Below are positions 1 through 64,000 of a stretch of DNA of 64,000 bases, piece by piece. The DNA comes from Gluconacetobacter asukensis (lineage in GTDB: Bacteria > Pseudomonadota > Alphaproteobacteria > Acetobacterales > Acetobacteraceae): assembly GCF_014174375.1 (NCBI RefSeq), contig NZ_JABEQE010000013.1, positions 1 through 64,000 on the forward strand. Direction: 5' to 3'. How positions within the stretch are numbered: the stretch's first letter is position 1; every line of letters starts with the position of its first letter. A model generated the notes under the pieces. It made no database searches and was not told the origin of the DNA. It saw only the letters and a list, made by a program, of their open reading frames with translations. The position numbers and the translations under genes are program-made.

Positions 1-31
1 ACGGTCTGCCTGTCACCGACCCGTCCCCTTC

Positions 32-67
32 CTGATTTTTCCGGGGTGGCCACCCCGGAAAAATCAG
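32..67. repeat. Perfect 36-bp palindrome
   Basis: The two 18-base halves (32-49 and 50-67) are exact reverse complements, with a GC-rich centre (CCGGGGTGGCCACCCCGG) flanked by T5 and A5. The T run precedes the stem rather than following it on either strand, so this is not a standard intrinsic terminator. It lies in the gene-free first 302 bases of the window together with the 161-bp repeat at 105-265; no coding region is supported there. Confidence 0.7.
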
Positions 68-104
68 TCCTTTGTCGCACGCAGCGACACGGAATGCATA
101 AGAC

Positions 105-265
105 AAGCCTGACCGGAAATGCGCGCCGGCGGCGATCCGACGCGCGTTTCCTGTTCTTCGGTGCTCGCAGCCTCCGAGGCCGCTCCGCCCCGATGCTTGG
201 AAACCCACGCCGGGCGCGACCCTTCGGGCCGCTCTCGCTCGCCAGCCCACATTTCCGGTCAGCTT
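105..265. repeat. 161-bp intergenic repeat, copy A
   Basis: The ends are near-inverted repeats: AAGCCTGACCGGAAATG at 105-121 and CATTTCCGGTCAGCTT at 250-265. The interior matches, on the opposite strand, the repeat at 44313-44473, which is also 161 bp; shared words include GGCGATCCGAC, CGTTTCCTG and CGAGCGAGAG. The termini differ between the two copies but remain self-complementary in each. It lies 38 bp beyond the stop of the flippase gene, so it may also work as a terminator. No transposase or ORF is associated. Short hairpins at 22816-22874 and 60077-60124 resemble its left end. Confidence 0.7.
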
Positions 266-302
266 CTGGAGAGCGGTTGCAGGAGCTGCAGCCCCTGTCG
301 CG

Positions 303-1598
303 TTACAGGTGCCGCAGGCGCAGGAACGGGACGACGCGCGTGGAGAGGATCAGGGCTTCGGCCAGCAGGGTCGCGATGCCCGCCCCGTTCACGCTCCACA
401 GGCGTGCCAGCCCGTACAGCACCGGCAGGCAGAGCGTGGTGGCGGCGATGCGGCCGGTGAACAGGCGGTGGGCATAGCCCAGCGAAACCAGGAACGGTTC
501 CAGCGGCACGTCCCACAGATCAAGGATCGCCGCCGAGGTCAGCAGCATCAGCAACGCCAGATCGTCCGTTCGGACCGCCAGCAGGGTCTGGAACACCCAG
601 GGACCGACCGTGGCGGCTGTCAGGAGCGCCACGGCGGAAAACAGGCCGAGCACTTGGAAGATGCGGAACATGATGCGCTGCATGCCCGCGCGGTCGCCCT
701 GGTCGCGCAGGCGGATCAACTCGGGATACAATGCCGGCGTCAGCAATTGCGCCGGCTGGGCCAGGGCGTCGCAGACATGCCAGGTCACGCTGTAGATGGC
801 GGCGGCGGCGGGATTGGTCGCCGCCCCCACCAGCAGCACGGTGACGCGGGAGGTCAGGGCCGCGAGCGCCTGGTTGCCGCTGGTCGACAGGGTGAGGCGC
901 CAGACGCCCTTGAAGCCCGTCTGCCAGATCGTGCCCGTCAGCCGGAAGCCGTGCATGCTGGGCGTATGACGGATGGCCACCCATGCCAGGCTGCAATTGG
1001 CCAGGAAGGACATGACGGTGCCGAGATACCAGACCGTCAGGAAGCCCCCCAGATGCCAGTGCAGACCCATGCCCAGCAGGGTACCCGTCAGGCGGGTCGT
1101 ATTGATCGCCAGATCGGCCAGGGCGGATTGGCGGAAGCGGTCGGTGAGGCGCAGCACGCCCAGCGCCCAGCAGCTGTTCATGAACAGGACGGAGGTCATG
1201 TAGACCAGCGCCAGCCCCTGGGCGCTGGCCGGCCAGCCCAAAATATGGCCGAAGGCGGCCACCCCGGCCAAGGCCACCGCCGTGCCGGCCAGGGCCCCGA
1301 GCCCGTCCAGCATCATGCAGTGGCGCAGCAGGGTCTGGAAGCGTGGCTGCTCGCCGCGCGCGAACAGCGTGTTGCCGAAATGCAGGAGGGGCTGCCAGGA
1401 CTGGAAGCGCGTGCCGACCGAGAAGGACGAGGCGCAGACATGCATCAGCAGCAGCGTGCCATATCCCTCCAGCCCCAGCGCGCGCACGACCAGCGCGGTG
1501 GTGAGGAAGCCGAGCACGCCCGCCATCCCCTTGCCGCCCAGCAGGTAACCGGTATTGCGGAAGATCCGGGCAACCTGCCCGGGCGGCTGGGAAGACAC
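303..1598 (-). CDS. Polysaccharide/oligosaccharide flippase-like membrane protein
   Basis: This 431-residue protein has many hydrophobic segments, starting with GGKGMAGVLGFLTTALVVRA, the usual opening of Wzx/MATE-type polysaccharide exporters. It probably moves lipid-linked saccharides across the inner membrane; the substrate is unknown. The start is a GTG at 1598 that shares one base with the TAG stop of the MotB-like gene (TAGTG), so the two are translationally coupled. It is the last gene of a four-gene minus-strand operon with a MotA/MotB-like pair and an OmpA-like protein, which hints at export or assembly of a surface polymer. Family assignment rests on hydropathy and N-terminal resemblance, not on a catalytic motif. 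Confidence 0.72.
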   Translation of the reverse strand: MSSQPPGQVARIFRNTGYLLGGKGMAGVLGFLTTALVVRALGLEGYGTLLLMHVCASSFSVGTRFQSWQPLLHFGNTLFARGEQPRFQTLLRHCMMLDGLGALAGTAVALAGVAAFGHILGWPASAQGLALVYMTSVLFMNSCWALGVLRLTDRFRQSALADLAINTTRLTGTLLGMGLHWHLGGFLTVWYLGTVMSFLANCSLAWVAIRHTPSMHGFRLTGTIWQTGFKGVWRLTLSTSGNQALAALTSRVTVLLVGAATNPAAAAIYSVTWHVCDALAQPAQLLTPALYPELIRLRDQGDRAGMQRIMFRIFQVLGLFSAVALLTAATVGPWVFQTLLAVRTDDLALLMLLTSAAILDLWDVPLEPFLVSLGYAHRLFTGRIAATTLCLPVLYGLARLWSVNGAGIATLLAEALILSTRVVPFLRLRHL

Positions 1599-2569
1599 TA
1601 GCGGTCGGTCAGGCGGAACTCGATGCGCCGGTTGCGGGCGTAGGCCGCCTGGGTATCGTGACTGTCCAGCGGCTGGAAATCGGCGAAGCCGGTGGCGGCC
1701 AGATGCTGGGGGCTGATGCCTTCCGCGATCAGCAGCTTGACCACGGTGATCGCGCGGGCCGACGACAATTCCCAGTTGCTGGCGAAGGCGCTGTGGATCG
1801 GCTGGCGGTCGGCATGGCCGTCCACCCGCATGATCCAGGGGATCGCGGACGGGATCTGCCCCGAGACCTGGCGGAAGGTGCGGGCCAGGGTGCGGATCTC
1901 GGCCACGCCTTTGGGCGACAGCTCGGCGCTGCCGGGGGGGAAGAGGACCTCGCTCTGGAACACGAAACGGTCGCCGACGACCTGCACGCCGTCCTGGTCT
2001 TTCAGGATGTCGCGCAGGCGGCCGAAGAATTCCGACCGGTAGCGCTGGAGCTGCTCGACCTTGTCGGCCAGGGCCACGTTCAGCTTCAGCCCCAGATCGT
2101 CGATCTTGTGGTCGCGGTCATGGACCTGCTGCTGGGAGATATCCAGCATCGTCATCGCGGCGCCGAGCTGGTGGCGGAGTTCCTCGAGCTGCGCGCCCAG
2201 GGCCGTGACCTGCTGCTGGCTGGCCTGGGCCAGATTGTCGCGCTCGGCCGTGAGCTGGGACACCTGGGCGGTCAGGGACGAGGCCATCGCCACGTCCTTG
2301 TCATGCGCCGAGCGCAGCGAGGCGACGGAGAGCTGGAGCGTGTGGGTGCGATCATGCTCCAGCGCCAGCATGTCGTTGAGCTTGCTGACCTGCTGCGTCA
2401 GCTGCTCCATCGCCTGTTGGCGCTTGGCCAGCACCACGGACAGGAAGGCCTGCCCCAGCACGAAGACCAGCAGGACGAAGATGACGACCATCAGCAGGGT
2501 GGATAATGCGTCCACATATCCCGGCCAGGCGTCCAGGCCGGCATGGGTCTGGCGGCGGCGGCGTGCCAT
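1598..2569 (-). CDS. MotB/OmpA-family ion-motor stator-like protein
   Basis: A 323-residue protein with one N-terminal membrane segment (about residues 18-42), a long coiled coil (about 43-170) and a C-terminal OmpA-type peptidoglycan-binding domain (about 195-320). The OmpA part is recognised by FPPGSAELSPKG, a VDGHADRQPI loop and a closing NRRIEFRLT. Asp20 in GYVDALSTLL sits at the start of the membrane helix, the place of the proton-accepting Asp of MotB. It pairs with the MotA/ExbB-like gene 27 bp upstream and should form a proton-driven complex anchored to the cell wall. No flagellar genes are nearby, so a non-flagellar motor is more likely. The coiled coil is long for MotB. Confidence 0.85.
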   Translation of the reverse strand: MARRRRQTHAGLDAWPGYVDALSTLLMVVIFVLLVFVLGQAFLSVVLAKRQQAMEQLTQQVSKLNDMLALEHDRTHTLQLSVASLRSAHDKDVAMASSLTAQVSQLTAERDNLAQASQQQVTALGAQLEELRHQLGAAMTMLDISQQQVHDRDHKIDDLGLKLNVALADKVEQLQRYRSEFFGRLRDILKDQDGVQVVGDRFVFQSEVLFPPGSAELSPKGVAEIRTLARTFRQVSGQIPSAIPWIMRVDGHADRQPIHSAFASNWELSSARAITVVKLLIAEGISPQHLAATGFADFQPLDSHDTQAAYARNRRIEFRLTDR

Positions 2570-2596
2570 GCTGTTACCTCGGGGTCCGGGGGGCGA

Positions 2597-3682
2597 TCAG
2601 GGCGCGCGCGCGCCGGCGGGTGCGGACGCGGCGATGGTGCGCGTCAGCAGGCGCAGGTCGCCGCGGAGGTCGGTGGCGATCTGCGTGCGGCCCTGTTCCA
2701 TATCCGACAGGATGCGGGTCAGCTGGGCTTCGATGCCGCGCAATTGCTGCTGGCCCGAATCCTCGGCCATGCGCTGCATCAGGACATGGCTGGCGCGCAT
2801 CGTCTCGGTCATGACGCCGATCCGGTCGTTCAGGCTGACCAGGAGGGCCTGCTGCTGGTGGCGCCCTTCCTCGCCGCGGGCGATCAGGGCCTGCAGCTTT
2901 TCCAGATTTTCGGCGGTCTGTTCCAGCAGGGCCTGGACGTAGACGGGGATGCCGGCGTCGGCGCCGTCGCCGGTGCCCAGGCTGGAGCCGATGCGGGTCA
3001 GGCCGGCCAGCCATTCCTCCAACTCGTTGAAGAAGCGGTTCTGGGCCTGGCCCGCCGTCAGGTCCAGGAAGCCCAGCACCAGGGCGCTGGCCAGACCGAA
3101 CATCGACCCCGAGAAGGCGGTGCCCATGCCGTGCAGCGGCTTGGCCAGGCCGGTCTTCAACTGGTCGAACATCGCGTTCAGGTCGCCCGAGCCGACCGAC
3201 AGGCTGGTGATCACGTCGGCGATCGACCAGATCGTCAGCAGCAGGCCATAGAACGTGCCCAGCAGGCCCAGGAAGATCAGCAGGTTGGTCATGTAGCGCG
3301 ACAGTTCCCGCCCCTCGTCGAGGCGCGAGGACAGGCTGTCGAGCATCGACTGCATCGCGGGGGTGGACAGGACCAGCCGGTCGGAGCGGTTGCGGGTGGC
3401 CAGCATCGAGGCCATCGGCGCCAGCAGGGTCGGCGGGGTGGGCTGGGCCAGGCCGTCGCGCGGCTGGCGCAGCGTTTCCACCCAGCGGACCTCGGGGATC
3501 AGCCGCAGGACCATCCGGACGTTCCAGACGATGCCGAGCGCCAGGATGCCCAGGATGAGCCCGTCCAGGATCGGGTTGTTGAAAAAGGCGGTGTACAGCA
3601 TGCGCCCCAGGGCGCCGGCCGCCAGCACCACAGCGGTGAGGAACAGGACGATACGCAGAAGATATGTGGTCGGCTGGGTCAC
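2597..3682 (-). CDS. MotA/TolQ/ExbB-like proton-channel protein
   Basis: This 361-residue inner-membrane protein has two N-terminal hydrophobic segments (about residues 8-26 and 37-57) and a second pair around 130-215 containing NLLIFLGLLGTFYGLLLTIW and GMGTAFSGSMFGLASALVLG. Those two stretches are the signature of the MotA/TolQ/ExbB channel domain. The C-terminal third is helical and charged. It overlaps the upstream OmpA-like gene by 4 bp (ATGA) and precedes the MotB-like gene, giving a classic A/B channel pair. Known members convert proton flow into mechanical work on envelope partners. The task here is not clear from sequence; the flippase neighbour suggests polysaccharide surface assembly. 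Confidence 0.82.
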   Translation of the reverse strand: MTQPTTYLLRIVLFLTAVVLAAGALGRMLYTAFFNNPILDGLILGILALGIVWNVRMVLRLIPEVRWVETLRQPRDGLAQPTPPTLLAPMASMLATRNRSDRLVLSTPAMQSMLDSLSSRLDEGRELSRYMTNLLIFLGLLGTFYGLLLTIWSIADVITSLSVGSGDLNAMFDQLKTGLAKPLHGMGTAFSGSMFGLASALVLGFLDLTAGQAQNRFFNELEEWLAGLTRIGSSLGTGDGADAGIPVYVQALLEQTAENLEKLQALIARGEEGRHQQQALLVSLNDRIGVMTETMRASHVLMQRMAEDSGQQQLRGIEAQLTRILSDMEQGRTQIATDLRGDLRLLTRTIAASAPAGARAP

Positions 3683-4494
3683 GGTGCGGGACGCTGCTCC
3701 GAAGGGGCGGGGGAAGGCGGGGGTGCCGAGGCGACCATATCCGACCGGGTCACGTCAACATGATCCGGAAACGTTTCATTCACGCTGTCCGGGCTTTTTG
3801 CCCCGCGAGGAGGTACGCCGATCGCGCGGACATAGATCCGGGTCGAGGCGATGCCGGCATGGATCAGGATCGACCGGACCGCCAGGCCGCGCGCCAGCGA
3901 CAGGCGGCGGGGCGTGGAGATGTCGTCGGCCGCGCCGGAGGCCGTCGCGTCGATCTCGGCCCGGGCGTAGGGTACTTGCAGCAGGGTGGTGGCGAAGCCC
4001 TTCACCCGGTCGATCATGGCCGCGTTCATGTCCGCGCTGCCGGCCGCGAAGGTCAGCCGCAGGCCGGCGGGCAGGTCGGCGGCCGTGCCCTTGGCGTCCG
4101 CCTTCACCGGGACTTCCGGCGGTGGGGCGGGGGGATGGAGCGGGATATCGACCACGGGGGGGCGGATGATCGGTGGGGGCGGCGGCGCGGCGGGAATGGT
4201 GGGCGGCGGCGCAGGGTGGGTGGGAGCCGGTGCCGGTGCCGGCGTGGCGGAGGGGGCCGAAGGGCCGGCCGGCCTGACGGCGGGCGCGTGCGCCGGTGCG
4301 GTGTGGGTCGGGCGCGGTTTCGGCGCCTTGGCGCCCGGCAGGGCGGACAGCGCGCTGTCGTCGGTCGTGACCTGCGCGTGGGCCGGGGTGAATGCCAGTC
4401 CGCCCAGCACCGAGACGGCCGCGAGCAGGGCGCGGGATGCTGGCGGGCGGCGGAGGCCGGAGCGCGGGGAGCGTGCGGGGCGGATATCGGGCAT
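3679..4494 (-). CDS. Secreted proline-rich protein with OmpA-like C-terminal domain
   Basis: A 271-residue protein with an Arg-rich N-terminus, a signal peptide (core ALLAAVSVLGGLAF, likely cleavage after PAHA), a long Pro/Ala linker (about residues 45-150) and a C-terminal OmpA-like fold. The fold is recognised by LRLTFAAGSADMN and RRLSLARGLAVRSILIHAGI followed by RIYVRAIG. It is the first gene of the operon and overlaps the MotA-like gene by 4 bp. The proline linker could span the periplasm so that the OmpA domain contacts peptidoglycan or the motor. The usual Asp/Arg peptidoglycan-binding pair is not obvious, so wall binding is unproven. Confidence 0.68.
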   Translation of the reverse strand: MPDIRPARSPRSGLRRPPASRALLAAVSVLGGLAFTPAHAQVTTDDSALSALPGAKAPKPRPTHTAPAHAPAVRPAGPSAPSATPAPAPAPTHPAPPPTIPAAPPPPPIIRPPVVDIPLHPPAPPPEVPVKADAKGTAADLPAGLRLTFAAGSADMNAAMIDRVKGFATTLLQVPYARAEIDATASGAADDISTPRRLSLARGLAVRSILIHAGIASTRIYVRAIGVPPRGAKSPDSVNETFPDHVDVTRSDMVASAPPPSPAPSEQRPAP

Positions 4495-4569
4495 GATCGG
4501 GGCAGCCTAGACCAGATCGCCCGCGGGTCGAAGGGGCGGCGTGCGAGGATGCGAAGAGGCTGGCGCGGC

Positions 4570-5406
4570 TCAGGGCCGCGCGGTCAGGCTGTCCGCCACC
4601 AGTTCGCGCAGCTTTCCGTGCAACTGGGCGTTGCCGGCCACCACATTGACCGAATCGCCCATGTCGTGCAGGTCGGCGCCATCCGGGTCGGTAGCGTAGC
4701 CGCCGGCTTCGCGCACCAGCAGCAGGCCGGCGGCGCAGTCCCACGGCTTCAGCCCCAGCTCCCAGAAGCCTTCGTACCGGCCGGCGGCCACCCAGGCGAG
4801 ATCCAGCGCCGCCGCGCCGAAGCGGCGGATGCCCGCCACGTGCGGCATCAGTGCGCCCAGCGTGCGGGCGAAGGGCAGGCGGCGCTGCGCCGGGACCTTG
4901 GCGAAGGGGATGCCGGTGGCGAACAGGGCCTCGTGCATGTCGCGGCGGGCCGAGACGCGGAGGCGGCGTTCGTTGAGGAACGCGCCCACGCCCTTTTCGG
5001 CCCAGAACATCTCGTTGGCGGCCGGGTTGTAGACCAGGCCCGCCGCCAGTTCGATCGTGCCATCCGGCAGGCGGCGTTGCAGGGCGATCGAGATCGCCCA
5101 GTGCGGGATGCCGTGCAGGAAGTTGGTGGTGCCGTCCAGCGGATCGACGATCCAGCGCCAGGTCCAGTTGTCGCTGCCCGAGGCGCCGCTTTCCTCCATC
5201 AGGAAGGCGTAGCCGGGGCGGGCGCGCTCCAGCTCCTCGCGGATCGCGGCTTCGGCGCGCAGGTCGGCCTGCGAGACGAAATCGCCCGGGCCCTTGATGC
5301 TGACCTGAAGCTGCTCGACTTCGTTGAAGTCGCGCAGCAGGCGCCGCGCGGCTTTCTGCGCCGCGTTCTGCATCACCGTCATATGGGGAGAGAGTCGCAT
5401 GGCCAC
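4570..5406 (-). CDS. suhB: Inositol monophosphatase family protein (SuhB-like)
   Basis: At 278 residues this is normal for the family. Metal-binding motifs are visible: MEESG (about 90-94), IVDPLDGTTNFLHGIPH (about 110-126) and, near the C-terminus, LKPWDCAAGLLLVREAGG with the WD(C)AAG catalytic element. It should hydrolyse inositol-1-phosphate or related sugar phosphates in the cytoplasm; in enterobacteria SuhB also acts in rRNA antitermination. The start may be GTG 5406 (AGGA about 9 nt upstream) or ATG 5400. An 11-bp inverted repeat lies between this gene and the efp stop upstream. Confidence 0.88.
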   Translation of the reverse strand: MAMRLSPHMTVMQNAAQKAARRLLRDFNEVEQLQVSIKGPGDFVSQADLRAEAAIREELERARPGYAFLMEESGASGSDNWTWRWIVDPLDGTTNFLHGIPHWAISIALQRRLPDGTIELAAGLVYNPAANEMFWAEKGVGAFLNERRLRVSARRDMHEALFATGIPFAKVPAQRRLPFARTLGALMPHVAGIRRFGAAALDLAWVAAGRYEGFWELGLKPWDCAAGLLLVREAGGYATDPDGADLHDMGDSVNVVAGNAQLHGKLRELVADSLTARP

Positions 5407-5436
5407 GGCGGTCGGTCCTGTCTGGCTGGAGCGGGT

Positions 5437-5464
5437 CGTGATGAGGTCGACTTACCTCATCACG
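5437..5464. terminator. 11-bp inverted repeat between efp and suhB
   Basis: CGTGATGAGGT (5437-5447) and ACCTCATCACG (5454-5464) are exact reverse complements with a 6-nt loop. The hairpin lies after the efp stop and before suhB on the minus strand. No T run follows it, so it may be a pause, attenuator or Rho-assisted site rather than a standard terminator. Confidence 0.5.
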
Positions 5465-5506
5465 CAAAGATGTTCTGTGGAACGGTAAAAACGCAGCGCG
5501 GGGGCC

Positions 5507-6073
5507 TCAGCCCTTCGCGCGTTCCACGTAGCTGGCGTCTTCGGTGCGGACGACGATGCGTTCGCCGGCTTCGATGAAGGGCGGCACCATGGTCTTGACA
5601 CCGTTGGACAGCTTGGCCGGCTTGTAGGACGAGCTGGCCGTCTGGCCCTTCACGACCGGATCGGCCTCGACGATTTCCAGCGTTACCTGCGCGGGGAGCT
5701 GCACGCCCACCGGGTCGCCTTCGACCAGGTTGATCACCAGCGTCATGTTGTCCTGCAGGAACGGCGCCTGGTCGCCCAGCAGGCCCAGCGGGATCAGCGT
5801 CTGCTCGAACGTCTCCGGGTCCATCAGCACGACATTGTCGCCGTCCATGTAGGAATAGGTATATTCCTTTTCCTCGGTCATCAGACGTTCGACGGTGTCG
5901 GCGGTGCGCCAGCGCTCGTTGGTCTTGTTGCCGGTCTTGAGGTCGCGCATCTCCACCTGGATGAAGGCGCCGCCCTTGCCGGGGGTAATGATCTGCTGCT
6001 TCAGGACGGTCCAGCGACGGCCTTCGTGCTCGATGACCTGTCCGGCACGGATCAGGTTCGCCTGCTGTTTCAT
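5507..6073 (-). CDS. efp: Translation elongation factor P
   Basis: EF-P binds between the P and E sites of the ribosome and rescues stalls at polyproline. The 188-residue product starts at MKQQANLIRAGQ; an upstream in-frame extension has no EF-P similarity and was rejected. The loop PGKGGAF carries Lys33, equivalent to E. coli Lys34, the residue that receives beta-lysine. The C-terminal OB domains are intact (VELPAQ-type stretch VQLPAQVTLEIV, then KPAKLSNG and EAGERIVV). The lysylation enzymes EpmB and EpmA are encoded immediately upstream, so this EF-P is almost certainly modified by the beta-lysyl route. Confidence 0.96.
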   Translation of the reverse strand: MKQQANLIRAGQVIEHEGRRWTVLKQQIITPGKGGAFIQVEMRDLKTGNKTNERWRTADTVERLMTEEKEYTYSYMDGDNVVLMDPETFEQTLIPLGLLGDQAPFLQDNMTLVINLVEGDPVGVQLPAQVTLEIVEADPVVKGQTASSSYKPAKLSNGVKTMVPPFIEAGERIVVRTEDASYVERAKG

Positions 6074-6113
6074 GGTGGGCCCTGTCTGACTATGGGGTAT
6101 GGAAGGCGGGCTT

Positions 6114-7223
6114 CTAACGCTCTCGGGCGCCGAGGGCAAGGTTGGGGGCGGATTCCGCGTCGAGTTTGTGGCGGCCGCCGGCCGGATCGCGCACCACGGG
6201 CCCGTCATCGCCGGTTTCCAGATAGTCTGGCCCCAGCGGGACCTTGCCGTGCCCGCCGGGAATGTCGAGCGTGTAGGTGGGCCAGGCCAGGCCCGTCACC
6301 CGGCCGCGCAGGCCCGCCAGCAGGTGGCGGCCCTCGGCGATCGGCACGTGGAAGCGCGCGGTGCCGGGGGCGGGGTCGAGCTGGTGCAGATAGTAGGGCT
6401 TCAACCTTGCCTCGACCATCGCGCGGAACAGCCCCTCCAGCGCCGCGACGCTGTCATTGACGCCGCGCAGCAGCACCGACTGGCCCAGCACCGGGATGGC
6501 CCGTGCCTGGATGCGGCGCAGCGCCGCGCGGGCGGCCGGGGTGAATTCGCTGGCATGATTGGCATGCATGACCACCCACATGGCGCGGTCGGTCTGCATC
6601 GCATCGGCCAGTGCGTCGGTGATGCGGGAGGGATCGGCCACCGGCACGCGGCTGTGGATGCGGATGGTCGTGACATGGGGCATCGCCTCCAGGGCGCGGA
6701 CGATCGCGCCCAGCCGACGGGGGGAGAGCATCAGCGGGTCGCCGCCGGTCAGGATCACCTCGCGGATCGCGGGGTGGTCGCGCAGCCAGTCGAGCGCGCG
6801 GGCCAGGGCGGCGTCGTCCAGCACGCCGCCGTCGGGGCCCACATGTTCGCGCCGGAAGCAGAAGCGGCAATAGAGCGGGCAGACCAGCAGGGGCTTGAGC
6901 AGCGCGCGGTCGGCATAGCGGTGGACGATGCCGGGGACGGGCGACAGCGCGTCGTCGCCGATCGGGTCCGCGCGTTCATGCGCCGCCACGGCCAGTTCGG
7001 CGGCGTCGGGGATGACTTGCAGGCCGATCGGGTCGTCGGGCCGTTCGATCAATGCGGCGAAGGCGGGGGGGATGGCGGTGGCGTATTGCCGGGCCACGTC
7101 TTCCAGCGCCGGAGCGGCATCCGGGGGCACCAGTCCGGCGGCCACCAGGGCCGGGATGTCGCGCAGGGTCCGGCCCGATTGCGGGGCGAAATCGTCCTGG
7201 GGATGGTTGACCGATCGTGTCAT
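6114..7223 (-). CDS. epmB: EF-P beta-lysylation protein EpmB (radical SAM lysine 2,3-aminomutase family)
   Basis: EpmB converts (S)-alpha-lysine to (R)-beta-lysine, the substrate EpmA attaches to EF-P. The 369-residue protein carries the radical-SAM cysteine motif in CPLYCRFCFRREHVG (about residue 133), followed by ILTGGDPLML, the glycine-rich S-adenosylmethionine contact, and a PYYLHQLDPAPGT stretch typical of the KamA family. It is shorter than catabolic lysine aminomutases, as expected for EpmB. It is read in the same direction as efp, 40 bp upstream of it, and divergently from epmA (47 bp between starts). Confidence 0.93.
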   Translation of the reverse strand: MTRSVNHPQDDFAPQSGRTLRDIPALVAAGLVPPDAAPALEDVARQYATAIPPAFAALIERPDDPIGLQVIPDAAELAVAAHERADPIGDDALSPVPGIVHRYADRALLKPLLVCPLYCRFCFRREHVGPDGGVLDDAALARALDWLRDHPAIREVILTGGDPLMLSPRRLGAIVRALEAMPHVTTIRIHSRVPVADPSRITDALADAMQTDRAMWVVMHANHASEFTPAARAALRRIQARAIPVLGQSVLLRGVNDSVAALEGLFRAMVEARLKPYYLHQLDPAPGTARFHVPIAEGRHLLAGLRGRVTGLAWPTYTLDIPGGHGKVPLGPDYLETGDDGPVVRDPAGGRHKLDAESAPNLALGARER

Positions 7224-7270
7224 CGGCTGGCTCTACTCGACCGGTCTTCGTCCCGCAACAGGAGTCGTGC

Positions 7271-8317
7271 ATGACCGATCGCGGCGGTTCAGCCCCTTTT
7301 TCCGTGCCGGATCGGGACCCCGACCGCATTGCCGGCCGGCTGCCGCTGCTGCGGCGGCGGGCGCTGGTGGCGCGCGGGGTGCGTGCCTTCTTCGATGCGC
7401 GGGGCTATCTGGAGGTCGACACGCCCTATGCCGTGCCGACCCCGGGCGAGGAAGTGCATCTGAAGGTGTTCCGCACCGAACGGCGGCATCATGACGGCAC
7501 CCGCGAGGCGCTGTTCCTGCATACCAGCCCCGAATTCGCCATGAAGCGGATCGTCGCCGCCACCGGCCTGCCGGTCTTCCAGCTGGCGCGCGTGTGGCGG
7601 AACGAAGAGGGCAGCCATCTGCATGCCCCGGAATTCACCATGCTGGAATGGTACCGGCCCGGCGCATCGCTGTCTGCGCTGATGGACGAGACCGAGGCGC
7701 TGATGCGCGCGGTGCTGCCGCCGGTCGTCGCGCGCCCGGCCGGGCTGGCGGACGCCGTTCCCCTGCGGCTGGACATACCGTTCGAGCGCCTGACGATGCA
7801 GGAGGCCTTTGCCCGGCATGCGGGGGTGGACCTGCTGCCGACCGAGGGCGATGCCGGCGCGCTGGCCGTGGCGGCGGGGTGTGCCCTGCGGGAGGGCGAG
7901 ACGTGGGAGGATCTGTTCTTCCGCCTGCTGATGGAGCGGGTGGAGCCCGCGATCGGCCAGGACCGGCCGACATTCCTGACGCATTGGCCGGCCAGCCAGG
8001 CGGCACTGGCGCGGCGCGACCCGGCCGATCCGCGCACCGCCCTGCGCTTCGAGCTTTATGCCGCCGGCATGGAACTGGCGAACGCGTTCGAGGAGCTGAC
8101 CGACCCGGTGGAGCAGCGCCGGCGCTTTGTGGAGGACCGGGCCCGGCGGGCGGCGCTGTATGGCACCGCGCCCGGGCTGGACTGGCCGATGGACGAGGCC
8201 CTGCTGGCGGCGCTGGCGCATCTGCCGCCCTGCGCGGGCATTGCACTGGGATTTGATCGGCTGGTCATGTTGGCGGCGGGGACGGCCCGCATAAATGACA
8301 TCTTATGGATGGGCTGA
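7271..8317 (+). CDS. epmA: EF-P lysine ligase EpmA (GenX/PoxA family)
   Basis: EpmA is a truncated class II lysyl-tRNA synthetase homologue that ligates beta-lysine to EF-P instead of tRNA. The 348-residue product lacks the anticodon-binding domain and starts directly with the catalytic core. Motif 2 is seen as FQLARVWRNEEGSHLHAPEF and motif 3 as GIALGFDRLVMLAAG. The ATG at 7271 is preceded by ACAGGAG; an upstream in-frame ATG at 7217 lies inside the intergenic region and is less likely. It is divergent from epmB and efp; no EpmC-like hydroxylase gene is visible. Confidence 0.93.
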   Translation: MTDRGGSAPFSVPDRDPDRIAGRLPLLRRRALVARGVRAFFDARGYLEVDTPYAVPTPGEEVHLKVFRTERRHHDGTREALFLHTSPEFAMKRIVAATGLPVFQLARVWRNEEGSHLHAPEFTMLEWYRPGASLSALMDETEALMRAVLPPVVARPAGLADAVPLRLDIPFERLTMQEAFARHAGVDLLPTEGDAGALAVAAGCALREGETWEDLFFRLLMERVEPAIGQDRPTFLTHWPASQAALARRDPADPRTALRFELYAAGMELANAFEELTDPVEQRRRFVEDRARRAALYGTAPGLDWPMDEALLAALAHLPPCAGIALGFDRLVMLAAGTARINDILWMG

Positions 8318-8427
8318 ACTAAGGACGGGTTGAAATATTTGTAATTTCATCCCCAATTCGTACGCCGTGGCGGTTATGCTACGTTAACGTCATGATAAAT
8401 TCTATCCTGTAGATCGGTAACCGGATC

Positions 8428-8856
8428 ATGAAATACCTCTCGCTCCTACCGCTGGCTGCCCTGCTCGCCCTGACGGCGTGCGAGGTGCCCTCTCCCGAGC
8501 AGCGGAAGCTGCTCAATTCGATGGTCGGCCGGGGCGAGGTGGATGTGATCCGCACGTTCGGCGTGCCCACGCGCTCCTATGAGGCCCAGGGCCATACGTT
8601 CCTGGCCTATATCGACAGCGAGACCAATTATTCGCCCGGTGCCGGCGGTTGGGGCTGGGGTTGGAGCGGCGGCCCCGGCTGGGGCGGCGGTTGGGGTGGC
8701 TGGGGAGGCGGCTGGGGCGGCCCCGGTTGGGGTCCCGGTTGGGGCGGCGGCTGGGGTGGCATGGGCGGCACCGTCTATACCAGCACCTGCCAGACGACCT
8801 TCGAGGTCATTGCCGGCCGGGTGTCGGGCTGGACGATGCGGGGCGACGGATGCTGA
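8428..8856 (+). CDS. Gly/Trp-rich lipoprotein, unknown function
   Basis: A 142-residue protein with a lipoprotein signal (hydrophobic LLPLAALLAL, then lipobox LTAC with Cys18). The mature N-terminus has an SmpA/Bor-like look (RGEVDVIRTFGVPTRSYEAQG, then FLAYIDSE). A low-complexity block of about 40 residues rich in Gly, Trp and Pro follows (about 75-118), then a short tail with two cysteines (TCQTTFEV and GDGC). The head and tail resemble small envelope lipoproteins whose turn predicts complex instability, but no name is assigned. A 6-bp hairpin follows the stop at 8862-8877. Confidence 0.75.
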   Translation: MKYLSLLPLAALLALTACEVPSPEQRKLLNSMVGRGEVDVIRTFGVPTRSYEAQGHTFLAYIDSETNYSPGAGGWGWGWSGGPGWGGGWGGWGGGWGGPGWGPGWGGGWGGMGGTVYTSTCQTTFEVIAGRVSGWTMRGDGC

Positions 8857-8921
8857 TTGCCGCCCGCTGAGGCGGGCATGACGACGGGGCGGCGCCGGGT
8901 CCGCCCCGCAAAGGGGGTGGA

Positions 8922-9629
8922 ATGAGTGCGGCGCGCGTTCTGATGGCCGGCCTGCTGGCATGTCCTGTCGCGGCCTGTGCGCCGGCGGCCTGGCAGGACC
9001 CGTTCGTGGTCCGTGGTGACAGCCGGGCGGCCGCCATTCCCACCGTTTCGGTCGAGCACAGCTACATTCCGGCGCTGGATCAGGGGCGGCCGGACAGTCA
9101 GGTGGCCTATGGCGCGCCCGACACGCCGATCTATCGCGACCGGCCGCTGAACGAGACCCTGCGCGGCAGTATCGAACTGGCCGATTATACGCGGGCGCTC
9201 GATCTGGCCGGGATGATGGCGCCGTTGCGGCAGGCGGGGCCGTTCACCGTGTTTGCCGTGCCCAACCTGCCGATGGAGCAGTTGGCCCGTGCATCCGGCC
9301 CGTCGGGTGGCGTGCCGGCGCCGGCGGTGCTGCATCGGGCGCTGGCCTACAGCATCGTGCGCGGGGCCTATCCGGCGGAGCGGCTGCGCCAGATGGTCGC
9401 CGCGGCGCCCGGTAACCGGGTCAGCCTGCCGACGGTTGCCGGCGGGGCGGTGCTGGTGGGGCGCGACCCGGCGACGGGGCGGCTGGTGCTGTCGGACGGG
9501 GCCGGGGGCGTGGCGCCGATCTGGATCGACGGGATGCCGCAATCCAACGGGGTGCTGTATCTGACCCGCTCGCTGCTGGGGGCGGCGCCGCCGGCCTCGG
9601 ATGATGGGGCGCCGGCCCGGACCGGGTGA
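8922..9629 (+). CDS. Fasciclin-domain secreted protein
   Basis: A 235-residue protein with a signal sequence (VLMAGLLACPVAACAP; the VAAC stretch could be a lipobox) and one fasciclin domain from about residue 75 to 215. Fasciclin features are DYTRALDLAGMMAPLRQAGPFTVFAV, the internal LHRALAYSIVRGAY (the usual LxxHVVxG position), and a closing NGVLYLTRSLL. Such domains mediate adhesion or protein contacts outside the cytoplasm. The start has AAGGGGGTGG just upstream. It follows the Gly/Trp-rich lipoprotein in the same direction, 65 bp away. Confidence 0.82.
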   Translation: MSAARVLMAGLLACPVAACAPAAWQDPFVVRGDSRAAAIPTVSVEHSYIPALDQGRPDSQVAYGAPDTPIYRDRPLNETLRGSIELADYTRALDLAGMMAPLRQAGPFTVFAVPNLPMEQLARASGPSGGVPAPAVLHRALAYSIVRGAYPAERLRQMVAAAPGNRVSLPTVAGGAVLVGRDPATGRLVLSDGAGGVAPIWIDGMPQSNGVLYLTRSLLGAAPPASDDGAPARTG

Positions 9630-9645
9630 TCGGGCCGGCTTCTAT

Positions 9646-10272
9646 TCAGGCTGCGTCTATGGCTGCGTTCATGGCGCGCACGCCGGCGGCGGGGCCTTCG
9701 GGGTGCGACCAGACGGCGCTGATCACGGCCAGGAAATCCGCCCCCGCCCGCACCAGGGGGGCGCAGTTTTCGGGGGTGATGCCGCCGATGGCCACCACCG
9801 GCAGTTCCATCATTGCGCTCCACCAGGTCAGCAGTTCCACGGAGGCGCGGATCTCGGTCTCCTTGGACGGTGAGGGGAAGAACGCGCCGAAGGCGACGTA
9901 ATCGGCCCCGGCCTCGCCCGCGCGCATCGCCAGATCCCGGCTGTCATAGCATGACACGCCCAGTTGCAAGGCGTCGCCCAGCAGGGCGCGGGAGGCGGTG
10001 GCGTCCGTGTCCTCGCCGCCCACATGGGCGCCGTCGCAGCCGCTGCGGCGGGCGAGGTCGGGCCGGTCGTTCAGGATGAAGGCGACGTCGCGCTCCTGCG
10101 CCACCGGGCGCAGGGTGTCGATCGCGCGGAGGATCGCATCGTCGGATACGTCCTTCAGGCGCAACTGCACGGCGGCGACGGGGCCGGCATCGAGGGCGCG
10201 CGCCAGATCCGGCGCGAACGCGACCGGGTCCAGGACCGGGGGGGTGACGAGATAAAGCTGACAATCATACAT
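9646..10272 (-). CDS. thiE: Thiamine-phosphate synthase
   Basis: ThiE joins HMP-pyrophosphate and HET-phosphate to make thiamine monophosphate. The 208-residue TIM-barrel protein shows [24 protein letters not shown] (phosphate and magnesium contacts), [35 protein letters not shown] (the GADYVAFG motif) and [29 protein letters not shown]. The start is ATG 10272 (MYDCQLYLV), because the longer frame to 10338 runs into the preceding gene and adds an unrelated tail. A small conserved-looking gene lies 10 bp upstream on the same strand, so the two are probably co-transcribed. Confidence 0.93.
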
Positions 10273-10282
10273 CGTGGGTCGA

Positions 10283-10753
10283 TCATACGGCGCCCCGCGT
10301 CGCAACGACAGGGGGGCAGGGGCGGATCGGTGGGCCATTCGTGCCGGCGATATAGGCCCGCAGCCGTTCGGGCGATGGGGTGGGGCCCACCACCCAATGG
10401 GGCGGGCGGCCGGGCAGGCAGGTTGCGCTCAGCGTGTGGGCCAGACGCTGGATCGTGTCTGCCTGGCGGCCGGTGCCGTGCAGCACGATATGGCGCAGGC
10501 CCAGCCCCAGGGCCTCGGCGGCGCGGCCTGCCGCCGTGCCGCAATCGAGGAAGGCGGGCAGTGAGGCCTCGGTTTCGGCCAGGAGCGCGCGCCACCAGGC
10601 GGGGCCCATGAAACAGCCGGCGTCGGCCGGTGACAGCAGGGCGATGCAAGGTGTGCCGGGCGTGTCGTGCGCGGGCAGCACGGAGAGGATTGCGCGGACC
10701 TCGACCGCCGAGGCGACGACGAAGACGCGCGGGGGGATCGGAGGGTGGATCAT
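10283..10753 (-). CDS. Hypothetical protein upstream of thiE
   Basis: A 156-residue soluble protein that I do not recognise by family. It starts [23 protein letters not shown] and contains [44 protein letters not shown] and a closing PHWVVGPTP. These alternate hydrophobic strands and helices, like a small Rossmann-type alpha/beta domain. It ends 10 bp before the ThiE start, so it is probably the first gene of a two-gene unit. Its start region faces the degenerate repeat at 10801-10938. Codon use matches the surrounding high-GC genes. No function is inferred. Confidence 0.7.
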
Positions 10754-10800
10754 TGCTTGACGTTGAACCCCGCGCGGGCGATCAGTTCAAGAGTGAGTGT

Positions 10801-10938
10801 CTGTCCGGATATGTGGACTGGCGAGCGGGCCGCGCGGGATATGCGTGGCGGATTGCTGCCGGCGCATGGGTCTGGACGGCGACCGAGACGCCGAGTGACG
10901 GGAATGACGACCGTGGGGCACGCTGATGGACCGGACAG
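10801..10938. repeat. Degenerate copy C of the 161-bp repeat family
   Basis: The ends CTGTCCGG (10801-10808) and CCGGACAG (10931-10938) are inverted repeats. The left 38 bases (CCGGATATGTGGACTGGCGAGCG and on) align with the end of copy A read on the other strand (CCGGAAATGTGGGCTGGCGAGCG in outline). The interior has diverged and is shorter. It fills the divergent gap between the hypothetical gene and the zapA unit. Assignment to the family is tentative. Confidence 0.4.
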
Positions 10939-10954
10939 CCCGGTTGCCTGGGGG

Positions 10955-11143
10955 ATGACCGATCCCGCAGACCGCCTGGAACAGGCATTGAACCGTATTG
11001 CCTTTGCCCTGGATCGTCGGGACGAGGCGGTGGCCCCGGGCCCTGACCTGCAGACGCTGGCGGCCAATATCGACGCCCTGATCGCGCGGGTGCGCGACGT
11101 GCTGGGGCCGGACGAGGATATTGACGGCATGGAGGAGGGCTGA
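10955..11143 (+). CDS. Small coiled-coil protein upstream of zapA
   Basis: A 62-residue acidic protein (MTDPADRLEQALNRIAFAL at the start, DEDIDGMEEG at the end) that looks like a short coiled coil. It ends 3 bp before zapA and is in the same direction, so it is probably translated from the same message. A similar small gene precedes zapA in several alphaproteobacteria, where a role in division-ring bundling has been guessed but, to my knowledge, not shown. The ATG at 10955 is preceded by GGGGG. It is inside a longer open frame, but the N-terminal part falls in the degenerate repeat. Confidence 0.6.
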   Translation: MTDPADRLEQALNRIAFALDRRDEAVAPGPDLQTLAANIDALIARVRDVLGPDEDIDGMEEG

Positions 11144-11146
11144 GCC

Positions 11147-11488
11147 ATGGCGCAGGTCACGGTCCGCATCAACGGTTATGCCTATGTCGTCGGCTGCAAG
11201 GACGGCCAGGAACGCCATCTCCAGGCCATGGCGATGGAGGTCGAGCGCCGGATCGAGCATATCCGCGCCATTGGTGGGCAGAGTGGCGAGGCCCGCATCC
11301 TGGCCCTGGCGGCTTTGCTGATGGCCGATGAGATCCATGACCTCTCGGTCGAGAAGATGCCTGCGGATACCGCGCGCCAGTTGACCGAGGGCCGGCAGGC
11401 GCGTGTGGAGAACGAGCGCCGGCGCGAACAGCTGGCCTTGCTGGTCGAGCGCGCCGAGAGCATTGCGGCGGCGCTCGAACATCCCTAA
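11147..11488 (+). CDS. zapA: Cell division protein ZapA
   Basis: ZapA binds FtsZ and promotes Z-ring bundling at mid-cell. The 113-residue protein shows the family start AQVTVRINGYAYVVGCKDGQERHLQAMAMEVERRIEHI, then LAALLMADEIHDL and a C-terminal coiled coil (ENERRREQLALLVERAESIAAAL). Length is typical. The order zapA, 6S RNA, 5-formyl-THF cyclo-ligase is widely conserved in proteobacteria, and that supports the calls for all three. Confidence 0.93.
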   Translation: MAQVTVRINGYAYVVGCKDGQERHLQAMAMEVERRIEHIRAIGGQSGEARILALAALLMADEIHDLSVEKMPADTARQLTEGRQARVENERRREQLALLVERAESIAAALEHP

Positions 11489-11489
11489 A

Positions 11490-11640
11490 TATGGGGAGCG
11501 GGGCTGCCGGACTTGTCAGGCAACTCAACCCCTGGGCCGATAAGCACTTCCTTAGGGAGCTGGCTCTGGCGTGATCCTGGTCATGTTATCTGGCGCCCAC
11601 CTGCGTGAGCAGGTCCGGGAGGGCTGAAAGACCAACGGTC
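11490..11640 (+). ncRNA. ssrS: 6S RNA
   Basis: 6S RNA binds the housekeeping RNA polymerase holoenzyme and damps transcription in stationary phase. The stretch between zapA and fau contains the conserved 5' block CCCCTGGGCCGATAAG, matching E. coli CCCTGAGCCGATA, and a 3' block TCTGGCGCCCACCTGCG. Closing-stem pairs are visible: CCGGAC (11507-11512) with GTCCGG (11613-11618), and TGGGC with GCCCA around the bubble. Gene position is the standard one. Exact ends are not fixed; I give the whole intergenic span except the first base after the zapA stop. Confidence 0.82.
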
Positions 11641-12246
11641 ATGGCGGCTCCGCACATTCCAACCCCATCCGATCTTCCCGCATCCGATCCGCCTGCGCTG
11701 GTGGAGGCGAAGGCCGAGCTGCGCCGGCATTTGCGTGCCGTGCGTGCGGCCGCGCCCGCGCCGGGGGCCGCTGCGGCGCTGTGCCGCCGCATGGGGGAGC
11801 ATGTCCGCGCCGTGTTGCCGCCGGGGGCCTGTGTCGCGGCCGTGTGGCCGTTGCCGGGCGAGGTGGATCTGCGCGGCCTGTGCGCCGGGCTGCATGAGGA
11901 CGGGTATGGCGTGCTGCTGCCGGAAACGCCGCCGCGTGGGCAGCCTTTGCGCTTTCATCGCTGGTCGCCCGAGGCGGTCATGCATCCTGGCCGTTTTGGC
12001 ACGCTGCACCCCGATGGGCCTGCGGCGCGGCCTGATCTGGTGTTCGTGCCGCTGCTGGGTTTTGACAGGCGGGGGTTTCGGCTGGGATACGGGGGCGGCT
12101 ATTACGACCGCACGCTGGCCGGGCTGCCCGGCGTGCCGGCGGTGGGCTTCGGCCTGTCGGCGCAGGAAGTGCCGGCAGTGCCGGTGGGGCCGTATGATGT
12201 GCCGCTGCCGTTGATCGTGACGGAGCGGGAAGTGATTCGGGTGTGA
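11641..12246 (+). CDS. fau: 5-formyltetrahydrofolate cyclo-ligase
   Basis: The enzyme converts 5-formyl-THF to 5,10-methenyl-THF using ATP, recycling a folate storage form. The 201-residue protein has the family signatures RRHLRAVRAA near the N-terminus, VWPLPGEVDLR, PETPPRGQPLRFHRW, and the ATP/metal loop DLVFVPLLGFDRRGFRLGYGGGYYDRTLA. The start at 11641 is just after the 6S RNA; a longer frame from 11605 would overlap that RNA and is rejected. A 120-bp repeat follows the stop. Confidence 0.93.
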   Translation: MAAPHIPTPSDLPASDPPALVEAKAELRRHLRAVRAAAPAPGAAAALCRRMGEHVRAVLPPGACVAAVWPLPGEVDLRGLCAGLHEDGYGVLLPETPPRGQPLRFHRWSPEAVMHPGRFGTLHPDGPAARPDLVFVPLLGFDRRGFRLGYGGGYYDRTLAGLPGVPAVGFGLSAQEVPAVPVGPYDVPLPLIVTEREVIRV

Positions 12247-12255
12247 GGGGTTTCT

Positions 12256-12376
12256 GTTCTTTTTTGGAAAAAAGAACCAAAAAACTTTTGATCTGTTCGG
12301 GAGCTTTTTGCTGGGGACATACGATGTCCCTGAACGGATAAAAGTCTTTTTGCTTCTTTTTCTTCAGAAAAAGAAG
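12256..12376. repeat. Nested-palindrome intergenic repeat, copy R1
   Basis: Three hairpins are arranged symmetrically: an outer left GTTCTTTTTTGG/AAAAAAGAAC, a central pair around TGTTCGGGAG with TCCCTGAACG, and an outer right CTTCTTTTTCTTC with GAAAAAGAAG. CAAAAAACTTTTGATC on the left is nearly complementary to GGATAAAAGTCTTTTTG on the right, so the whole 121 bp folds as one imperfect palindrome. Copies occur at 23874-23993 and, truncated, at 33132-33213. It separates fau from the YmdB-type gene and its right edge ends 34 bp before that gene's likely start. T-rich ends suggest it can terminate transcription in either direction. Confidence 0.8.
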
Positions 12377-12410
12377 GATGGCGGCCCCAACGTGGAAGAA
12401 GGAAAAACGG

Positions 12411-13226
12411 GTGCGGATCTTGTTTCTGGGCGACATTGTCGGCCGCACGGGGCGCGAGGCGGTGATGGAGGCGGTGCCCAATCTGCGGCGGGATCTGCGC
12501 CTGGACCTGGTGGTGGTGAACGGCGAGAATGCGAGCCATGGGTTTGGCCTTTCACTGCCTATCGCCCGTGACCTGTTTGCGGCTGGCGTCGATGTCGTGA
12601 CGCTGGGGAACCATGCGTGGGATCGCAAGGATCTGGTGGGCCAGATCGATGCCGAGCCGCGCATTATCCGCCCGGCCAATTATCCGCCCGGCACGCCTGG
12701 ACAGGGCAGTGTGGTGGTGGAGCTGGTGGATGGCCGCAAGGCGCTGGTGATCAATGTCATGGGGCGGCAGTTCATGGAGGCGCTGGACGATCCGTTCCGC
12801 GCCGTGACCGACATCATGGCGCGGCATCGGCTGGGGGTGACGGTGCATGCGGTGGTGGTGGATATCCATGCCGAGGCGTCGAGCGAGAAATGGGCGATGG
12901 GGCATGTGCTGGATGGGCGGGCTTCGCTGGTGGTGGGTACGCATACCCATACGCCTACAGCCGACCATCGCATTTTGCCCGGTGGCACGGCGTACCAGAC
13001 CGATGCGGGCATGTGCGGTGATTATGACAGTGTGATCGGCATGGGCAAGGACGCGGCCATTGCGCGGTTCCTGCGCCGGATGCCTGGTGAGCGGTTGCAG
13101 CCGGCGGAAGGGGTGGCGACGGTGGCGGGCATGATGGTGGAAACCGATGATGCTACCGGGTTGGCTCGTCGGATGGCGCCGCTGCGTATAGGCGGGTTGT
13201 TGGCACCTACGATGCCGGATTTTTGA
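12411..13226 (+). CDS. YmdB-family metallophosphoesterase (TIGR00282 type)
   Basis: Members of this family are cytoplasmic metal-dependent phosphodiesterases; Bacillus YmdB cleaves 2',3'- and 3',5'-cyclic nucleotides. The 271-residue product starts VRILFLGDIVGRTGREA, where Asp of LFLGD is a metal ligand. It continues with VVNGENASHGFG (GEN motif), VVTLGNHAWDRKD (GNH motif), VVDIHAEASSEK and VVGTHTHTPTADHRILPGGTAYQTDAGMCG, the complete set for the family. GTG 12411 has GGAAGAAGGA 7 nt upstream. An ATG at 12378 lies at the very edge of repeat R1 and would add a non-conserved leader. Confidence 0.88.
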   Translation: MRILFLGDIVGRTGREAVMEAVPNLRRDLRLDLVVVNGENASHGFGLSLPIARDLFAAGVDVVTLGNHAWDRKDLVGQIDAEPRIIRPANYPPGTPGQGSVVVELVDGRKALVINVMGRQFMEALDDPFRAVTDIMARHRLGVTVHAVVVDIHAEASSEKWAMGHVLDGRASLVVGTHTHTPTADHRILPGGTAYQTDAGMCGDYDSVIGMGKDAAIARFLRRMPGERLQPAEGVATVAGMMVETDDATGLARRMAPLRIGGLLAPTMPDF

Positions 13227-13748
13227 ATTTAGGACGGATAATGGGTGTAGAGGCTACTGGTACCCGTTTCCCATATTGTGATGCTCGTGGCCAATAAGGC
13301 GCACTCAGCAGTGAGGCGGGGAAACGCACGACAGAGCATACCGCTTTGTGGCGTTCCCGCTCGTCAATTTATGTTCGCGAACCCAAAGCCGAGCGGCCTA
13401 TCCCGTCAGGGGGGGGCATTTATTGAGTGATGGCACCCTTTTTCAAACATGACCGCTTGGGCGGCTAAGTAGAATGTCCGGCTTCTGGCAAAGAGGAAAG
13501 AAAAGCCGTCATTTTAAAAGGTGGGTGTTAATGATGGTACTGTTGCCCTGGTAATCATTTGTGAGTGGTTAATTCAGTCTAGAAATCTGCCATTCACGGT
13601 AAGTTTAATAAAGGGAGGCAACGGGCGGCGAACGGCTGTGCTCTTGTCCTTGTCCTCCGAGTACTTTTGTAGCAAGCTGATCATTCGCGGCGGTTGTTAA
13701 GTATTGTGCCTTCAATATCTCCAGACACGATTTGACGGAAAGTGATCG
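13227..13748. other. Gene-free AT-richer stretch upstream of the reverse transcriptase
   Basis: No convincing coding region was found in these 522 bases. Composition shifts from the GC-rich chromosome to AT-rich within the first 40 bases, marking the left edge of a transferred island. It holds a strong hairpin (13312-13366), a perfect palindrome GTTCGCGAAC (13373-13382), an 8-G run near 13409-13416 and a second stem GTGAGTGG/CCATTCAC (13561-13597). A minus-strand 68-codon frame overlapping the RT start has no support. In several defence RT systems such a region encodes the template RNA. Confidence 0.6.
13312..13366. other. Candidate structured RNA upstream of the RT gene
   Basis: GCGGGGAAACGC (13316-13327) pairs with GCGTTCCCGC (13351-13360) apart from a small bulge. 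Inside, ACAGAGC (13331-13337) pairs with GCTTTGT (13343-13349) with one mismatch and an ATACC loop. The result is a long two-part stem about 390 nt before the RT start. A smaller CACT/AGTG hairpin lies just upstream. It could be part of a noncoding RNA used by the RT, or a terminator for the chromosome side. No promoter was identified with confidence. Confidence 0.4.
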
Positions 13749-15392
13749 ATGGTCAAAAAAGATGAATTTCGTGTAGCCGCCAAAATTGCTGTTCAAAACC
13801 TTATCAAACATGGCGATACAGACATTTTCCCTCGGTCATTTGAAGGGCACGCAATTTACGATAAATCGGATCTTTTTGTTGATCTGATATGTGAATATGA
13901 CGAAAACTTTGATGATTATCTTGCGCGATTTCCACCATCGAATACCAACGCATTAATACCCGTCTCATATTATGGATTTCGTTGGGGCACCCAAATGGAC
14001 CCCGTCTGGAACGCGCATTTTCTTAGCTGTGTCATCGCTCTCTCTGCGAAAATAGAGGCCACCAGAATTAGGATAGACGCAGAAACAATTTATTCTTATC
14101 GCTACCGGCCAGATGAAAAAACAGGCGATCTATTTGATCGTAATTTCAGCTGGCATGCATTTATGATGAAGTCGCTAAGGCATTGTGAAGATTATGAGTT
14201 TGTCACCACCTGCGACATAAGTGAATTCTACCCAAGGCTCGGTCATCACAGACTCGAAAATGCACTTCTTCAAATTGCAGGCGAGACGGCATACCCGAAG
14301 AAAATTATGTCATTCCTCGCCAACTTTTCAAATACACGTTCCTTCGGACTGCCCATTGGTGGTCCTGCAGCACGTATTTTATCTGAACTGACAATTAACC
14401 AAATTGACCGCCTTCTGCAGGGCAAGCGTATTCCTTTTGTAAGGTTTGCTGATGATTTTCATCTTTTCGCACACAGTCGAGAAGAAGCTTACAGGCAGAC
14501 CATTTTTTTATCCGAGAAATTATTTGAAAATCAAGGTCTTTCTCTTCAAAAATCAAAAACGAGAATCATGACAACTTCTGAATTTCGTGCGACGTGTCCG
14601 GTTCAAGAGCCACTGGATGACGGGATTGCTGAAGAAGAAGGTAAAGTCATCGCAGATAAACATGAGCGATCGAAGCTACTGCTTAGTTTTTCTCTGCGGT
14701 TTGACCCCTACTCGCCAACAGCCGAGGAGGATTATCAGAATTTAAAAAATGAAGTTAGAAATTTTGATATTTTGGGACTGCTGAAGGAGGAACTTGCGAA
14801 GTCTCGCGTTCACATTGCTCTTTCCCGCAAGATAGTATCAGCAATTCATTATCTTGAAGGTCGCACTAAAGACGACGCGGTTTTGTCTGTAATAGAAAAT
14901 AGTGATGTTCTTTATCCAATTTTCTCGTCCGCGCTAATCATGATGGATCGGGTTTTTGGAGAATTGGGGGATAATGCTCAGAAGCGCCTTACAGAGAATA
15001 TTATTGCGTTGATTCACTCCGAATCTCATGTTTTTCGAGTTGATGTCCATCTCTGCTTTGCCCTTAGGGTTCTTCAGCACTTGAACACAGAGGAAAATCA
15101 ACAGCTAATAAAGGAAATTTACGAGACTAGAAAATCTGATATTGTTCGACGAGATATTATTCTGATTATGGCGCTCTGGGGCGATTGGTACTGGCTATCC
15201 GACCTTCGGAATCAGTACAGGCAACTTAGCGGACCTGAAAAGCGAGCTCTTTTGGTTGCGTCTTATGCCCTGAGGGATGAGGGAAAGCATTGGCGTGAAC
15301 ATATAAGGAAAGAGTTAAACCCATTTGAGAAGTTTATTCTTTCTTGGGCGGGAGACCGAGTTGGCAGGGGCAGAAAGGACTTCCCGTTGTGA
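13749..15392 (+). CDS. Reverse transcriptase, UG/Abi (DRT-like) defence type
   Basis: A 547-residue protein with an RT fold in the first half: TCDISEFYPRL (Asp156), GLPIGGPAARILSE (from residue 200), VRFADDFHLFAHS (catalytic Asp235-Asp236, FADD in place of YADD) and GLSLQKSKTRIM. The N-terminus has a distinctive NLIKHGDTDIFP block. The second half (about 300-547) is all-helical, like the alpha-repeat C-termini of Abi-type RTs. There is no group II maturase or endonuclease domain, no DGR repeat pair and no retron VTG motif. It overlaps the nuclease-like gene by 4 bp (GTGA). AT-rich codon use differs strongly from neighbours, so it was acquired horizontally. The likely role is antiphage DNA synthesis; the exact class is not assigned. 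Confidence 0.85.
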   Translation: MVKKDEFRVAAKIAVQNLIKHGDTDIFPRSFEGHAIYDKSDLFVDLICEYDENFDDYLARFPPSNTNALIPVSYYGFRWGTQMDPVWNAHFLSCVIALSAKIEATRIRIDAETIYSYRYRPDEKTGDLFDRNFSWHAFMMKSLRHCEDYEFVTTCDISEFYPRLGHHRLENALLQIAGETAYPKKIMSFLANFSNTRSFGLPIGGPAARILSELTINQIDRLLQGKRIPFVRFADDFHLFAHSREEAYRQTIFLSEKLFENQGLSLQKSKTRIMTTSEFRATCPVQEPLDDGIAEEEGKVIADKHERSKLLLSFSLRFDPYSPTAEEDYQNLKNEVRNFDILGLLKEELAKSRVHIALSRKIVSAIHYLEGRTKDDAVLSVIENSDVLYPIFSSALIMMDRVFGELGDNAQKRLTENIIALIHSESHVFRVDVHLCFALRVLQHLNTEENQQLIKEIYETRKSDIVRRDIILIMALWGDWYWLSDLRNQYRQLSGPEKRALLVASYALRDEGKHWREHIRKELNPFEKFILSWAGDRVGRGRKDFPL

Positions 15393-16084
15393 TCGATGCT
15401 TCTAGTTTCGCCACACTGCATAACGCATTCTGGGCTGAACATGCGCCTACGTCGGAGCACTTCGTTCGACGTCTCAATCTTGAATACACCGAGAGATGGT
15501 CACCTCCAATCGATAAGCCACGGGAGAAAATCCGTGCAGCTTTCGTCTCCGAATTTGCGTTTGCACGGTTCTGTGGGCGTGCTTCTGGCCTCGACCCAAG
15601 TCAACTGGATACAGCTGCATTCACTGAAACGAAAAAGAGACTAATCCCTCTGATGGATGACTCAAAAGAGTTGGATCTGCCGTTGTCACTTATAGAAAAG
15701 AATCAAGTGAAGCATCTTGAAGAGAGTTTGGTGGGATTTTTTGGACGGAGAGGTAAAGAACTTTACATTAGGCCAATTTTTAAAGGCTGTGGATATGTTG
15801 ATAGCTCGGAAGCGGATGTGATTTCGGGCTCCTGCCTCTTTGAAATTAAAGCAGTCGACCGTCCGTTTAGGAGTGTGGATATTAAACAACTGGTGACTTA
15901 TTATGCGCTCAATCATGCGTCCAGACAATTCGACCTCGAGAGCATTGGTATTTTCAATCCACGCCGAAGTGTTTGGTTTGAGATGAACTTTGATGAAGTT
16001 TCCCGAGAAATATCCGGACAATCAGCACAGGAATTGTGTGATAATGTGGTGCTGGCGGTATCAAGTGGAGATATATCGCGATAG
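15389..16084 (+). CDS. PD-(D/E)XK nuclease-like partner of the RT
   Basis: The GTG at 15389 overlaps the RT stop (GTGA) and has AAAGGA 9 nt upstream; the 231-residue product is therefore translationally coupled to the RT. Near the C-terminus Asp143 in EADVISGSCLFEIK and Glu152-x-Lys154 form a D...EXK triad, the core of PD-(D/E)XK nucleases, followed by VDRPFRSVDIKQLVTYYALN as in restriction-like folds. The N-terminal half (FAFARFCGRAS and on) is unassigned. Paired with the RT it may cleave DNA or process the RT product. I recall an RT plus PD-(D/E)XK layout for one DRT type but cannot confirm identity here. Confidence 0.72.
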   Translation: MIDASSFATLHNAFWAEHAPTSEHFVRRLNLEYTERWSPPIDKPREKIRAAFVSEFAFARFCGRASGLDPSQLDTAAFTETKKRLIPLMDDSKELDLPLSLIEKNQVKHLEESLVGFFGRRGKELYIRPIFKGCGYVDSSEADVISGSCLFEIKAVDRPFRSVDIKQLVTYYALNHASRQFDLESIGIFNPRRSVWFEMNFDEVSREISGQSAQELCDNVVLAVSSGDISR

Positions 16085-16112
16085 GGTGGAAGTGGCCAGT
16101 CTCAGTTAGCCG

Positions 16113-17249
16113 CTACCTATTCGGGCGCTTATGACCGAATAACCTCCAGAAAGTATTGAAAATAGGCGTAAGCGTCTCTGCGCTAATACGCTCAAGTCGT
16201 AAGGAAGGGAGAGCCGCCTCATCGCGATAAGCCGTGGTTCCATTAAAATGGTCGCGTTGAAGATCATAACCCCTAATGTTGAGGATCGTTACAGCTACGA
16301 CCCATGGTCCGGATATGCCCATCTGAGTTAGACGATTTGCTGCTGTCATCGCCTGATCACACAGGCCACCTTCGAAATAATTGGCGAACACTAAGCGCGC
16401 TTCGCTTTCAGATGAGGTTTGGCTGGGGCCGCCAAGCCTCCATGCTGCTTCAATGCGGCCAGATCGGTGCGTATGAGCATATCCTTCGACCATGGAAACA
16501 CCATTTTCCGTCGGGAGCCCATGGATGAGCGTTCCTTCCAGAGTAGTCATCCACGACGTTGGTGAGGGCCGCCTCAAGTAAGGTTGCTGGGAGTTAAATT
16601 CGTCAAGTTCTACATCCCGTGTCTGTCGAAAGTAGTCGAGCGGCGTCAGGGATAACACAGCAGCCGGCAGTGTGCCGATTGAAAACGGCATGTTCCTGCC
16701 CTTGGCGGCAGCAACAGCTATCTCATGGATCCCAGTCAAACGGTCAGCGAGGTGCTCCCCGCCAGTAAAGGTTTCCCGAAGCTCTTGTATATCCATTTCA
16801 TACTTTCCCGCACTGTTCCGGCGATAGAACCTACCGCCTTTACTTGCGACCGAGCGATGGGGCGCAATCATACTGGCCGGTATCCTTATAACAATAATTT
16901 GTTCACCGGATGCGAGTCTCAGCGCGCGTGATCGTATACCTGCTACACGTGGCTCCAGACCGTCTCTGATAATGCTCTCCAGCCTTAGAATTTCTTTGTC
17001 CGCGTCGATCATTCCTATTCCTGGAAGAGCATTTGCCTGCCCTGCCTCAGCCCCTACTCCAAGGAGAAGATCGCCTCCTTGCGCGTTCGCAAATGCAGAA
17101 ACGTCAGCAAGCAGCTCGCGTTTTGCCTCGTCATTTGTTCCATAGGTTTCAGACTTAAATTCGATGTAAAGGTCTTCTGTGGTTGAATTTTCGATAAGAA
17201 ATATAATATTTTCTTCTCGAATATTTTCAAATGGCACGTCCCGTAACAC
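16113..17249 (-). CDS. AlbA_2 (Schlafen-type) DNA-binding domain protein
   Basis: This 378-residue protein opens with an AlbA_2 domain: LYIEFKSETYG (the E-K pair), LLADVSAFANAQGGDLLLGVG, and the closing VIRIPASMIAPHRS then GGRFYRRNSAGKYEMDIQEL (about residues 20-165). Such domains are found in regulators and in antiphage Schlafen-like proteins, where they bind nucleic acid. The C-terminal part (about 170-378) is not recognised. It converges on the RT and nuclease genes, 28 bp from the nuclease stop, and shares their AT-leaning codon use. It could be a third part of the system or a separate passenger. Confidence 0.8.
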   Translation of the reverse strand: MLRDVPFENIREENIIFLIENSTTEDLYIEFKSETYGTNDEAKRELLADVSAFANAQGGDLLLGVGAEAGQANALPGIGMIDADKEILRLESIIRDGLEPRVAGIRSRALRLASGEQIIVIRIPASMIAPHRSVASKGGRFYRRNSAGKYEMDIQELRETFTGGEHLADRLTGIHEIAVAAAKGRNMPFSIGTLPAAVLSLTPLDYFRQTRDVELDEFNSQQPYLRRPSPTSWMTTLEGTLIHGLPTENGVSMVEGYAHTHRSGRIEAAWRLGGPSQTSSESEARLVFANYFEGGLCDQAMTAANRLTQMGISGPWVVAVTILNIRGYDLQRDHFNGTTAYRDEAALPSLRLERISAETLTPIFNTFWRLFGHKRPNR

Positions 17250-17393
17250 CTTATTTTTTCCCCTAGATATTCGTCATAAAATTTTCTACCCGCGATCACT
17301 TAGGGTAGTATTATAACTCATATCGTTCATCTGGAGTATGCGGAGTGGAATTGTGGTATGGCGATGTTGTTCGATGAACGGTCGTCCATTTTC

Positions 17394-17442
17394 CGGCTCT
17401 CGTCAGTATGCTCATTACGTTCGATATGAGGGGCGAGAGCCG
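17394..17442. terminator. Nested inverted repeat at the right edge of the island
   Basis: CGGCTCTCG (17394-17402) and CGAGAGCCG (17434-17442) are exact complements; inside them CTCAT (17411-17415) pairs with ATGAG (17426-17430). It lies 29 bp beyond the MFS transporter stop on the minus strand and 145 bp upstream of the AlbA_2 start, near where composition returns to high GC. It could terminate the transporter transcript, although no T run follows, or mark a recombination site. Confidence 0.45.
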
Positions 17443-17470
17443 ACATCTTTCCTGACGATATAGCCGCCAT

Positions 17471-18745
17471 TCATTGAATGGGTCGATAACGGCCATACAG
17501 GCGGGCGTTGAGGAGGATCAGGGTCAGGACTACTGTTGCGGCGGTGCCTACCGTGAGCATCATGGCGGGGGCGAGGCCGGTGCCGAACCAGGTGGCGAGG
17601 GCGGTTTGGAGCAGGGCGTTGCTGGCGGCGATGAGGTTGCCGCACTGGTAGGCGAGGCCGGGGAAGGTGGCGCGGACCGAGGCGGGGGAGAGTTCGCTGA
17701 GATAGGCGGGGACGACGCCCCAGGCGCCCTGGACGCAGAACTGGATGCAGACGGCGCCGACGGCGAGCCAGAAGGGGGAGTGGGAGAGCGCCCACAGCGG
17801 CAGGAAGGGCAGGGTGAGGAAGGCGGCCAGCGCGATGCTGTATTGGCGGCTGATCTTCTGCGACAGCACGCCGAAGAACAGGCCGCCGACGATGGCGGCG
17901 ATGTTGTAGAGCACCACGATCAGCGTGATGGAGGGGTGGGGCAGGTGGCGTTCCAGCCCCAGGAAGATCTTGGGATACAGGTCCTGCGAGCCGTGGCTCA
18001 TGAAATTGAAGGCGGCCATCAGGGTGATTGCGAAGACGCACAGCGCCGCGTTGTTGCGGACGATGAACCACAGGCTGGGGGGCTTGGTGGCGCGGGCGCT
18101 CTGGTCGTGCCGGCGGCGCAGCCATTCGGGGCTTTCGGGCACGCGCAGCCAGATATAGACCGCCGCCAGCAGGGCGCTGCCGCCGAGGATGAACAGCCCG
18201 CGCCAGCCGACGAAGGGCAGCAGCAGGAACACCAGAGACGCCAGCAGGTATCCGGCCGGGTAGCCGGCCTGCAGGATGCCCGAGGCGGTGCCGCGCCATG
18301 AGGGCGGGATGCTCTCCATGATCAGCGACGTGCCCACGCCCCATTCGCCGCCCAGCGCCACGCCGAACAAGGTGCGCAGCAGCAGGAAGATGGCGAGGTT
18401 GGGGGCGAAGGCGGACAGGATCTCGATCGCGGAATAGACGATGATGGTGGCGATCATGACCGGTTTGCGCCCGTACCGGTCGGCGGCGTGCCCGCACAGG
18501 AAGGCGCCGATCGGGCGGGTGAGCAAGGTGAGCGTCGGGGCGAGCAGGATGCTTTGCAGCGAGACGTGGAAACTGCGGGCGACATCGTCGAGCGTGAACA
18601 GCACGATGAAGAAATCGCAGGCATCGAGCAGCCATGCCAGAAGGGAGGCCAGGACCACATGGCGGGAGGTCGCCACGTCGTAGGTCTGCGCCTGTCCTGT
18701 GATCGTCGCCGGTGCGGCTGCCATGTCGTTCATGCCTGTTTCCAT
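17471..18745 (-). CDS. MFS transporter
   Basis: A 12-helix major-facilitator protein of about 424 residues. The loop 2-3 signature is GHAADRYGRKPVMIATI, and TM4-5 contain FLLLRTLFGVALGGEWGVGTSLIMESIPPSWRGTASGILQAGYPAGYLL, as in the sugar-acid and aromatic-acid symporter branches. LLDACDFFIVLFTLDDVARSF in TM1 also fits that group. It probably imports an organic acid. Start choice is open: ATG 18802, 18745 or 18733; the helices begin well after all of them. It runs in the same direction as, and downstream of, an OprB-type porin, which suggests joint uptake across both membranes. Confidence 0.85.
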   Translation of the reverse strand: METGMNDMAAAPATITGQAQTYDVATSRHVVLASLLAWLLDACDFFIVLFTLDDVARSFHVSLQSILLAPTLTLLTRPIGAFLCGHAADRYGRKPVMIATIIVYSAIEILSAFAPNLAIFLLLRTLFGVALGGEWGVGTSLIMESIPPSWRGTASGILQAGYPAGYLLASLVFLLLPFVGWRGLFILGGSALLAAVYIWLRVPESPEWLRRRHDQSARATKPPSLWFIVRNNAALCVFAITLMAAFNFMSHGSQDLYPKIFLGLERHLPHPSITLIVVLYNIAAIVGGLFFGVLSQKISRQYSIALAAFLTLPFLPLWALSHSPFWLAVGAVCIQFCVQGAWGVVPAYLSELSPASVRATFPGLAYQCGNLIAASNALLQTALATWFGTGLAPAMMLTVGTAATVVLTLILLNARLYGRYRPIQ

Positions 18746-18883
18746 CCCTTGCAAGCGCTTTTCCGGTCCGGCGCGTTTTGCCTGCTCTTCTGTAGAGAGC
18801 ATCGGTTTGGCGAAGATGCGCCTGATATTTAGTTTACCGCGGCCGTGCGATCATATTCGGGCGATGGCCCCGGCATGGCGGGG

Positions 18884-20473
18884 TTACAGATTGGCGATCA
18901 TCTTGATGCCGACCAATGTTGCGTTGGGAATGACCGATGTTTCGCCCGGGCGCATCATATATTCGAATTCGGGATAGAGGATCAGGCCCGGCAGAACGGG
19001 CATGCTGTAATAGGCCTCCAGCACCGCCGAATGGGTTTGCGGGCCCGTGACGTATGGGCCGAGCGGCAGGCCGGCGTCCTGCCGCAGCCGCTGCCCGTAG
19101 GCCAGGCGCGGGCTCATCTGGTAATAGGAATACATCAGGCCCAGCCGGTCGAAGGGGCGCCCGGGCACGATCCCGAGCAGCGCGGTGCCGAAATAGAATT
19201 CGTCGGCGAAGGTGGAGATGCTCGGCGTATTGTGGATATAGCCGGCCATCAGGTAACCGCCGGACATCTGGCTGGTGCCCTGGGTGCGATAGATCATCTG
19301 GTCGGCCTCGATATAGAACGTGTCGCGCGGCCTGTCGGCATGGGCGCGGGTCGTTTCCCGGTCGATGGCCGGCACGGTGCCGATCATGTCCGCATAGGGC
19401 GAGGTGTCGTGCCCGTAGCCGAACTTGTAGTGGCCGACGAGCTTGTGCGGGCCGAAGAAGGGTTCCCATGTCAGTTCCACCGGTGTCTGGATGCCGGTGG
19501 TGGTCTCGCTGGCCCAGGCCCAGCCGGTATTGTCCTCGGGCTTGGGGGCGATCTTGTAGATGCCGGTGCGCAATGTCAGGTCGCGCAGCGGCCGGAAGCG
19601 CAGCGTGCCGCCCCATGAGGTCTTGGGATAGACGCTCCAGCCCGGGGGTTCGCGGATGGCCATCGGTGCGGAACATTGCATCATGAACGTGCACAGCAGC
19701 GCCGAGGTGCCGTAGGTGTGGGTCAGCGCGATGCGGCCGATATTGATGTTGAGCCGGTCGCCGAGAAACGATTTCTCGGCGTAGAGATCGGCCAGTCGGG
19801 CGGCGGCGGGGCCGTGGATGCTCCATAATTCGGTCAGCAGGACATTGCGTTCGCCGACATGGTCCCAGCCGACCTGGCGGCCTTCGCGGTTCATGACCAG
19901 CCCGTGGACGTACCATCCGTCCAGCCCCAGCAGCTTGCCCAGGTCGAACAGCATGGTCACGCGCAGGTCATGGACATAATCCATGCCCTGGGACAGGCCG
20001 CCCGCGATATTGGCCATGCCCTCGGCCTTGTAGATCATGTCGAAGGTGAAGCCGCGTTGGCTCAGCCATTGGCGCCATGGTTTGGCCTGCGGCAGCAGAT
20101 TGCCCGAGGAGCGGTCGATCGCGAAATAATCGGCGCTCGGGTCGCCGGCGCGCAGGGCATCGTCCTCGGGCGCCAGCAGGGTGGAGAGGCTTTCCCCCTC
20201 GAAGAGCGGGTTCAGCCTGTCTTCGGCGAGCGGGCGCTTCTGTTTCACCTGTGTGATTGTTGCGGCCGGGCTGTTGGTCGCACCGAGGCAGGTGGATGCG
20301 GTCATGCAGAGCAATGCCACGAGCAGTGAGACGGTGAGGGATGTTCGGTCGTTGATGATGATGCGGATATCGGGCGCCTTGGTGTGGAGGGCGTCGGCAA
20401 ATGGATTTGCTGCAAACGGCATTCTGTCCGGACAGGGACGTGCGCGAGAGGAGGCAGTCACCGCGAGGGACAT
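18884..20473 (-). CDS. OprB-type carbohydrate porin
   Basis: A 529-residue outer-membrane barrel of the OprB family. After the leader it shows PWRQWLSQRGFTFDMIYKAEGMANIAGG, LDGWYVHGLVMNREG and NINIGRIALTHTYG, and ends NATLVGIKMIANL, typical of this porin group in acetic acid bacteria. The signal-like stretch LTVSLLVALLCMTASTCLG comes unusually late (about residues 46-64), so the true start may be an internal codon, for example ATG 20422. It should pass sugars or similar solutes. The MFS gene follows on the same strand and a palindrome lies just upstream of the start. Confidence 0.85.
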   Translation of the reverse strand: MSLAVTASSRARPCPDRMPFAANPFADALHTKAPDIRIIINDRTSLTVSLLVALLCMTASTCLGATNSPAATITQVKQKRPLAEDRLNPLFEGESLSTLLAPEDDALRAGDPSADYFAIDRSSGNLLPQAKPWRQWLSQRGFTFDMIYKAEGMANIAGGLSQGMDYVHDLRVTMLFDLGKLLGLDGWYVHGLVMNREGRQVGWDHVGERNVLLTELWSIHGPAAARLADLYAEKSFLGDRLNINIGRIALTHTYGTSALLCTFMMQCSAPMAIREPPGWSVYPKTSWGGTLRFRPLRDLTLRTGIYKIAPKPEDNTGWAWASETTTGIQTPVELTWEPFFGPHKLVGHYKFGYGHDTSPYADMIGTVPAIDRETTRAHADRPRDTFYIEADQMIYRTQGTSQMSGGYLMAGYIHNTPSISTFADEFYFGTALLGIVPGRPFDRLGLMYSYYQMSPRLAYGQRLRQDAGLPLGPYVTGPQTHSAVLEAYYSMPVLPGLILYPEFEYMMRPGETSVIPNATLVGIKMIANL

Positions 20474-20501
20474 GGTATCGTTAGCCGATTCTTTGTTATT
20501 A

Positions 20502-20518
20502 TTTCATGATGCATGAAA
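20502..20518. promoter_or_regulatory. Operator-like palindrome upstream of the OprB porin
   Basis: TTTCATG and CATGAAA flank ATG, forming a perfect 17-bp inverted repeat 29 bp before the porin start. Position and size suit a repressor or activator site; the regulator is not known. Confidence 0.4.
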
Positions 20519-20709
20519 ACATCGTCTGTGGGGGCATTCTCAGCATTGTCATGCCGGAAGGACAATAGATGCCGGTCTGAATATAAATTATGTTTTATTC
20601 GAATGAGTTTTGCCGAAATCGAGAAATATTTTCTGAACCATTGGGTTACGGTTCATTGTGTGCCGCGCTTCACCGGGTCGTGAGAGGCTGTCTTCACCAA
20701 CTGGTGACT

Positions 20710-21657
20710 TCAGAGACCGGGCGCTATGGGAACATGGCCGGGATTGTCGTGCATGTTTGCGAGATCGGCCAGTGCGTGATCGAGAATGTCGGCGACCAGC
20801 CGGGCGGCGGCCGAGAGATGCCGGCCCCGGTCGTGGACCAGGGACAGGGCCAGCGGACGCACCGAGGCGTGGGCCAGTCTGGTGAAGCAGAGCTGGCCGT
20901 GCGCGACCTCATCCATCACGTCCAGGGAACTCAGCAGGCTGATGCCCGTGCCGGCGGCCACCAGGGATTTGATCAATTGTACATTGTTGCTGGTTGTCGC
21001 CACCCGCGCGGTGACGGCGCAATCGGCTTCGAGGCGTGCGAAGATCGCGGCAACGGCGAGGGGGGAGGCCGGCACGATCGTCGGTTCGTCGGCGCAGAGG
21101 GAAAAGCGCGTGGATGCCAGCCGGGCCAGCCGATGGCCGGGGGGCGAGACGAAGCCCAGCGGAAACAGGGCCGCGCTGCGCACATGCAGGCTGCGTATGC
21201 CCTCCGGGTCGAGCATCAGGGCCAGGTCGGCCTCTCCGTCATCGAGCAGGCCCGCGATTTCCGCATTGTCGTGGACGCGGAGATTCAGGACGATGCCGGG
21301 ATGGGTCTGCCTCAGACGGGCGATGATGCCGGTCAGGAAGGAGCGGGTCAGGGCCTCCGGCGCCACCAGGGTGACCTGGCCCCGGCGCAATCCTTTCAGA
21401 TCGTCGATCTGCCGCGCCACGTCTTCGAAATCGCGATGCCAGCGGCGGGCGTGGGCGTGCAGGATTTCGCCGGCGGCGGTGAGGCGCATGCCGGTGGGCA
21501 GCCGTTCGAACAGGGAGGTGCCGAGGGCCTGCTCGCCTTGCAGGAGCTGCCGGTCGATTGCCGAGGCGGCGATCCGCAATTCATCGGAGGCGCGGCGGAT
21601 GGAACCGTGGCGCGCGACGGCCAGGAAATAGAGCAGGAACCGTGAGAAGGCCGGCAT
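20710..21657 (-). CDS. LysR-family transcriptional regulator, divergent from the Rieske gene
   Basis: A 315-residue LysR protein. The N-terminal winged helix is FSRFLLYFLAVARHGSIRRASDELRIAASAIDRQLLQGEQALGTSLFERLPTGMRLTAAG in outline (residues about 3-62), with a degenerate first helix compared with most LysRs. The substrate-binding domain follows (RGQVTLVAPEAL, then FVSPPGHRLA and a C-terminal GTGISLLSSLDV). The start at 21657 excludes a non-conserved extension. It is divergent from the Rieske oxygenase with 106 bp between starts, the standard layout for a LysR and its target. Confidence 0.88.
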   Translation of the reverse strand: MPAFSRFLLYFLAVARHGSIRRASDELRIAASAIDRQLLQGEQALGTSLFERLPTGMRLTAAGEILHAHARRWHRDFEDVARQIDDLKGLRRGQVTLVAPEALTRSFLTGIIARLRQTHPGIVLNLRVHDNAEIAGLLDDGEADLALMLDPEGIRSLHVRSAALFPLGFVSPPGHRLARLASTRFSLCADEPTIVPASPLAVAAIFARLEADCAVTARVATTSNNVQLIKSLVAAGTGISLLSSLDVMDEVAHGQLCFTRLAHASVRPLALSLVHDRGRHLSAAARLVADILDHALADLANMHDNPGHVPIAPGL

Positions 21658-21763
21658 GGCGGGTGCTCTGATTTTGCGAACGGGGAAGATGAAATTCTGA
21701 TATATACGCGAATGCGACAGGCATGAAACCATGGTGGCCGACCCGTATTGCAGGAGGCCCCCG

Positions 21764-22816
21764 ATGTCTGACGTTCTCCAGAGCCCGGCCCCGGCCGACA
21801 GAGCATTGCCGCGCGACTGCACCTTTCTGCCCGAGGATTGGCGGCTGCTGGCCCGGTGCTGGTATCCGGTCGCGCTGGGGCGAGAGCTGGGCCGCGCGCC
21901 GCTGGGCGTGACGCTGCTGGATGTGCCGCTGGTGCTCTATCGGGCCGGTGAATCCATTGTGGTGGCGGATAATCTGTGCCCGCATCGCGGGGTGCCGCTG
22001 AGCATGGGCAAGGGCGACGGCCAGACGATCGCCTGTGCCTATCATGGTTTCGTCTTCGGGGCCGAGGGGCGGTGCAGGCATGTTCCGGCCAATCCGGACA
22101 ATAACATCCCGCCCCGGCTGCATCTGCGGACCTATCCGGCGGTCGAGTGCTATGGGCTGATCTGGACCTGTCTGGCACCGGAGGGGGAGCCTGTCCTTCC
22201 GCCCATGCCGCATTGGGATGACCCGGCCTTTCAGCAGATCACCTGCCCGTGGATCGACATTGCGGGATTTGCCGGGCGGCAGGTGGAGGGGTTCATCGAC
22301 GTGGCGCATTTCGCCTTCGTTCATACCGAGACCTTCGCCGATCCGGGCAATGCGGTGGTGCCGCCCTATATGCCCGTCCCGACGCCGAGCGGTTTCGAGG
22401 CCGAATATCGCAGCAGCGTCGGCAATTATCCGATCGGCGTGTCGGACCGGGGGCGGCCGGGGTTTGAATGGCTGCGCCATTTCCGCGTGCATGTGCCCTT
22501 TACCGCCACGCTGGAGATTCATTTCCCCGATGACGGGCGGCTCGTGATCATGAATGCGGCCTCGCCGGTTTCGGCGCGGAAGACCCGGATGTTTGCGCCC
22601 ATCTGTCGCAATTTCGACAAGGAAATGCCGATCGAGGATGTCTACGCATTCAATCGCCGGGTCTTCGAGGAGGATCGGGCCATTGTCGAGGCCCAGAGGC
22701 CGGAGAACCTGCCGCTGGACCCTACGCTGGAAGCGCATGTGATGGCCGATCGGAGTTCCATCGCCTATCGGCGGGCGTTGCGGGCAAAAGGATTCAGCAG
22801 CTTCTTCACGGCTTGA
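21764..22816 (+). CDS. Rieske non-heme iron ring-hydroxylating/demethylating oxygenase
   Basis: A 350-residue oxygenase component. The Rieske [2Fe-2S] ligands are Cys72 and His74 in CPHRG and Cys91 and His94 in CAYHG. The mononuclear iron site is seen in GFIDVAHFAFVHTETF (Asp and His residues). Size and the C-terminal ARKTRMFAPICRNFD resemble vanillate O-demethylase-type (phthalate family) oxygenases. It would hydroxylate or demethylate an aromatic substrate using electrons from a reductase, which is not encoded next to it. ATG 21764 has CAGGAGG upstream. A perfect 23-bp stem hairpin begins on its last stop-codon base. Confidence 0.88.
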   Translation: MSDVLQSPAPADRALPRDCTFLPEDWRLLARCWYPVALGRELGRAPLGVTLLDVPLVLYRAGESIVVADNLCPHRGVPLSMGKGDGQTIACAYHGFVFGAEGRCRHVPANPDNNIPPRLHLRTYPAVECYGLIWTCLAPEGEPVLPPMPHWDDPAFQQITCPWIDIAGFAGRQVEGFIDVAHFAFVHTETFADPGNAVVPPYMPVPTPSGFEAEYRSSVGNYPIGVSDRGRPGFEWLRHFRVHVPFTATLEIHFPDDGRLVIMNAASPVSARKTRMFAPICRNFDKEMPIEDVYAFNRRVFEEDRAIVEAQRPENLPLDPTLEAHVMADRSSIAYRRALRAKGFSSFFTA

Positions 22817-22874
22817 AAACCTGTCTGGACATGCGCGCTGGCGGCGATCCGGCGCGCATGTCCAGACAGGTTTT
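22816..22874. repeat. Minimal hairpin D of the 161-bp repeat family
   Basis: Arms at 22816-22838 and 22852-22874 are exact 23-base reverse complements with a 13-nt loop. The left half (CCTGTCTGGACATGCGCGC, then GGCGGCGATCC) matches the left end of copy A, followed directly by its own inverted end, as if the interior were deleted. It begins on the last base of the Rieske stop codon, ends in TTTT and so can act as an intrinsic terminator. Confidence 0.75.
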
Positions 22875-22963
22875 GATCAGGTTCCAGGTGCGGCAGGGGC
22901 TTGTCGGGGCGGGCACATTCCGCGAGGAGAACAGGACGTTCCGTGGTGTGAAGGAAGGGCGTC

Positions 22964-23866
22964 TTGTTCCTCCGGCAGTTGACCTATCTCGTGGCGCTCG
23001 ATCGGTTTCGCCATTTCTCGCGCGCGGCGGAGCATTGCGGTGTGTCGCAGCCCGCGCTTTCGGCGGCGATCCGGCAGTTGGAGCATGAGCTGGGGGTGAC
23101 CATCATCCGCCGCCGGCAGCGGGTGCTGGGCCTGACGCCGGAGGGCGAGCGTGTGCTGGCCTGGGCGCGGCAGAGCCTCGCGGCGCTGGACGGATTGCGG
23201 CAGGAGGCCGGTTTTGCCCATGAGGTCGCGGGCGGCAGTCTGGCCATCGGTGTCATGCCGCCGGCCCAGCAACTGGCGCCGCTGCTGATGGAGAGCCTGC
23301 GCGCCGCCATCCCGGCGCTGCATCTGGAACTGACCGTCGCGGCGCATGGCGACATCCTGCGCGGGCTGGCCGAACAGCGTTTCGGGCTGGGTATCGTCTA
23401 TCTCGACCAGTTGCCGGCCGGCGGGTTGTTCGAGGCCCACGAACTTTATGTCGAGCAGCATGTGCTGGTCGGTGGTCCGGGTATTACCCTGCCGGGGCGT
23501 GTGCGTTGCGCGTGGAGCGAGGCGGCCGGGTTGCCGCTGTGCCTGCTGGACCGTTCGATGCGCAGCCGCCAGATCGTCGATCGGTGTTTCGCGGAGGCGG
23601 ACCGCACCCCCGATGTGCGGTTCGAGACGAATGCGCTGGAGCTGTTGCACGTGGAACTGCGGGCGGGGCGTCTGGCGTCGATCCTGCCGGTGGCGGCATT
23701 GCCGTCGCGCACCGGTGGGGTGCCGTTTCAGGTCCGGCGGCTCGATCCGTCGCCGACCCCTTCGGTCGGGCTGGTGCGGGTGCGGCAGACGATGACCAGT
23801 GCGCTGATGGCGCGGTGCTGGCAGGTTGCGTCCAGCCTTGTGCTGACGGATGTGCTGGCTATGTAG
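22964..23866 (+). CDS. LysR-family transcriptional regulator upstream of the FUSC gene
   Basis: A 300-residue LysR protein with a canonical helix-turn-helix: LTYLVALDRFRHFSRAAEHC, GVSQPALSAAIRQLEHELGV, then LTPEGERVL. The effector domain follows (GGSLAIGVMPPAQQLAPLL, LEAHELYVEQHVLVGG-type strands). The start is TTG at 22964 with AAGGAAGG 5 nt upstream. It resembles the CbbR/CynR/OxyR-like branch. The next gene, on the same strand, encodes a FUSC exporter; repeat R2 lies between them, so they may be separate transcripts. Confidence 0.87.
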   Translation: MFLRQLTYLVALDRFRHFSRAAEHCGVSQPALSAAIRQLEHELGVTIIRRRQRVLGLTPEGERVLAWARQSLAALDGLRQEAGFAHEVAGGSLAIGVMPPAQQLAPLLMESLRAAIPALHLELTVAAHGDILRGLAEQRFGLGIVYLDQLPAGGLFEAHELYVEQHVLVGGPGITLPGRVRCAWSEAAGLPLCLLDRSMRSRQIVDRCFAEADRTPDVRFETNALELLHVELRAGRLASILPVAALPSRTGGVPFQVRRLDPSPTPSVGLVRVRQTMTSALMARCWQVASSLVLTDVLAM

Positions 23867-23873
23867 GAAGGAT

Positions 23874-23993
23874 GTTCTTTTTTGAAAAAAAGAACCAAAA
23901 AACTTTGATTCGTTCTGGAGTTTTTTGCTGGGGCACGCGATGGCCCTGAACGGATCAAAAGTCTTTTTGCTTCTTTTTCTTCAGAAAAAGAAG
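23874..23993. repeat. Nested-palindrome intergenic repeat, copy R2
   Basis: A 120-bp copy of R1. Left hairpin GTTCTTTTTTG/AAAAAAAGAAC, central inverted pair around CGTTCTGGAG and CCCTGAACGG, right hairpin CTTCTTTTTCTTC/GAAAAAGAAG. It starts 8 bp after the LysR stop. Spacing between its hairpins is the same as in R1 and the two differ at a modest number of positions, mostly in the central loop. Confidence 0.82.
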
Positions 23994-24095
23994 AGAGCGT
24001 TCTCTCCCGGATCATAAGCAGCCTTTATCACCTGATCACGAGAATGACTTGGACGCCGCCCGTGGCTCCGGCCACTGTCCGCCGCCGAATGGAAG

Positions 24096-25907
24096 GTGGG
24101 GGCGGGCGTGATCGGGGGGCGATGGAGCTGGCTGTTCGCGCCCTCGCGGGCCGATCTGGGGTTTGCGCTCCGGACGTCGTGCGCGGCTATCCTGTCGCTG
24201 CTGATTGCGATGTGGATGGAGCTGGGCCGCCCGCAATGGGCGCCGCTGACTGTCTGGACCGTGGCGACGGCCTCGCGCGGGGAGTCGTTTTCCAAGGCGC
24301 GTTGGCGCCTGGCGGGTACGGTCGTGGGATGCTGCGTGGGGGTGGCGCTGATTGCCGCCTTTCCGCAGGAGGCGGGGCTGTTCTTTATCTGTCTCGCTGT
24401 GTGGGCCGGGCTGTGCTGCGGTCTGGCGACGGTGTTCGACGGTTATCGCAGCTACGGTTTTCTGGTCGCGAGCTTTACGGCCGCCATCGTCGCCACGGAC
24501 GGTATCGCGTCGCCCGACGATGCGTTCTTTATCGCGATGGCGCGGGGGACGTATATCGCGCTCGGTATTCTCTGCGAGGCTGTGCTGGCCATGCTGTTCT
24601 CGCCCGGTCTGCGCGAGCGGGCGCGGGGGGCGCTGCTGGCGCGCCTGCGCAGCGTGTCCGCGACGGCCCGGCAGGGGCTGGAGAGCTGGCAGCGGGCTGT
24701 GCCCGGGCCGGCGACGGAAAGCGCCTTGCTGGCGGATATCATGGCGGCGTCGGGCCGGATCGAATTCGATGTGCTGGAGATGGGGCCCGCGGCCGGGCGG
24801 GTGGCCGACCATGCCCGCGCGGCATTGGCCGACCTGCTGGCCGCCGTGGCGCGGCGGCGGGCCGGTGCGCCGTGGGATGCCGTGCGGCGGACGCTGGATG
24901 CCGGGGCGCTGCATATCGATGCCATTGCGGAACCCCGTGCGGGGGATCGTTTTCGGTTTCGCACCCGTTCGGTGCGGCAGGCGACCCAGGGGCTGCGGAA
25001 TGGCGCGCGCGTGGCGGCGGGTGTGCTGGCGGCGTCGGTCGCCTGGTATGTCACTGCCTGGCCGTCGGGGATCGGGTTTATTGCCTATGTCGTGCTGGTC
25101 TATGGGCTGCTGGCGACGCGTGAGGTGCCGGTGCTGGCCTCGGCCGGCTTTGCGCGTGGAGCGATGTGGTGTGCCCTTGTCGCGGGCGCCTATGTGCTGC
25201 TGGTCGTGCCGATGGTGACCGCGCCGGAGATGCTGGCCTTTTGCCTGCTGGTGCCCATGGTGGTCGGCGGCCTGGCCGCGCGCGCGCCGCGCCTGGTCAA
25301 CCATGCCTTTTCCTTCAACATGTTTCTTCCGGTGCTGATCGGGCCGTCCAATGCCGGCCGGTATGACGAAAGCGCCTTCCTGAATGGGACGATGGCGTTT
25401 CTGGCCGCCGTCTTCTTCGCGGGCGCGATGTTCCGGCTGGTTCTGCCTTTCCGGCCCGACGAGCATCTGCGGCGCACGATGGGCTGGGCGGAACGGCGGT
25501 TGTCCGGGCTGGCGACGAGCCGGAGCGTGCCTTCGGCGCGCGCCTGGCTGATGACGAATGCGGACAGCATGGTCCGCGCCGTCCGCACGGGACGCGATGT
25601 GCCGGGTGAGCGGCTTCTTGCCTATTTCGCGTCCCATATGGCCGTCACGGTGCGGGGGATGTGCGTCCTTGAAATTCGCGAGGCCATGGCGGATTGCACG
25701 CTGCCGGTGCCTGTTGCCCGGCGGCTGGCGGCGTTTCTGCGTGCATGGACACGCGATCCGGCGCGGGCGGCCCCGCTTGTGCCGGCGTTGCTGCGCCGGG
25801 CGGACATGCAGGCTCCCGAAAGGGAGGATCTGGCGACCGCGCTGCGGGCCATCGTGCGGCAGGACGGGCATCCGCCTTGTGCGACAGCGATGGAGGAGGG
25901 GCTGTAG
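24096..25907 (+). CDS. FUSC-family aromatic acid exporter-like protein (AaeB type)
   Basis: A protein of about 600 residues with two hydrophobic blocks of about five helices each (about 20-165 and 305-445), separated and followed by soluble helical domains, the FUSC/AaeB layout. The first block starts FALRTSCAAILSLLIAMWMELGRPQWAPLTVWTVA, the usual FUSC entry. AaeB pumps hydroxybenzoates out as a relief valve. GTG 24096 is the longest start, but GTG 24108 has AAGGTGG at better distance. The upstream LysR and nearby Rieske oxygenase suggest an aromatic-acid context. No membrane-fusion partner is encoded beside it. Confidence 0.85.
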   Translation: MGAGVIGGRWSWLFAPSRADLGFALRTSCAAILSLLIAMWMELGRPQWAPLTVWTVATASRGESFSKARWRLAGTVVGCCVGVALIAAFPQEAGLFFICLAVWAGLCCGLATVFDGYRSYGFLVASFTAAIVATDGIASPDDAFFIAMARGTYIALGILCEAVLAMLFSPGLRERARGALLARLRSVSATARQGLESWQRAVPGPATESALLADIMAASGRIEFDVLEMGPAAGRVADHARAALADLLAAVARRRAGAPWDAVRRTLDAGALHIDAIAEPRAGDRFRFRTRSVRQATQGLRNGARVAAGVLAASVAWYVTAWPSGIGFIAYVVLVYGLLATREVPVLASAGFARGAMWCALVAGAYVLLVVPMVTAPEMLAFCLLVPMVVGGLAARAPRLVNHAFSFNMFLPVLIGPSNAGRYDESAFLNGTMAFLAAVFFAGAMFRLVLPFRPDEHLRRTMGWAERRLSGLATSRSVPSARAWLMTNADSMVRAVRTGRDVPGERLLAYFASHMAVTVRGMCVLEIREAMADCTLPVPVARRLAAFLRAWTRDPARAAPLVPALLRRADMQAPEREDLATALRAIVRQDGHPPCATAMEEGL

Positions 25908-26135
25908 GGTCCCGCTTCGGGCTTTGCGCGGGGCGTGCCCGGTCGGGGCTGCGTTGCCGGCGGCACGGGGCTGCGATCCGGCGGCAGCGCGGCTGGCGCT
26001 GCGCCAGGGCTGGTGATGGCCCGATCGTGCCGGAAGAGAGTATCAGCGGTGCCGGAGGAGGCCTTGAAGGATATTTCTCCAGTGGTATGGATGGATAGAA
26101 TCTTGCTTCTCTGCCTTTGAAGAAAGACATGCTCG

Positions 26136-28178
26136 GTGAATTCTCTGTTTTTGTGTGTTATTCGCGAGCATGATCTTCGGATAGTCCTGGTCGCCGCCTT
26201 TCTCTGCGGGGTGGGATCATGGGTAACGGCGCGCCTGTTTCGCCGGGCGTTGCAGACGAGTGGGTTGCAGCGGGTGGGGTGGCATGTGCTGACCGCCCTG
26301 GCCACGGGTGTGGCCATCTGGTGCACGCATTTCATCGCGATGATGGGCTTTCGGGCCGGGGCGGGCGTGACGTTCGACCCGTTGCTGACCCTGCTCTCGC
26401 TGTTCATCTGCATCGTCGGGAGCGTGCTGGGCTTTATCGCCGCCGGCAGTCGCGTCGTTCCATGGCCTTCGGTAGTGGGAGGTGGCCTGCTCGGCTCTTC
26501 CATCGCGGCCATGCATTATGTCGGCATGATGGCCTTTCACGTCCACGGGCAGGTCATGTGGGATCTGCCCTATGTGATCGGGTCGGGCATCCTGGGGCCG
26601 GTTCTGTCCATGGCGGCGCTGCATATGGCGTTGAAGCGGACCGGGGATAGCACCAATGCCATGGCGGGCCTGTTCGCCGCCGCCATCCTGTCGGTGCATT
26701 TTCTCGGCATGACGGCGTTTCATGTCGTCTCGACGGGCGAGGGCATGGTGCCCACCCATTCCGAAGCCCTGAAGACCATGACCATGGCCGTGATCGGCAT
26801 GAGCCTGATCATTCTGGTGATGGGCATGGTCAGCTATCTGATCGATGACAGCACGCGGGCGGAGACCATCGAACGCTTGCGGCGCATGGCGCTGAACGAC
26901 GCGCTGACAGGACTGCCGAACCGGGCGAATTTCAATGACCGGCTGGATCTGGAAATTGCGCTGGCGACCCAGCGCGGGAGCAGGCTGGCGCTGATCGGTA
27001 TCGATCTCGATCGGTTCAAGGACATCAACGATCTGCGGGGGCATTCGGTCGGCGACGAGGTGCTGCGCGTGCTGGGGCGCCGCATGAAGGCCCTGCAGCA
27101 GGAGGAACGCGGCGAATTCATCGCTCGGACCGGGGGTGACGAATTCACCGCGATCTGTCGCATCGGCGCATCCGGCGATGCGGAGGGCTTTGTCGACCGG
27201 ATCGAAAAGGCCCTTTCCCTCCCGATCAAGACTGATGACCTGGAAATCTCGTCCGGCGGCAGCCTGGGGGTTGCGCTCTTTCCCGACGATGCCGCCGACA
27301 GGAAAAGTCTGATCAACGGCGCGGACCTGGCGATGTATCGCGCGAAATCGAACCCGTTGCGGCGGGTCTGTTTCTATGAAGCCGGCATGGACGAGCGGGT
27401 TCGCGAGCGGCGTGCGCTGGCGGCCGACCTGCGTGACGCGATCGGCCGTAACCAGCTGACGCTGCATTATCAGGTCCAGACCATCGTATCGACCGGGCGC
27501 ATCCGGGGCTATGAGGCTCTGCTGCGCTGGACGCACGCGAAGCGGGGCCAGATTCCTCCTGGCGAGTTCATTCCGCTGGCCGAAGAGAACGGGCTGATTC
27601 TGGCGATCGGGGAGTGGGTGCTGCGCACGGCGTGCCGTGAAGCCGCGACGTGGGAGCCGCCCTATACGATTGCGGTCAATCTCTCCGCCGTGCAGTTCGT
27701 CAACGCCGACCTGCCGGCGGTGGTCCGGGCGGTTCTGGCCGAGACCGGGCTGGCCCCGGAGCGGCTGGAGCTGGAATTGACGGAATCGACCATTTTCGCC
27801 GATCGGGAACGGTCGCTGGAGATGCTGCGCCAGATCAGGGAGCTGGGTGTCAGCATTGCCCTGGACGATTTCGGTACCGGCTATTCGTCGCTGGACACGC
27901 TGCGGTCGTTCACCTTCGACCGGATCAAGATCGACCGGTCCTTCTTCTGTTCCTCGGCGGCGACGACCCAGACCATGGCCATTATCCGGGCCGTCCTGGC
28001 GTTGGGAAAGAGCTTCGGCATTCCGGTGATGGCCGAGGGCATCGAAACTTATGACCAGCTTTCGATGCTGAATGCCGAAGGCTGCGAGGAAGCGCAGGGG
28101 TTCCTGCTGGGGCACCCGGTCACGATGGAGGACATTATCCGCAAGGGGCAGGTCGCGCGGGTGGAGGGCGTGGCATGA
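26136..28178 (+). CDS. MHYT-GGDEF-EAL cyclic-di-GMP signalling protein
   Basis: A 680-residue inner-membrane sensor. The N-terminal MHYT domain (about 1-235) shows the three repeated motifs CTHFIAMMGF, MHYVGMMAFHV and SVHFLGMTAFHV; such domains are proposed to bind copper or sense a gas. A GGDEF domain follows with an intact RTGGDEF, then an EAL domain with YEALLRW, NLSAVQF, LELTEST, DDFGTGYSSL and DRIKIDRSF. Both cyclase and phosphodiesterase sites look complete. The start is GTG. It overlaps the next GGDEF-EAL gene by 4 bp (ATGA), so the two are made together. Relatives in Komagataeibacter control cellulose synthesis through cyclic-di-GMP. Confidence 0.92.
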   Translation: MNSLFLCVIREHDLRIVLVAAFLCGVGSWVTARLFRRALQTSGLQRVGWHVLTALATGVAIWCTHFIAMMGFRAGAGVTFDPLLTLLSLFICIVGSVLGFIAAGSRVVPWPSVVGGGLLGSSIAAMHYVGMMAFHVHGQVMWDLPYVIGSGILGPVLSMAALHMALKRTGDSTNAMAGLFAAAILSVHFLGMTAFHVVSTGEGMVPTHSEALKTMTMAVIGMSLIILVMGMVSYLIDDSTRAETIERLRRMALNDALTGLPNRANFNDRLDLEIALATQRGSRLALIGIDLDRFKDINDLRGHSVGDEVLRVLGRRMKALQQEERGEFIARTGGDEFTAICRIGASGDAEGFVDRIEKALSLPIKTDDLEISSGGSLGVALFPDDAADRKSLINGADLAMYRAKSNPLRRVCFYEAGMDERVRERRALAADLRDAIGRNQLTLHYQVQTIVSTGRIRGYEALLRWTHAKRGQIPPGEFIPLAEENGLILAIGEWVLRTACREAATWEPPYTIAVNLSAVQFVNADLPAVVRAVLAETGLAPERLELELTESTIFADRERSLEMLRQIRELGVSIALDDFGTGYSSLDTLRSFTFDRIKIDRSFFCSSAATTQTMAIIRAVLALGKSFGIPVMAEGIETYDQLSMLNAEGCEEAQGFLLGHPVTMEDIIRKGQVARVEGVA

Positions 28179-30475
28179 ACATCAGCTGGCCCTTCGGCCG
28201 TGAAGGCTGGTTTTCCACCGCCGAGATCGAGAGTGCCGAGCTGGCCGTGGCGCGGTATCGCCGATGTGCGCAGCACCTGCCGACGATGTATGTCGTCCTG
28301 ATGGTCAATGCGTGGCTGCTTGCCGCCGTCTTTGCCCGGCAGGCGCCCGACTGGCTTTCGATCTTCTGTCCGGCCGTGGCCAGCGTGTTCTGTGCCTTCA
28401 GGATGCGGTCCTGGTTTCAGGCGCGCAGGAGCGAGCCGACGCTGGAGCATGTCCAGGCCGCGTTGACCAGGACCGGCCGGCTTTCCGTCGGGCTGGTCCT
28501 TGTCCAGGCGGTGTGGGCGTTTGCGCTTTATCCCTATGGTGACGAGGCGACGCGCTCTTTCCTGTTCTTCTACATCGCTACCACGACGCTGTCGGTCATA
28601 TACTGTCTGGCGCATCTGCGGGTCGCGGCGATCCGGCTGGCGATCATCGCCAATGTGACGCTCCTGATCCTGTGCCTGTTGAGCGGGACGTCGATCCATC
28701 TGGCGGCTGCCGTGAGCCTGCTTGTCGATTCGGTTGGCGGGATCGGCGTGCTGACCAGCACCTATCGCGATTTTTCGAAAACCGTGAATGCGCGTGCCGA
28801 GGAATTGCGGCGGGCGAAGGAGCAGGAACTGCTGCTGCGGATGATCGACAACATGCCCGTGGCGGTCATGACGGTGGAGCCGCAGACCTATATCATCAAC
28901 TACGCGAACCAGATGTCCAAGGCGCTGATCCGCAGTATCGAGCATCTGCTGCCGATCCGTGCCGATGACCTGATCGGCACCTCCATCGACGTGTTCCATC
29001 GTTCGCCGGCCCATCAGCGCGGTATTCTGGCCGATCCGAGCAACCTGCCGCACAATGCGCGCATCCGCCTGGGCAACGAGGTGCTGGACCTGAAGATTTC
29101 CGCCATCACCGCCCGGGACGGCCATTATATGGCGCCCATGCTGACCTGGGCACTGGTGACGAAGGAGGTCGAGGCGGAAAACCGCATCCGGCATCTGGCG
29201 CATTACGACGCGCTGACCGATCTGCCCAACCGGGTCACGTTTCGCCGGGAGCTCGAAGAACGTCTGGCCTCGCCGGGCAATCGCGTCGGGCTGCTGTATG
29301 TCGATCTGGATGGTTTCAAGCTGATCAACGATACGCGCGGGCACCAGACCGGCGATGCCTTGCTGCAGCAGGTCGCGGCACGGCTGAAAATGGTCTGCAA
29401 CGGCCCAGCCGTTACGCTGACCCGGCTGGGCGGGGACGAGTTTGCCGTGCTGCTGCCCCATGATTCCTGCCAGCAGGCCAAGGTGCAGGCCGACCTGATC
29501 GTCGCCGCGCTGGGGGCGCCCTTCGATCTCGATTACGATCGGACGCTCCAGATCGGGGCGTCGGTCGGTATTGCTCTGGCGCCGGAACATGGCGGGGAGC
29601 CCGATATCCTGCTGTCGCGGGCCGACATGGCGCTGTATGCGGCCAAGGAGGCGGGAAGGGGAACGTCGCGGCTGTTCTCGCCCGACCTGGAGACGCGCAT
29701 GCAGGAGCGCGTGCGTCTGGAAGAACGGCTGAGGTCGGCCCTGGCCCGCGAGGACGGGCTGTTCGTCTTCTACCAGCCGATTGTCGATCTGCAGTCCGGG
29801 CAGGTCACGTCGCGCGAGGCCCTGGCCCGCTGGCATCATGCCGAGCAGGGCTGGATTTCTCCTGGCAGGTTCGTGCCGGTGGCCGAGCAATGCGGGCTGA
29901 TCGACCAGTTGGGTGCATTCGTCCTGAACCGTGCGTGCCAGAGCGCCGCGCAATGGGCGGACGAGGCGCATGTCGCCGTCAACGTGTCGGCGACTCAGTT
30001 GGGCAAGGGCACGTTGATCGATGTCGTCTCGGCGGCGTTGTCCAGCTCGGGCCTGCCGGCGGAGCGGCTGGAGATCGAGGTGACCGAAACGGCGCTGCTG
30101 GCCGACGAACATCGCGGTATCCAGGACCTGCTGGCCCTGCGCGAGATGGGGGTGCGCGTTTCGCTGGACGATTTCGGCACCGGCTATTCGTCGTTGGCCC
30201 ATCTGCGGACCTTCTCGTTCGACAAGATCAAGATCGACGGCTCCTTCGTCAGGGATGCGCTGGAGCGGCCGGAATGCGCGGCGGTGGTCCGGGCCATTGC
30301 CGATCTGGGCAAGCGGCTGGGGGTGCGGATCGTCGCCGAAGGGGTCGAGACCGAGGACCAGCTTGCGCTGGTCCGTGCGGAAGGGTGTCGGGAGGTGCAG
30401 GGTTATCTCTACGGACGCCCGGCCCCGGCGGACACGGATGCGCCGCTGGTGGCCCGGCTCAACAGAAGGCGGTGA
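28175..30475 (+). CDS. Membrane PAS-like GGDEF-EAL cyclic-di-GMP protein
   Basis: A 766-residue protein with five or so N-terminal membrane segments (about 37-205), a short coiled linker and a PAS-like region (MIDNMPVAVMTVEPQTYIINYANQ). GGDEF follows with RHLAHYDALTDLPNR and LGGDEFAVLL, then EAL with REALARWHH, NVSATQL, EVTETALL, DDFGTGYSSL and DKIKIDGSFV. Both catalytic signatures are intact, so it can in principle make or degrade cyclic-di-GMP. Its start codon overlaps the upstream MHYT gene. The N-terminal domain is not MHYT, so the pair joins two different inputs. Confidence 0.92.
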   Translation: MNISWPFGREGWFSTAEIESAELAVARYRRCAQHLPTMYVVLMVNAWLLAAVFARQAPDWLSIFCPAVASVFCAFRMRSWFQARRSEPTLEHVQAALTRTGRLSVGLVLVQAVWAFALYPYGDEATRSFLFFYIATTTLSVIYCLAHLRVAAIRLAIIANVTLLILCLLSGTSIHLAAAVSLLVDSVGGIGVLTSTYRDFSKTVNARAEELRRAKEQELLLRMIDNMPVAVMTVEPQTYIINYANQMSKALIRSIEHLLPIRADDLIGTSIDVFHRSPAHQRGILADPSNLPHNARIRLGNEVLDLKISAITARDGHYMAPMLTWALVTKEVEAENRIRHLAHYDALTDLPNRVTFRRELEERLASPGNRVGLLYVDLDGFKLINDTRGHQTGDALLQQVAARLKMVCNGPAVTLTRLGGDEFAVLLPHDSCQQAKVQADLIVAALGAPFDLDYDRTLQIGASVGIALAPEHGGEPDILLSRADMALYAAKEAGRGTSRLFSPDLETRMQERVRLEERLRSALAREDGLFVFYQPIVDLQSGQVTSREALARWHHAEQGWISPGRFVPVAEQCGLIDQLGAFVLNRACQSAAQWADEAHVAVNVSATQLGKGTLIDVVSAALSSSGLPAERLEIEVTETALLADEHRGIQDLLALREMGVRVSLDDFGTGYSSLAHLRTFSFDKIKIDGSFVRDALERPECAAVVRAIADLGKRLGVRIVAEGVETEDQLALVRAEGCREVQGYLYGRPAPADTDAPLVARLNRRR

Positions 30476-30503
30476 GGGGCTGTTTCAAGGCCCGGCGCGG
30501 GGG

Positions 30504-31436
30504 CTATGTGGGTGGCGGATCGTCCTGTCGGGCCCAGGGTGGCAGTGCGAACGCGTCGACGAAATAATCCAGCAGCGCGTTGACGCGCGCGGGGCGAAGC
30601 GGGCTGGGGGGGGTGACCAGGTAGAGCGCGATCGGCGATGCCTGCCACTCCGGAAGGATGATTTCCAGCGATCCGGCCTGAAGACTGTCCCAGATCATGA
30701 ATTCGGGGAACAGGCCGAATCCCAGTCCGGCTTCGAGCGCCGGCAGGAAGCCTTCCGCATTGTTCGCGCGCAGGCGGGATGCCTGGGACAGCACGTAATC
30801 CTTGCCGGACGGCGCGTGGCGCAGGCGGATCGTCCCCGGGGCGGAGGTGTTGGTGTAGACGAAGCTCTTATGCGCTTCGAGATCGCGCGGATGGGTCGGC
30901 CGGCCCGTCGCATCGAGCCAGGCGGGGGTGGCGACCAGCAGCAGCCTGACCGCGCAGAGCCGGCGGGCCCGCAGCGAGGAGTCCGCCAGCGAGGAGATCC
31001 GCAGTGCGATGTCGTAGCCCTCGGCCACCAGATCGACGATCGCGTCGCTGAAATCGAGCGTGAGGTCGATGTCGGGATAGCGTTGCAGGAAGGCGGGCAG
31101 GACTGGCGAGAGGTGCTTGACACCGAATGTCATCGGCGCCGCGATGCGGATCAGGCCCGAGGGTTTCAGCGTGCCGTCCCGGGCTTGGGCCTCGGCGGCT
31201 TCGGCTTCGGCGATGATGCGGCTGGCATGGCCCAGGGCGTGGCGGCCCATGTCGGTCAGGGATAACTGGCGCGAATTGCGGTTGAACAGGCTGGCCCCCA
31301 GAGCCTGCTCCAGCCGGGTCACGGCCTTCGAGACGGTGGGCTTGGACAGTTGGATGTCCTCTGCCGCGCGTGCGAACGACCCCCATTCGGCCACTTTGGC
31401 GAAGATGGCCCAGGCTTCGAAATCGGGCAGTCGCAT
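30504..31436 (-). CDS. LysR-family transcriptional regulator, divergent from pirin
   Basis: A 310-residue LysR protein of the CrgA-like branch. Its DNA-binding region is [42 protein letters not shown] (about 6-47), followed by [15 protein letters not shown]. The effector domain begins [38 protein letters not shown], typical for the branch. It is divergent from the pirin gene with about 195 bp between, so it probably regulates pirin as well as itself. Its stop lies 28 bp from the convergent GGDEF-EAL stop. Confidence 0.9.
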
Positions 31437-31630
31437 GAAGAGCGGCCTTTTTGGAAACGGTCAGACGGGTCTCTTTCCATATATTTTCTGTCGGTGCCCG
31501 TCCAGACGGGGGCTCCGACAGGCTCCGGGGGCGGAAAATCCGGAAACGAAGGGTTTCGCTTCCTGCCGTATCGGAGTGCTGCGGCGGGGGCGTAGGGTCC
31601 GTTCAGAAACATCAGACTGGAGGGATCACG

Positions 31631-32338
31631 ATGATCGAGGTTCGTTCGTTCGCGGAACTGGGCCATGCCGACCATGGGTGGCTCGATGCGAAACATCATT
31701 TTTCCTTCGCGGATTATTACGATCCGCGTCGGATGCACTGGGGTGCGCTGCGTGTGTGGAACGATGACGCCATTGCGCCGGGGACCGGTTTCGGCACCCA
31801 TCCGCATCGCGACATGGAAATCATCACCTATGTGCGCGAAGGGGCCATTACGCATCAGGATAATCTGGGCAATACGGGGCGCACCGAGGCGGGCGACGTG
31901 CAGGTGATGTCGGCCGGCACCGGTATCATGCACAGTGAATATAATCGCGAGCCCGGCAGGACGCGCATCTTCCAGATCTGGATCATGCCCGACCGGGCGG
32001 GGCATGCGCCCTCGTGGGGCACGCGGACCTTTCCCAGGGGCGAGCGTGGCGGGCGGTTCGTGGTGCTGGCCTCGGGCTACGATGCCGATACGGCGGGCGA
32101 TGCCTTGCCGATCCATGCCGATGCGCGGGTTCTGGGCGCGACCCTGAAGAAGGGGGAGAGCGCGGAATACCGGCTGGGTGTGGAGCGGCTGGGTTATCTG
32201 GTCCCGGCCAAGGGCAGCGTGGAGATCGAGGGCCGGACGGTCGGCACGCGCGATGGGGCGGCGGTTTCGGAGACCGACGTGCTGACGGTGCGCGCGCTGG
32301 AGGATGCCGAGATCGTGCTGGTGGATGTTGCGCCCTGA
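31631..32338 (+). CDS. Pirin-family cupin protein
   Basis: A 235-residue bicupin of the pirin family. The N-terminal cupin carries the metal site as GFGTHPHRDMEIITYVREGAITHQDNLGN and GDVQVMSAGTGIMHSEYN (three His and a Glu). The C-terminal cupin is less conserved. Bacterial pirins include quercetin dioxygenases and modulators of pyruvate dehydrogenase; which applies here is unknown. ATG 31631 has a GGAGGG stretch upstream; the longer frame from 31451 overlaps the promoter region. A stable 11-bp hairpin follows the stop. Confidence 0.9.
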   Translation: MIEVRSFAELGHADHGWLDAKHHFSFADYYDPRRMHWGALRVWNDDAIAPGTGFGTHPHRDMEIITYVREGAITHQDNLGNTGRTEAGDVQVMSAGTGIMHSEYNREPGRTRIFQIWIMPDRAGHAPSWGTRTFPRGERGGRFVVLASGYDADTAGDALPIHADARVLGATLKKGESAEYRLGVERLGYLVPAKGSVEIEGRTVGTRDGAAVSETDVLTVRALEDAEIVLVDVAP

Positions 32339-32361
32339 CGGGAGCGTTGTCTGAGCCTGCT

Positions 32362-32389
32362 CCGCCCCCGCCCTTTACGGCGGGGGCGG
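32362..32389. terminator. GC-rich hairpin after pirin
   Basis: CCGCCCCCGCC (32362-32372) and GGCGGGGGCGG (32379-32389) form an 11-bp perfect stem with the loop CTTTAC, 24 bp after the pirin stop. T-rich sequence (GATTTTTGCC) comes about 12 nt later. Likely pirin terminator. Confidence 0.6.
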
Positions 32390-32434
32390 GCACGGCTGCT
32401 TGATTTTTGCCGCGTGGCGTCGCTTCATGCCGGC

Positions 32435-33130
32435 ATGACGATCAGACTGGACGATAGCTGGAAGACGGCTCTGGCCCCCGAATTCGATGCGCCCTACATG
32501 CAGGCGCTGAAGGATTTCCTGCTGGCGGAAAAAGCGCGCGGCAAGGTGATTTTTCCCAGGGGGGCGGAATATTTCCGGGCGCTGGACCTGACCCCGCTGA
32601 CGGACGTCAAGGTCGTGATCCTGGGGCAGGACCCGTATCATGGCGAGGGCCAGGCCCATGGGCTGTGCTTCAGCGTGCGGCCCGGCGTGCGCATTCCGCC
32701 GTCGCTGGTCAATATCTACAAGGAACTCCAGAGCGATCTGGGTATTCCACCGGCTCATCACGGCTATCTGGAATCGTGGGCGAAGCAGGGTGTCCTGCTG
32801 CTGAACAGCGTGCTGACGGTGGAGCGGGGCAATGCGGCTTCGCACCAGAAGCGGGGATGGGAGCAGTTTACCGATGCGGTGATCGCCCGCGTCAACGAGC
32901 AGCGCACGCCGGCTGTCTTCATGCTGTGGGGGGCCTATGCCCAGCGCAAGGCGGCCTTTGTCGACCAGTCGCGGCATCTGGTGCTGAAGGCGGCGCATCC
33001 GTCGCCGCTATCGGCGCATAACGGGTTCTTTGGCTGCCACCATTTTTCCAAGGCCAATGCGTTTCTAGCCGGCCATGGGCTGACGCCGATCGACTGGCGG
33101 TTGTCGGCGGAGCCGCCGAGGGATGTTTGA
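32435..33130 (+). CDS. ung: Uracil-DNA glycosylase, family 1
   Basis: UNG removes uracil from DNA to start base-excision repair. The 231-residue protein has the catalytic loop [18 protein letters not shown] (Asp activates water), the Leu/His loop [23 protein letters not shown], and the conserved [15 protein letters not shown]. Length is typical. ATG 32435 (MTIRLDDSW) is the likely start; GTG 32414 would add seven residues without support. A truncated repeat R3 begins one base after the stop. Confidence 0.96.
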
Positions 33131-33131
33131 C

Positions 33132-33213
33132 GTTCTTTTTTGAAAAAAAGAACCAAAAAACTTTGATTCGTTCAGGAGCCTTGTGCCGGGGATGCACGAT
33201 GCTCCTGAACGGG
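33132..33213. repeat. Nested-palindrome intergenic repeat, truncated copy R3
   Basis: Contains the left hairpin GTTCTTTTTTG/AAAAAAAGAAC and the central inverted pair GTTCAGGAGC/GCTCCTGAAC, but the right third found in R1 and R2 is missing. It starts immediately after the ung stop, so its first hairpin can serve as the ung terminator. A GGCCGG/CCGGCC hairpin follows at 33235-33251. Confidence 0.78.
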
Positions 33214-33234
33214 TGAAGTCCGGGTAGGGGCTGC

Positions 33235-33251
33235 GGCCGGTTTTTCCGGCC
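33235..33251. terminator. GGCCGG-TTTTT-CCGGCC hairpin
   Basis: A 6-bp perfect stem with a T5 loop between the convergent ung and phosphatase genes, 12 bp from the phosphatase stop. It may end the phosphatase transcript on the minus strand. Confidence 0.4.
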
Positions 33252-33262
33252 ATGAAACATGG

Positions 33263-34543
33263 TCAGAGGGCTCTGGCGGGATGTAGGTTTCCGGCCGGGC
33301 AAAGACTCTGTCCGGCACAGGTGCCGATGGGCAGGGCCGTGACACCGTCGCCCAGCAGGCCCGGCTTCCGGGCCGAGCGGAGCTGGTCGAGCCCCTGATG
33401 CAGGATCACCGCGCGCACCATGCGGCGGCCATCCTTTAGGCGCCAGCGTTCGAAGGCCAGGGTCGTGTCGGGGGCTGTCGGGTCCGGCTGGTCGGTGAAA
33501 TGCCAGTCCAGGCCGAAGATCGTCCCCAGCATGTCCAGCGTCGTGTCATGTCCGGCGAACAGGACCAGCCTGGCGTCCGGCCCGATTGCGCTGTGATCGG
33601 GCAGGGTGACCGGGCGGTCGGTCAGCAGGTCGACGATGGCGCGTGACAGGACCGAACCGCGCGGGATGGCGATGGCGGGCAGGCGACGGGTCAGCGTTGA
33701 GGCATAGATATGTGCCGGCAGGATCGTGGCCAGCATGGCCGGGCCGTCCGGCGTGCCCCAGGCCACCTGTTGCGGCCCCATGCCCTGGGCGTAGGCCAGC
33801 ATTATGTTTTCCGCGATCGTGGCCGCCAGGATGGGGCCGCCTTTCAGGTGCGGTGCCCTGGGCGGGCCGGACAGGGAAAGGCCGTCGGTCAGGCAGGGGC
33901 CGGTCCGGCCGGCGCAGCCATCCGGGGCGACCAGCGTCTGGAGTCGGGCCAGCGCGTCCTGGACCGGCTGGGGCCGGTGGTCGCGGTCTTGGGCGATTTC
34001 CTGGTCCAGCGCGGCGGTTACGCGGGCCTGGTCCAGGGTCGCGGCGTTGGCGCCGAGGGCGTTGAAGAACGGGTCCGCGTGACCTGCCGGCAGCGCGCGG
34101 GATGTGAGGCCGCAGCGGGGGGCGAGATGTTCGGCCATGATCGCGCCGCTCTGGCGCGTGCGGTCGTCGGCGGCGTCGGCCCAGATTGCGACCGCGCCGG
34201 GGGCGGGGCAGCCGGTGGTGGGGAGGAGGCCGAACTGGCGGTAACGCTGGTCCAGCGCATCCGTCATGGCGGCCAGCGCCGCGCGGCCATGTTCGGTCAG
34301 TTGTCCCGGCGCGACTGGCCAGGAGGGCCAGTCGCGGCCGGTCTGGGCTTTCAGTTCCGCGGGTGGCCTGGTGGGGCTGCGGATGCCGTGGCGGGCGACC
34401 AGCACGATTTTTTCCAGCGTTGCGCCCGCGATGGCGGGGGCGCCGGGTACTTCGCCCGGGATGGCCGCCCGGGAGTTGCCCCCCAGCGTTGCGGCCAAGA
34501 GGAGGGCGGCGCCGAGGGTGCGGGTTGCAGGGCGGGTTCTCAT
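33263..34543 (-). CDS. Histidine acid phosphatase / phytase-like protein
   Basis: A 426-residue secreted enzyme. The signal peptide is TLGAALLLAATLGGNSRAA. The phospho-accepting motif RHGIRSPT begins at Arg51, and the proton-donor HD motif appears as FAGHDTTLDML near the C-terminus, the pair that defines the branch 2 histidine phosphatases (E. coli AppA phytase, glucose-1-phosphatase). It should release phosphate from phytate or sugar phosphates in the periplasm. It overlaps the upstream TonB receptor by 4 bp and is the last gene of a fecI-fecR-receptor unit, an unusual place for a phytase. Substrate preference cannot be read from sequence. Confidence 0.88.
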   Translation of the reverse strand: MRTRPATRTLGAALLLAATLGGNSRAAIPGEVPGAPAIAGATLEKIVLVARHGIRSPTRPPAELKAQTGRDWPSWPVAPGQLTEHGRAALAAMTDALDQRYRQFGLLPTTGCPAPGAVAIWADAADDRTRQSGAIMAEHLAPRCGLTSRALPAGHADPFFNALGANAATLDQARVTAALDQEIAQDRDHRPQPVQDALARLQTLVAPDGCAGRTGPCLTDGLSLSGPPRAPHLKGGPILAATIAENIMLAYAQGMGPQQVAWGTPDGPAMLATILPAHIYASTLTRRLPAIAIPRGSVLSRAIVDLLTDRPVTLPDHSAIGPDARLVLFAGHDTTLDMLGTIFGLDWHFTDQPDPTAPDTTLAFERWRLKDGRRMVRAVILHQGLDQLRSARKPGLLGDGVTALPIGTCAGQSLCPAGNLHPARAL

Positions 34544-37059
34544 GGCAGGGTCATCGACAGGTTGAAGAAGACGCTGCGGCCGGACAGGCGCCAGTAGAGC
34601 GGTGCGCCGTCGGGATAGCCCGCGCTGGCCGCAGACTGGTTGCCGGCGAAATCGCTGATGGCGTGGCTGTCGAACAGGTTGGCGATCTTGAGGCTGGGGG
34701 TCAGGTCGCTCATGAAGCCGGCCAGATGGTGGAAATGCCAGCCCAGGGCAAGGTCGGCGGTCGCGGTGCTGCCGATGCGATACTGGTTGGCGAACACGGT
34801 GTGGCCGTCGCTGTCCGTGGTGCTGTCCAGCCCCCAGTGATTGCCGACGAACTTGCCGATCAGCGAGAAATAGGGGCCCTTGCCGTTGTCGTAGAGCAGG
34901 CCGAACGAGGCCAGCACGTTCGGGGTGGCGGCCACGCGCACCTGGGTGTGTTTGTACTGGGCGTCGTTCACGCTGTAATTGCCATAGAGCGAGAAGCCGG
35001 CGCCGATGGCGTATTGCCCTTCGATCTCCAGGCCCTTGTAGACGGCGCCGCCGCTGTTGACCGAGGTGCTCTGGGTACCGATGCCGGGGACGTTGATCTG
35101 GGCAGAGGCGATGTAGTTCGAAAAATCGATGTAATAGGCATCGGCCGAGACGGTCCAGCGCTTCTTCTGGAGCACGGTGCCGACCTGGTAGTTCAGCGTG
35201 GTCTCCGGGCGGACGCTGCCGACATTCTGGGTCTGGAAGACGCTCATCGGCGGGGCGAGGAAGCCGCGTGCGATCTGGCCGTAGGCGCTCCAGCCCGGCA
35301 GGATGATCTGGTTGATCGCGATCGACGGTTGCCAGGAGGTGAAGGTCTGCTGGTCGTTCAGCGGCACCTTGGTCGATTTGTTGATCGCCGCGTCATAATC
35401 GCGGTGGAAATAGGAATATTTGATGCCCGGCTTGACCGTCATGCCCTTCATGGGATGCCAGTCGAATTCGAGATAGGGCTGGACCGTCGTGTTCAGGTCG
35501 GAAATATCGTAGCTGTACGCGGAACCGTTCTTGCCCGGAACCGGAATGGCGCCCTGGCTGAGATCGACGGCATAGGTGTAGCGCCGGTCGTCCTGCACAT
35601 CGGCCCAGACGCCCATCAGCACGTCGCCAACCGGAGTGCTGGCCCGGAAGCGCATCGTATCGCCGTAATCGCGGAAGCTGGCGCGGGCATATTTGCCGGG
35701 AATGTCGGTCTTGTAGGTGGCCAGTTTCTTGCCGGCGGTGGAATAGAAGGTCACGCCGTTGGCGGAGGCGTCATTCTGGCTGGCGTCGGTCGATTCGGTG
35801 TAATCATGGACAAAGCCGTTGGTATACAGCTTGTTTTCGAATGTCAGCCACGGGGCGAGGCGCGTCTTGAGATTGACGTAGCTGAAATCGGACTGGTAGG
35901 TGCTGGGATTGTAGCCGTAATAGCATTGCAGCGCGCGGTCGAAGCACAGCCCGTAATTATTGCCATATTTGGCGTATTCGGCCAGCGTCGCGCCCTGGGT
36001 GGTATACTGCCATTCCTTGTCATAGGTCGTGAGCAGGGTCAGGGTCGTATGCTCGCCCAGGTCGATCACGTCCTTGAACAGCAGGTTGCTGCGCCGTTCG
36101 GCCGATCCGGTCAGGTAGCCGTCGGTTTCCTCATGCTGCACGTCGAGCACCATGGAGCCGAAACGGGTCTTGCCGCTGTCGATCTCGACCCCGCCGGCGC
36201 GGGTGTTGAAACTGCCGTAGGTACCGTAAGGCGTAACGCCGAACTGCTTCGCCGGCGCGCGGGATTCGAAGCCGATCGTGCCGCCGAAGGTTGCGTTGCC
36301 GCTGGTCGATGCCGTGCCGGGGCCGCGATCGACCTGAACCTGATCGAGAAAATGCGAGATGAACAGAGAGGATGTCGTGTGATGCAGGTCTGACGCATCG
36401 CCGAACGGGATGCCGTCGAACGTCATGTTGTACTGGCCGTCCTGGAAACCGCGCAGGCTGATGGTCTCGGCCTTGCCCATGCCCGGGCCGTTGGGGTTCT
36501 GCGACCAGATGCTGGGCTGGAACTTGATGATATCGTCCACGCTGGCCAGCGGGATGATGTTGTTGGTGATGAAGCGCTTCTGGATCACCGATGTCGGCTC
36601 GGTGATCGTCAGCGGTACGGTCGAGGGAGCCAGGCGTTCGGCGCGCCGGATGACGGTGACCTCTTCGGTATCCTTCTGCGCGGCGCGGGCGGACTGGTTG
36701 GGATGGGGCGCTGTGCCCGCCGGGCCTTCGATCAGAAATCCGCCGTCATGCTGCGGCACGGCGTGCAGGCCGCTGCCCTGCAGCAGGCGGGTTGCCGCAT
36801 CTTCGACGCTCAGCGTGCCGTCCACGGCCGGGGCGCGGCGGTTGCCGATTTCGCTGCTGGCGAAGAGGATGTCCCGGCCGCTGATGCGCGCCAGTTCTTC
36901 GAGCGATTCCGCCAGGGGCTGGGCGCGCAGATGCACGGTGACGGGGGCGGGCGTGGCGGTGCCGGCATGTGCCGGCTGGAGGCCGGCGATGGCGGTGGAG
37001 ATGACCAGCAGGGCGGCCAGGCGTTGCGGAGAAGGGTGAGGAGACGGCGAGCGTGACAT
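34540..37059 (-). CDS. TonB-dependent receptor with N-terminal signalling (STN) domain
   Basis: An 839-residue outer-membrane transducer. After a signal peptide (AALLVISTAIAGLQPAHA) comes an STN domain (about 38-112, with LAESLEELARISGRDILFASSEI and VEDAATRLLQGSGL), then the plug (SVDDIIKFQPSIW, ISLRGFQDGQYNMTFDGIPFGD) and a 22-strand-type barrel ending in FFNLSMTLP. The STN domain talks to an anti-sigma factor; fecR and fecI genes lie just upstream on the same strand. It should import a chelate and signal its presence. The overlapping phosphatase gene suggests the ligand may be a phosphorylated compound such as ferric phytate; that is inference. Confidence 0.92.
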   Translation of the reverse strand: MSRSPSPHPSPQRLAALLVISTAIAGLQPAHAGTATPAPVTVHLRAQPLAESLEELARISGRDILFASSEIGNRRAPAVDGTLSVEDAATRLLQGSGLHAVPQHDGGFLIEGPAGTAPHPNQSARAAQKDTEEVTVIRRAERLAPSTVPLTITEPTSVIQKRFITNNIIPLASVDDIIKFQPSIWSQNPNGPGMGKAETISLRGFQDGQYNMTFDGIPFGDASDLHHTTSSLFISHFLDQVQVDRGPGTASTSGNATFGGTIGFESRAPAKQFGVTPYGTYGSFNTRAGGVEIDSGKTRFGSMVLDVQHEETDGYLTGSAERRSNLLFKDVIDLGEHTTLTLLTTYDKEWQYTTQGATLAEYAKYGNNYGLCFDRALQCYYGYNPSTYQSDFSYVNLKTRLAPWLTFENKLYTNGFVHDYTESTDASQNDASANGVTFYSTAGKKLATYKTDIPGKYARASFRDYGDTMRFRASTPVGDVLMGVWADVQDDRRYTYAVDLSQGAIPVPGKNGSAYSYDISDLNTTVQPYLEFDWHPMKGMTVKPGIKYSYFHRDYDAAINKSTKVPLNDQQTFTSWQPSIAINQIILPGWSAYGQIARGFLAPPMSVFQTQNVGSVRPETTLNYQVGTVLQKKRWTVSADAYYIDFSNYIASAQINVPGIGTQSTSVNSGGAVYKGLEIEGQYAIGAGFSLYGNYSVNDAQYKHTQVRVAATPNVLASFGLLYDNGKGPYFSLIGKFVGNHWGLDSTTDSDGHTVFANQYRIGSTATADLALGWHFHHLAGFMSDLTPSLKIANLFDSHAISDFAGNQSAASAGYPDGAPLYWRLSGRSVFFNLSMTLP

Positions 37060-37151
37060 CGGGGGGAGTCCTGTCTGTGGCGCCGGTTGCGCCGGCTTAC
37101 AGGCGTGACGAACTTCCGCGACGAGTCCTCAATGTTTTTGGCTGTGTTTCA

Positions 37152-38054
37152 TCAAAGCTTCACAATCCGTAGGGTGGTGCCGTCTTCGATGCGCACGGGG
37201 AGCAGGTGCATCAGGGCACGGGCGAAGCCTGCCATGTTGCCGGTATGGTACAGCCCGCTGATCCGCAGCGCGCCGATGCCGGGCGATGCGATTTCCATCT
37301 TTCTTTCGCTGTAGCGGTTCATGTCCGCGATCGCCTCGGCCAGGGGGGTATCGCGGAAGACGACGCGGCCCGTGCGCCAGGCGATCAGATCGTCCAGTCT
37401 CGGATGGTCGATGCAGGGGGGCTGGCCGGTGCGCAGGATCAGGCGCGTGCCGCGGCCGATGGTGATGGGGCTGGCCGACCCCGAGGCGGGAATGGCCGTC
37501 AGCGTGCCGTCTAGGACCGTGGCGGCCAGTCCGTCATCGAGCAGGCTGATATCGAACTGCCCGGCGGAGGATGTCAGGGTGCCGGTTGCCGTTGCCAGGC
37601 GCAGGGGGAGCGCACCGCCGGGCAGCGTCAGGGCGATCCGCCCGCGGGCCAGCCATGCTTCGTCGCGACCCATTCTGGGGGAAAAGACGATCATGCTCTG
37701 GGTATCGAGCAGCAGGTCGGCGCCGCCTTGCAGGGTGCAATGGTGCCGTTCGCCGGTTGCGGTACGCAGGACCGTCGCTTCGGCCGGTGCGCCGGGCAGG
37801 CCGAACAGGCTGGCCGCCAGCCCGATGCCGCCCGCCAGGACAGCGCGGCGCGACGCCGTGTCGGTGTTCTGCCGGCCATTATGCCTGAGCGTCGCCGAGG
37901 AGGCCCAGACGCCGGACATCAGGGAAAAGACCTCGCGATGGCGCGGATGTTCGTCCAGCCATGCGGTGAAGCGGCGCTGTTCGTCCTCGGTGCAGTCTTC
38001 GGCCCGCAGACGTACCGACCAGCGGGCGGCGGTCTGGATGGTGCTGTCGCTCAT
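37152..38054 (-). CDS. fecR: FecR-type anti-sigma/transmembrane regulator
   Basis: A 300-residue protein. The cytoplasmic N-terminal domain has the family motif FTAWLDEHPRHREVFSLMSGVW. A membrane segment follows (AVLAGGIGLAASLFGLPGA), then the periplasmic FecR domain (RTATGERHHCTLQGGADLLLDTQS, RGRIALTLPGG) and a C-terminal STN-like part (FRDTPLAEAIADMNRYSERKM). It relays occupancy of the TonB receptor to the sigma factor. The start ATG at 38054 overlaps the fecI stop by 4 bp. A 97-bp gap to the receptor start allows a FecI-dependent promoter. Confidence 0.9.
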   Translation of the reverse strand: MSDSTIQTAARWSVRLRAEDCTEDEQRRFTAWLDEHPRHREVFSLMSGVWASSATLRHNGRQNTDTASRRAVLAGGIGLAASLFGLPGAPAEATVLRTATGERHHCTLQGGADLLLDTQSMIVFSPRMGRDEAWLARGRIALTLPGGALPLRLATATGTLTSSAGQFDISLLDDGLAATVLDGTLTAIPASGSASPITIGRGTRLILRTGQPPCIDHPRLDDLIAWRTGRVVFRDTPLAEAIADMNRYSERKMEIASPGIGALRISGLYHTGNMAGFARALMHLLPVRIEDGTTLRIVKL

Positions 38055-38563
38055 GCCGCGTCGCCGTCCAGCAGGGCCGTCGTCAGGACGCACAGGGCCT
38101 TGCTGATCTGTTTTTCGACCGTGCTGACGCTGACGCCGAGTTGGGCGGCGATGGTGCGGTAGGGCAGGTGATCCAGCCGGTGCATCAGGAAGATGCGGGC
38201 GGTGCGCGCATCGAGCGCTGCGAAGGCGGCCGAGAGGCGGGCCAGTTGCTGCCGGCCCAGCACCACGGCATCGGGCAGGGGCAGCGGGCAGGCGATGGAG
38301 TCCGCCTGCTCGGGTGGCAGGCTGACCAGGCTGACCAGGCTGACCAGGCTGTCGCGGCGTTCGCGGCGATATTCGTCGATGGCCAGGTTGCGCGCGGCTC
38401 GGAGCACATAGGCTTCGGTATTGGCGATGCCGGTATGGCCGCGTTCCAGGATGTGGAGCAGGGCCGTCTGCAGGAGATCTTCGGAATCGTGCCGGCCGGT
38501 CAGGCGGCGAATGCGGGCATGCAGCGACGCCCAACCGGTCTGCCGGATTGCCCAATCCGTCAT
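38051..38563 (-). CDS. fecI: ECF sigma factor, FecI type
   Basis: A 170-residue ECF sigma factor. Region 2 spans about 15-70 (DSEDLLQTALLHILERGH, then AYVLRAARNLAIDEYRRERR) and region 4 about 110-162 (LDARTARIFLMHRLDHLPYRTIAAQLGVSVSTVEKQISKAL). It directs transcription of the adjacent TonB receptor operon when released by FecR. The linker between the two regions is encoded by three and a half copies of a 9-bp tandem repeat, giving SLVSLVSLVSL. It is divergent from the YfdX gene across a gap that holds a 12-bp inverted repeat. Confidence 0.92.
   Translation of the reverse strand: MTDWAIRQTGWASLHARIRRLTGRHDSEDLLQTALLHILERGHTGIANTEAYVLRAARNLAIDEYRRERRDSLVSLVSLVSLPPEQADSIACPLPLPDAVVLGRQQLARLSAAFAALDARTARIFLMHRLDHLPYRTIAAQLGVSVSTVEKQISKALCVLTTALLDGDAA
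38321..38351. repeat. 9-bp tandem repeat inside fecI
   Basis: GCTGACCAG is repeated three times exactly, then GCTG. On the coding strand it encodes Ser-Leu-Val units in the linker between sigma regions 2 and 4. Changes in copy number would stay in frame and only alter linker length. Confidence 0.9.
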
Positions 38564-38616
38564 GTCCCTCGCGCCCTCGTTCCGCTCTGTCCGGTATCGG
38601 AGCGGACCCTAGAAGG

Positions 38617-38659
38617 ACGTTCCGGTCCTGTCATCGGCGCGGGACCGGGACCGGAACGT
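38617..38659. promoter_or_regulatory. 12-bp inverted repeat between fecI and yfdX
   Basis: ACGTTCCGGTCC (38617-38628) and GGACCGGAACGT (38648-38659) are exact complements separated by 19 nt. It lies 53 bp before the fecI start and about 110 bp before yfdX. It could be a regulator site or an RNA hairpin in one of the two leaders. Confidence 0.5.
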
Positions 38660-38769
38660 TATTCTTTAAATCTTCATGATCGCGGAGCGCATCCCTGCCC
38701 TGACTTGTTCTCCGGGCTCCAGCAACATTATGTTAAAAATACCCATTCACGACGAAAAGGATGTCAGAC

Positions 38770-39462
38770 ATGCGGATTGTGGCCTCGCTGGCGGTTGTGG
38801 CAGCACTCGGTTCCGTGCCTTCGCTGTCGCATGCCGCGCCGCTGCATGCGGCGTGGGAGAAATTCAAGGCCGGTCGGGCGATGCATCATCTTTCCAATGA
38901 CGGAGAGCGAGCGCTGGCCGACATCGTGACTGCCCGCCAGCTTGTTGCGCAGGGGAAGGTGGATCAGGCGGTGCCGCCCCTTTATGACGCGCAGAAGCGG
39001 CTGGAGGCCGCCCGCAAGGCCGAGAAACGCTACAACGCGGCGGAAAGCGCGCTTCAGCCCGCGCCGCAGCATCCGCTGCCGCCGACGCATCAGCCGGTGA
39101 CGACGCCGACTGATTGGGTACCGGTGGGTGGCGAGTTCATCGCCAGTGACATTCTGGCGCCCGAGAAGAAGGCGGCGGTCGCGTCGGCCAACGCCCAGCT
39201 GAAGGCAGGCGACAGCAAGGCCGCGGCCCAGACGATGCAGGTCGTGGGCGAGGATGTCGATTTCATCGTCGCGCTGGCGCCGCTGGGCCAGACGGAAGGC
39301 GCGGTCAACCGGGCGACGGTGTTCGTCGAGGGCCGCCAGCCGAAGCAGGCGGCCGAGGCGCTGGACCAGGCGCTGGACGGAATTGTCTTCGTCTCGCAGG
39401 ATTTCATTGAGACCCTGACGCCGACCGCCCCGGCGCCCTCGGCGCAGCCGGCGAAGAAATAA
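38770..39462 (+). CDS. YfdX-family periplasmic protein
   Basis: A 230-residue secreted protein. Signal peptide RIVASLAVVAALGSVPSLSHA, then a helical body: NDGERALADIVTARQLVAQGKVDQAVPPLYDAQKRLEAA, VPVGGEFIASDILAPEKKAAVASANAQLKAGDSKAA and the final helix. These are the YfdX features; E. coli YfdX is induced by EvgA and linked to acid and drug tolerance, with chaperone-like activity reported. ATG 38770 has AAAAGGA at good distance; ATG 38761 sits directly on the ribosome site. Acid tolerance would fit an acetic acid bacterium, but that is inference. Confidence 0.85.
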   Translation: MRIVASLAVVAALGSVPSLSHAAPLHAAWEKFKAGRAMHHLSNDGERALADIVTARQLVAQGKVDQAVPPLYDAQKRLEAARKAEKRYNAAESALQPAPQHPLPPTHQPVTTPTDWVPVGGEFIASDILAPEKKAAVASANAQLKAGDSKAAAQTMQVVGEDVDFIVALAPLGQTEGAVNRATVFVEGRQPKQAAEALDQALDGIVFVSQDFIETLTPTAPAPSAQPAKK

Positions 39463-39567
39463 TCACCGCGGCGGCCGGGGCGGACGGCGTTCGCCCCCGT
39501 GCTTGCGTCTTCCGCCTGTCCGGCGTTAGTGGATAGGCGGATTTGCAGTGAACGAGGTGGCCGGACC

Positions 39568-40017
39568 GTGAACGGGCGGGACGCGATCAGGAAGGAGCGG
39601 CCGGGATGGGGCCGCTGGACGGTCGCCTTGCTCGTGCTGTGCGGCTATCTCGGCTTGCTGGGCATTCAGGCGCGCGCGCTGCCCGGCGAGATGCCCCGGG
39701 CCACGCTGGAGCGTCTGACGGGCATTCATCTGACGCCGCCACCCGCGTCCAACATGTGTGATGACATGCCCGGTATGGCGATGGCCGGCATGCCGGGGTC
39801 GGGCGACCGGTCGCATGGCCATGCGCCGGACAATGATGCCTGCCCGCTTTGCCCGCTTCTGCACCTGTCGCTGGTTGTGCTGCCGGTTGTGCTGGCGGCA
39901 CTCTGTCTCCTGCACCGGCTGGTGCGGGTGCGCTACAGCCCGGCCCGGCCGCGTGCGCCGCCGATGCGGCGGGCCCTTTTGCGGCCCCCGGCCATTGGGC
40001 CGCCCTTGACGATCTGA
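39568..40017 (+). CDS. DUF2946-like membrane protein before the copper receptor
   Basis: A 149-residue protein with an N-terminal hydrophobic segment (WTVALLVLCGYLGLLGIQARAL), a Met/His/Asp-rich middle (CDDMPGMAMAGMPG, then SHGHAPDND) and the motif ACPLCPLLHLSLVVLPVVLAALCLLHRL, which holds the CxxC and membrane helix of DUF2946. The GTG start at 39568 has GAGGTGG 7 nt upstream. Met- and His-rich stretches and the copper TonB receptor downstream point to copper handling; the exact role of the family is not known to me. Confidence 0.72.
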   Translation: MNGRDAIRKERPGWGRWTVALLVLCGYLGLLGIQARALPGEMPRATLERLTGIHLTPPPASNMCDDMPGMAMAGMPGSGDRSHGHAPDNDACPLCPLLHLSLVVLPVVLAALCLLHRLVRVRYSPARPRAPPMRRALLRPPAIGPPLTI

Positions 40018-40172
40018 GAGATTTTTCAGCGATCGTGCCGCCGCATGCCCGTAGGGGGTGGCCTGTACGATCCTGAACCGTCTCCGCGCATGACGCGCCC
40101 ATGGCCTGCGTACGGGGAAACCGGTGCGCGTGGCCCGTGGGCTGTGGTTCTCTCTCAGATCAGGTTTCTGTC

Positions 40173-42311
40173 ATGACAGATCATGTCCGGTCCTTGTGGA
40201 TCGGTGCCGTGGCGTGCGGCTGGGCCGTCGCCGGCGGGTTGACCGTTGTTCCTGCGTGGGCGGACCAGGCCGTGTCCGCGCCGATATCCTCTCAATCCTC
40301 ATCTGCCGGAGCGGCGGGCGAGTTCATTACCGTCAACGGCGTACGGCGGCCGGCGGGGCATAGTGCGGATACGAGCGCCCTGCTGTCTCATGCGTTGGGG
40401 TTCAGCAGTTATGCGGCCGGTGGCGTGTCGGCGCTGCCGGTGCTGAACGGGATGGCGGATGACCGGGTGGCGACCTTTGTGGACGGGATGCGGATTGCCT
40501 CAGCCTGTCCCAATCACATGAATCCGGCGATGTCCTATATCGATCCGGACAGCGTGGCGTCGGTGATCGCCACCGCCGGGGTCACCTCGGTCAGCCAGGG
40601 GGGCGACAGTACCGGGGGGACGGTCTCGGTCGAGCGGCGCGATCCGCAATTTGCCAAGGCCGGGGTGCTTCTCGTCACCGGCCGGCTGCGGGGGGATTAT
40701 CGCAGCAATGGAGGCGGGTCCGGCGCGTCGGGGTCGGTGACGGTGGCGAACGACCTGCTGAGCCTGCGCTATACCGGCTCCTACAGCCATGCCAGCGATT
40801 ACCATGCCGGCGGTGACGGGCCGCGCGTGCGGTCGACCAGTTATCTGAGCTTCAACCATGCCTTCACGCTGGGCGTGCACAAGGACAATCATCTGCTGGC
40901 GCTGACGGTCGGGCAGCAGGATATTCCGTATGAGGGTTTTCCGAATCAATACATGGATATGACCAACAACCGGTCGACCTTCGTGAACGGCAAGTACAAG
41001 GGCGATTTCGACTGGGGCACGCTGGAGGCGCGGGGATTCTGGCAACGGGTGGATCATGTCATGGACATGATGTCGGACAAGGGTGGGCATACGGCCTCGA
41101 CGGGCATGCCGATGAATACCGATGCGCGGACGGCGGGCTATGCGATCAAGGCGACGATTCCGCTTGGCCGGCGGCATGAACTGGGCCTGGGGAGTTCGTT
41201 CGACCATAACGGGTTGAACGATTGGTGGCCGCCGCTGGCGGGCAGCATGATGATGGGGCCGAATACCTATCATAACGTCAATAACGGGTATCGGGACCGG
41301 CTGGGCCATTACATCGAATGGAAGGCGCAGTGGCTGCCGCGCTTGTCCACCGAACTGGGGATGCGCAGTGACCTGGTGATGATGAATACCGGCCCGGTCG
41401 CGCCCTATTCCTGGACCGAGATGATGAGCATGGCCGATGTCATGGCGGCGCGGCAGTTCAATGCGGCCTCGCGCGGGCGGACCGATACCAATTTCGATGT
41501 CACGGCGCTGGTGCACTGGCATCCGCTCGACAGTCTGATGGTCGAGGGCGGGTATGCGCGCAAGACGCGCTCGCCCAATTTGTACGAACGTTATGCCTGG
41601 GGCAGGGGGGCGATGGCGAGCAGCATGATCGGCTGGTTCGGCGACGGGAACGGCTATGTCGGCAACCTGGGCCTGACGCCGGAGATTGCCAATACCGCCA
41701 GCATGACGATCACGTGGCATGACCCGCGCGATCAGGCGTGGCTGCTGAAAATCCAGCCCTACTACACATACACGCATCATTATATCAACGTGATGCGTAT
41801 CGGGGCGCTTTCGAACGGCCTGTCGCAATTGCAGTTCGTCAACCACGATGCGCGGAGCTACGGCATCAACGGCTCGGCCTTTGCGCGGCTATGGCGGAGC
41901 GACGTGTTCGGCACCGGCGAGGTGCAGGCCAACCTCAACTGGGTGCGCGGGCAGGATCTGGTGACGCATTCCGGCCTTTATCATCAGATGCCGGCCAACG
42001 GCACGATTGCGCTGCACGAGATTTATGAGAACTGGACCGGTCGCGTCGAGGTAACGCTGGTCAAGGCCAAGGACACGGTCGACTGGCTGCGGCATGAGCC
42101 GCGCACGCCGGGTTATGCGTTGCTGGGATTGGGCGGGAGCTATCGGTGGCGGAATCTTACGCTCGATGCCAGCATCGATAACGTGCTGGACCAGAAATAT
42201 GATCTGCCGCTCGGGGGGCTTTCGCTGGGCGATTACAAGGCGACGGGCGTGCTGGGGGCGCTGCCCGGATTGGGGCGCTCTTACAATCTGAGCCTGACGG
42301 CGACGTTCTGA
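40173..42311 (+). CDS. TonB-dependent copper receptor (OprC/NosA-like)
   Basis: A 712-residue outer-membrane receptor. After the signal peptide (IGAVACGWAVAGGLTVVPAWA) the plug carries DDRVATFVDGMRIASACPNHMNPAMSYIDPDSV, a block diagnostic of TonB copper receptors, where Cys, His and Met suit Cu binding. The barrel is rich in Met (VDHVMDMMSDKGGH, GSMMMGPNTYHN) and ends NLSLTATF. It should import copper. ATG 40173 is chosen because the signal peptide follows directly. It is preceded by the DUF2946-like gene on the same strand with a 155-bp gap. Confidence 0.9.
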   Translation: MTDHVRSLWIGAVACGWAVAGGLTVVPAWADQAVSAPISSQSSSAGAAGEFITVNGVRRPAGHSADTSALLSHALGFSSYAAGGVSALPVLNGMADDRVATFVDGMRIASACPNHMNPAMSYIDPDSVASVIATAGVTSVSQGGDSTGGTVSVERRDPQFAKAGVLLVTGRLRGDYRSNGGGSGASGSVTVANDLLSLRYTGSYSHASDYHAGGDGPRVRSTSYLSFNHAFTLGVHKDNHLLALTVGQQDIPYEGFPNQYMDMTNNRSTFVNGKYKGDFDWGTLEARGFWQRVDHVMDMMSDKGGHTASTGMPMNTDARTAGYAIKATIPLGRRHELGLGSSFDHNGLNDWWPPLAGSMMMGPNTYHNVNNGYRDRLGHYIEWKAQWLPRLSTELGMRSDLVMMNTGPVAPYSWTEMMSMADVMAARQFNAASRGRTDTNFDVTALVHWHPLDSLMVEGGYARKTRSPNLYERYAWGRGAMASSMIGWFGDGNGYVGNLGLTPEIANTASMTITWHDPRDQAWLLKIQPYYTYTHHYINVMRIGALSNGLSQLQFVNHDARSYGINGSAFARLWRSDVFGTGEVQANLNWVRGQDLVTHSGLYHQMPANGTIALHEIYENWTGRVEVTLVKAKDTVDWLRHEPRTPGYALLGLGGSYRWRNLTLDASIDNVLDQKYDLPLGGLSLGDYKATGVLGALPGLGRSYNLSLTATF

Positions 42312-42320
42312 TGGGCCGGA

Positions 42321-43154
42321 TCAGCCGAAACGGAAACCGGACAGGGCCTTGCCCATGATGGTGTCGCTGTAATCGCGCTGCCCCGGGTCCTGTCCCGCTG
42401 CCCCCGCCGCGAGCATCAGCGGCAGCAGATGTTCGGGGCGGGGATGGCATTGAAGGGCGCCGGGGGCACGGTCCCAGTGTAGCAGGGCCTGGTACCGTTC
42501 TTCCGGCGGCGCTTCCACGGCTTGGGCCAGCCAGTCGTCGAAGGCGCGTGCGGCGGCGTCTGACGCCGGGTCGGGCTCCATGAAATGCGCGAGATTATGG
42601 TAGGTCATGCCGGTGGCGGCGATCAGAACGTTCTGGTCGCGCAGGGGGCGCAGCGCGGCGCCGACCTGCATTTCGGCTTCCGCATTCATGTCGCGGCGCA
42701 GGGACAGTTCCACGATCGGGATATCGGCCTGTTCGAAGGCGAGCATGAAGGGGATGAAGACGCCGTGGTCGAAACCCCGGGCCGGGTCCTCGGCATTCGC
42801 GATTCCTGCGACATCCAAGAGGGCCCGCACCCGTGCTGCCAGTGCCGGTGCGCCGGGGGCGGGATAGCGCAGCCGGTAGGTGTGGGCGGGGAAACCGTAA
42901 TAATCGTAGATCAGCGGAGGATGTGTTGCGGAGGTGACGGTCGGCACGTCCGTTTCCCAGTGGCCCGAGACCGCGAGGATGGCGTCGGGGCGGCAGGGCA
43001 GTGTCGCGGCCAGCCCGCGCAGATAGGCGGCCATGCGGTCCCAGGTGTCCGGCCAGTCCATGAAGAAGCAGGGGCCGCCGCCATGGGGCAGGAACAGGAC
43101 CGGCTGACGCGCGGAGGCGGCGCCGGCCTGGGGGGCGTGGGCTTGCGATTCCAT
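42321..43154 (-). CDS. DODA-type extradiol ring-opening dioxygenase (LigB family)
   Basis: A 277-residue dioxygenase of the YgiD/4,5-DOPA dioxygenase group. The metal-site residues are seen in LFLPHGGGPCFFMDW, SGHWETDVPTVT, DHGVFIPFMLAF and ATGMTYHNLAHF. It ends with HPRPEHLLPLMLAAGAAG, the usual C-terminus. It should open catechol-type rings with oxygen; the natural substrate in most bacteria is unknown. It converges on the copper receptor (9 bp apart) and lies downstream of a frameshifted LysR gene on the same strand. Confidence 0.92.
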   Translation of the reverse strand: MESQAHAPQAGAASARQPVLFLPHGGGPCFFMDWPDTWDRMAAYLRGLAATLPCRPDAILAVSGHWETDVPTVTSATHPPLIYDYYGFPAHTYRLRYPAPGAPALAARVRALLDVAGIANAEDPARGFDHGVFIPFMLAFEQADIPIVELSLRRDMNAEAEMQVGAALRPLRDQNVLIAATGMTYHNLAHFMEPDPASDAAARAFDDWLAQAVEAPPEERYQALLHWDRAPGALQCHPRPEHLLPLMLAAGAAGQDPGQRDYSDTIMGKALSGFRFG

Positions 43155-43255
43155 GATGTGCTCCTGATGGGTGAGGGGCCGCCGCGTTTTGTCATGGTTC
43201 GGGCGGTGCGATAAAGCCCGGAGCGGCAGGTTTCCCGCTTGTGCGGATGAATTTT

Positions 43256-44156
43256 TTACGTCTCGCCCAGGAACAGGGCTTTCTCCTTCTCCACCTCGCG
43301 GCGGAGCAGGGTGCAGAGATGGTGGATGCGGCGGGTGCCGCGTTCGTCGGCGCGGGTGACCAGCCAGTAGATGCGACGCAGGGTCATCGTCTCGGGCAGG
43401 ACGCGCACCAGTTGGGGCCGGGTGGCGGCGACGAAGGCCGGGAGGACGGCGAGGCAGACGCCGGAACAGGCGGCCTCCATCTGGGCATGGATGCTGGAGT
43501 TCTGAATCCGTACCGCCCGCGCGGGAATGCCCATGGCGCCCTGATAATCAAGTTCGCGCGTGAAGAGGAGTTCGTCGACGTAACCGGCGAACATGTGCTC
43601 GGCCAGGTCCTCGCGCGCGTGGATGGGGGCGTGGCGGGCCAGATAGTCGGGGCTGGCGTAGATGAACAGTCGGTATTCGCCCAGTTCCTCGCCCGCGAAG
43701 CGGTTGCCGTTGGGTGGGGTCAGCGTGATGGCGATATCGGCGTGGCGGCGGGCGAGGGAGACGATCTGCTGGATGGTCTCCATTTCCACCGTCAGGCCGG
43801 GATTGTTGGCCAGCAGCAGGCCGATCCGGGGGGGCGAGGAAGAAATTGGCGAATCCCTCCAGCGCGCTGATGCGGATGGTGCCGGACAGGCCGCCTTCGC
43901 CGGTCTCGGTAATGCGGCCGGCTTCCTTGTCCATGCCCTCGACTGCTGCCAGCAGCCGTTCACCTTGTCGTGTCATCGCGTAGCCGCGCAGATGCCGTTC
44001 GAACAGCGAGGCGTCCATGGATTGCTCCAGGGACTGGATGTGGCGCCCCACCGTCGCATGGTCCACGCCGAGTTGGCGGCCCGCCACCGACAGCGATCCG
44101 CCGCGCGCGACCGCCAGAAAATACTGCAGGTCGCGCCAATCCAGTCCACGCTTCAT
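43256..44156 (-). pseudogene. LysR-family regulator broken by a frameshift at a 7-G run
   Basis: Two overlapping frames together make one LysR protein of about 300 residues. The first (from 44156) gives LDWRDLQYFLAVARGGSLSVAGRQLGVDHATVGRHIQSLE and reads to SALEGFANFFLAP. The second carries RIGLLLANNPGLTVEMETIQQIVSLARRHADIAITL and the rest of the effector domain to the stop at 43256. The break is at the G7 run at 43828-43834; six Gs would join LAP to RIGLL. The cause could be real inactivation, slipped-strand variation or a sequencing error. If active, the neighbouring DODA gene is a likely target. Confidence 0.85.
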
Positions 44157-44312
44157 GCGCGTCGTTCCCCATGATCCCGCACACCGGGCTGTTCGGTACC
44201 GTGCAGATTTGCACAGCCCATGGGCGAAAACGCCTAATTTTCGTGCGAGCGTCTTCGCGTTAGCCCAGAGACAACATCAACAAGAAGAGGCGCCGCCGAT
44301 GAGGCGGACGAA

Positions 44313-44473
44313 GAGGCTGTCTGAAAAGTCGGCCTGCCGAGCGAGAGGCCGCGTAGCGGCACGGCCGGTGTGTGTTTCCGAGTATCGGAGCGGAGCGGCC
44401 CTGATGGAAGTGGGCATCGAAGCACAGGAAACGCGGGTCGGATCGCCGGTGGAGTGACTTTGCAAACAGCCTC
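44313..44473. repeat. 161-bp intergenic repeat, copy B
   Basis: The ends GAGGCTGTCTGAAAAGTC (44313-44330) and GACTTTGCAAACAGCCTC (44456-44473) are inverted repeats matching at 16 of 18 positions. The interior aligns with the reverse complement of copy A (105-265), and the two have the same length. It fills most of the gene-free gap 44157-44505 between the broken LysR gene and the Fe-ADH gene; apart from it I see only a ribosome-binding site (CAGGAG) before the ADH. ORFs predicted inside it have no coding character. Confidence 0.75.
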
Positions 44474-44505
44474 GAAGCCTCTCCGGCCGATCAGGAGTCC
44501 TGCCC

Positions 44506-45663
44506 ATGACAGCCTTATCCTTGCCTCCCTTCGTCCGCCTTGGCGGCGGCGCGCTCGATGAATTGCCGGCCGCGCTGCGCCAGGCGGGGCTCCGGGCGCC
44601 GTTCATCATCACCGACCGTTTCATGGCGGCCTCCGGCGTGCTGGAGCGGGTGCATGCGCTGTTGAGCGGGGAGGAGTTCGAGATGCGCGCCTTCACCGAC
44701 ACCGTGCCCGACCCGACGGTGGCCTGTGTGGAGGCCGCGCTGGCGATGTTGCGCGAGGGCGCGCATGATTGCGTGATCGGGCTGGGAGGCGGCAGCCCCA
44801 TCGATACGGCGAAGATGGTCGCCGTGCTGGCGGTGCATGACACCACGCCGGCGCGGCTGAAGGCGCCGTTCGTGCAGGATGCGCCGGGGCTGCCGATCAT
44901 CGCCATCCCGACCACCGCCGGCACCGGGTCCGAGGCCACGCGTGTGACTGTCATCACCGACGAAGCGACGGACGAGAAGATGCTGTGCATGGGGGCGGCC
45001 TATCAGCCCCGGATCGCCATCGTCGATTATGAGCTGACCCTGTCGATGCCGCCGCGCCTGACGGCGGATACCGGGATCGATGCCCTGACCCACGCGCTGG
45101 AAGCCTATGTCTCGCGCAAGGCCAGCCCGTTTACCGATGCGCTGGCACTGACGGCGATGAAGCGCATCTGGACCCATCTGCCTGCCTGCTGCGTCGAGCC
45201 CGGCAATCGGGAGGCCCGTGCCGCCGTGATGGAGGGGGCGTTCGAGGCCGGAATGGCGTTCTCCAATGCATCGGTGGCGCTGGTGCATGGGATGAGCCGG
45301 CCGATCGGGGCGCATTTCCATGTCGCGCACGGTTTGTCCAACGCGATGCTGTTGCCCGAGATTACGGCGTGGTCGCTGTCCGGGGCGCCGGGGCGGTATG
45401 CCGGATGCGCCCGGGCCATGGGCATTGTTGGGGGGGAAGCGTCCGATGCGGTGGCCGGCGAGGCGCTGGTGGGGGCGCTGCGGGCGCGCAATGCGGAACT
45501 GGGGGTGCCGTCGCCGCAATCCTTCGGGCTGGATGCCGCCCGTTGGGACAATCTGCTACCGCTGATGGCCGATCAGGCGCTGGCCTCGGGCTCGCCCGCG
45601 AATAATCCGCGCGTGCCGACCGCGACCGAGATCGTGGACCTTTATCGCCGCGTCTGGGCGTGA
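44506..45663 (+). CDS. Iron-containing alcohol dehydrogenase
   Basis: A 385-residue group III alcohol dehydrogenase. NAD-binding GLGGGSPIDTAKM and PTTAGTGSEATRVTVIT are intact. The metal ligands lie in ADTGIDALTHALEAYVS and GMSRPIGAHFHVAHGLSNAMLLP (Asp and three His). Length is typical. It is the first of three same-strand genes with an MHS-type MFS transporter (27 bp on) and a methylmalonate-semialdehyde dehydrogenase (30 bp on). Together they could take up a hydroxy acid such as 3-hydroxypropionate, oxidise it to malonate semialdehyde and convert that to acetyl-CoA; substrate is inference. Confidence 0.93.
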   Translation: MTALSLPPFVRLGGGALDELPAALRQAGLRAPFIITDRFMAASGVLERVHALLSGEEFEMRAFTDTVPDPTVACVEAALAMLREGAHDCVIGLGGGSPIDTAKMVAVLAVHDTTPARLKAPFVQDAPGLPIIAIPTTAGTGSEATRVTVITDEATDEKMLCMGAAYQPRIAIVDYELTLSMPPRLTADTGIDALTHALEAYVSRKASPFTDALALTAMKRIWTHLPACCVEPGNREARAAVMEGAFEAGMAFSNASVALVHGMSRPIGAHFHVAHGLSNAMLLPEITAWSLSGAPGRYAGCARAMGIVGGEASDAVAGEALVGALRARNAELGVPSPQSFGLDAARWDNLLPLMADQALASGSPANNPRVPTATEIVDLYRRVWA

Positions 45664-45690
45664 CCCCCTCAGAAAACGGGAGCGACCATC

Positions 45691-47067
45691 ATGCAGGATT
45701 CGCACGCTGCCGCCCGGCCGATGTATGGGCTGGTCTTCGCCTCCAGCGTCGGCACCATTATCGAATGGTACGATTTCTTCCTTTATGGAAGCCTGGCCAT
45801 CTTCTTTTCGAAATTGTTCTACCCGCCGCAGGATGGAACGGCGGCGACGCTGATCAGTGTCGCGACCTTCGCGACCGGGTTTGCCGTCCGTCCGCTCGGC
45901 AGCCTGATCTTCGGCCATCTGGGGGACCGGTTCGGGCGCAAGGTCACGTTTCTGGCCACGCTGCTGATCATGGGCTGTTCAACCGCCGCCATCGGCTTTC
46001 TGCCCACTTATGCCTCGGCGGGTTATCTGGCGCCGGTGCTGCTGATCTCGCTGCGCATCGTCCAGGGGCTGGCGCTGGGTGGAGAATATGGCGGGGCGGC
46101 CACCTACGTTGCGGAACATGCGCCGGCCCATGAGCGGGGCAAGTGGGCCAGCTATATCCAGGCCATGGCGTCGGGCGGGTTTGTGCTGTCGCTGGCCATG
46201 GTGCTGGGCCTGCGCCTGGGGCTGGGTGAGGAAAGCTTCGGCGCCTGGGGGTGGCGCCTGCCGTTCCTGGTTTCGATCGTGCTGGTCGGCGTGTCGTTTC
46301 GTATTCGCATGCGGCTGCATGAATCGCCGGTCTTTCTGAACATGCAGAAGAATAAGCAGCTTTCCGCATCGCCGATCCGCGACGCGTTCACGATTCCGGG
46401 CAATGCGCGGCGGATCGTGACCTTCCTGTTCGGTGTGGCCTGCGCGCAGGCGATCACCTTCTATACCGCGCAGTTCTATGCGCTCTATTTCCTGCAAAGC
46501 GTCATGCATGTGGATTTCCTGTCCGCCACGCTGGCGGTTGCCGCGGGGGCCCTGTGCGGGCTGCCGTTCTTCATCGTCTTCGGCGCGCTGTCGGACCGGG
46601 TCGGGCGCAAGCGTTTGTCACTGTGCGGGATGGCGGCGGCGGTTGTTTTCTATCTGCCGATGTTCATGCTGCTGCGTTCTGCGGTGCATGGCACCACGAT
46701 CGATTTCCTGCCTGTCGCGGCGACCGTGTTCCTGCTGGTGGTGATTGCCGCCATGATCTACGGGCCGTATGGCGCCTTCATCGTCGAGAGCTTTCCGCCT
46801 TCGGTCCGCTATACGTCGATTTCCATTCCCTACCATATCGGCAACGGGATTTTCGGTGGGTTCCTGCCGCTGATCGGTCTCAGCCTGGTCAATATCACCG
46901 GGAATGTCTTCGCGGGGCTGCTTTATCCGATCGCAGTCTGCATCGTCGGCTTTCTTGTCACCCTTTTCTTCGTGCCTGAAACGCTGCCGGTCGGGCGTGA
47001 CCGGAAGCGTGAGGCGGCTTCGCTGTCCTGTGACGCGCTGGTCCCGGATTCCGGGTCGCAGATCTGA
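45691..47067 (+). CDS. MHS-type MFS transporter (metabolite:proton symporter)
   Basis: A 458-residue 12-helix transporter of the MHS branch (ShiA, ProP, KgtP relatives). TM1 reads FASSVGTIIEWYDFFLYGSLAIFFSKLFYP, the branch signature. FGHLGDRFGRKVTFLATLLIMG and LRIVQGLALGGEYGGAATYVAEHAP follow, then GALSDRVGRKRLSLCG in the second half. It probably imports an organic acid with protons. It is bracketed by Fe-ADH and the semialdehyde dehydrogenase with short gaps, so its solute is likely their substrate. Confidence 0.92.
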   Translation: MQDSHAAARPMYGLVFASSVGTIIEWYDFFLYGSLAIFFSKLFYPPQDGTAATLISVATFATGFAVRPLGSLIFGHLGDRFGRKVTFLATLLIMGCSTAAIGFLPTYASAGYLAPVLLISLRIVQGLALGGEYGGAATYVAEHAPAHERGKWASYIQAMASGGFVLSLAMVLGLRLGLGEESFGAWGWRLPFLVSIVLVGVSFRIRMRLHESPVFLNMQKNKQLSASPIRDAFTIPGNARRIVTFLFGVACAQAITFYTAQFYALYFLQSVMHVDFLSATLAVAAGALCGLPFFIVFGALSDRVGRKRLSLCGMAAAVVFYLPMFMLLRSAVHGTTIDFLPVAATVFLLVVIAAMIYGPYGAFIVESFPPSVRYTSISIPYHIGNGIFGGFLPLIGLSLVNITGNVFAGLLYPIAVCIVGFLVTLFFVPETLPVGRDRKREAASLSCDALVPDSGSQI

Positions 47068-47097
47068 ACACCAATACACATATGAAGGATCGAGATC

Positions 47098-48591
47098 ATG
47101 AAGATCATTCCTCACGTTATCGATGGTCGACACAGCGAGGGCGACGGGAAGGGGCGTGCCGATGTGTTCAACCCGGCGACGGGTTCCGTGGCGGCGCAGG
47201 TCGTGCTGGGGGGGCAGAGCGACCTGGAAGCGGCGATTGACGCAGCGCGCCGTGCCTTTCCCGCCTGGGCGGAGACGCCGCCGCTGACGCGCGCGCGCAT
47301 CCTGTTCCGGGTGCGGGACCTGATCGAGGCGCGCATGGACCAGTTGGCCGCCACGATTACGGCCGAGCATGGCAAGATCCTTTCGGACGCCCAGGGCGAG
47401 GTCACGCGCGGGTTGGAAGTGGTGGAATATGCTACCGCCGCGCCGGAGTTGCTGAAGGGCGAGTTCACCGAGCAGGTCAGTCGCGGGATCGACGCCCACA
47501 CCATGCGCCAGCCGCTGGGGGTCGTGGCCGGCATCACGCCGTTCAACTTCCCGGTCATGGTGCCGCTGTGGATGGCACCGATGGCGCTGGCGACCGGCAA
47601 TTGCTTTATCCTGAAGCCGTCCGAGCGCGATCCGTCCGCCGCCGTGCTGCTGGCCGACATCTTCAAGGAAGCCGGGCTGCCGGACGGGGTGTTCCAGGTG
47701 GTGCAGGGCGACAAGGAGATGGTCAATGCCATCCTTGAGCATCGCGGCATCGAAGCGGTCAGCTTTGTCGGTTCCACGCCCATCGCCAGGCACGTCTATG
47801 CCACGGGGACCGCGGCCGGCAAGCGTGTGCAGGCGCTGGGCGGGGCGAAAAACCATGCTGTCATCATGCCGGATTGCGATTTGGACCGTGCGGTGGATGC
47901 ACTGGTGGGGGCGGCCTACGGCTCGGCGGGCGAACGCTGCATGGCGATTTCGGTCGCCGTGGCGGTGGGGCCGGTGGCCGATGCGCTGGTGAGCAAGCTG
48001 GCCGAGCGGGCCCGTTCGCTGAAGATCGGTCAGGGCACCGACAACAGCAACGAGATGGGGCCGCTGATCAGCGGCCAGCATCTGGCGCGCGTACACGCGC
48101 TGGTCGATGCCGGGGTGGAGCAGGGGGCAACCCTGGTCGTCGACGGGCGCGACCATGTCGTGGCCGGGCATGAGAAGGGGTTCTTCATCGGCGGGTCGCT
48201 GTTCGACCATGTGACGGCGGATATGACGATCTATCGGGAGGAGATCTTCGGCCCGGTACTGTGTGTGGTGCGCGTGCCGGATTTCGACAGCGCGCTGACG
48301 CTGATCAATGAAAGCCCCTATGGCAACGGCACCGCGATCTTTACCCGCGACGGCGATGCCGCCCGCGTGTTCACCCATGGGGTGAAGGCGGGCATGATCG
48401 GCGTGAACGTGCCCATTCCGGTGCCGATGGCCTTTCACTCGTTCGGGGGTTGGAAGGATTCGCTCTTCGGTGACCATCATATGCACGGGCCGGAGGGTGT
48501 GCGCTTCTTTACACGCATGAAGGCGGTGACTACCCGCTGGCCGACGGGTATTCGCTCGGGCGCGGAATTCGCGATGCCGACGCACGGCTGA
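47098..48591 (+). CDS. mmsA: CoA-acylating methylmalonate-semialdehyde dehydrogenase
   Basis: MmsA turns methylmalonate or malonate semialdehyde plus CoA and NAD into propionyl- or acetyl-CoA with loss of CO2. The 497-residue protein shows [39 protein letters not shown] and the catalytic [17 protein letters not shown], where Cys sits in the GxRC context of this branch rather than GQxC. The conserved C-terminal [39 protein letters not shown] confirms the MMSDH group. It is the third gene of the Fe-ADH/MFS set and ends about 200 bp before isocitrate lyase, which would consume the acetyl-CoA branch. Confidence 0.95.
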
Positions 48592-48673
48592 CATGGGCGC
48601 GGGCCGGGTTGCGTGGAGGCGCGCCCGGCCCGGCATGGCGGCGTAAAAAGACTTTTCAATTGGAAATTACTGT

Positions 48674-48690
48674 CTGTAAATCCTTTACAG
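48674..48690. promoter_or_regulatory. Operator-like palindrome upstream of aceA
   Basis: CTGTAAA (48674-48680) and TTTACAG (48684-48690) are exact complements around TCC, 98 bp before the aceA start. Further half-like words ACTGT and TACAG flank it. It may bind a carbon-source regulator of the glyoxylate shunt; the protein is unknown. Confidence 0.45.
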
Positions 48691-48788
48691 AAATACAGCA
48701 TGAATACTGGTTTCCGGCTTCCGGCATGAGGGGTGATGGCGTTAAGCCTTGTGACGCCACGCTTCCCAAGAATAACGGAAACCGTCAC

Positions 48789-50384
48789 ATGTCATATCAG
48801 GAATCGGCAACCGCCAAGCTCAACCAGATCATCCAGGCCAAGCAGGGCACCTGGGGCGGGATCAATCCCGACTATGTCGTGCGCATGCGTCTGCAGAACC
48901 GTTTTCAGACGGGGTTGGACATCGCGCGCTACACGGCCGCCATCATGCGTCAGGACATGGCTGCCTATGACGCCGATCCGGCGCAGTACACCCAGTCGCT
49001 GGGGGCTTGGCACGGTTTCATCGCGCAGCAGCAGATGATCTCGGTGAAGAAGCATTTCGGGTCGCTGAAGGGCCGCTACCTGTATCTGTCGGGCTGGATG
49101 GTCGCCGCACTGCGCTCGGAATTCGGCCCGCTGCCCGACCAGTCGATGCATGAGAAGACGGCGGTGCCGGCGCTGATCGAGGAAATCTACACCTTCCTGC
49201 GCCAGGCGGATGCCCGCGAGCTGGGGGGGCTGTTCCGCGACCTCGACGCCGCGCGTGAAGCCGGCGATGCGGCGCGCGAGGCCGAGATCCAGGCGAAGAT
49301 CGACAATCACCAGACCCATATCGTGCCGATCATCGCCGATATCGACGCGGGTTTCGGCAATGCCGAGGCGACCTACCTGCTGTCGAAGAAGATGATCGAG
49401 GCCGGTGCCTGCGCCATCCAGATCGAGAACCAGGTGTCGGACGAAAAGCAGTGCGGCCATCAGGACGGCAAGGTCACGGTGCCGCATGAGGACTTCCTGG
49501 CGAAGGTGCGCGCTGTCCGCTACGCGTTCCTGGAACTGGGGGTGGAAGATGGTGTGATCGTCTGTCGCACCGACAGCCTGGGTGCGGGCCTGACCAAGCA
49601 GATCGCCTATAGCAGCCAGCCGGGCGATCTGGGCGACCAGTACAATGCCTATCTGGATTGCGAAGAGGTGACTGACGGCACCGTGCGTGACGGCGACGTG
49701 ATCATTGCCCGCGAAGGCAAGCTGCTGCGTCCGAAGCGGCTGCCCAGCAACCTCTACCAGTTCCGTCACGGAACCGGTGCGGATCGTTGCGTGCTGGACT
49801 GCATCACCGCGCTGGAGAATGGTGCCGACCTGCTGTGGATCGAGACGGAAAAGCCGCATATCGAGCAGATTGCCGGCATGATGGATCGTATCCGCGACGC
49901 CGTGCCGAATGCCAAGCTGGTCTACAACAACTCGCCGTCCTTCAACTGGACGCTCAATTTCCGCCAGCAGGTCTATGATGCCTGGAAGGAAGAAGGGCGC
50001 GACGTGACGGCGTATGACCGCGCGAAGCTGATGGCGCAGAGCTATGACGAGACCGACCTGGCGACGGAGGCCGACCTGCGCATCCGCTCGTTCCAGCGGG
50101 ATGCGTCGAAGCGGGCCGGCATCTTCCATCACCTGATCACGCTGCCCACCTATCACACGGCGGCGCTGTCGACCGACAATCTCTCCAAGAGATATTTCGG
50201 CGAGGAGGGGATGCTGGGTTACGTGCAGAACGTCCAGCGCGAGGAAATCCGCCAGGGGATCGCGTGCGTCAGGCACCAGAACATGGCGGGATCGGACATC
50301 GGCGACGATCACAAGGAGTATTTCGCCGGCGAAGCGGCGCTGAAGGCCGGCGGCGCGCATAACACCATGGGGCAGTTCGGCTGA
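48789..50384 (+). CDS. aceA: Isocitrate lyase (long, about 531-residue type)
   Basis: Isocitrate lyase splits isocitrate to succinate and glyoxylate in the glyoxylate shunt, needed on acetate or ethanol. The 531-residue length matches the Pseudomonas-type enzyme rather than the 430-residue E. coli one. The active-site loop reads DEKQCGHQDGKV with the nucleophile-region Cys222 (KKCGH in most members; here KQCGH). IADIDAGFGNAEATYLLSKKMIEAGACAIQIE and YNNSPSFNWTLNF are also conserved. The start ATG follows ACGGAAA. No malate synthase gene is in the window. A strong intrinsic terminator follows. Confidence 0.95.
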   Translation: MSYQESATAKLNQIIQAKQGTWGGINPDYVVRMRLQNRFQTGLDIARYTAAIMRQDMAAYDADPAQYTQSLGAWHGFIAQQQMISVKKHFGSLKGRYLYLSGWMVAALRSEFGPLPDQSMHEKTAVPALIEEIYTFLRQADARELGGLFRDLDAAREAGDAAREAEIQAKIDNHQTHIVPIIADIDAGFGNAEATYLLSKKMIEAGACAIQIENQVSDEKQCGHQDGKVTVPHEDFLAKVRAVRYAFLELGVEDGVIVCRTDSLGAGLTKQIAYSSQPGDLGDQYNAYLDCEEVTDGTVRDGDVIIAREGKLLRPKRLPSNLYQFRHGTGADRCVLDCITALENGADLLWIETEKPHIEQIAGMMDRIRDAVPNAKLVYNNSPSFNWTLNFRQQVYDAWKEEGRDVTAYDRAKLMAQSYDETDLATEADLRIRSFQRDASKRAGIFHHLITLPTYHTAALSTDNLSKRYFGEEGMLGYVQNVQREEIRQGIACVRHQNMAGSDIGDDHKEYFAGEAALKAGGAHNTMGQFG

Positions 50385-50444
50385 AGCCGGCGCCTCCTGG
50401 CGTTGCGGAATAAGAACAAGCAATAACGGTTATTGAAACTGCTG

Positions 50445-50479
50445 GCCCGGTCTTCCTGATGGAGACCGGGCTTTTTTTT
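50445..50479 (+). terminator. Intrinsic terminator of aceA
   Basis: GCCCGGTCT (50445-50453) pairs with AGACCGGGC (50463-50471), loop of 9, followed by eight Ts. It is the clearest terminator in the window. The rest of the gap 50385-50698 is AT-richer and holds a CATGTC/GACATG repeat near 50510-50535 but no gene; it must contain the promoter of the first porin. Confidence 0.92.
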
Positions 50480-50698
50480 GTGGGTTACGCGACCGGTCGG
50501 GGCCGGGCATGTCGTCTGCGGTCGGAGACATGAAAATATACATTTGTATTTCTGTAGAATATGAAACCATGTATATGGATTGATTGTGGAAATCGTGGTG
50601 TAAATCATACGGCGGCGTTGACCGATTCATGGTGGCTCACTAGCCTTCCGGCAATTCATTGCGGGAAACCTGCGCGATCCGGTGCGTTCTTGCGGGGA

Positions 50699-52390
50699 AT
50701 GGCGCGGAGTGTTCGGTCGATAGTGTCCAGTTTATTGAAAATACGGTCTTTGTTTCTGGCGACGATGGTGCCGGTCATCGGTCTGCCGAGCCTGGCCCGG
50801 GCGGCCCCCCATGATGACGAGATTGCGGCGTTGCGACGCGACATGCGGGAAATGCAGCGCGAGATGCGCGATGAGATCAGGGTGCTTCAGGCCCGGATCG
50901 CCCGCGACGAGGGCCATGTGCCGCAGGCGCAGGGTACGCATCGGCCGGGAATGCCCCCGCATGGTGCCCATGCCGTGCCGAGGCGGTGGAGCGGGCCGTT
51001 GCCCATGATCGGCGCGCCACAGGGGGCGGGCCCGGTGCGGCCTCGCTCGGAGGCGGAAAGCCGGCTGGCCCTGGTGGAAGGGCCGATCCCGTCCTGGGCG
51101 GACTTCAGGGCCGCGACGGCGAAGGATGAGAGCGTGCATATCGGTGGCATGCGCATCGGCTTTCCGTCCGGGCGGCCCACGATATCGTCGGATGACGGGG
51201 CGTACAGTTTTTCGGTCGGCATGCTGTTGCAGGAAGATATCGGCGGTTTTATCGGCACCGGCGCCAGGGCGGGCGAGGCCAGGGGCAATTTCAACAGCTT
51301 TACCGAAAACGGGCGCAGGCTGCGGCTGTATTTCTCCTGGCGGTACAAGGATTGGGTGGTGCATGTCACCCCCGATTTCGGGTCGCTGACCGCCGACGGG
51401 TCGGTCGGGCTGTTCGAGGCGAACCTGAATTATACCGGGTTGCGCCATATGACGCTGACGGTTGGCTATTTCCAGCCGCGCATGGACGAGGAAAGTGCGG
51501 AACGGCCGGTGGCGTTCGAGTTTCTTGAACGGCCGACCATCGTCGATCTTGCGCGCAACATAGCGGCCGGTGTCGCGCGCTTCAGCGTCGGTGCCGAGCA
51601 TTACGAGGATCGGTGGCTGGCGGCGCTTTATTTCACCGGGCAGAAATTCGGCGACCGCAACAAGGATACGACGATTACCGACAGCCAGACCGGCGGCGTC
51701 GCGCGTATTGTCGGGCGGCCCTATGTCAGCAGGGATGTCGATGTCCATGTCGGGGCCGGTGCGATCAGCGCCTTCAGGGTTAACCAGAATGCGGAGGGCC
51801 GGAGTTATACGTTCCGCGACAACGTGGAGGTGCCGCTGGGCGAGACCTCGCTGCTGACATCGGGTGCGTTGTCCAATGTGGCGCAGATCTGGGCGGCCGG
51901 TCCGCAACTGGCGGTGCGCTGGCGGCGTTTCCTGCTGAAGGGCGAATATTACCATATCGGCGTGGAACGCAGCCGGGAGGCCGGTGCGGCCCCGCTGCCC
52001 TCGCTGGGATTCGACGGATGGTATGTCGCCGCCAATTATACGCTGTTCGGCCGGCCCCGATCCTACAATCCCAGGATCGCCGCGTTTGTCACGCCGGGGG
52101 TGGAGCGGGATTTCGATCCGCTGCATGGGGATTGGGGCGCATTGGAACTCAATGGGCGCTGGAGCGTCACGGATCTGTCCGATGTCGCCGATCAGGGCGG
52201 CGCGGGGGTTGACGGCAACCAGCAGACGGTCTGGCAGGGGGGCCTGAACTGGTACCCCAACCGCTATTTCAAGTTCATGCTGGATTTCGACCATTTCATC
52301 GTCACCCGATCGAAGGGTGTGGCCGGCGGGGTCAATCTGTTCGGGCGGACCGGCAATCTGGTCGTGGGGCGGGTCCAGGCCAGTTTCTGA
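50699..52390 (+). CDS. OprO/OprP-type porin, first of a tandem pair
   Basis: A protein of about 563 residues. Signal peptide LKIRSLFLATMVPVIGLPSLARAA, a periplasmic coiled coil (DDEIAALRRDMREMQREMRDEIRVLQARIARDE), a Pro/Gly-rich linker, then a barrel beginning VHIGGMRIGFPSGRPTISSDDGAYSF and ending NLVVGRVQASF. FSWRYKDWVVHVTPDFG, YFQPRMDEESAE and LDFDHFIVTRSKGV are features of phosphate-selective (OprP-like) trimeric porins. The second porin is a close paralog. Followed by a sulfate-type ABC system, so an oxyanion other than phosphate may be the solute. The start could also be GTG 50723. Confidence 0.86.
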   Translation: MARSVRSIVSSLLKIRSLFLATMVPVIGLPSLARAAPHDDEIAALRRDMREMQREMRDEIRVLQARIARDEGHVPQAQGTHRPGMPPHGAHAVPRRWSGPLPMIGAPQGAGPVRPRSEAESRLALVEGPIPSWADFRAATAKDESVHIGGMRIGFPSGRPTISSDDGAYSFSVGMLLQEDIGGFIGTGARAGEARGNFNSFTENGRRLRLYFSWRYKDWVVHVTPDFGSLTADGSVGLFEANLNYTGLRHMTLTVGYFQPRMDEESAERPVAFEFLERPTIVDLARNIAAGVARFSVGAEHYEDRWLAALYFTGQKFGDRNKDTTITDSQTGGVARIVGRPYVSRDVDVHVGAGAISAFRVNQNAEGRSYTFRDNVEVPLGETSLLTSGALSNVAQIWAAGPQLAVRWRRFLLKGEYYHIGVERSREAGAAPLPSLGFDGWYVAANYTLFGRPRSYNPRIAAFVTPGVERDFDPLHGDWGALELNGRWSVTDLSDVADQGGAGVDGNQQTVWQGGLNWYPNRYFKFMLDFDHFIVTRSKGVAGGVNLFGRTGNLVVGRVQASF

Positions 52391-52528
52391 GGCGGTTTTT
52401 TTTCGATGGGATACCGGGTGGGACGTGCCGCCCGCCCATGCCTCTTTTGGATGAGGGCCGGTCCGCCTGAGGCCGCCTTCATATGCGATTAACAACTATA
52501 AAAAATAGTGAAATATTCGTGTTGTCGC

Positions 52529-52543
52529 TCGGACACTGTCCGA
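52529..52543. promoter_or_regulatory. Operator-like palindrome upstream of the second porin
   Basis: TCGGACA and TGTCCGA flank a single C, forming a 15-bp perfect inverted repeat 145 bp before the second porin start. A weaker GTCAAT/ATTGAC pair lies between it and the gene. Not seen in the same form before the first porin, so the two copies may be controlled differently. Confidence 0.45.
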
Positions 52544-52687
52544 ATTAAACGAACGAAAACAGTCAATGACGTTTATGACGCTATTGACCGTTAAATTACA
52601 ACGTGTCATCGATCATTGCGGTTCGCGCTAAGTGCGAAAAATATCGTGAAATATGCCTGCGTGTGCTGGGTCGAGGGTTCGTGGAAT

Positions 52688-54358
52688 ATGAGAGAAGGTT
52701 TCAAAGTCCGGCGCGTGCTTGCCCTGGCAACGGCCCTGTCCACCAGTTTTCTGCCGGCTCTGGCGGAGGCGGCTTCGCAGGATGACGAAGTCACGGCATT
52801 GCGGCGTGAAATGCGGGAGATGCAGCGCCAGATGCGGGACGAGATCCGGGTGCTGCAGGCCCGGATCGCCCGCGATGAGGGCCGGACCGTGTCCGTCACC
52901 ACCGGCCATGGTGGGGAGAAGGTGCCGCGCGTCGTCCATGCGCATCGCTGGGCCGGTGGTCCGTTGCCCGCGATCGGGGAACCGCAGGGACCGGCTGCCA
53001 CGCATCGGCCCCGCACGGATGCCGAGACGCGCCTGATCACCCCGGAAGGGCCGATTCCGTCCTGGGCCGAGATCCGGGCCGCGACCGCGCGGGACGAGAC
53101 CGTGCATGTGGGTGGCATGCAGATCGGCTTTCCGTCCGGGCGGCCCACGATTTCGTCGGACGATGGGGCATACAGTTTCTCGATCGGCCTGACGGCGCAG
53201 GAGGATCTGGGGGGCTTTCTCGGCGCCGGGCCCAAGCAGGGCGAGGGGGCCGGCAATTTCAACAAATTCACGCAGAATGCCCGGCGCCTGCGGATCTATT
53301 TCTCCTGGCGCTACAAGGATTGGGTGGCGAACGTCACGCCGGAATTCGGCTCCAGCTCGGTGGATGGGTCGGTCAGCCTGTTCGAGGCCAATGCGAACTA
53401 TACCGGGCTGCGCCATACGACGCTGACCGTCGGCTATTTCCAGCCGCGCATGGAAGAGGAAAGCGCGGAGCGGGCATCGTCGTTCGAGTTCCTCGAGCGC
53501 CCGACCATTATCGATCTGGTGCGCAACCTGGCGGGCGGTGTTGCGCGATTCAGCGTCGGCGGCGAGCATTATGAAAATCGCTGGCAGGCGGCGGCCTATT
53601 TCACCGGCCAGAAATTCGGCGACCGGAGCAAGGACACGACGATTACCGACAGCCAGACCGGCGCGGTGGCCCGCATCGTCGGCCGGCCCTATGTGACCAA
53701 GGATATCGACGTCCATGTCGGGGCCGGCGCGACCAGCGCCTTCAAGGTCAACCAGAATTCAAGCGGCCGCAACTATATGTTCAGCGACAATATGGAGGTG
53801 CCGCTGGGCGAGACCTCGCTGCTGACATCGGGGGCGTTGACCAATGTGTCCCAGATCTGGGCGGCTGGTCCGCAATTGGCCTTCCGCTGGCGGAAATTCC
53901 TGCTGAAGGGCGAATATTACCATGTGGGCGTGGAGCGCGGGCACAATGCCGGCGCGAGCCCGCTGCCGTCGCTGAATTTCGACGGGTGGTATGTCGCGGC
54001 CAACTATACGCTGTTGGGCCGGGGGCGTGGATATAACGTCAAGACCGGTGCCTTCACCACGCCGGGGGTCGAGCATGATTTCGATCCGGCGCGCGGCGAT
54101 TGGGGCGCGCTGGAACTCAGCGGCCGCTGGAGTGTGGCGGATCTGTCCGATGTCGCCAACCAGGGCGGTGTGGGCGTCAATGGCAACCAGCAGACGGTCT
54201 GGGCGGGGGGACTGAACTGGTATCCCAACCAGCATTTCAAGTTCATGCTGGATTTCGACCATTTCATCGTCACCCGGTCGAAGGGTGTGTCCGGCGGGGT
54301 GGATCTGCTGGGCCGGACGGGCAATGCCGTCGCCGGGCGGGTGCAGGCCACATTCTGA
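52688..54358 (+). CDS. OprO/OprP-type porin, second of a tandem pair
   Basis: A 556-residue paralog of the porin just upstream, colinear along its whole length; blocks such as IGFPSGRPTISSDDGAYSFS, FSWRYKDWV and NQQTVW are shared almost unchanged. Signal peptide VLALATALSTSFLPALAEAA, coiled coil DDEVTALRREMREMQRQMRDEIRVLQARIARDEG, barrel ending NAVAGRVQATF. Differences concentrate in the linker and some loops. ATG 52688 precedes the signal peptide; GAGGG lies about 13 nt upstream. It is 46 bp ahead of the sulfate-type binding protein gene, so it is probably part of that operon. Confidence 0.88.
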   Translation: MREGFKVRRVLALATALSTSFLPALAEAASQDDEVTALRREMREMQRQMRDEIRVLQARIARDEGRTVSVTTGHGGEKVPRVVHAHRWAGGPLPAIGEPQGPAATHRPRTDAETRLITPEGPIPSWAEIRAATARDETVHVGGMQIGFPSGRPTISSDDGAYSFSIGLTAQEDLGGFLGAGPKQGEGAGNFNKFTQNARRLRIYFSWRYKDWVANVTPEFGSSSVDGSVSLFEANANYTGLRHTTLTVGYFQPRMEEESAERASSFEFLERPTIIDLVRNLAGGVARFSVGGEHYENRWQAAAYFTGQKFGDRSKDTTITDSQTGAVARIVGRPYVTKDIDVHVGAGATSAFKVNQNSSGRNYMFSDNMEVPLGETSLLTSGALTNVSQIWAAGPQLAFRWRKFLLKGEYYHVGVERGHNAGASPLPSLNFDGWYVAANYTLLGRGRGYNVKTGAFTTPGVEHDFDPARGDWGALELSGRWSVADLSDVANQGGVGVNGNQQTVWAGGLNWYPNQHFKFMLDFDHFIVTRSKGVSGGVDLLGRTGNAVAGRVQATF

Positions 54359-54404
54359 ACGGACTTTCCTTTCATCCGCAACTGTCATCTGGACGAGAAA
54401 CGAT

Positions 54405-55439
54405 ATGAAGAACGGTTTCATGGCGCCGTCGCGGCGTGGCTTCCTTGCCGGCACGGCCGCGGCCGCCACGGCGTTTGCCGTGGGCGCGCGCCCGCGTCCG
54501 GCGGCGGCGGCGACGCGGCTGCTGAATGTATCGTATGATCCGACGCGCGAGCTTTATGCCGATGCCGGACGGGCCTTTTCCGCCTTCTGGGCGAAGGCCC
54601 ATGGCGGCGAGCAGGTGGTGGTGACGTCCTCGCACGGCGGGTCGGGCGCGCAGGCGCGCTCGGTGCTGGAGGGGGCGCCCGCCGATGTGGTGACGCTGGG
54701 CCTGGCTTATGACATCGACATCCTGGCCCAGCACGGGCTGCTGGCGGCGGACTGGCAGACGCGGCTGCCGCATAATTCCACGCCCTATACCAGCACGATC
54801 GTCTTCCTGGTGCGCAAGGGGAACCCCAAGGGCATCCATGACTGGCCGGACCTGCTGCGGGACGGCGTGCAGGTGATCACCCCCAACCCCAAGACCTCGG
54901 GCGGTGCGCGCTGGAACTATCTGGCCGCCTGGGGCTGGGCGCTGCGCCAGCCCGGCGGGTCCGAAGCCTCGGCGACCGCGTATCTCAAATCGCTGTTCGC
55001 CCATGTGCCGGTGCTGGATACCGGTGCGCGCGGGGCCACCAACAGTTTCGTGCAGCGCGGGCTGGGCGATGTGCTGCTGGCATGGGAGGACGAGGCGCTG
55101 CTGGCGACGCGCGAGCTGGGGCCGGACAAGTTCGACATCGTCGTGCCGCCGGTAACGATCCTGGCCGAACCGCCGGTCGCGGTGGTGGACAAGAACGTCA
55201 AGGCGCATGGAACGGAAGCGGTGGCGAAGGGCTTCCTCGACTTCCTGTTCACGCCCGAGGGGCAGCGGATCGGGGCGAAACATTATTTCCGCCCGGTCGA
55301 TCCGGCGATCGTGGCCGAAACGGCGTCTGTCTTCCCCAAGACGACAACATTCGATGTCGCCAGCCTGGGTGGATGGACTAAGGTCCAGAAGGCGCATTTC
55401 GCCGATGGCGGTGTGTTCGACCAGATCTATAGCCGATAA
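54405..55439 (+). CDS. Sulfate/thiosulfate ABC transporter substrate-binding protein
   Basis: A 344-residue periplasmic binding protein of the Sbp/CysP family. Family blocks are LLNVSYDPTRELY near the mature start, VTSSHGGSGAQARSVLEGAPADVVTLGLAYDID, NPKTSGGARWNYLAAWG and KGFLDFLFTPEGQRI. The export signal has a twin-arginine core (PSRRGFLAG, then AAAATAFAV), so it should go by Tat, whereas E. coli Sbp and CysP use Sec. It delivers sulfate or thiosulfate to the CysTW channel encoded next (11 bp gap). Confidence 0.93.
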   Translation: MKNGFMAPSRRGFLAGTAAAATAFAVGARPRPAAAATRLLNVSYDPTRELYADAGRAFSAFWAKAHGGEQVVVTSSHGGSGAQARSVLEGAPADVVTLGLAYDIDILAQHGLLAADWQTRLPHNSTPYTSTIVFLVRKGNPKGIHDWPDLLRDGVQVITPNPKTSGGARWNYLAAWGWALRQPGGSEASATAYLKSLFAHVPVLDTGARGATNSFVQRGLGDVLLAWEDEALLATRELGPDKFDIVVPPVTILAEPPVAVVDKNVKAHGTEAVAKGFLDFLFTPEGQRIGAKHYFRPVDPAIVAETASVFPKTTTFDVASLGGWTKVQKAHFADGGVFDQIYSR

Positions 55440-55450
55440 CGGACTCTTTC

Positions 55451-56296
55451 ATGGTGTTTTGGCTGCGGCGGCGCGATGGGCTGCCAGGTCTTTCCATATC
55501 CATCGCGTTCACGCTGGTCTGGATCGGCCTGATTGTCGCGTTGCCGTTGACGGCCCTGGTGTTGCGCCCCTGGCAGGATGGGGGTGCCGTCATGCTGCGG
55601 GCGCTGCATGATACGCGCATGTATGCGGCTTTGCGCGTCAGTTTCGGCTGTGCCGCGCTGGCTGCCCTGATCGATGTGCCGCTGGGCCTGCTGCTGGCCT
55701 GGGCGCTGGTGCGTGCGCGTTTGCCGGGGCGGCGGGCGATCGATGCGCTGATCGACCTGCCCTTCGCCCTGCCGACCGCCGTGACGGGCATCACGCTGGC
55801 GACCCTGTATGGCCCTACCGGGTGGATCGGCGCGCTGCTGGCCCGTGCCGGCATCCGTGTGGCCTATACGCCGGCCGGCATTGTGGCTGCGCTGATGTTC
55901 GTTGGCCTGCCCTTTATCGTGCGGGCCGTCGAACCGGTGCTGCGCGGCCTGCCGCCGGAACTGGAGGAGGCGGGGCTGCTGCTTGGGGCCAGCCCGTTGC
56001 AGAATTTTCGCCGGGTCATCCTGCCGCCCTTGCTGCCGCCGCTGGTGGCGGGGTTCAGCCTGGCCTTCGCGCGCTGCATCGGCGAATACGGGTCGGTGAT
56101 TTTCATTGCCGGCAATCAGCCGTTCCATAGCGAGATCGCGCCGCTGCTGATCGTCGTGCGGTTGCAGGAATATGATTATGGCGGCGCGACCGCGATCGCG
56201 CTGATCCTGCTGCTCAGTGCGCTGGTATGCATGACCGGGGTGGCCGCGCTGCGCCGCCGTGTGTCGCGCGGGCTGGTGGCGCGGGGGGCGGCGTGA
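55451..56296 (+). CDS. cysT: Sulfate ABC transporter permease CysT
   Basis: A 281-residue permease with six membrane segments. The EAA loop that contacts the ATPase reads LPPELEEAGLLLGASPLQNFRRVILPPLLPPLVAG, and FALPTAVTGITLATLYGPTGWIG and FARCIGEYGSVIFIAGN are CysT (CysU) features. It forms the channel with CysW. Its last base is shared with the CysW start codon (ATGA-type TGATG overlap). Confidence 0.95.
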   Translation: MVFWLRRRDGLPGLSISIAFTLVWIGLIVALPLTALVLRPWQDGGAVMLRALHDTRMYAALRVSFGCAALAALIDVPLGLLLAWALVRARLPGRRAIDALIDLPFALPTAVTGITLATLYGPTGWIGALLARAGIRVAYTPAGIVAALMFVGLPFIVRAVEPVLRGLPPELEEAGLLLGASPLQNFRRVILPPLLPPLVAGFSLAFARCIGEYGSVIFIAGNQPFHSEIAPLLIVVRLQEYDYGGATAIALILLLSALVCMTGVAALRRRVSRGLVARGAA

Positions 56297-57111
56297 TGGG
56301 CGGGCCCTCGCGTCGCGGCAATGCCGTGCTGGTTGCCGCTACCTATCTGACGGTGCTGGCCGTGCTGGTGCTGCCGGTGCTGCTGGTGATGGTCGAGGCG
56401 CTGCGCACCGGAATCATGGCCGCGTGGCGTAGCCTGCTGGACCCGGACGCGCTGTCCGCGATCCGCCTGACGCTGGTGGTGACGCTGGTGGCCACCCTCG
56501 TCAATACCGCCGGCGGAATCATGGCGGCGTGGCTGGTGACCAAATACCGTTTTCGCGGGCGTGGGGCTCTGGTCGCGCTGATTGAACTGCCGATCAGTGT
56601 CTCGCCGGTGATTGCCGGCCTGGTCTGGCTGCTGCTGTTCGGGCGGCAGGGCTGGTGGGGCGACTGGCTGGACCGGCACAATATCCAGATCGCCTTTGCC
56701 ACGCCGGGTATTCTGCTGGCCACGCTCTTCGTCACCTTTCCCTATGTCGCGCGGACGCTGATGCCGTTCATGGAGCAGCAGGGGCGCGAGGCGGAGGAGG
56801 CGGCGTTTCTGCTCGGGGCCGGGTTCTGGCGGACATTGTGGCGGGTGACGCTGCCCGATGCGCGCTGGGCGCTACTGTCGGGTATCCTGCTGACGACGGC
56901 GCGGGGGATCGGCGAGTTCGGCGCGGTGTCGGTCGTCTCGGGCCATATTCCAGGGCTGACGGAAACCATGCCGTTGCATATCGAGACGCTCTATAACGGC
57001 TATCAGACGGTCGCCGCCTTCACCATGGCGGCGCTGCTGGCGCTGATCGCCATGGCCACCGTCCTGCTGCGGTCGTTTCTCGAGCATGATTTCAGGAAGG
57101 CGTCGTCATGA
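56296..57111 (+). CDS. cysW: Sulfate ABC transporter permease CysW
   Basis: A 271-residue permease. ELPISVSPVIAGLVWLLLFG, TLFVTFPYVARTLMPFMEQQGREAEEAAFLLGAGFWRTLWRVTLPDARWALLSGILL (EAA loop) and ARGIGEFGAVSVVSGHIPGLTETMPLHIETLYN are diagnostic for CysW. ATG 56296 overlaps the CysT stop and the gene overlaps cysA by 4 bp; the earlier in-frame start at 56227 lies inside cysT. Confidence 0.95.
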   Translation: MGGPSRRGNAVLVAATYLTVLAVLVLPVLLVMVEALRTGIMAAWRSLLDPDALSAIRLTLVVTLVATLVNTAGGIMAAWLVTKYRFRGRGALVALIELPISVSPVIAGLVWLLLFGRQGWWGDWLDRHNIQIAFATPGILLATLFVTFPYVARTLMPFMEQQGREAEEAAFLLGAGFWRTLWRVTLPDARWALLSGILLTTARGIGEFGAVSVVSGHIPGLTETMPLHIETLYNGYQTVAAFTMAALLALIAMATVLLRSFLEHDFRKASS

Positions 57112-58208
57112 GCGTCCAGATCCAGTCCCTGACGCGCCGTGCGCCGAATGCGTCGCGCAAGATGCTCGACGGGGTTTCGCTGACCATCGAAGATGGGGCC
57201 TTCGTGGCCCTGGTCGGGCCGTCCGGCGCCGGCAAGACCACGCTGCTGCGGACCATCGCCGGGCTGGACGGGCCTTATGAGGGCACGGTGCTGGTCGATG
57301 GCCAGGTGCTGGCGGGACGCCCGATGCGCGAGCGGCGGATCGGCTTCGTGTTCCAGAACTATGCGCTGTTCCGCCATATGACGGTGGCGCGCAACATCTC
57401 GTTCGGGCTGGATGTGCTGCCCCGGGGGGAGCGGCCGGATCGGGGGGCGATTGCTGCCCGGGTGGCCGAATTGCTGGAACTGATCCAGTTGCCGACGCTG
57501 GGCGGGGCCTATCCGGACCAGTTGTCCGGCGGGCAGCGGCAGCGCGTGGCGCTGGCGCGCGCGCTGGCGACGAAGCCGGGCCTGCTGCTGCTGGACGAGC
57601 CGTTCGGTGCGCTGGACCCGATCGTGCGGCGGCAGATCCGCCGCTGGCTGCGCGGGCTGCACGACCAGCTGGGCCTGACGACGGTGCTGGTGACCCACGA
57701 CCATGACGAGGCGCTGGAAGTGGCCGACCGGCTGGTGGTGATGCAGAACGGGCGCATCGTGCAGGAGGCGGCGGCCGAGACGCTGGACGCAGCACCCGCC
57801 ACGCCGTTCGTGATGGAATTTCTGGGCGAGGCGCTGGAATTTGCCGGCCGGGTCGCCCATGGGCGGTTCCTGCCCGATGACCCGAATGTCCTGTCTTTTG
57901 CCGTTGGTGCCGGCGACGGTCCGGCGACGGCCTATCTCCGCCCGCATGAGGCGCGGCTGGTGGCAGGGGGTGGGGCGGCCCGGGCCATACCGTTGACCGG
58001 CGGGCAGGGGGGACTGCGGCGGCTGGCGGTGGCGCTGGGCACGCGGGAGGTCGAGATCCTCGTCCTGCCGGAGCGGTTGGGCCAGGCGGGGACCGAGGGG
58101 CTGGGGCTCGATATCGGGCGGGCGCGCCTGTTTCGCGATGGCGCGCCGCTGGCCGGCGCGCCCCCGGTGGTGACCGGGCAGGAATTGCCGCGCGTGACCG
58201 TGGGCTGA
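57108..58208 (+). CDS. cysA: Sulfate ABC transporter ATP-binding protein CysA
   Basis: A 366-residue ATPase. Walker A GPSGAGKTTLLR, Q-loop FVFQNYALFRHMTV, signature LSGGQRQRVALARAL, Walker B LLLLDEPFGALDP and switch THDHDEALEVADR are complete. The C-terminal domain (about 240-366, with AYLRPHEARLV) is the TOBE-type extension of CysA and related importers. It powers CysTW-driven sulfate import. Last gene of the operon; the following VOC gene converges on it. Confidence 0.95.
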   Translation: MSVQIQSLTRRAPNASRKMLDGVSLTIEDGAFVALVGPSGAGKTTLLRTIAGLDGPYEGTVLVDGQVLAGRPMRERRIGFVFQNYALFRHMTVARNISFGLDVLPRGERPDRGAIAARVAELLELIQLPTLGGAYPDQLSGGQRQRVALARALATKPGLLLLDEPFGALDPIVRRQIRRWLRGLHDQLGLTTVLVTHDHDEALEVADRLVVMQNGRIVQEAAAETLDAAPATPFVMEFLGEALEFAGRVAHGRFLPDDPNVLSFAVGAGDGPATAYLRPHEARLVAGGGAARAIPLTGGQGGLRRLAVALGTREVEILVLPERLGQAGTEGLGLDIGRARLFRDGAPLAGAPPVVTGQELPRVTVG

Positions 58209-58232
58209 CGCGGCGGAGGCAGGGCGGCTGGT

Positions 58233-58997
58233 TCAGCGGTGGGGGGCCACCAGTGCGAACAGCGTGCCCTCCGGGTCGCGGCATTGGGCGACCCATTGTC
58301 CGCCGGGCACCTCCATCGGGCCCTGGATGGCGTGGCCGCCTGCCTGTGTGACGCGTTCCAGTGCCGGGTCCAGGGCCTCGACGGCGATATAGAACAGCCA
58401 GAATGGTACTGCCGCGTCGGGTTCGGTCATCATGCCGCCGACCGGCGGGCCGCCGGTGGCGAAGATCTGGTAGATGCCCCTTGGGCCCATATCCAGCGCG
58501 TCGGCCTTGGTCCAGCCGAACTGGCCGGCATAGAAGGCGAAGGCTGCCTCGCCGTCGCTTGCGTAGAGTTCGTGCCACGCGACATGGCCGGGCGTGCCTT
58601 CCGGGACCGGCGGCATCGGTCCTTCGCCATTGCCCTGGAACAGGGCGAAGGGTGCGCCCTGCGGGTCGGTGACGACCGCGAAGCGGCCGACGCCGGGGAT
58701 ATCGTCCGGGGCATGCAGGATGGCGCCGGAGGCGGTGGCGATCCGTGCGCTGGCGGCATCGACGTTATCCACGCCGATATAGCCGATCCAGCCCGGCCGG
58801 GCGGCGGCGTCCAGGCTCGGCAGGCCGAGGATGCCGGCCACCGGGCGCTCGGCGGCGCTGAGGATCCGGTAGGCCATGCCCGGCACGCCGGCATCGCGGG
58901 CGTGCCAGCCGATGACGGTGCAATAAAACGATTCGGCGGCCGCTGGGTCGCCGGCGATCAGTTCGTACCAGACGAACGTGCCCGAATGGGTCGACAT
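58233..58997 (-). CDS. VOC (glyoxalase/bleomycin-resistance fold) protein, two domains
   Basis: A 254-residue protein built from two vicinal-oxygen-chelate modules: GTFVWYELIAGDPAAAESFYCTVIGW and the second copy GHVAWHELYASDGEAAFAFYAGQFGWTKADA. Each is followed by beta-strand blocks ending VVTDPQGAPFALFQG and QCRDPEGTLFALVAP. Such proteins include lyases and resistance proteins; function cannot be named. ATG 58997 is used because the long upstream frame covers intergenic DNA. Confidence 0.88.
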   Translation of the reverse strand: MSTHSGTFVWYELIAGDPAAAESFYCTVIGWHARDAGVPGMAYRILSAAERPVAGILGLPSLDAAARPGWIGYIGVDNVDAASARIATASGAILHAPDDIPGVGRFAVVTDPQGAPFALFQGNGEGPMPPVPEGTPGHVAWHELYASDGEAAFAFYAGQFGWTKADALDMGPRGIYQIFATGGPPVGGMMTEPDAAVPFWLFYIAVEALDPALERVTQAGGHAIQGPMEVPGGQWVAQCRDPEGTLFALVAPHR

Positions 58998-59189
58998 GGC
59001 GCATCCTCTCCAGCCGGTCCGGCCCCGGCGGGCATCGCGCGGGTTGCGGCGGCCCTGATGACCGTGGTGCGGACGCGGGACCATATCAAGCGCCGCCATT
59101 CGCGGTTTTTTTGCCGCCCGTGCGGTGATATGGCCCGATAGCCGGGCTTTGCCGCCCGCCCCCGCCACGCCAGCCGAAGGAAATGCGCC

Positions 59190-60077
59190 ATGCCCCCGGA
59201 ATTGATCGCGGTCCTGATCGCGGTCAGCGACGACCGGCCGATGGTGCTGACGCTGGAAGGCGGCCGCCTGCTGCCCTCCGGGCCGCTGGAAGCGGGGCAT
59301 CGGTCGCTGCAGACGGGTTTGCGCCTGTGGGTGGAGCACCAGACCGGTCATGCGCTGGGGCATGTGGAGCAGCTTTATACATTTGCCGATGCGCCGGTCG
59401 ATGGGGGCCCCGATGAACGGCGGGTCATGATCTCCTACCTTGCCTTGACCCGCACCCGCCGGGGTGAGCGCGGTTGGCGGGGCTGGTACGATTATTTCCC
59501 GTGGGAGGACCAGACGGCGCCAGAAGGCCGCGCGCTGGTGCAGCGGATTGCGCGGCTGCTGGATGATTGGGCCGGGCGTGCGCCTTCGGCCGCCGGGCAG
59601 GAGGCGCGGCGCCAGCGTGTGGCGTTGACCTTCGGACTGGACGGGCTGGGCTGGGACGATGAACTGGTGCTGCAGCGCTACGAACTGCTGTGGGAGGCGG
59701 CGCTGGTGCCGGAATCCGCGCCGCCGGGGGCACCGGTGCTGCCGGGCCTGAGCATGGCGCGCGACGAGCGGCGCGTGCTGGCCACGGCGATGGCGCGGCT
59801 GCGGGCCAAGATCCGCTACCGGCCGGTGATCTACGAGCTGATGCCCGACAGTTTCACGCTGCTGCACCTGCAGCGTACGGTGGAGGCGGTGGCCGGCCAG
59901 CCGATGCACAAGCAGAATTTCCGCCGGCTGGTGGCCCAGCAGGATCTGATCGAGGAGACGGGCGAGGTGGCGCCGGACACGCGCGGCCGGCCGGCGCGGC
60001 TGTTCCGCTTTCGGCGCGAGGTGATCGGCGCGCGGCGGATTGCGGGGTCGAAATTGCCGTTGGCGCGCCCGATCTGA
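59190..60077 (+). CDS. nadQ: NadQ/NrtR-like regulator of NAD biosynthesis
   Basis: A 295-residue protein with an N-terminal Nudix-like domain (about 3-140; PELIAVLIAVSDDRPMVLTLEGG) whose catalytic Nudix box is lost, and a C-terminal winged helix (about 195-285; PVIYELMPDSFTLLHLQRTVEAV, then KQNFRRLVAQQDLIEETGE and GRPARLFRFRREV). This is the layout of NrtR and of the alphaproteobacterial NadQ, which repress NAD synthesis genes. It lies just upstream of nadABC in the same direction and an exact palindrome sits before nadA. A self-complementary hairpin begins on its stop codon. The NadQ name rests on context and remembered family traits. Confidence 0.8.
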   Translation: MPPELIAVLIAVSDDRPMVLTLEGGRLLPSGPLEAGHRSLQTGLRLWVEHQTGHALGHVEQLYTFADAPVDGGPDERRVMISYLALTRTRRGERGWRGWYDYFPWEDQTAPEGRALVQRIARLLDDWAGRAPSAAGQEARRQRVALTFGLDGLGWDDELVLQRYELLWEAALVPESAPPGAPVLPGLSMARDERRVLATAMARLRAKIRYRPVIYELMPDSFTLLHLQRTVEAVAGQPMHKQNFRRLVAQQDLIEETGEVAPDTRGRPARLFRFRREVIGARRIAGSKLPLARPI

Positions 60078-60124
60078 AAGCCTGGCCGAAAATGCGCGCT
60101 GGCGCGCATTTTCGGTCAGGCTTT
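60077..60124. repeat. Minimal hairpin E of the 161-bp repeat family
   Basis: Arms 60077-60099 and 60102-60124 pair over 23 bases with a single G-T wobble. The left arm (AAAGCCTGGCCGAAAATG and on) matches the left end of copy A. It begins on the last base of the nadQ stop codon and ends in CTTT, so it is likely the nadQ terminator. The rest of the 60078-60338 gap holds the nadA operator. Confidence 0.72.
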
Positions 60125-60299
60125 GGGAGCCTCGTTTAAAAAATGCTGTTGAATGCGTTGTTCACGGATATGTTTGACGGGATCAGTGAGCTGGAATTCT
60201 GGCGTTTTTTCCGTGATGGGATTTAGGGCGCGCGCCGGCATGGGTTGACGCGAACGGTATGCGGGTTGAACAGCACAAGGGCGACGTTATGTATCTAGA

Positions 60300-60320
60300 T
60301 TATGCTCAACATGAGCATAA
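60300..60320. promoter_or_regulatory. Probable NadQ operator upstream of nadA
   Basis: TTATGCTCA (60300-60308) and TGAGCATAA (60312-60320) are exact complements around ACA. The site lies 18 bp before the nadA start, overlapping the likely promoter/leader, and suits repression by the adjacent Nudix/winged-helix regulator when NAD is sufficient. Confidence 0.7.
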
Positions 60321-60338
60321 AGGTCGAAGGAGACCGTG

Positions 60339-61322
60339 ATGTCCGAAACCCTTACCGCTCCGTCCCAGCTCGATGCGCTCTATGATCGTGTCGCCCGTGT
60401 CGTCCCGCGCCTGGAATGGGATCTGTTCGCCGACGACATTGCGGCCATCCTGGAGCTGAAGCGGCGGCGCCGTGCGGTGATCCTGGCCCATAATTACCAG
60501 ACGCCCGAGATCTTTCACTGCATCGCCGACATTCGGGGCGACAGCTTGGCCCTGGCGCGCGACGCGCAGGGACTGGATGCCGAGGTGATCGTGATGGCCG
60601 GCGTGCATTTCATGGCCGAGACCGCGAAGCTGATGAACCCCGACCGCACGGTGCTGATGCCGTCGCTGGAGGCCGGGTGCTCGCTGGCGGATTCGATCAC
60701 CGCCGAGGATGTGCGGGCCCTGCGCCGCGCCCATCCCGGCGTGCCGGTGGTGACCTATGTGAACAGCACCGCCGAGGTGAAGGCGGAGAGCGATATCTGC
60801 TGCACCTCGGCCAATGCGCGGCGGATCGTGGAAAGCCTGGGCGTGCCGCGGGTGATCATGATCCCCGACGAGTTCCTGGCCCAGAACGTGCAGCGGGAAA
60901 CCGGGGTCGAGATCATCACCTGGCGCGGCCATTGCGAGGTGCATGAGCGCTTCACGCCGCAGGAGATCCGGGACTGGCGCGCCGACAATCCCGACGTGGC
61001 GGTGCTGGCGCATCCGGAATGCCCGCCGGGCGTGGTGGCGGAGGCGGATTTTTCGGGCTCGACGGCGGCGATGTCGGATTTCGTCGCCGAGGGCGCGCAT
61101 CGCAAGGTGCTGCTGGTGACCGAATGTTCCATGAGCGACAATCTGGCGGCTGCGCATCCGGAGGTGGAGTTCGTCCGGCCATGCAATCTGTGCCCGCACA
61201 TGAAGCGCATCACCCTGCGGGCCATCCGCCATGCGCTGGAGACCATGAGCCATGAGGTGACGATCCCCGCGCATCTGGTGGCGGGCGGGCGCCGCGCGGT
61301 CGAACGGATGCTGGCGGCATGA
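60339..61322 (+). CDS. nadA: Quinolinate synthase NadA
   Basis: NadA condenses iminoaspartate with dihydroxyacetone phosphate to quinolinate using a [4Fe-4S] cluster. The 327-residue protein has the three cluster cysteines in LEAGCSLAD, HPECPPGVV and RPCNLCPHMKRI. Other marks are VILAHNYQTPEI and VMAGVHFMAETAKLMNPD. ATG 60339 follows GAAGGAG; the GTG three bases earlier is the alternative. First gene of nadABC, overlapping nadB by 4 bp. Confidence 0.97.
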   Translation: MSETLTAPSQLDALYDRVARVVPRLEWDLFADDIAAILELKRRRRAVILAHNYQTPEIFHCIADIRGDSLALARDAQGLDAEVIVMAGVHFMAETAKLMNPDRTVLMPSLEAGCSLADSITAEDVRALRRAHPGVPVVTYVNSTAEVKAESDICCTSANARRIVESLGVPRVIMIPDEFLAQNVQRETGVEIITWRGHCEVHERFTPQEIRDWRADNPDVAVLAHPECPPGVVAEADFSGSTAAMSDFVAEGAHRKVLLVTECSMSDNLAAAHPEVEFVRPCNLCPHMKRITLRAIRHALETMSHEVTIPAHLVAGGRRAVERMLAA

Positions 61323-62860
61323 CCGGTTTCGCCGCCCTGGCGGGGCAGCCGGTCATTGCCGGGGGCGGGTTGGCCGGTCTGGCGACCGCGCTGCTGATGG
61401 ACCGGCCCTGCGTGCTGCTGTCGCCCGCGCCGCTGGGGCGGGATGCCGCCAGTGCGCTGGCGCAGGGCGGGATTGCGGCCGCGATCGGGGCGGGTGATTC
61501 AGTGGCCCTGCATGCGGCGGACACGCTGGCCGCCGGCGTCGGGCTGTGCGACCCGGACGCCGTTGCGGCCATTGTCGGGGCCGGCCCCGAAGCGGTGGCG
61601 GGGCTGCGGTCGCTGGGCGTGGTCTTCGACCTGGGGGCCGACGAGAAGCCCGACCTGCATCTGGAGGCCGCGCATGCCCGCGCGCGTATTGCCCATGCGC
61701 GGGGCGACGGCACGGGGGCCGAGATCATGCGGGCGCTGGTGGCGCGGGTACGGGCCACGCCGCGCATTACGGTGATCGAGGGGGCTGCTCTGCGCCGCCT
61801 GATCCTGCGGGATGGACGGGTAGCCGGGGTCGAGATCATGCGGGGCGGTGTGGTGCTGGCCTTGCCGACGGCTGCCTGCGTCATCGCCACCGGTGGGGTG
61901 GGGGCGCTGTTTCCCGCGACGACCAGCCCGGTAGGTGGGCAGGGAATGGGGCTGGCCTGCGCGGCGCGGGCGGGGGCGGTGCTGCGGGACATGGAGTTCG
62001 TGCAGTTTCACCCCACGGCGCTGGCCGATGGGCCGGCCGGTGCGCCGCGGGCGCTGGTCAGCGAGGCGGTGCGGGGTGCCGGCGCGATTCTGGTGGATGA
62101 GACCGGAGCGCGCTTTACCGACGAGCTTGCGCCGCGCGACGTGGTGGCGCGTGCGATCGAGGCCCATCTGGCGGCCGGGCATCAGGTGCTGCTGGATGCA
62201 CGTGCGGCCACGGGGGGGGCGTTTGCGCGGCATTTTCCCGGGATTGCGCTTGCCTGTGCGGCGCGGGGGCTGGACCCCGACCGCCAGCCGATGCCGGTGC
62301 GGCCGGCGGTGCATTATCATATGGGCGGGATCGAGACCGACCTGAACGGGCGCAGCAGCGTGCCCGGCCTGTGGGCCTGCGGCGAGGCGGCGTCGACCGG
62401 GCTGCACGGCGCCAACCGGCTGGCCAGCAATTCGCTGCTGGAGGCCTTTGTCTGTGCAGGGTTTGTGGCGCGCGATCTGGATGCCGCCTCTCTGCCCATG
62501 CCGCGCCCGGTTGGTGAGCCGGCGCCCGATGTCGGGGATGGGTTGGGGTTGGCGGATATCCATGCCTGCCTTGGTCGTGCCGCCGGCATTCTGCGTGATG
62601 GTGCGGGGCTGGCCCGTGCCGCGCGGGCGCTGGCGCCACATGTGGCCGGCGATGATCGTGCGCTGGTCGGGGCCATGCTGTGCCTGGCGGCGCTGGAGCG
62701 CCGGGAAAGCCGAGGTGGCCATTATCGTAGCGATTATCCGCGAACCGCCGCGGCCGCCGTGCATTCGCGCCTGACGCTGGCGCGGACCCTGACCATGCTG
62801 GCCGAGCTGTCGTCCGGCGAGCCTGTCCTTACTCCTGCCGATGGATTGACCGTACCATGA
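61319..62860 (+). CDS. nadB: L-aspartate oxidase NadB
   Basis: NadB oxidises L-aspartate to iminoaspartate, the substrate of NadA. The 513-residue flavoprotein has the FAD-binding start VIAGGGLAGLATALLM and SALAQGGIAAAIGAGDS. HARARIAHARGDGTGAEIM, MEFVQFHPTALADGPAGAPRALVSEAVRGAGAILV and VHYHMGGIETDLNGRSSVPGLWACGEAASTGLHGANRLASNSLLEAFVC are family blocks with the catalytic His and Arg. It overlaps nadA and nadC by 4 bp each, so the three are coupled. Confidence 0.96.
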   Translation: MTGFAALAGQPVIAGGGLAGLATALLMDRPCVLLSPAPLGRDAASALAQGGIAAAIGAGDSVALHAADTLAAGVGLCDPDAVAAIVGAGPEAVAGLRSLGVVFDLGADEKPDLHLEAAHARARIAHARGDGTGAEIMRALVARVRATPRITVIEGAALRRLILRDGRVAGVEIMRGGVVLALPTAACVIATGGVGALFPATTSPVGGQGMGLACAARAGAVLRDMEFVQFHPTALADGPAGAPRALVSEAVRGAGAILVDETGARFTDELAPRDVVARAIEAHLAAGHQVLLDARAATGGAFARHFPGIALACAARGLDPDRQPMPVRPAVHYHMGGIETDLNGRSSVPGLWACGEAASTGLHGANRLASNSLLEAFVCAGFVARDLDAASLPMPRPVGEPAPDVGDGLGLADIHACLGRAAGILRDGAGLARAARALAPHVAGDDRALVGAMLCLAALERRESRGGHYRSDYPRTAAAAVHSRLTLARTLTMLAELSSGEPVLTPADGLTVP

Positions 62861-63714
62861 CCCCTTTGCCCGACCTGATGCTGGAACCGCTGGTGCGTGC
62901 GGGATTGCTGGAGGATCTCGGTTGCGGTGGCGACCTGACGACCGATGCGCTGGCGGCGCCCGGCCAGATGCTCCGCACTGCCCTGGTGGCGCGGCAGCCG
63001 GGCGTGGTGGCGGGGCTGGCGCTGGCCCGGCTGGCCTTCACGCTGATGGACCCGTCGGTGCGCTTCGAGATCGAGCGGCCGGATGGCAGCGCGGTTGAGC
63101 CCGGTGAGCGGATTGCGCGCGTCACCGGGCCGGCGCCGGCGATTCTGGGTGGCGAGCGGGTGGCGCTGAATTACCTGTCGCATCTGTGCGGGATCGCCAC
63201 CGCCACGGCCGGGATCGTCCGTGCCGTGGCAGGGACGAAGGCCCGTGTGTGCTGCACGCGCAAGACGCTGCCGGGGATGCGGGCGATCCAGAAATATGCG
63301 GTGCGGGCCGGCGGCGGGGCGAATCATCGCTTCCGCCTGGATGATGCGATCCTGATCAAGGACAATCACATCGCGCTGGCCGGCGGCGATGTGGCGCACG
63401 CGCTGGCGGCGGCGCGGGCGCGGGCGGGGCATCTGGTGAGTATCGAACTGGAAGTCGATACGCTCGACCAGTTGGCGCAGGCGCTGCGGGCGGGGGGAGC
63501 GGATGCGTTCCTGCTGGACAACATGAATCCCGACCAGTTGCGCGAGGCCGTCGCCATGGTGAGCGGGCGGGCCGTGACCGAGGCTTCGGGCGGGATCACG
63601 CCCGATAGCGCGCCCGAGATTGCCGCGACGGGGGTGGATATCCTGTCGGTCGGGTGGCTGACCCATACGGTGCGGGCGCTGGATATCGGGCTGGATCACG
63701 AGGTGGGTGGCTGA
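62857..63714 (+). CDS. nadC: Nicotinate-nucleotide pyrophosphorylase NadC
   Basis: NadC converts quinolinate and PRPP to nicotinate mononucleotide. The 285-residue protein shows GGDLTTDAL, ALNYLSHLCGIATAT, CCTRKTLPGMRAIQKYAVRAGGGANHRFRLDDAILIKDNH and LLDNMNPDQLREAV with TEASGGITPD, the complete active-site set. It overlaps nadB by 4 bp and closes the de novo NAD operon. Confidence 0.97.
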   Translation: MTPLPDLMLEPLVRAGLLEDLGCGGDLTTDALAAPGQMLRTALVARQPGVVAGLALARLAFTLMDPSVRFEIERPDGSAVEPGERIARVTGPAPAILGGERVALNYLSHLCGIATATAGIVRAVAGTKARVCCTRKTLPGMRAIQKYAVRAGGGANHRFRLDDAILIKDNHIALAGGDVAHALAAARARAGHLVSIELEVDTLDQLAQALRAGGADAFLLDNMNPDQLREAVAMVSGRAVTEASGGITPDSAPEIAATGVDILSVGWLTHTVRALDIGLDHEVGG

Positions 63715-63807
63715 AAGCCACGCGGGTGGCTCGACAGCGGAGCGTGTCCCTGTTCATCATGACGGATCGGGCGCTCCGGTGCGCCCGTCGATGATGGAAG
63801 CCGCGCG

Positions 63808-64000
63808 ATGTCCCTGCGTCCCGCCGTTCTGTTTGTCTGTACCGGCAATATCTGCCGCTCGCCGCTGGCCGAGGCTGCGTTTCGGGTGGCGGCCGAACGC
63901 CATGGGCTGGAAGGGCTGGTCGATTCGGCCGGGACCGGCGACTGGCATCGTGGCGAGGCGCCCGACCGGCGGGCGCAGGTGGTGGCGCGGCGGCATGGGC
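63808..64000 (+). CDS. Low-molecular-weight protein-tyrosine phosphatase (partial)
   Basis: The gene runs off the window end; 64 codons are visible. It starts MSLRPAVLFVCTGNICRSPLAEAAF, with the catalytic loop Cys11-(x5)-Arg17-Ser, then LVDSAGTGDWHRGEAPDRRA as in the LMW-PTP family. Such enzymes dephosphorylate tyrosine kinases of polysaccharide export or small substrates. The ATG is preceded by GGAAG. The partner genes, if any, lie outside. Confidence 0.92.
   Translation, partial: MSLRPAVLFVCTGNICRSPLAEAAFRVAAERHGLEGLVDSAGTGDWHRGEAPDRRAQVVARRHG

Follow-up and report, generated by a model that had tools for sequence, protein, structure and literature searches.

A DRT8 reverse transcriptase–nuclease pair in an AT-rich island of Gluconacetobacter asukensis and the possible gating of its nuclease by protein-primed DNA

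The locus and its surroundings

Two overlapping genes on the forward strand occupy positions 13749–16084 of the 64-kb window, the whole stretch of DNA analysed here. The upstream gene (13749–15392) encodes a 547-residue Drt8 reverse transcriptase (RT), closed by TGA and assigned from PADLOC, Pfam and the predicted structure, with an N-terminal region, an RT domain (motif A D156 and the FADD pair D235/D236), an FDPYS loop (residues 318–322) and an all-helical C-terminal region. The downstream gene (15389–16084) encodes a 231-residue RT-associated PD-(D/E)XK nuclease with a GTG start and a TAG stop, assigned from PADLOC, its model and the invariant motif D143...E152-x-K154...Q167-x3-Y171. The RT stop and the nuclease start share four bases, GTGA, and the ORF positions agree with the two-gene anatomy, coordinates and 4-bp overlap given in an earlier note on this DNA. 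A longer nuclease ORF from a TTG at 15344 is also open, and the GTG at 15389 is preferred because homologues start at the same place. Downstream, 28 bases separate the nuclease stop from the next, convergent gene (16113–17249, reverse strand), which encodes a 378-residue Schlafen AlbA_2 domain protein (Pfam SLFN_AlbA_2, E = 6.9e-13). Promoter-like and terminator-like sites were found by scan at chance level (9 against 6.3 expected and 3 against 4.5 expected, respectively).

The pair sits in an AT-rich island whose composition does differ from both flanks (43–46% against 59–72% G+C), as the same note had claimed. In 1-kb windows the G+C fraction is 0.428 from 14001 and 0.455 from 15001, compared with 0.625–0.720 at 8001–13000 and 0.591–0.679 at 18001–24000; the island edges lie at 0.50–0.57 and the remainder of the 64-kb window at 0.59–0.76. 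This drop, together with blastn against a region of the same genus (L076), delimits an acquired stretch (13230–17474) between conserved ymdB-like and MFS genes. When window positions 11901–19000 were compared by blastn, positions 13229 and 17475 corresponded to positions 1096 and 1110 of L076, in which the island is replaced by 13 bases. The other four of the five same-genus regions compared at the island site either carry other genes there (L074 and L075) or had no second flank in view (L077 and L078), and no match to the RT was found in the 12 other genomes of the genus listed in the order-wide RT search. The AlbA_2 protein was considered as a third component and rejected, being absent beside the relatives and from same-genus genomes: blastp against the ORFs of loci L001–L042 matched the window's own copies alone, and 0 of 13 other same-genus genomes gave a match. 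This neighbour is probably not part of the system.

Comparison with a 75% identical relative in a Roseomonas record (L002) sets the two genes apart as a cassette, significant DNA similarity being confined to 13746–16041, from the RT start to nearly the nuclease stop; the other matches between the two records are 12–20 bases long with E values of 0.36 or more. In E. coli the pair lies between a tyrosine recombinase gene (int) and the phage polarity suppression gene (psu) of a P4-like satellite, beside tRNA-Thr, with the RT start overlapping the integrase end by 8 bases. It is present in 105 of 5426 E. coli genomes, a count that reflects spread and not diversity because 104 of the 105 are at least 99% identical. 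An adjoining non-coding RNA (ncRNA) was rejected, since the window has no flank in common with L002, there is no upstream room in E. coli and no credible Rfam match was found. No Rfam family matched in the island at gathering score and none credibly at E ≤ 1, the single match (E = 0.35) lying far under its gathering score.

Assignment to DRT8 and the relatives of the pair

Searched against PADLOC-DB, the RT matches Drt8 over residues 10–536 of 547 (E = 3.8e-159), with UG21 next (E = 1.4e-38), and its partner matches RTasPDDEXK over residues 1–231 of 231 (E = 6.6e-68); in Pfam the RT matches RVT_1 alone (E = 1.7e-13). The earlier note had called the RT UG/Abi-type and its partner PD-(D/E)XK nuclease-like, and both calls were borne out, the former by profile and fold (among the class models the RT gave Drt8) and the latter by the RTasPDDEXK profile, with weak support from the predicted fold. 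A Drt8 profile match, a PD-(D/E)XK partner and intact catalytic residues in both enzymes are all present, and, judged from these sequence matches, the window pair is a new member of the named defence type DRT8. The note had left a choice between a divergent member and a new type; the first part stands and the second is rejected, because the models already in place for DRT8 match almost the whole of both genes. DRT8 reportedly corresponds to UG7 in the Mestre 2022 scheme.

Other kinds of RT were also considered. A group II intron RT was rejected (TIGR04416 at 57.4 bits against a cut-off of 300, RVT_1 as sole Pfam match and no Rfam intron match), as were a retron (NF038233 at 38 bits against a cut-off of 235, with no Rfam retron match in the island) and a diversity-generating retroelement (DGR; no direct repeat of at least 30 bases in positions 12900–17700). 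Across the NCBIfam models for group II introns, retrons and other DRTs, the RT falls far under every cut-off, so that the reported absence of maturase, retron and DGR features holds as far as these scores and repeats reach. Neither outcome named beforehand as fatal to the original reading, a mobile-intron or DGR assignment of the RT or a partner fold unrelated to nucleases, arose, the nuclease fold matches being weak.

DRT8 is characterised by a PD-(D/E)XK domain according to the accessible text of PMC12596737 (2025), and is the type with such a partner that the earlier note had mentioned. The available portions of two 2026 sources (PMC13213688; PMC13314766) describe DRT8 as antiphage at the family level, with its mechanism not established; such lists can lag, because both give DRT1 as unresolved, yet the June 2026 source PMC13275509, in the part available, treats DRT1. 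We found no DRT8 mechanism in print in the open literature, most subscription papers lying outside this scope. Pseudomonas syringae carries DRT8, partly in prophages (PMC13182921, available part). For the locus described here, an antiphage role would follow from its family membership.

Searching 395 genomes of the order with the RT gave matches in 30 at E ≤ 0.001, and in 11 of these at E < 1e-25. The Drt8 profile reached E ≤ 1e-30 in 5 of the 398 genomes searched across the phylum, and the nuclease profile E ≤ 0.001 in 6 of 385 genomes of the class, three of them strongly; neither profile matched in any of 14 control genomes. In viral contigs neither the RT searched alone nor the nuclease alignment gave close relatives. 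Phage records gave six partial RT matches, none covering 80%. In plasmids tblastn with the nuclease found none at 1e-5, and diverged nuclease partners in plasmid loci L043, L044 and L046 were found by profile. The window RT is ~27–36% identical to the E. coli-type and plasmid DRT8 members with a nuclease.

Thirteen nuclease-linked loci (the window, L002, L004, L005, L006, L038, L039, L043, L044, L046, L048, L051 and L052) were compared with nine whose RTs have Drt8 as best profile (E = 2.2e-85 to 1.6e-160) and no nuclease in the fetched flank (L007, L008, L011, L012, L033, L034, L035, L045 and L047), meaning none by profile in a downstream flank of mostly ~1.4–1.5 kb (0.75 kb in L012, 3.6–4 kb in L045 and L047). 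In all 13 pairs the nuclease gene overlaps the RT end, by 4 bases in seven, 11 in five and 23 in one, lengths that depend on the start chosen. Because the other loci were found by nuclease-based selection (L038 and L039 via the nuclease profile, L048–L052 via an alignment of nuclease-linked RTs), the RT and Drt8-profile searches account, besides the window, for seven loci with and nine without a nuclease. Left out of the comparison were L001, L032 and L037 (these are the window), L003 (its protein is that of L002), L049 and L050 (close duplicates of L048), L009 (a transposase-like ORF interrupts the RT), L010 and L014 (truncated at contig ends), L013 (RT split in two ORFs), L015–L017, L019–L021 and L023–L031 (weak matches, taken as other RTs), and the plasmid hits H4 and H7 (by coordinates apparent copies of the L045 region), H8 and H9; L018, L022 and L036 were used solely as the outgroup.

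A single branch of a maximum-likelihood tree sets the 13 nuclease-linked RTs apart (support 99/95; recovered in 98% of 200 bootstrap trees), with a weak outgroup join (48/59) and a long-branch warning that includes L012, L035 and the outgroup rows. The pattern is what one acquisition of the nuclease by one Drt8 lineage would give, in a sample that is small and partly selected. RT and nuclease distances are closely correlated (r = 0.96; 0 of 10000 permutations as high), and the two trees have 5 of 10 splits in common, several forks being weak.

Three of the nuclease-less loci, L034, L047 and L007, have a DUF87/HerA gene upstream of the RT on the same strand (Pfam E = 5.6e-8, 4.3e-8 and 1.6e-6, respectively; PADLOC HerA models agree). 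The copies of L034 and L047 are 82% identical and that of L007 is only distantly similar, and in L008, from the same subclade, the PADLOC candidate PDC-M02B (E = 3.1e-116) takes the upstream place of the HerA-like gene. The scan covered same-strand ORFs of L007, L008, L010, L011, L012, L033, L034 and L047 and the opposite-strand neighbour of L045, and left out L035; its other upstream genes are unrelated, namely an SMC-like gene in L033, a methylase with MazE/PemK-like parts in L011 and an integrase in L010 (not among the nine), and the L012 upstream ORF and the L045 neighbour had no match. HerA-like gene and RT may form an alternative unit or an ordinary defence-island neighbourhood, between which three related cases cannot decide. 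The partners of Drt8-profile RTs seem exchangeable.

Conserved residues and predicted folds

The catalytic residues of the RT, D156, D235 and D236, are invariant in 13/13 nuclease-linked and 9/9 nuclease-less relatives, and the numbering of the FADD pair as Asp235/236 in the earlier note is right. The FDPYS motif is invariant in 13/13 nuclease-linked RTs and in the model sits in a loop between the RT and helical regions, where confidence near Y321 is ~68–69. Y321 is found in seven of the nine nuclease-less RTs as well, and may be the best sequence candidate for a priming residue. W87, F318, S322 and G512 are specific to the nuclease clade, being absent from all nine nuclease-less RTs, and could be partner contacts.

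The RT model, made with six sequences, has a mean pLDDT of 79.5 and a pTM of 0.76, and from residue 304 to 538 consists of helices alone, in line with the all-helical C-terminus noticed earlier. Its best 20 PDB matches are all Abi-P2, UG15/DRT4, DRT6, AbiK and AbiA chains (E = 1.3e-10 to 2e-8), with moderate TM-scores by query length of 0.39–0.54, highest for DRT6 (0.54) and AbiK (0.53). The predicted model thus shows the RT and all-helical repeat domain of an AbiK/Abi-P2-like fold that define Class 1 UG/Abi RTs, at moderate TM-scores, and we place the window RT in this class because of that predicted fold and the lack of an ncRNA signal. The Class 1 systems studied so far synthesise DNA with no nucleic-acid template, and some of them prime it on protein (PMC13174585, a 2026 preprint, available part). 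By analogy the window RT may also carry out template-independent, protein-primed synthesis; fold similarity does not prove untemplated synthesis.

In the nuclease, D143, E152, K154, Q167 and Y171 are invariant in 10/10 and in 6/6 rows of two alignments, the second having four rows new relative to the first, one of them a near-copy of another. The residue numbers Glu152/Lys154 given earlier for the D...EXK triad are likewise right. The other aligned rows are 17–62% identical to the window protein, and a C-terminal arginine ends the nuclease in 12 of the 13 pairs compared. Its model (pLDDT 80.5, pTM 0.80) has a strand-strand-strand-helix-strand core, as expected of the PD-(D/E)XK superfamily, with D...(D/E)xK on a helix-flanked β-sheet, although fold-search support is weak: the best PDB matches are ACE1 (Cas4 family) and then Dna2, at E = 2.1e-3 to 2.7e-2, none at ≤ 0.001, and TM-scores of 0.35–0.38. 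A QxxxY motif marks RecB-type nucleases, and here it follows ExK as Q167 and Y171, as in the RecB/Cas4 type; Cas4 itself is known for its iron–sulphur cysteines. Searching solved structures with a nuclease profile gave nothing, and neither did Pfam at significance, the ten rows matching nothing under E = 0.1. Three nuclease relatives, L040, L041 (PDC-S61) and L042, have no RT match in their fetched flanks.

A possible gated effector and its alternatives

Starting from the gene anatomy, the family, the conserved catalytic residues of both proteins, the predicted RT fold class, the co-divergence and the lack of a detectable ncRNA, we tentatively favour, at a little short of even confidence, a model of an antiphage system in which the nuclease is the effector and is gated by DNA that an RT oligomer carries, made without a template and primed by protein. 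The Class 1-like RT, probably oligomeric, would synthesise DNA untemplated by nucleic acid, with one or more of its own residues as primer, for which Tyr321 in the FDPYS loop is the best candidate. The co-translated RecB/Cas4-type nuclease would bind the RT, and the RT-attached DNA may keep it checked and ready, by analogy with DRT1, in which protein-primed DNA adducts control an effector (PMC13275509, available part). Phage infection would then alter the DNA or the complex, and the nuclease would cut DNA so that the infected cell no longer supports the phage, a putative abortive outcome. We favour the nuclease as effector because its relatives also occur without an RT match nearby, because partners look exchangeable and because the Cap17 nucleoside-phosphorylase effector is tabulated with DRT8 in the accessible part of PMC10952713. 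This reading leads other roles for the nuclease by a small margin. Conservation of the nuclease would suit restraint or processing just as well.

The closest contender, less probable yet to be taken seriously, is that the RT alone makes toxic DNA which the nuclease constantly degrades, and that growth arrest follows when a phage blocks RecB-like nucleases, or coats DNA, and the product accumulates. DRT8 would then encode for itself, in cis, the control that DRT3 and DRT9 receive from host nucleases: RecBCD restrains DRT3, which the phage RecBCD inhibitor Gam triggers, and ExoI restrains DRT9 (PMC13174585, available part). The ExK...QxxxY motif of the partner, its Cas4/Dna2-type best fold matches and the retention of the catalytic residues in every nuclease aligned from the clade are in keeping with this. 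The RT can, however, exist without the nuclease, because nine Drt8-profile RTs have none beside them, for which host nucleases or another partner could serve, and nuclease relatives without an RT match nearby fit an effector. Carried further, DRT8 may itself encode the nuclease check for which other DRTs rely on the host: a RecB/Cas4-like enzyme, acquired once by one lineage of Drt8 RTs, would destroy the untemplated DNA in healthy cells and also be a bait for phage inhibitors of RecB-like nucleases, making the system an autonomous guard. We rate this conjecture as rather unlikely; if it is true, nuclease-less Drt8 relatives would need host nucleases in its place, or a HerA-like ATPase in the case of one lineage. 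The same anatomy and the motifs conserved in both proteins would also suit a nuclease that trims the DNA of the RT or frees it from its protein anchor to give an active product, the DNA itself being antiviral; nothing specific speaks against this, and the DRT literature, in the parts available, offered no precedent for such release; we consider it improbable.

A system templated by RNA, resembling Class 2 or the retrons and relying on an ncRNA that has escaped recognition, is more improbable still. Several DRTs do have ncRNAs (PMC13213688, available part), and an RNA inside the coding sequence is possible, but no flank is common to the window and L002, where ~220 bases of downstream flank exist, upstream room is lacking in E. 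coli, 28 bases are left before the convergent gene in the window, and the Rfam results and the Class 1-like fold point elsewhere. A domesticated or decaying retroelement with no part in defence is the least credible reading, as no positive support for it was found; against it, neither ORF is interrupted and no catalytic residue is missing, and the E. coli pair lies in P4-like satellites, described as carrying an antiphage hotspot (PMC9122126, available part).

The type itself is already named, and the value of the locus lies in comparison for a defence type whose mechanism appears unsolved. RTs of one profile occur both in the nuclease-linked clade and without a nuclease, which provides a natural contrast between a polymerase that has this partner and one that lacks it. 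The pair from the E. coli P4 satellites should be convenient to handle in the laboratory for distinguishing an effector from a restraint.

Within DRT8, the window pair has the same gene order and two-gene overlap as the 12 other pairs, and none of the tested features differs. Its nuclease resembles ACE1, Cas4 and Dna2 in a weak fold likeness and in the D...ExK...QxxxY motif, without a sequence match to solved structures by profile. The candidate defence protein PDC-S61 of PADLOC matches the window nuclease over residues 135–210 (E = 4.1e-8), and its best member here, L041 (E = 1.7e-88), differs from the window nuclease in that no RT match was found in the flanks fetched for it. The best fold likeness of the RT, covering both the RT and the helical C-terminus, is to DRT4, DRT6, Abi-P2, AbiK and AbiA of Class 1 UG/Abi, at 11–19% sequence identity in the fold alignments; DRT4 and DRT6 are single-gene systems as described in the accessible part of PMC13213688, whereas the window system has two genes. 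In DRT1, a Class 3 RT-nitrilase, an RT likewise works with a hydrolytic effector that protein-primed DNA controls (PMC13275509, available part), but there the nitrilase effector is fused and the class is another; the likeness to the model proposed here would be one of working logic alone.

Gene turnover at the insertion site

The acquired low-G+C stretch that holds the DRT8 pair (window 13230-17474) is flanked by a ymdB-like gene on one side and an MFS gene on the other, and comparison with three same-genus regions (L074, L075 and L076) identifies this interval as a site of gene turnover. Only 13 bases separate the two flanking genes in L076, while the interval contains two other ORFs in L074, one of them DUF6037, and a P-loop-like ORF together with a 149-aa ORF in L075. 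No tRNA was found in the 64 kb window; a 6S RNA is encoded at 11498-11654 on the (+) strand (74.9 bits). Convergent with the nuclease gene is that of a 378-aa Schlafen AlbA_2 domain protein (16113-17249, (-) strand), for which none of the 13 other same-genus genomes contained a match; its gene is possibly a second one on the island with an accessory or defence role.

Drt8 RTs without an adjacent nuclease gene

The nuclease gene is absent from the fetched flank of nine RTs (those of L007, L008, L011, L012, L033, L034, L035, L045 and L047), yet Drt8 is their best profile, and the RT profile by itself therefore overcalls the two-gene system. Immediately upstream of three related members, a HerA/DUF87-type ATPase gene is found (L034 2-1465, L047 1645-3786 and L007 114-1169), whose product is a possible alternative partner; in L008, of the same subclade, PDC-M02B occupies this upstream place. 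Downstream, the neighbours of the closely related L034 and L047 RTs differ, the latter RT being followed on its Aminobacter plasmid by a second, different RT gene (L047 3968-7653; second gene annotated at 5809-7653). At a further locus, L009 (1198-3766), a transposase-like ORF interrupts the Drt8-type RT.

Nuclease C-terminus and relatives lacking a nearby RT match

Arginine is the last nuclease residue in 12 of the 13 pairs. This C-terminus, at 16067-16081 in the window, lies in a tail modelled with very low confidence, and could serve as a docking tail or active-site plug. Nucleases related to the DRT8 partner (E-values 1.2e-12 to 8.8e-5) are also encoded at L040, L041 and L042, where the flanks fetched gave no match to an RT; that of L041 corresponds to the PADLOC candidate PDC-S61.
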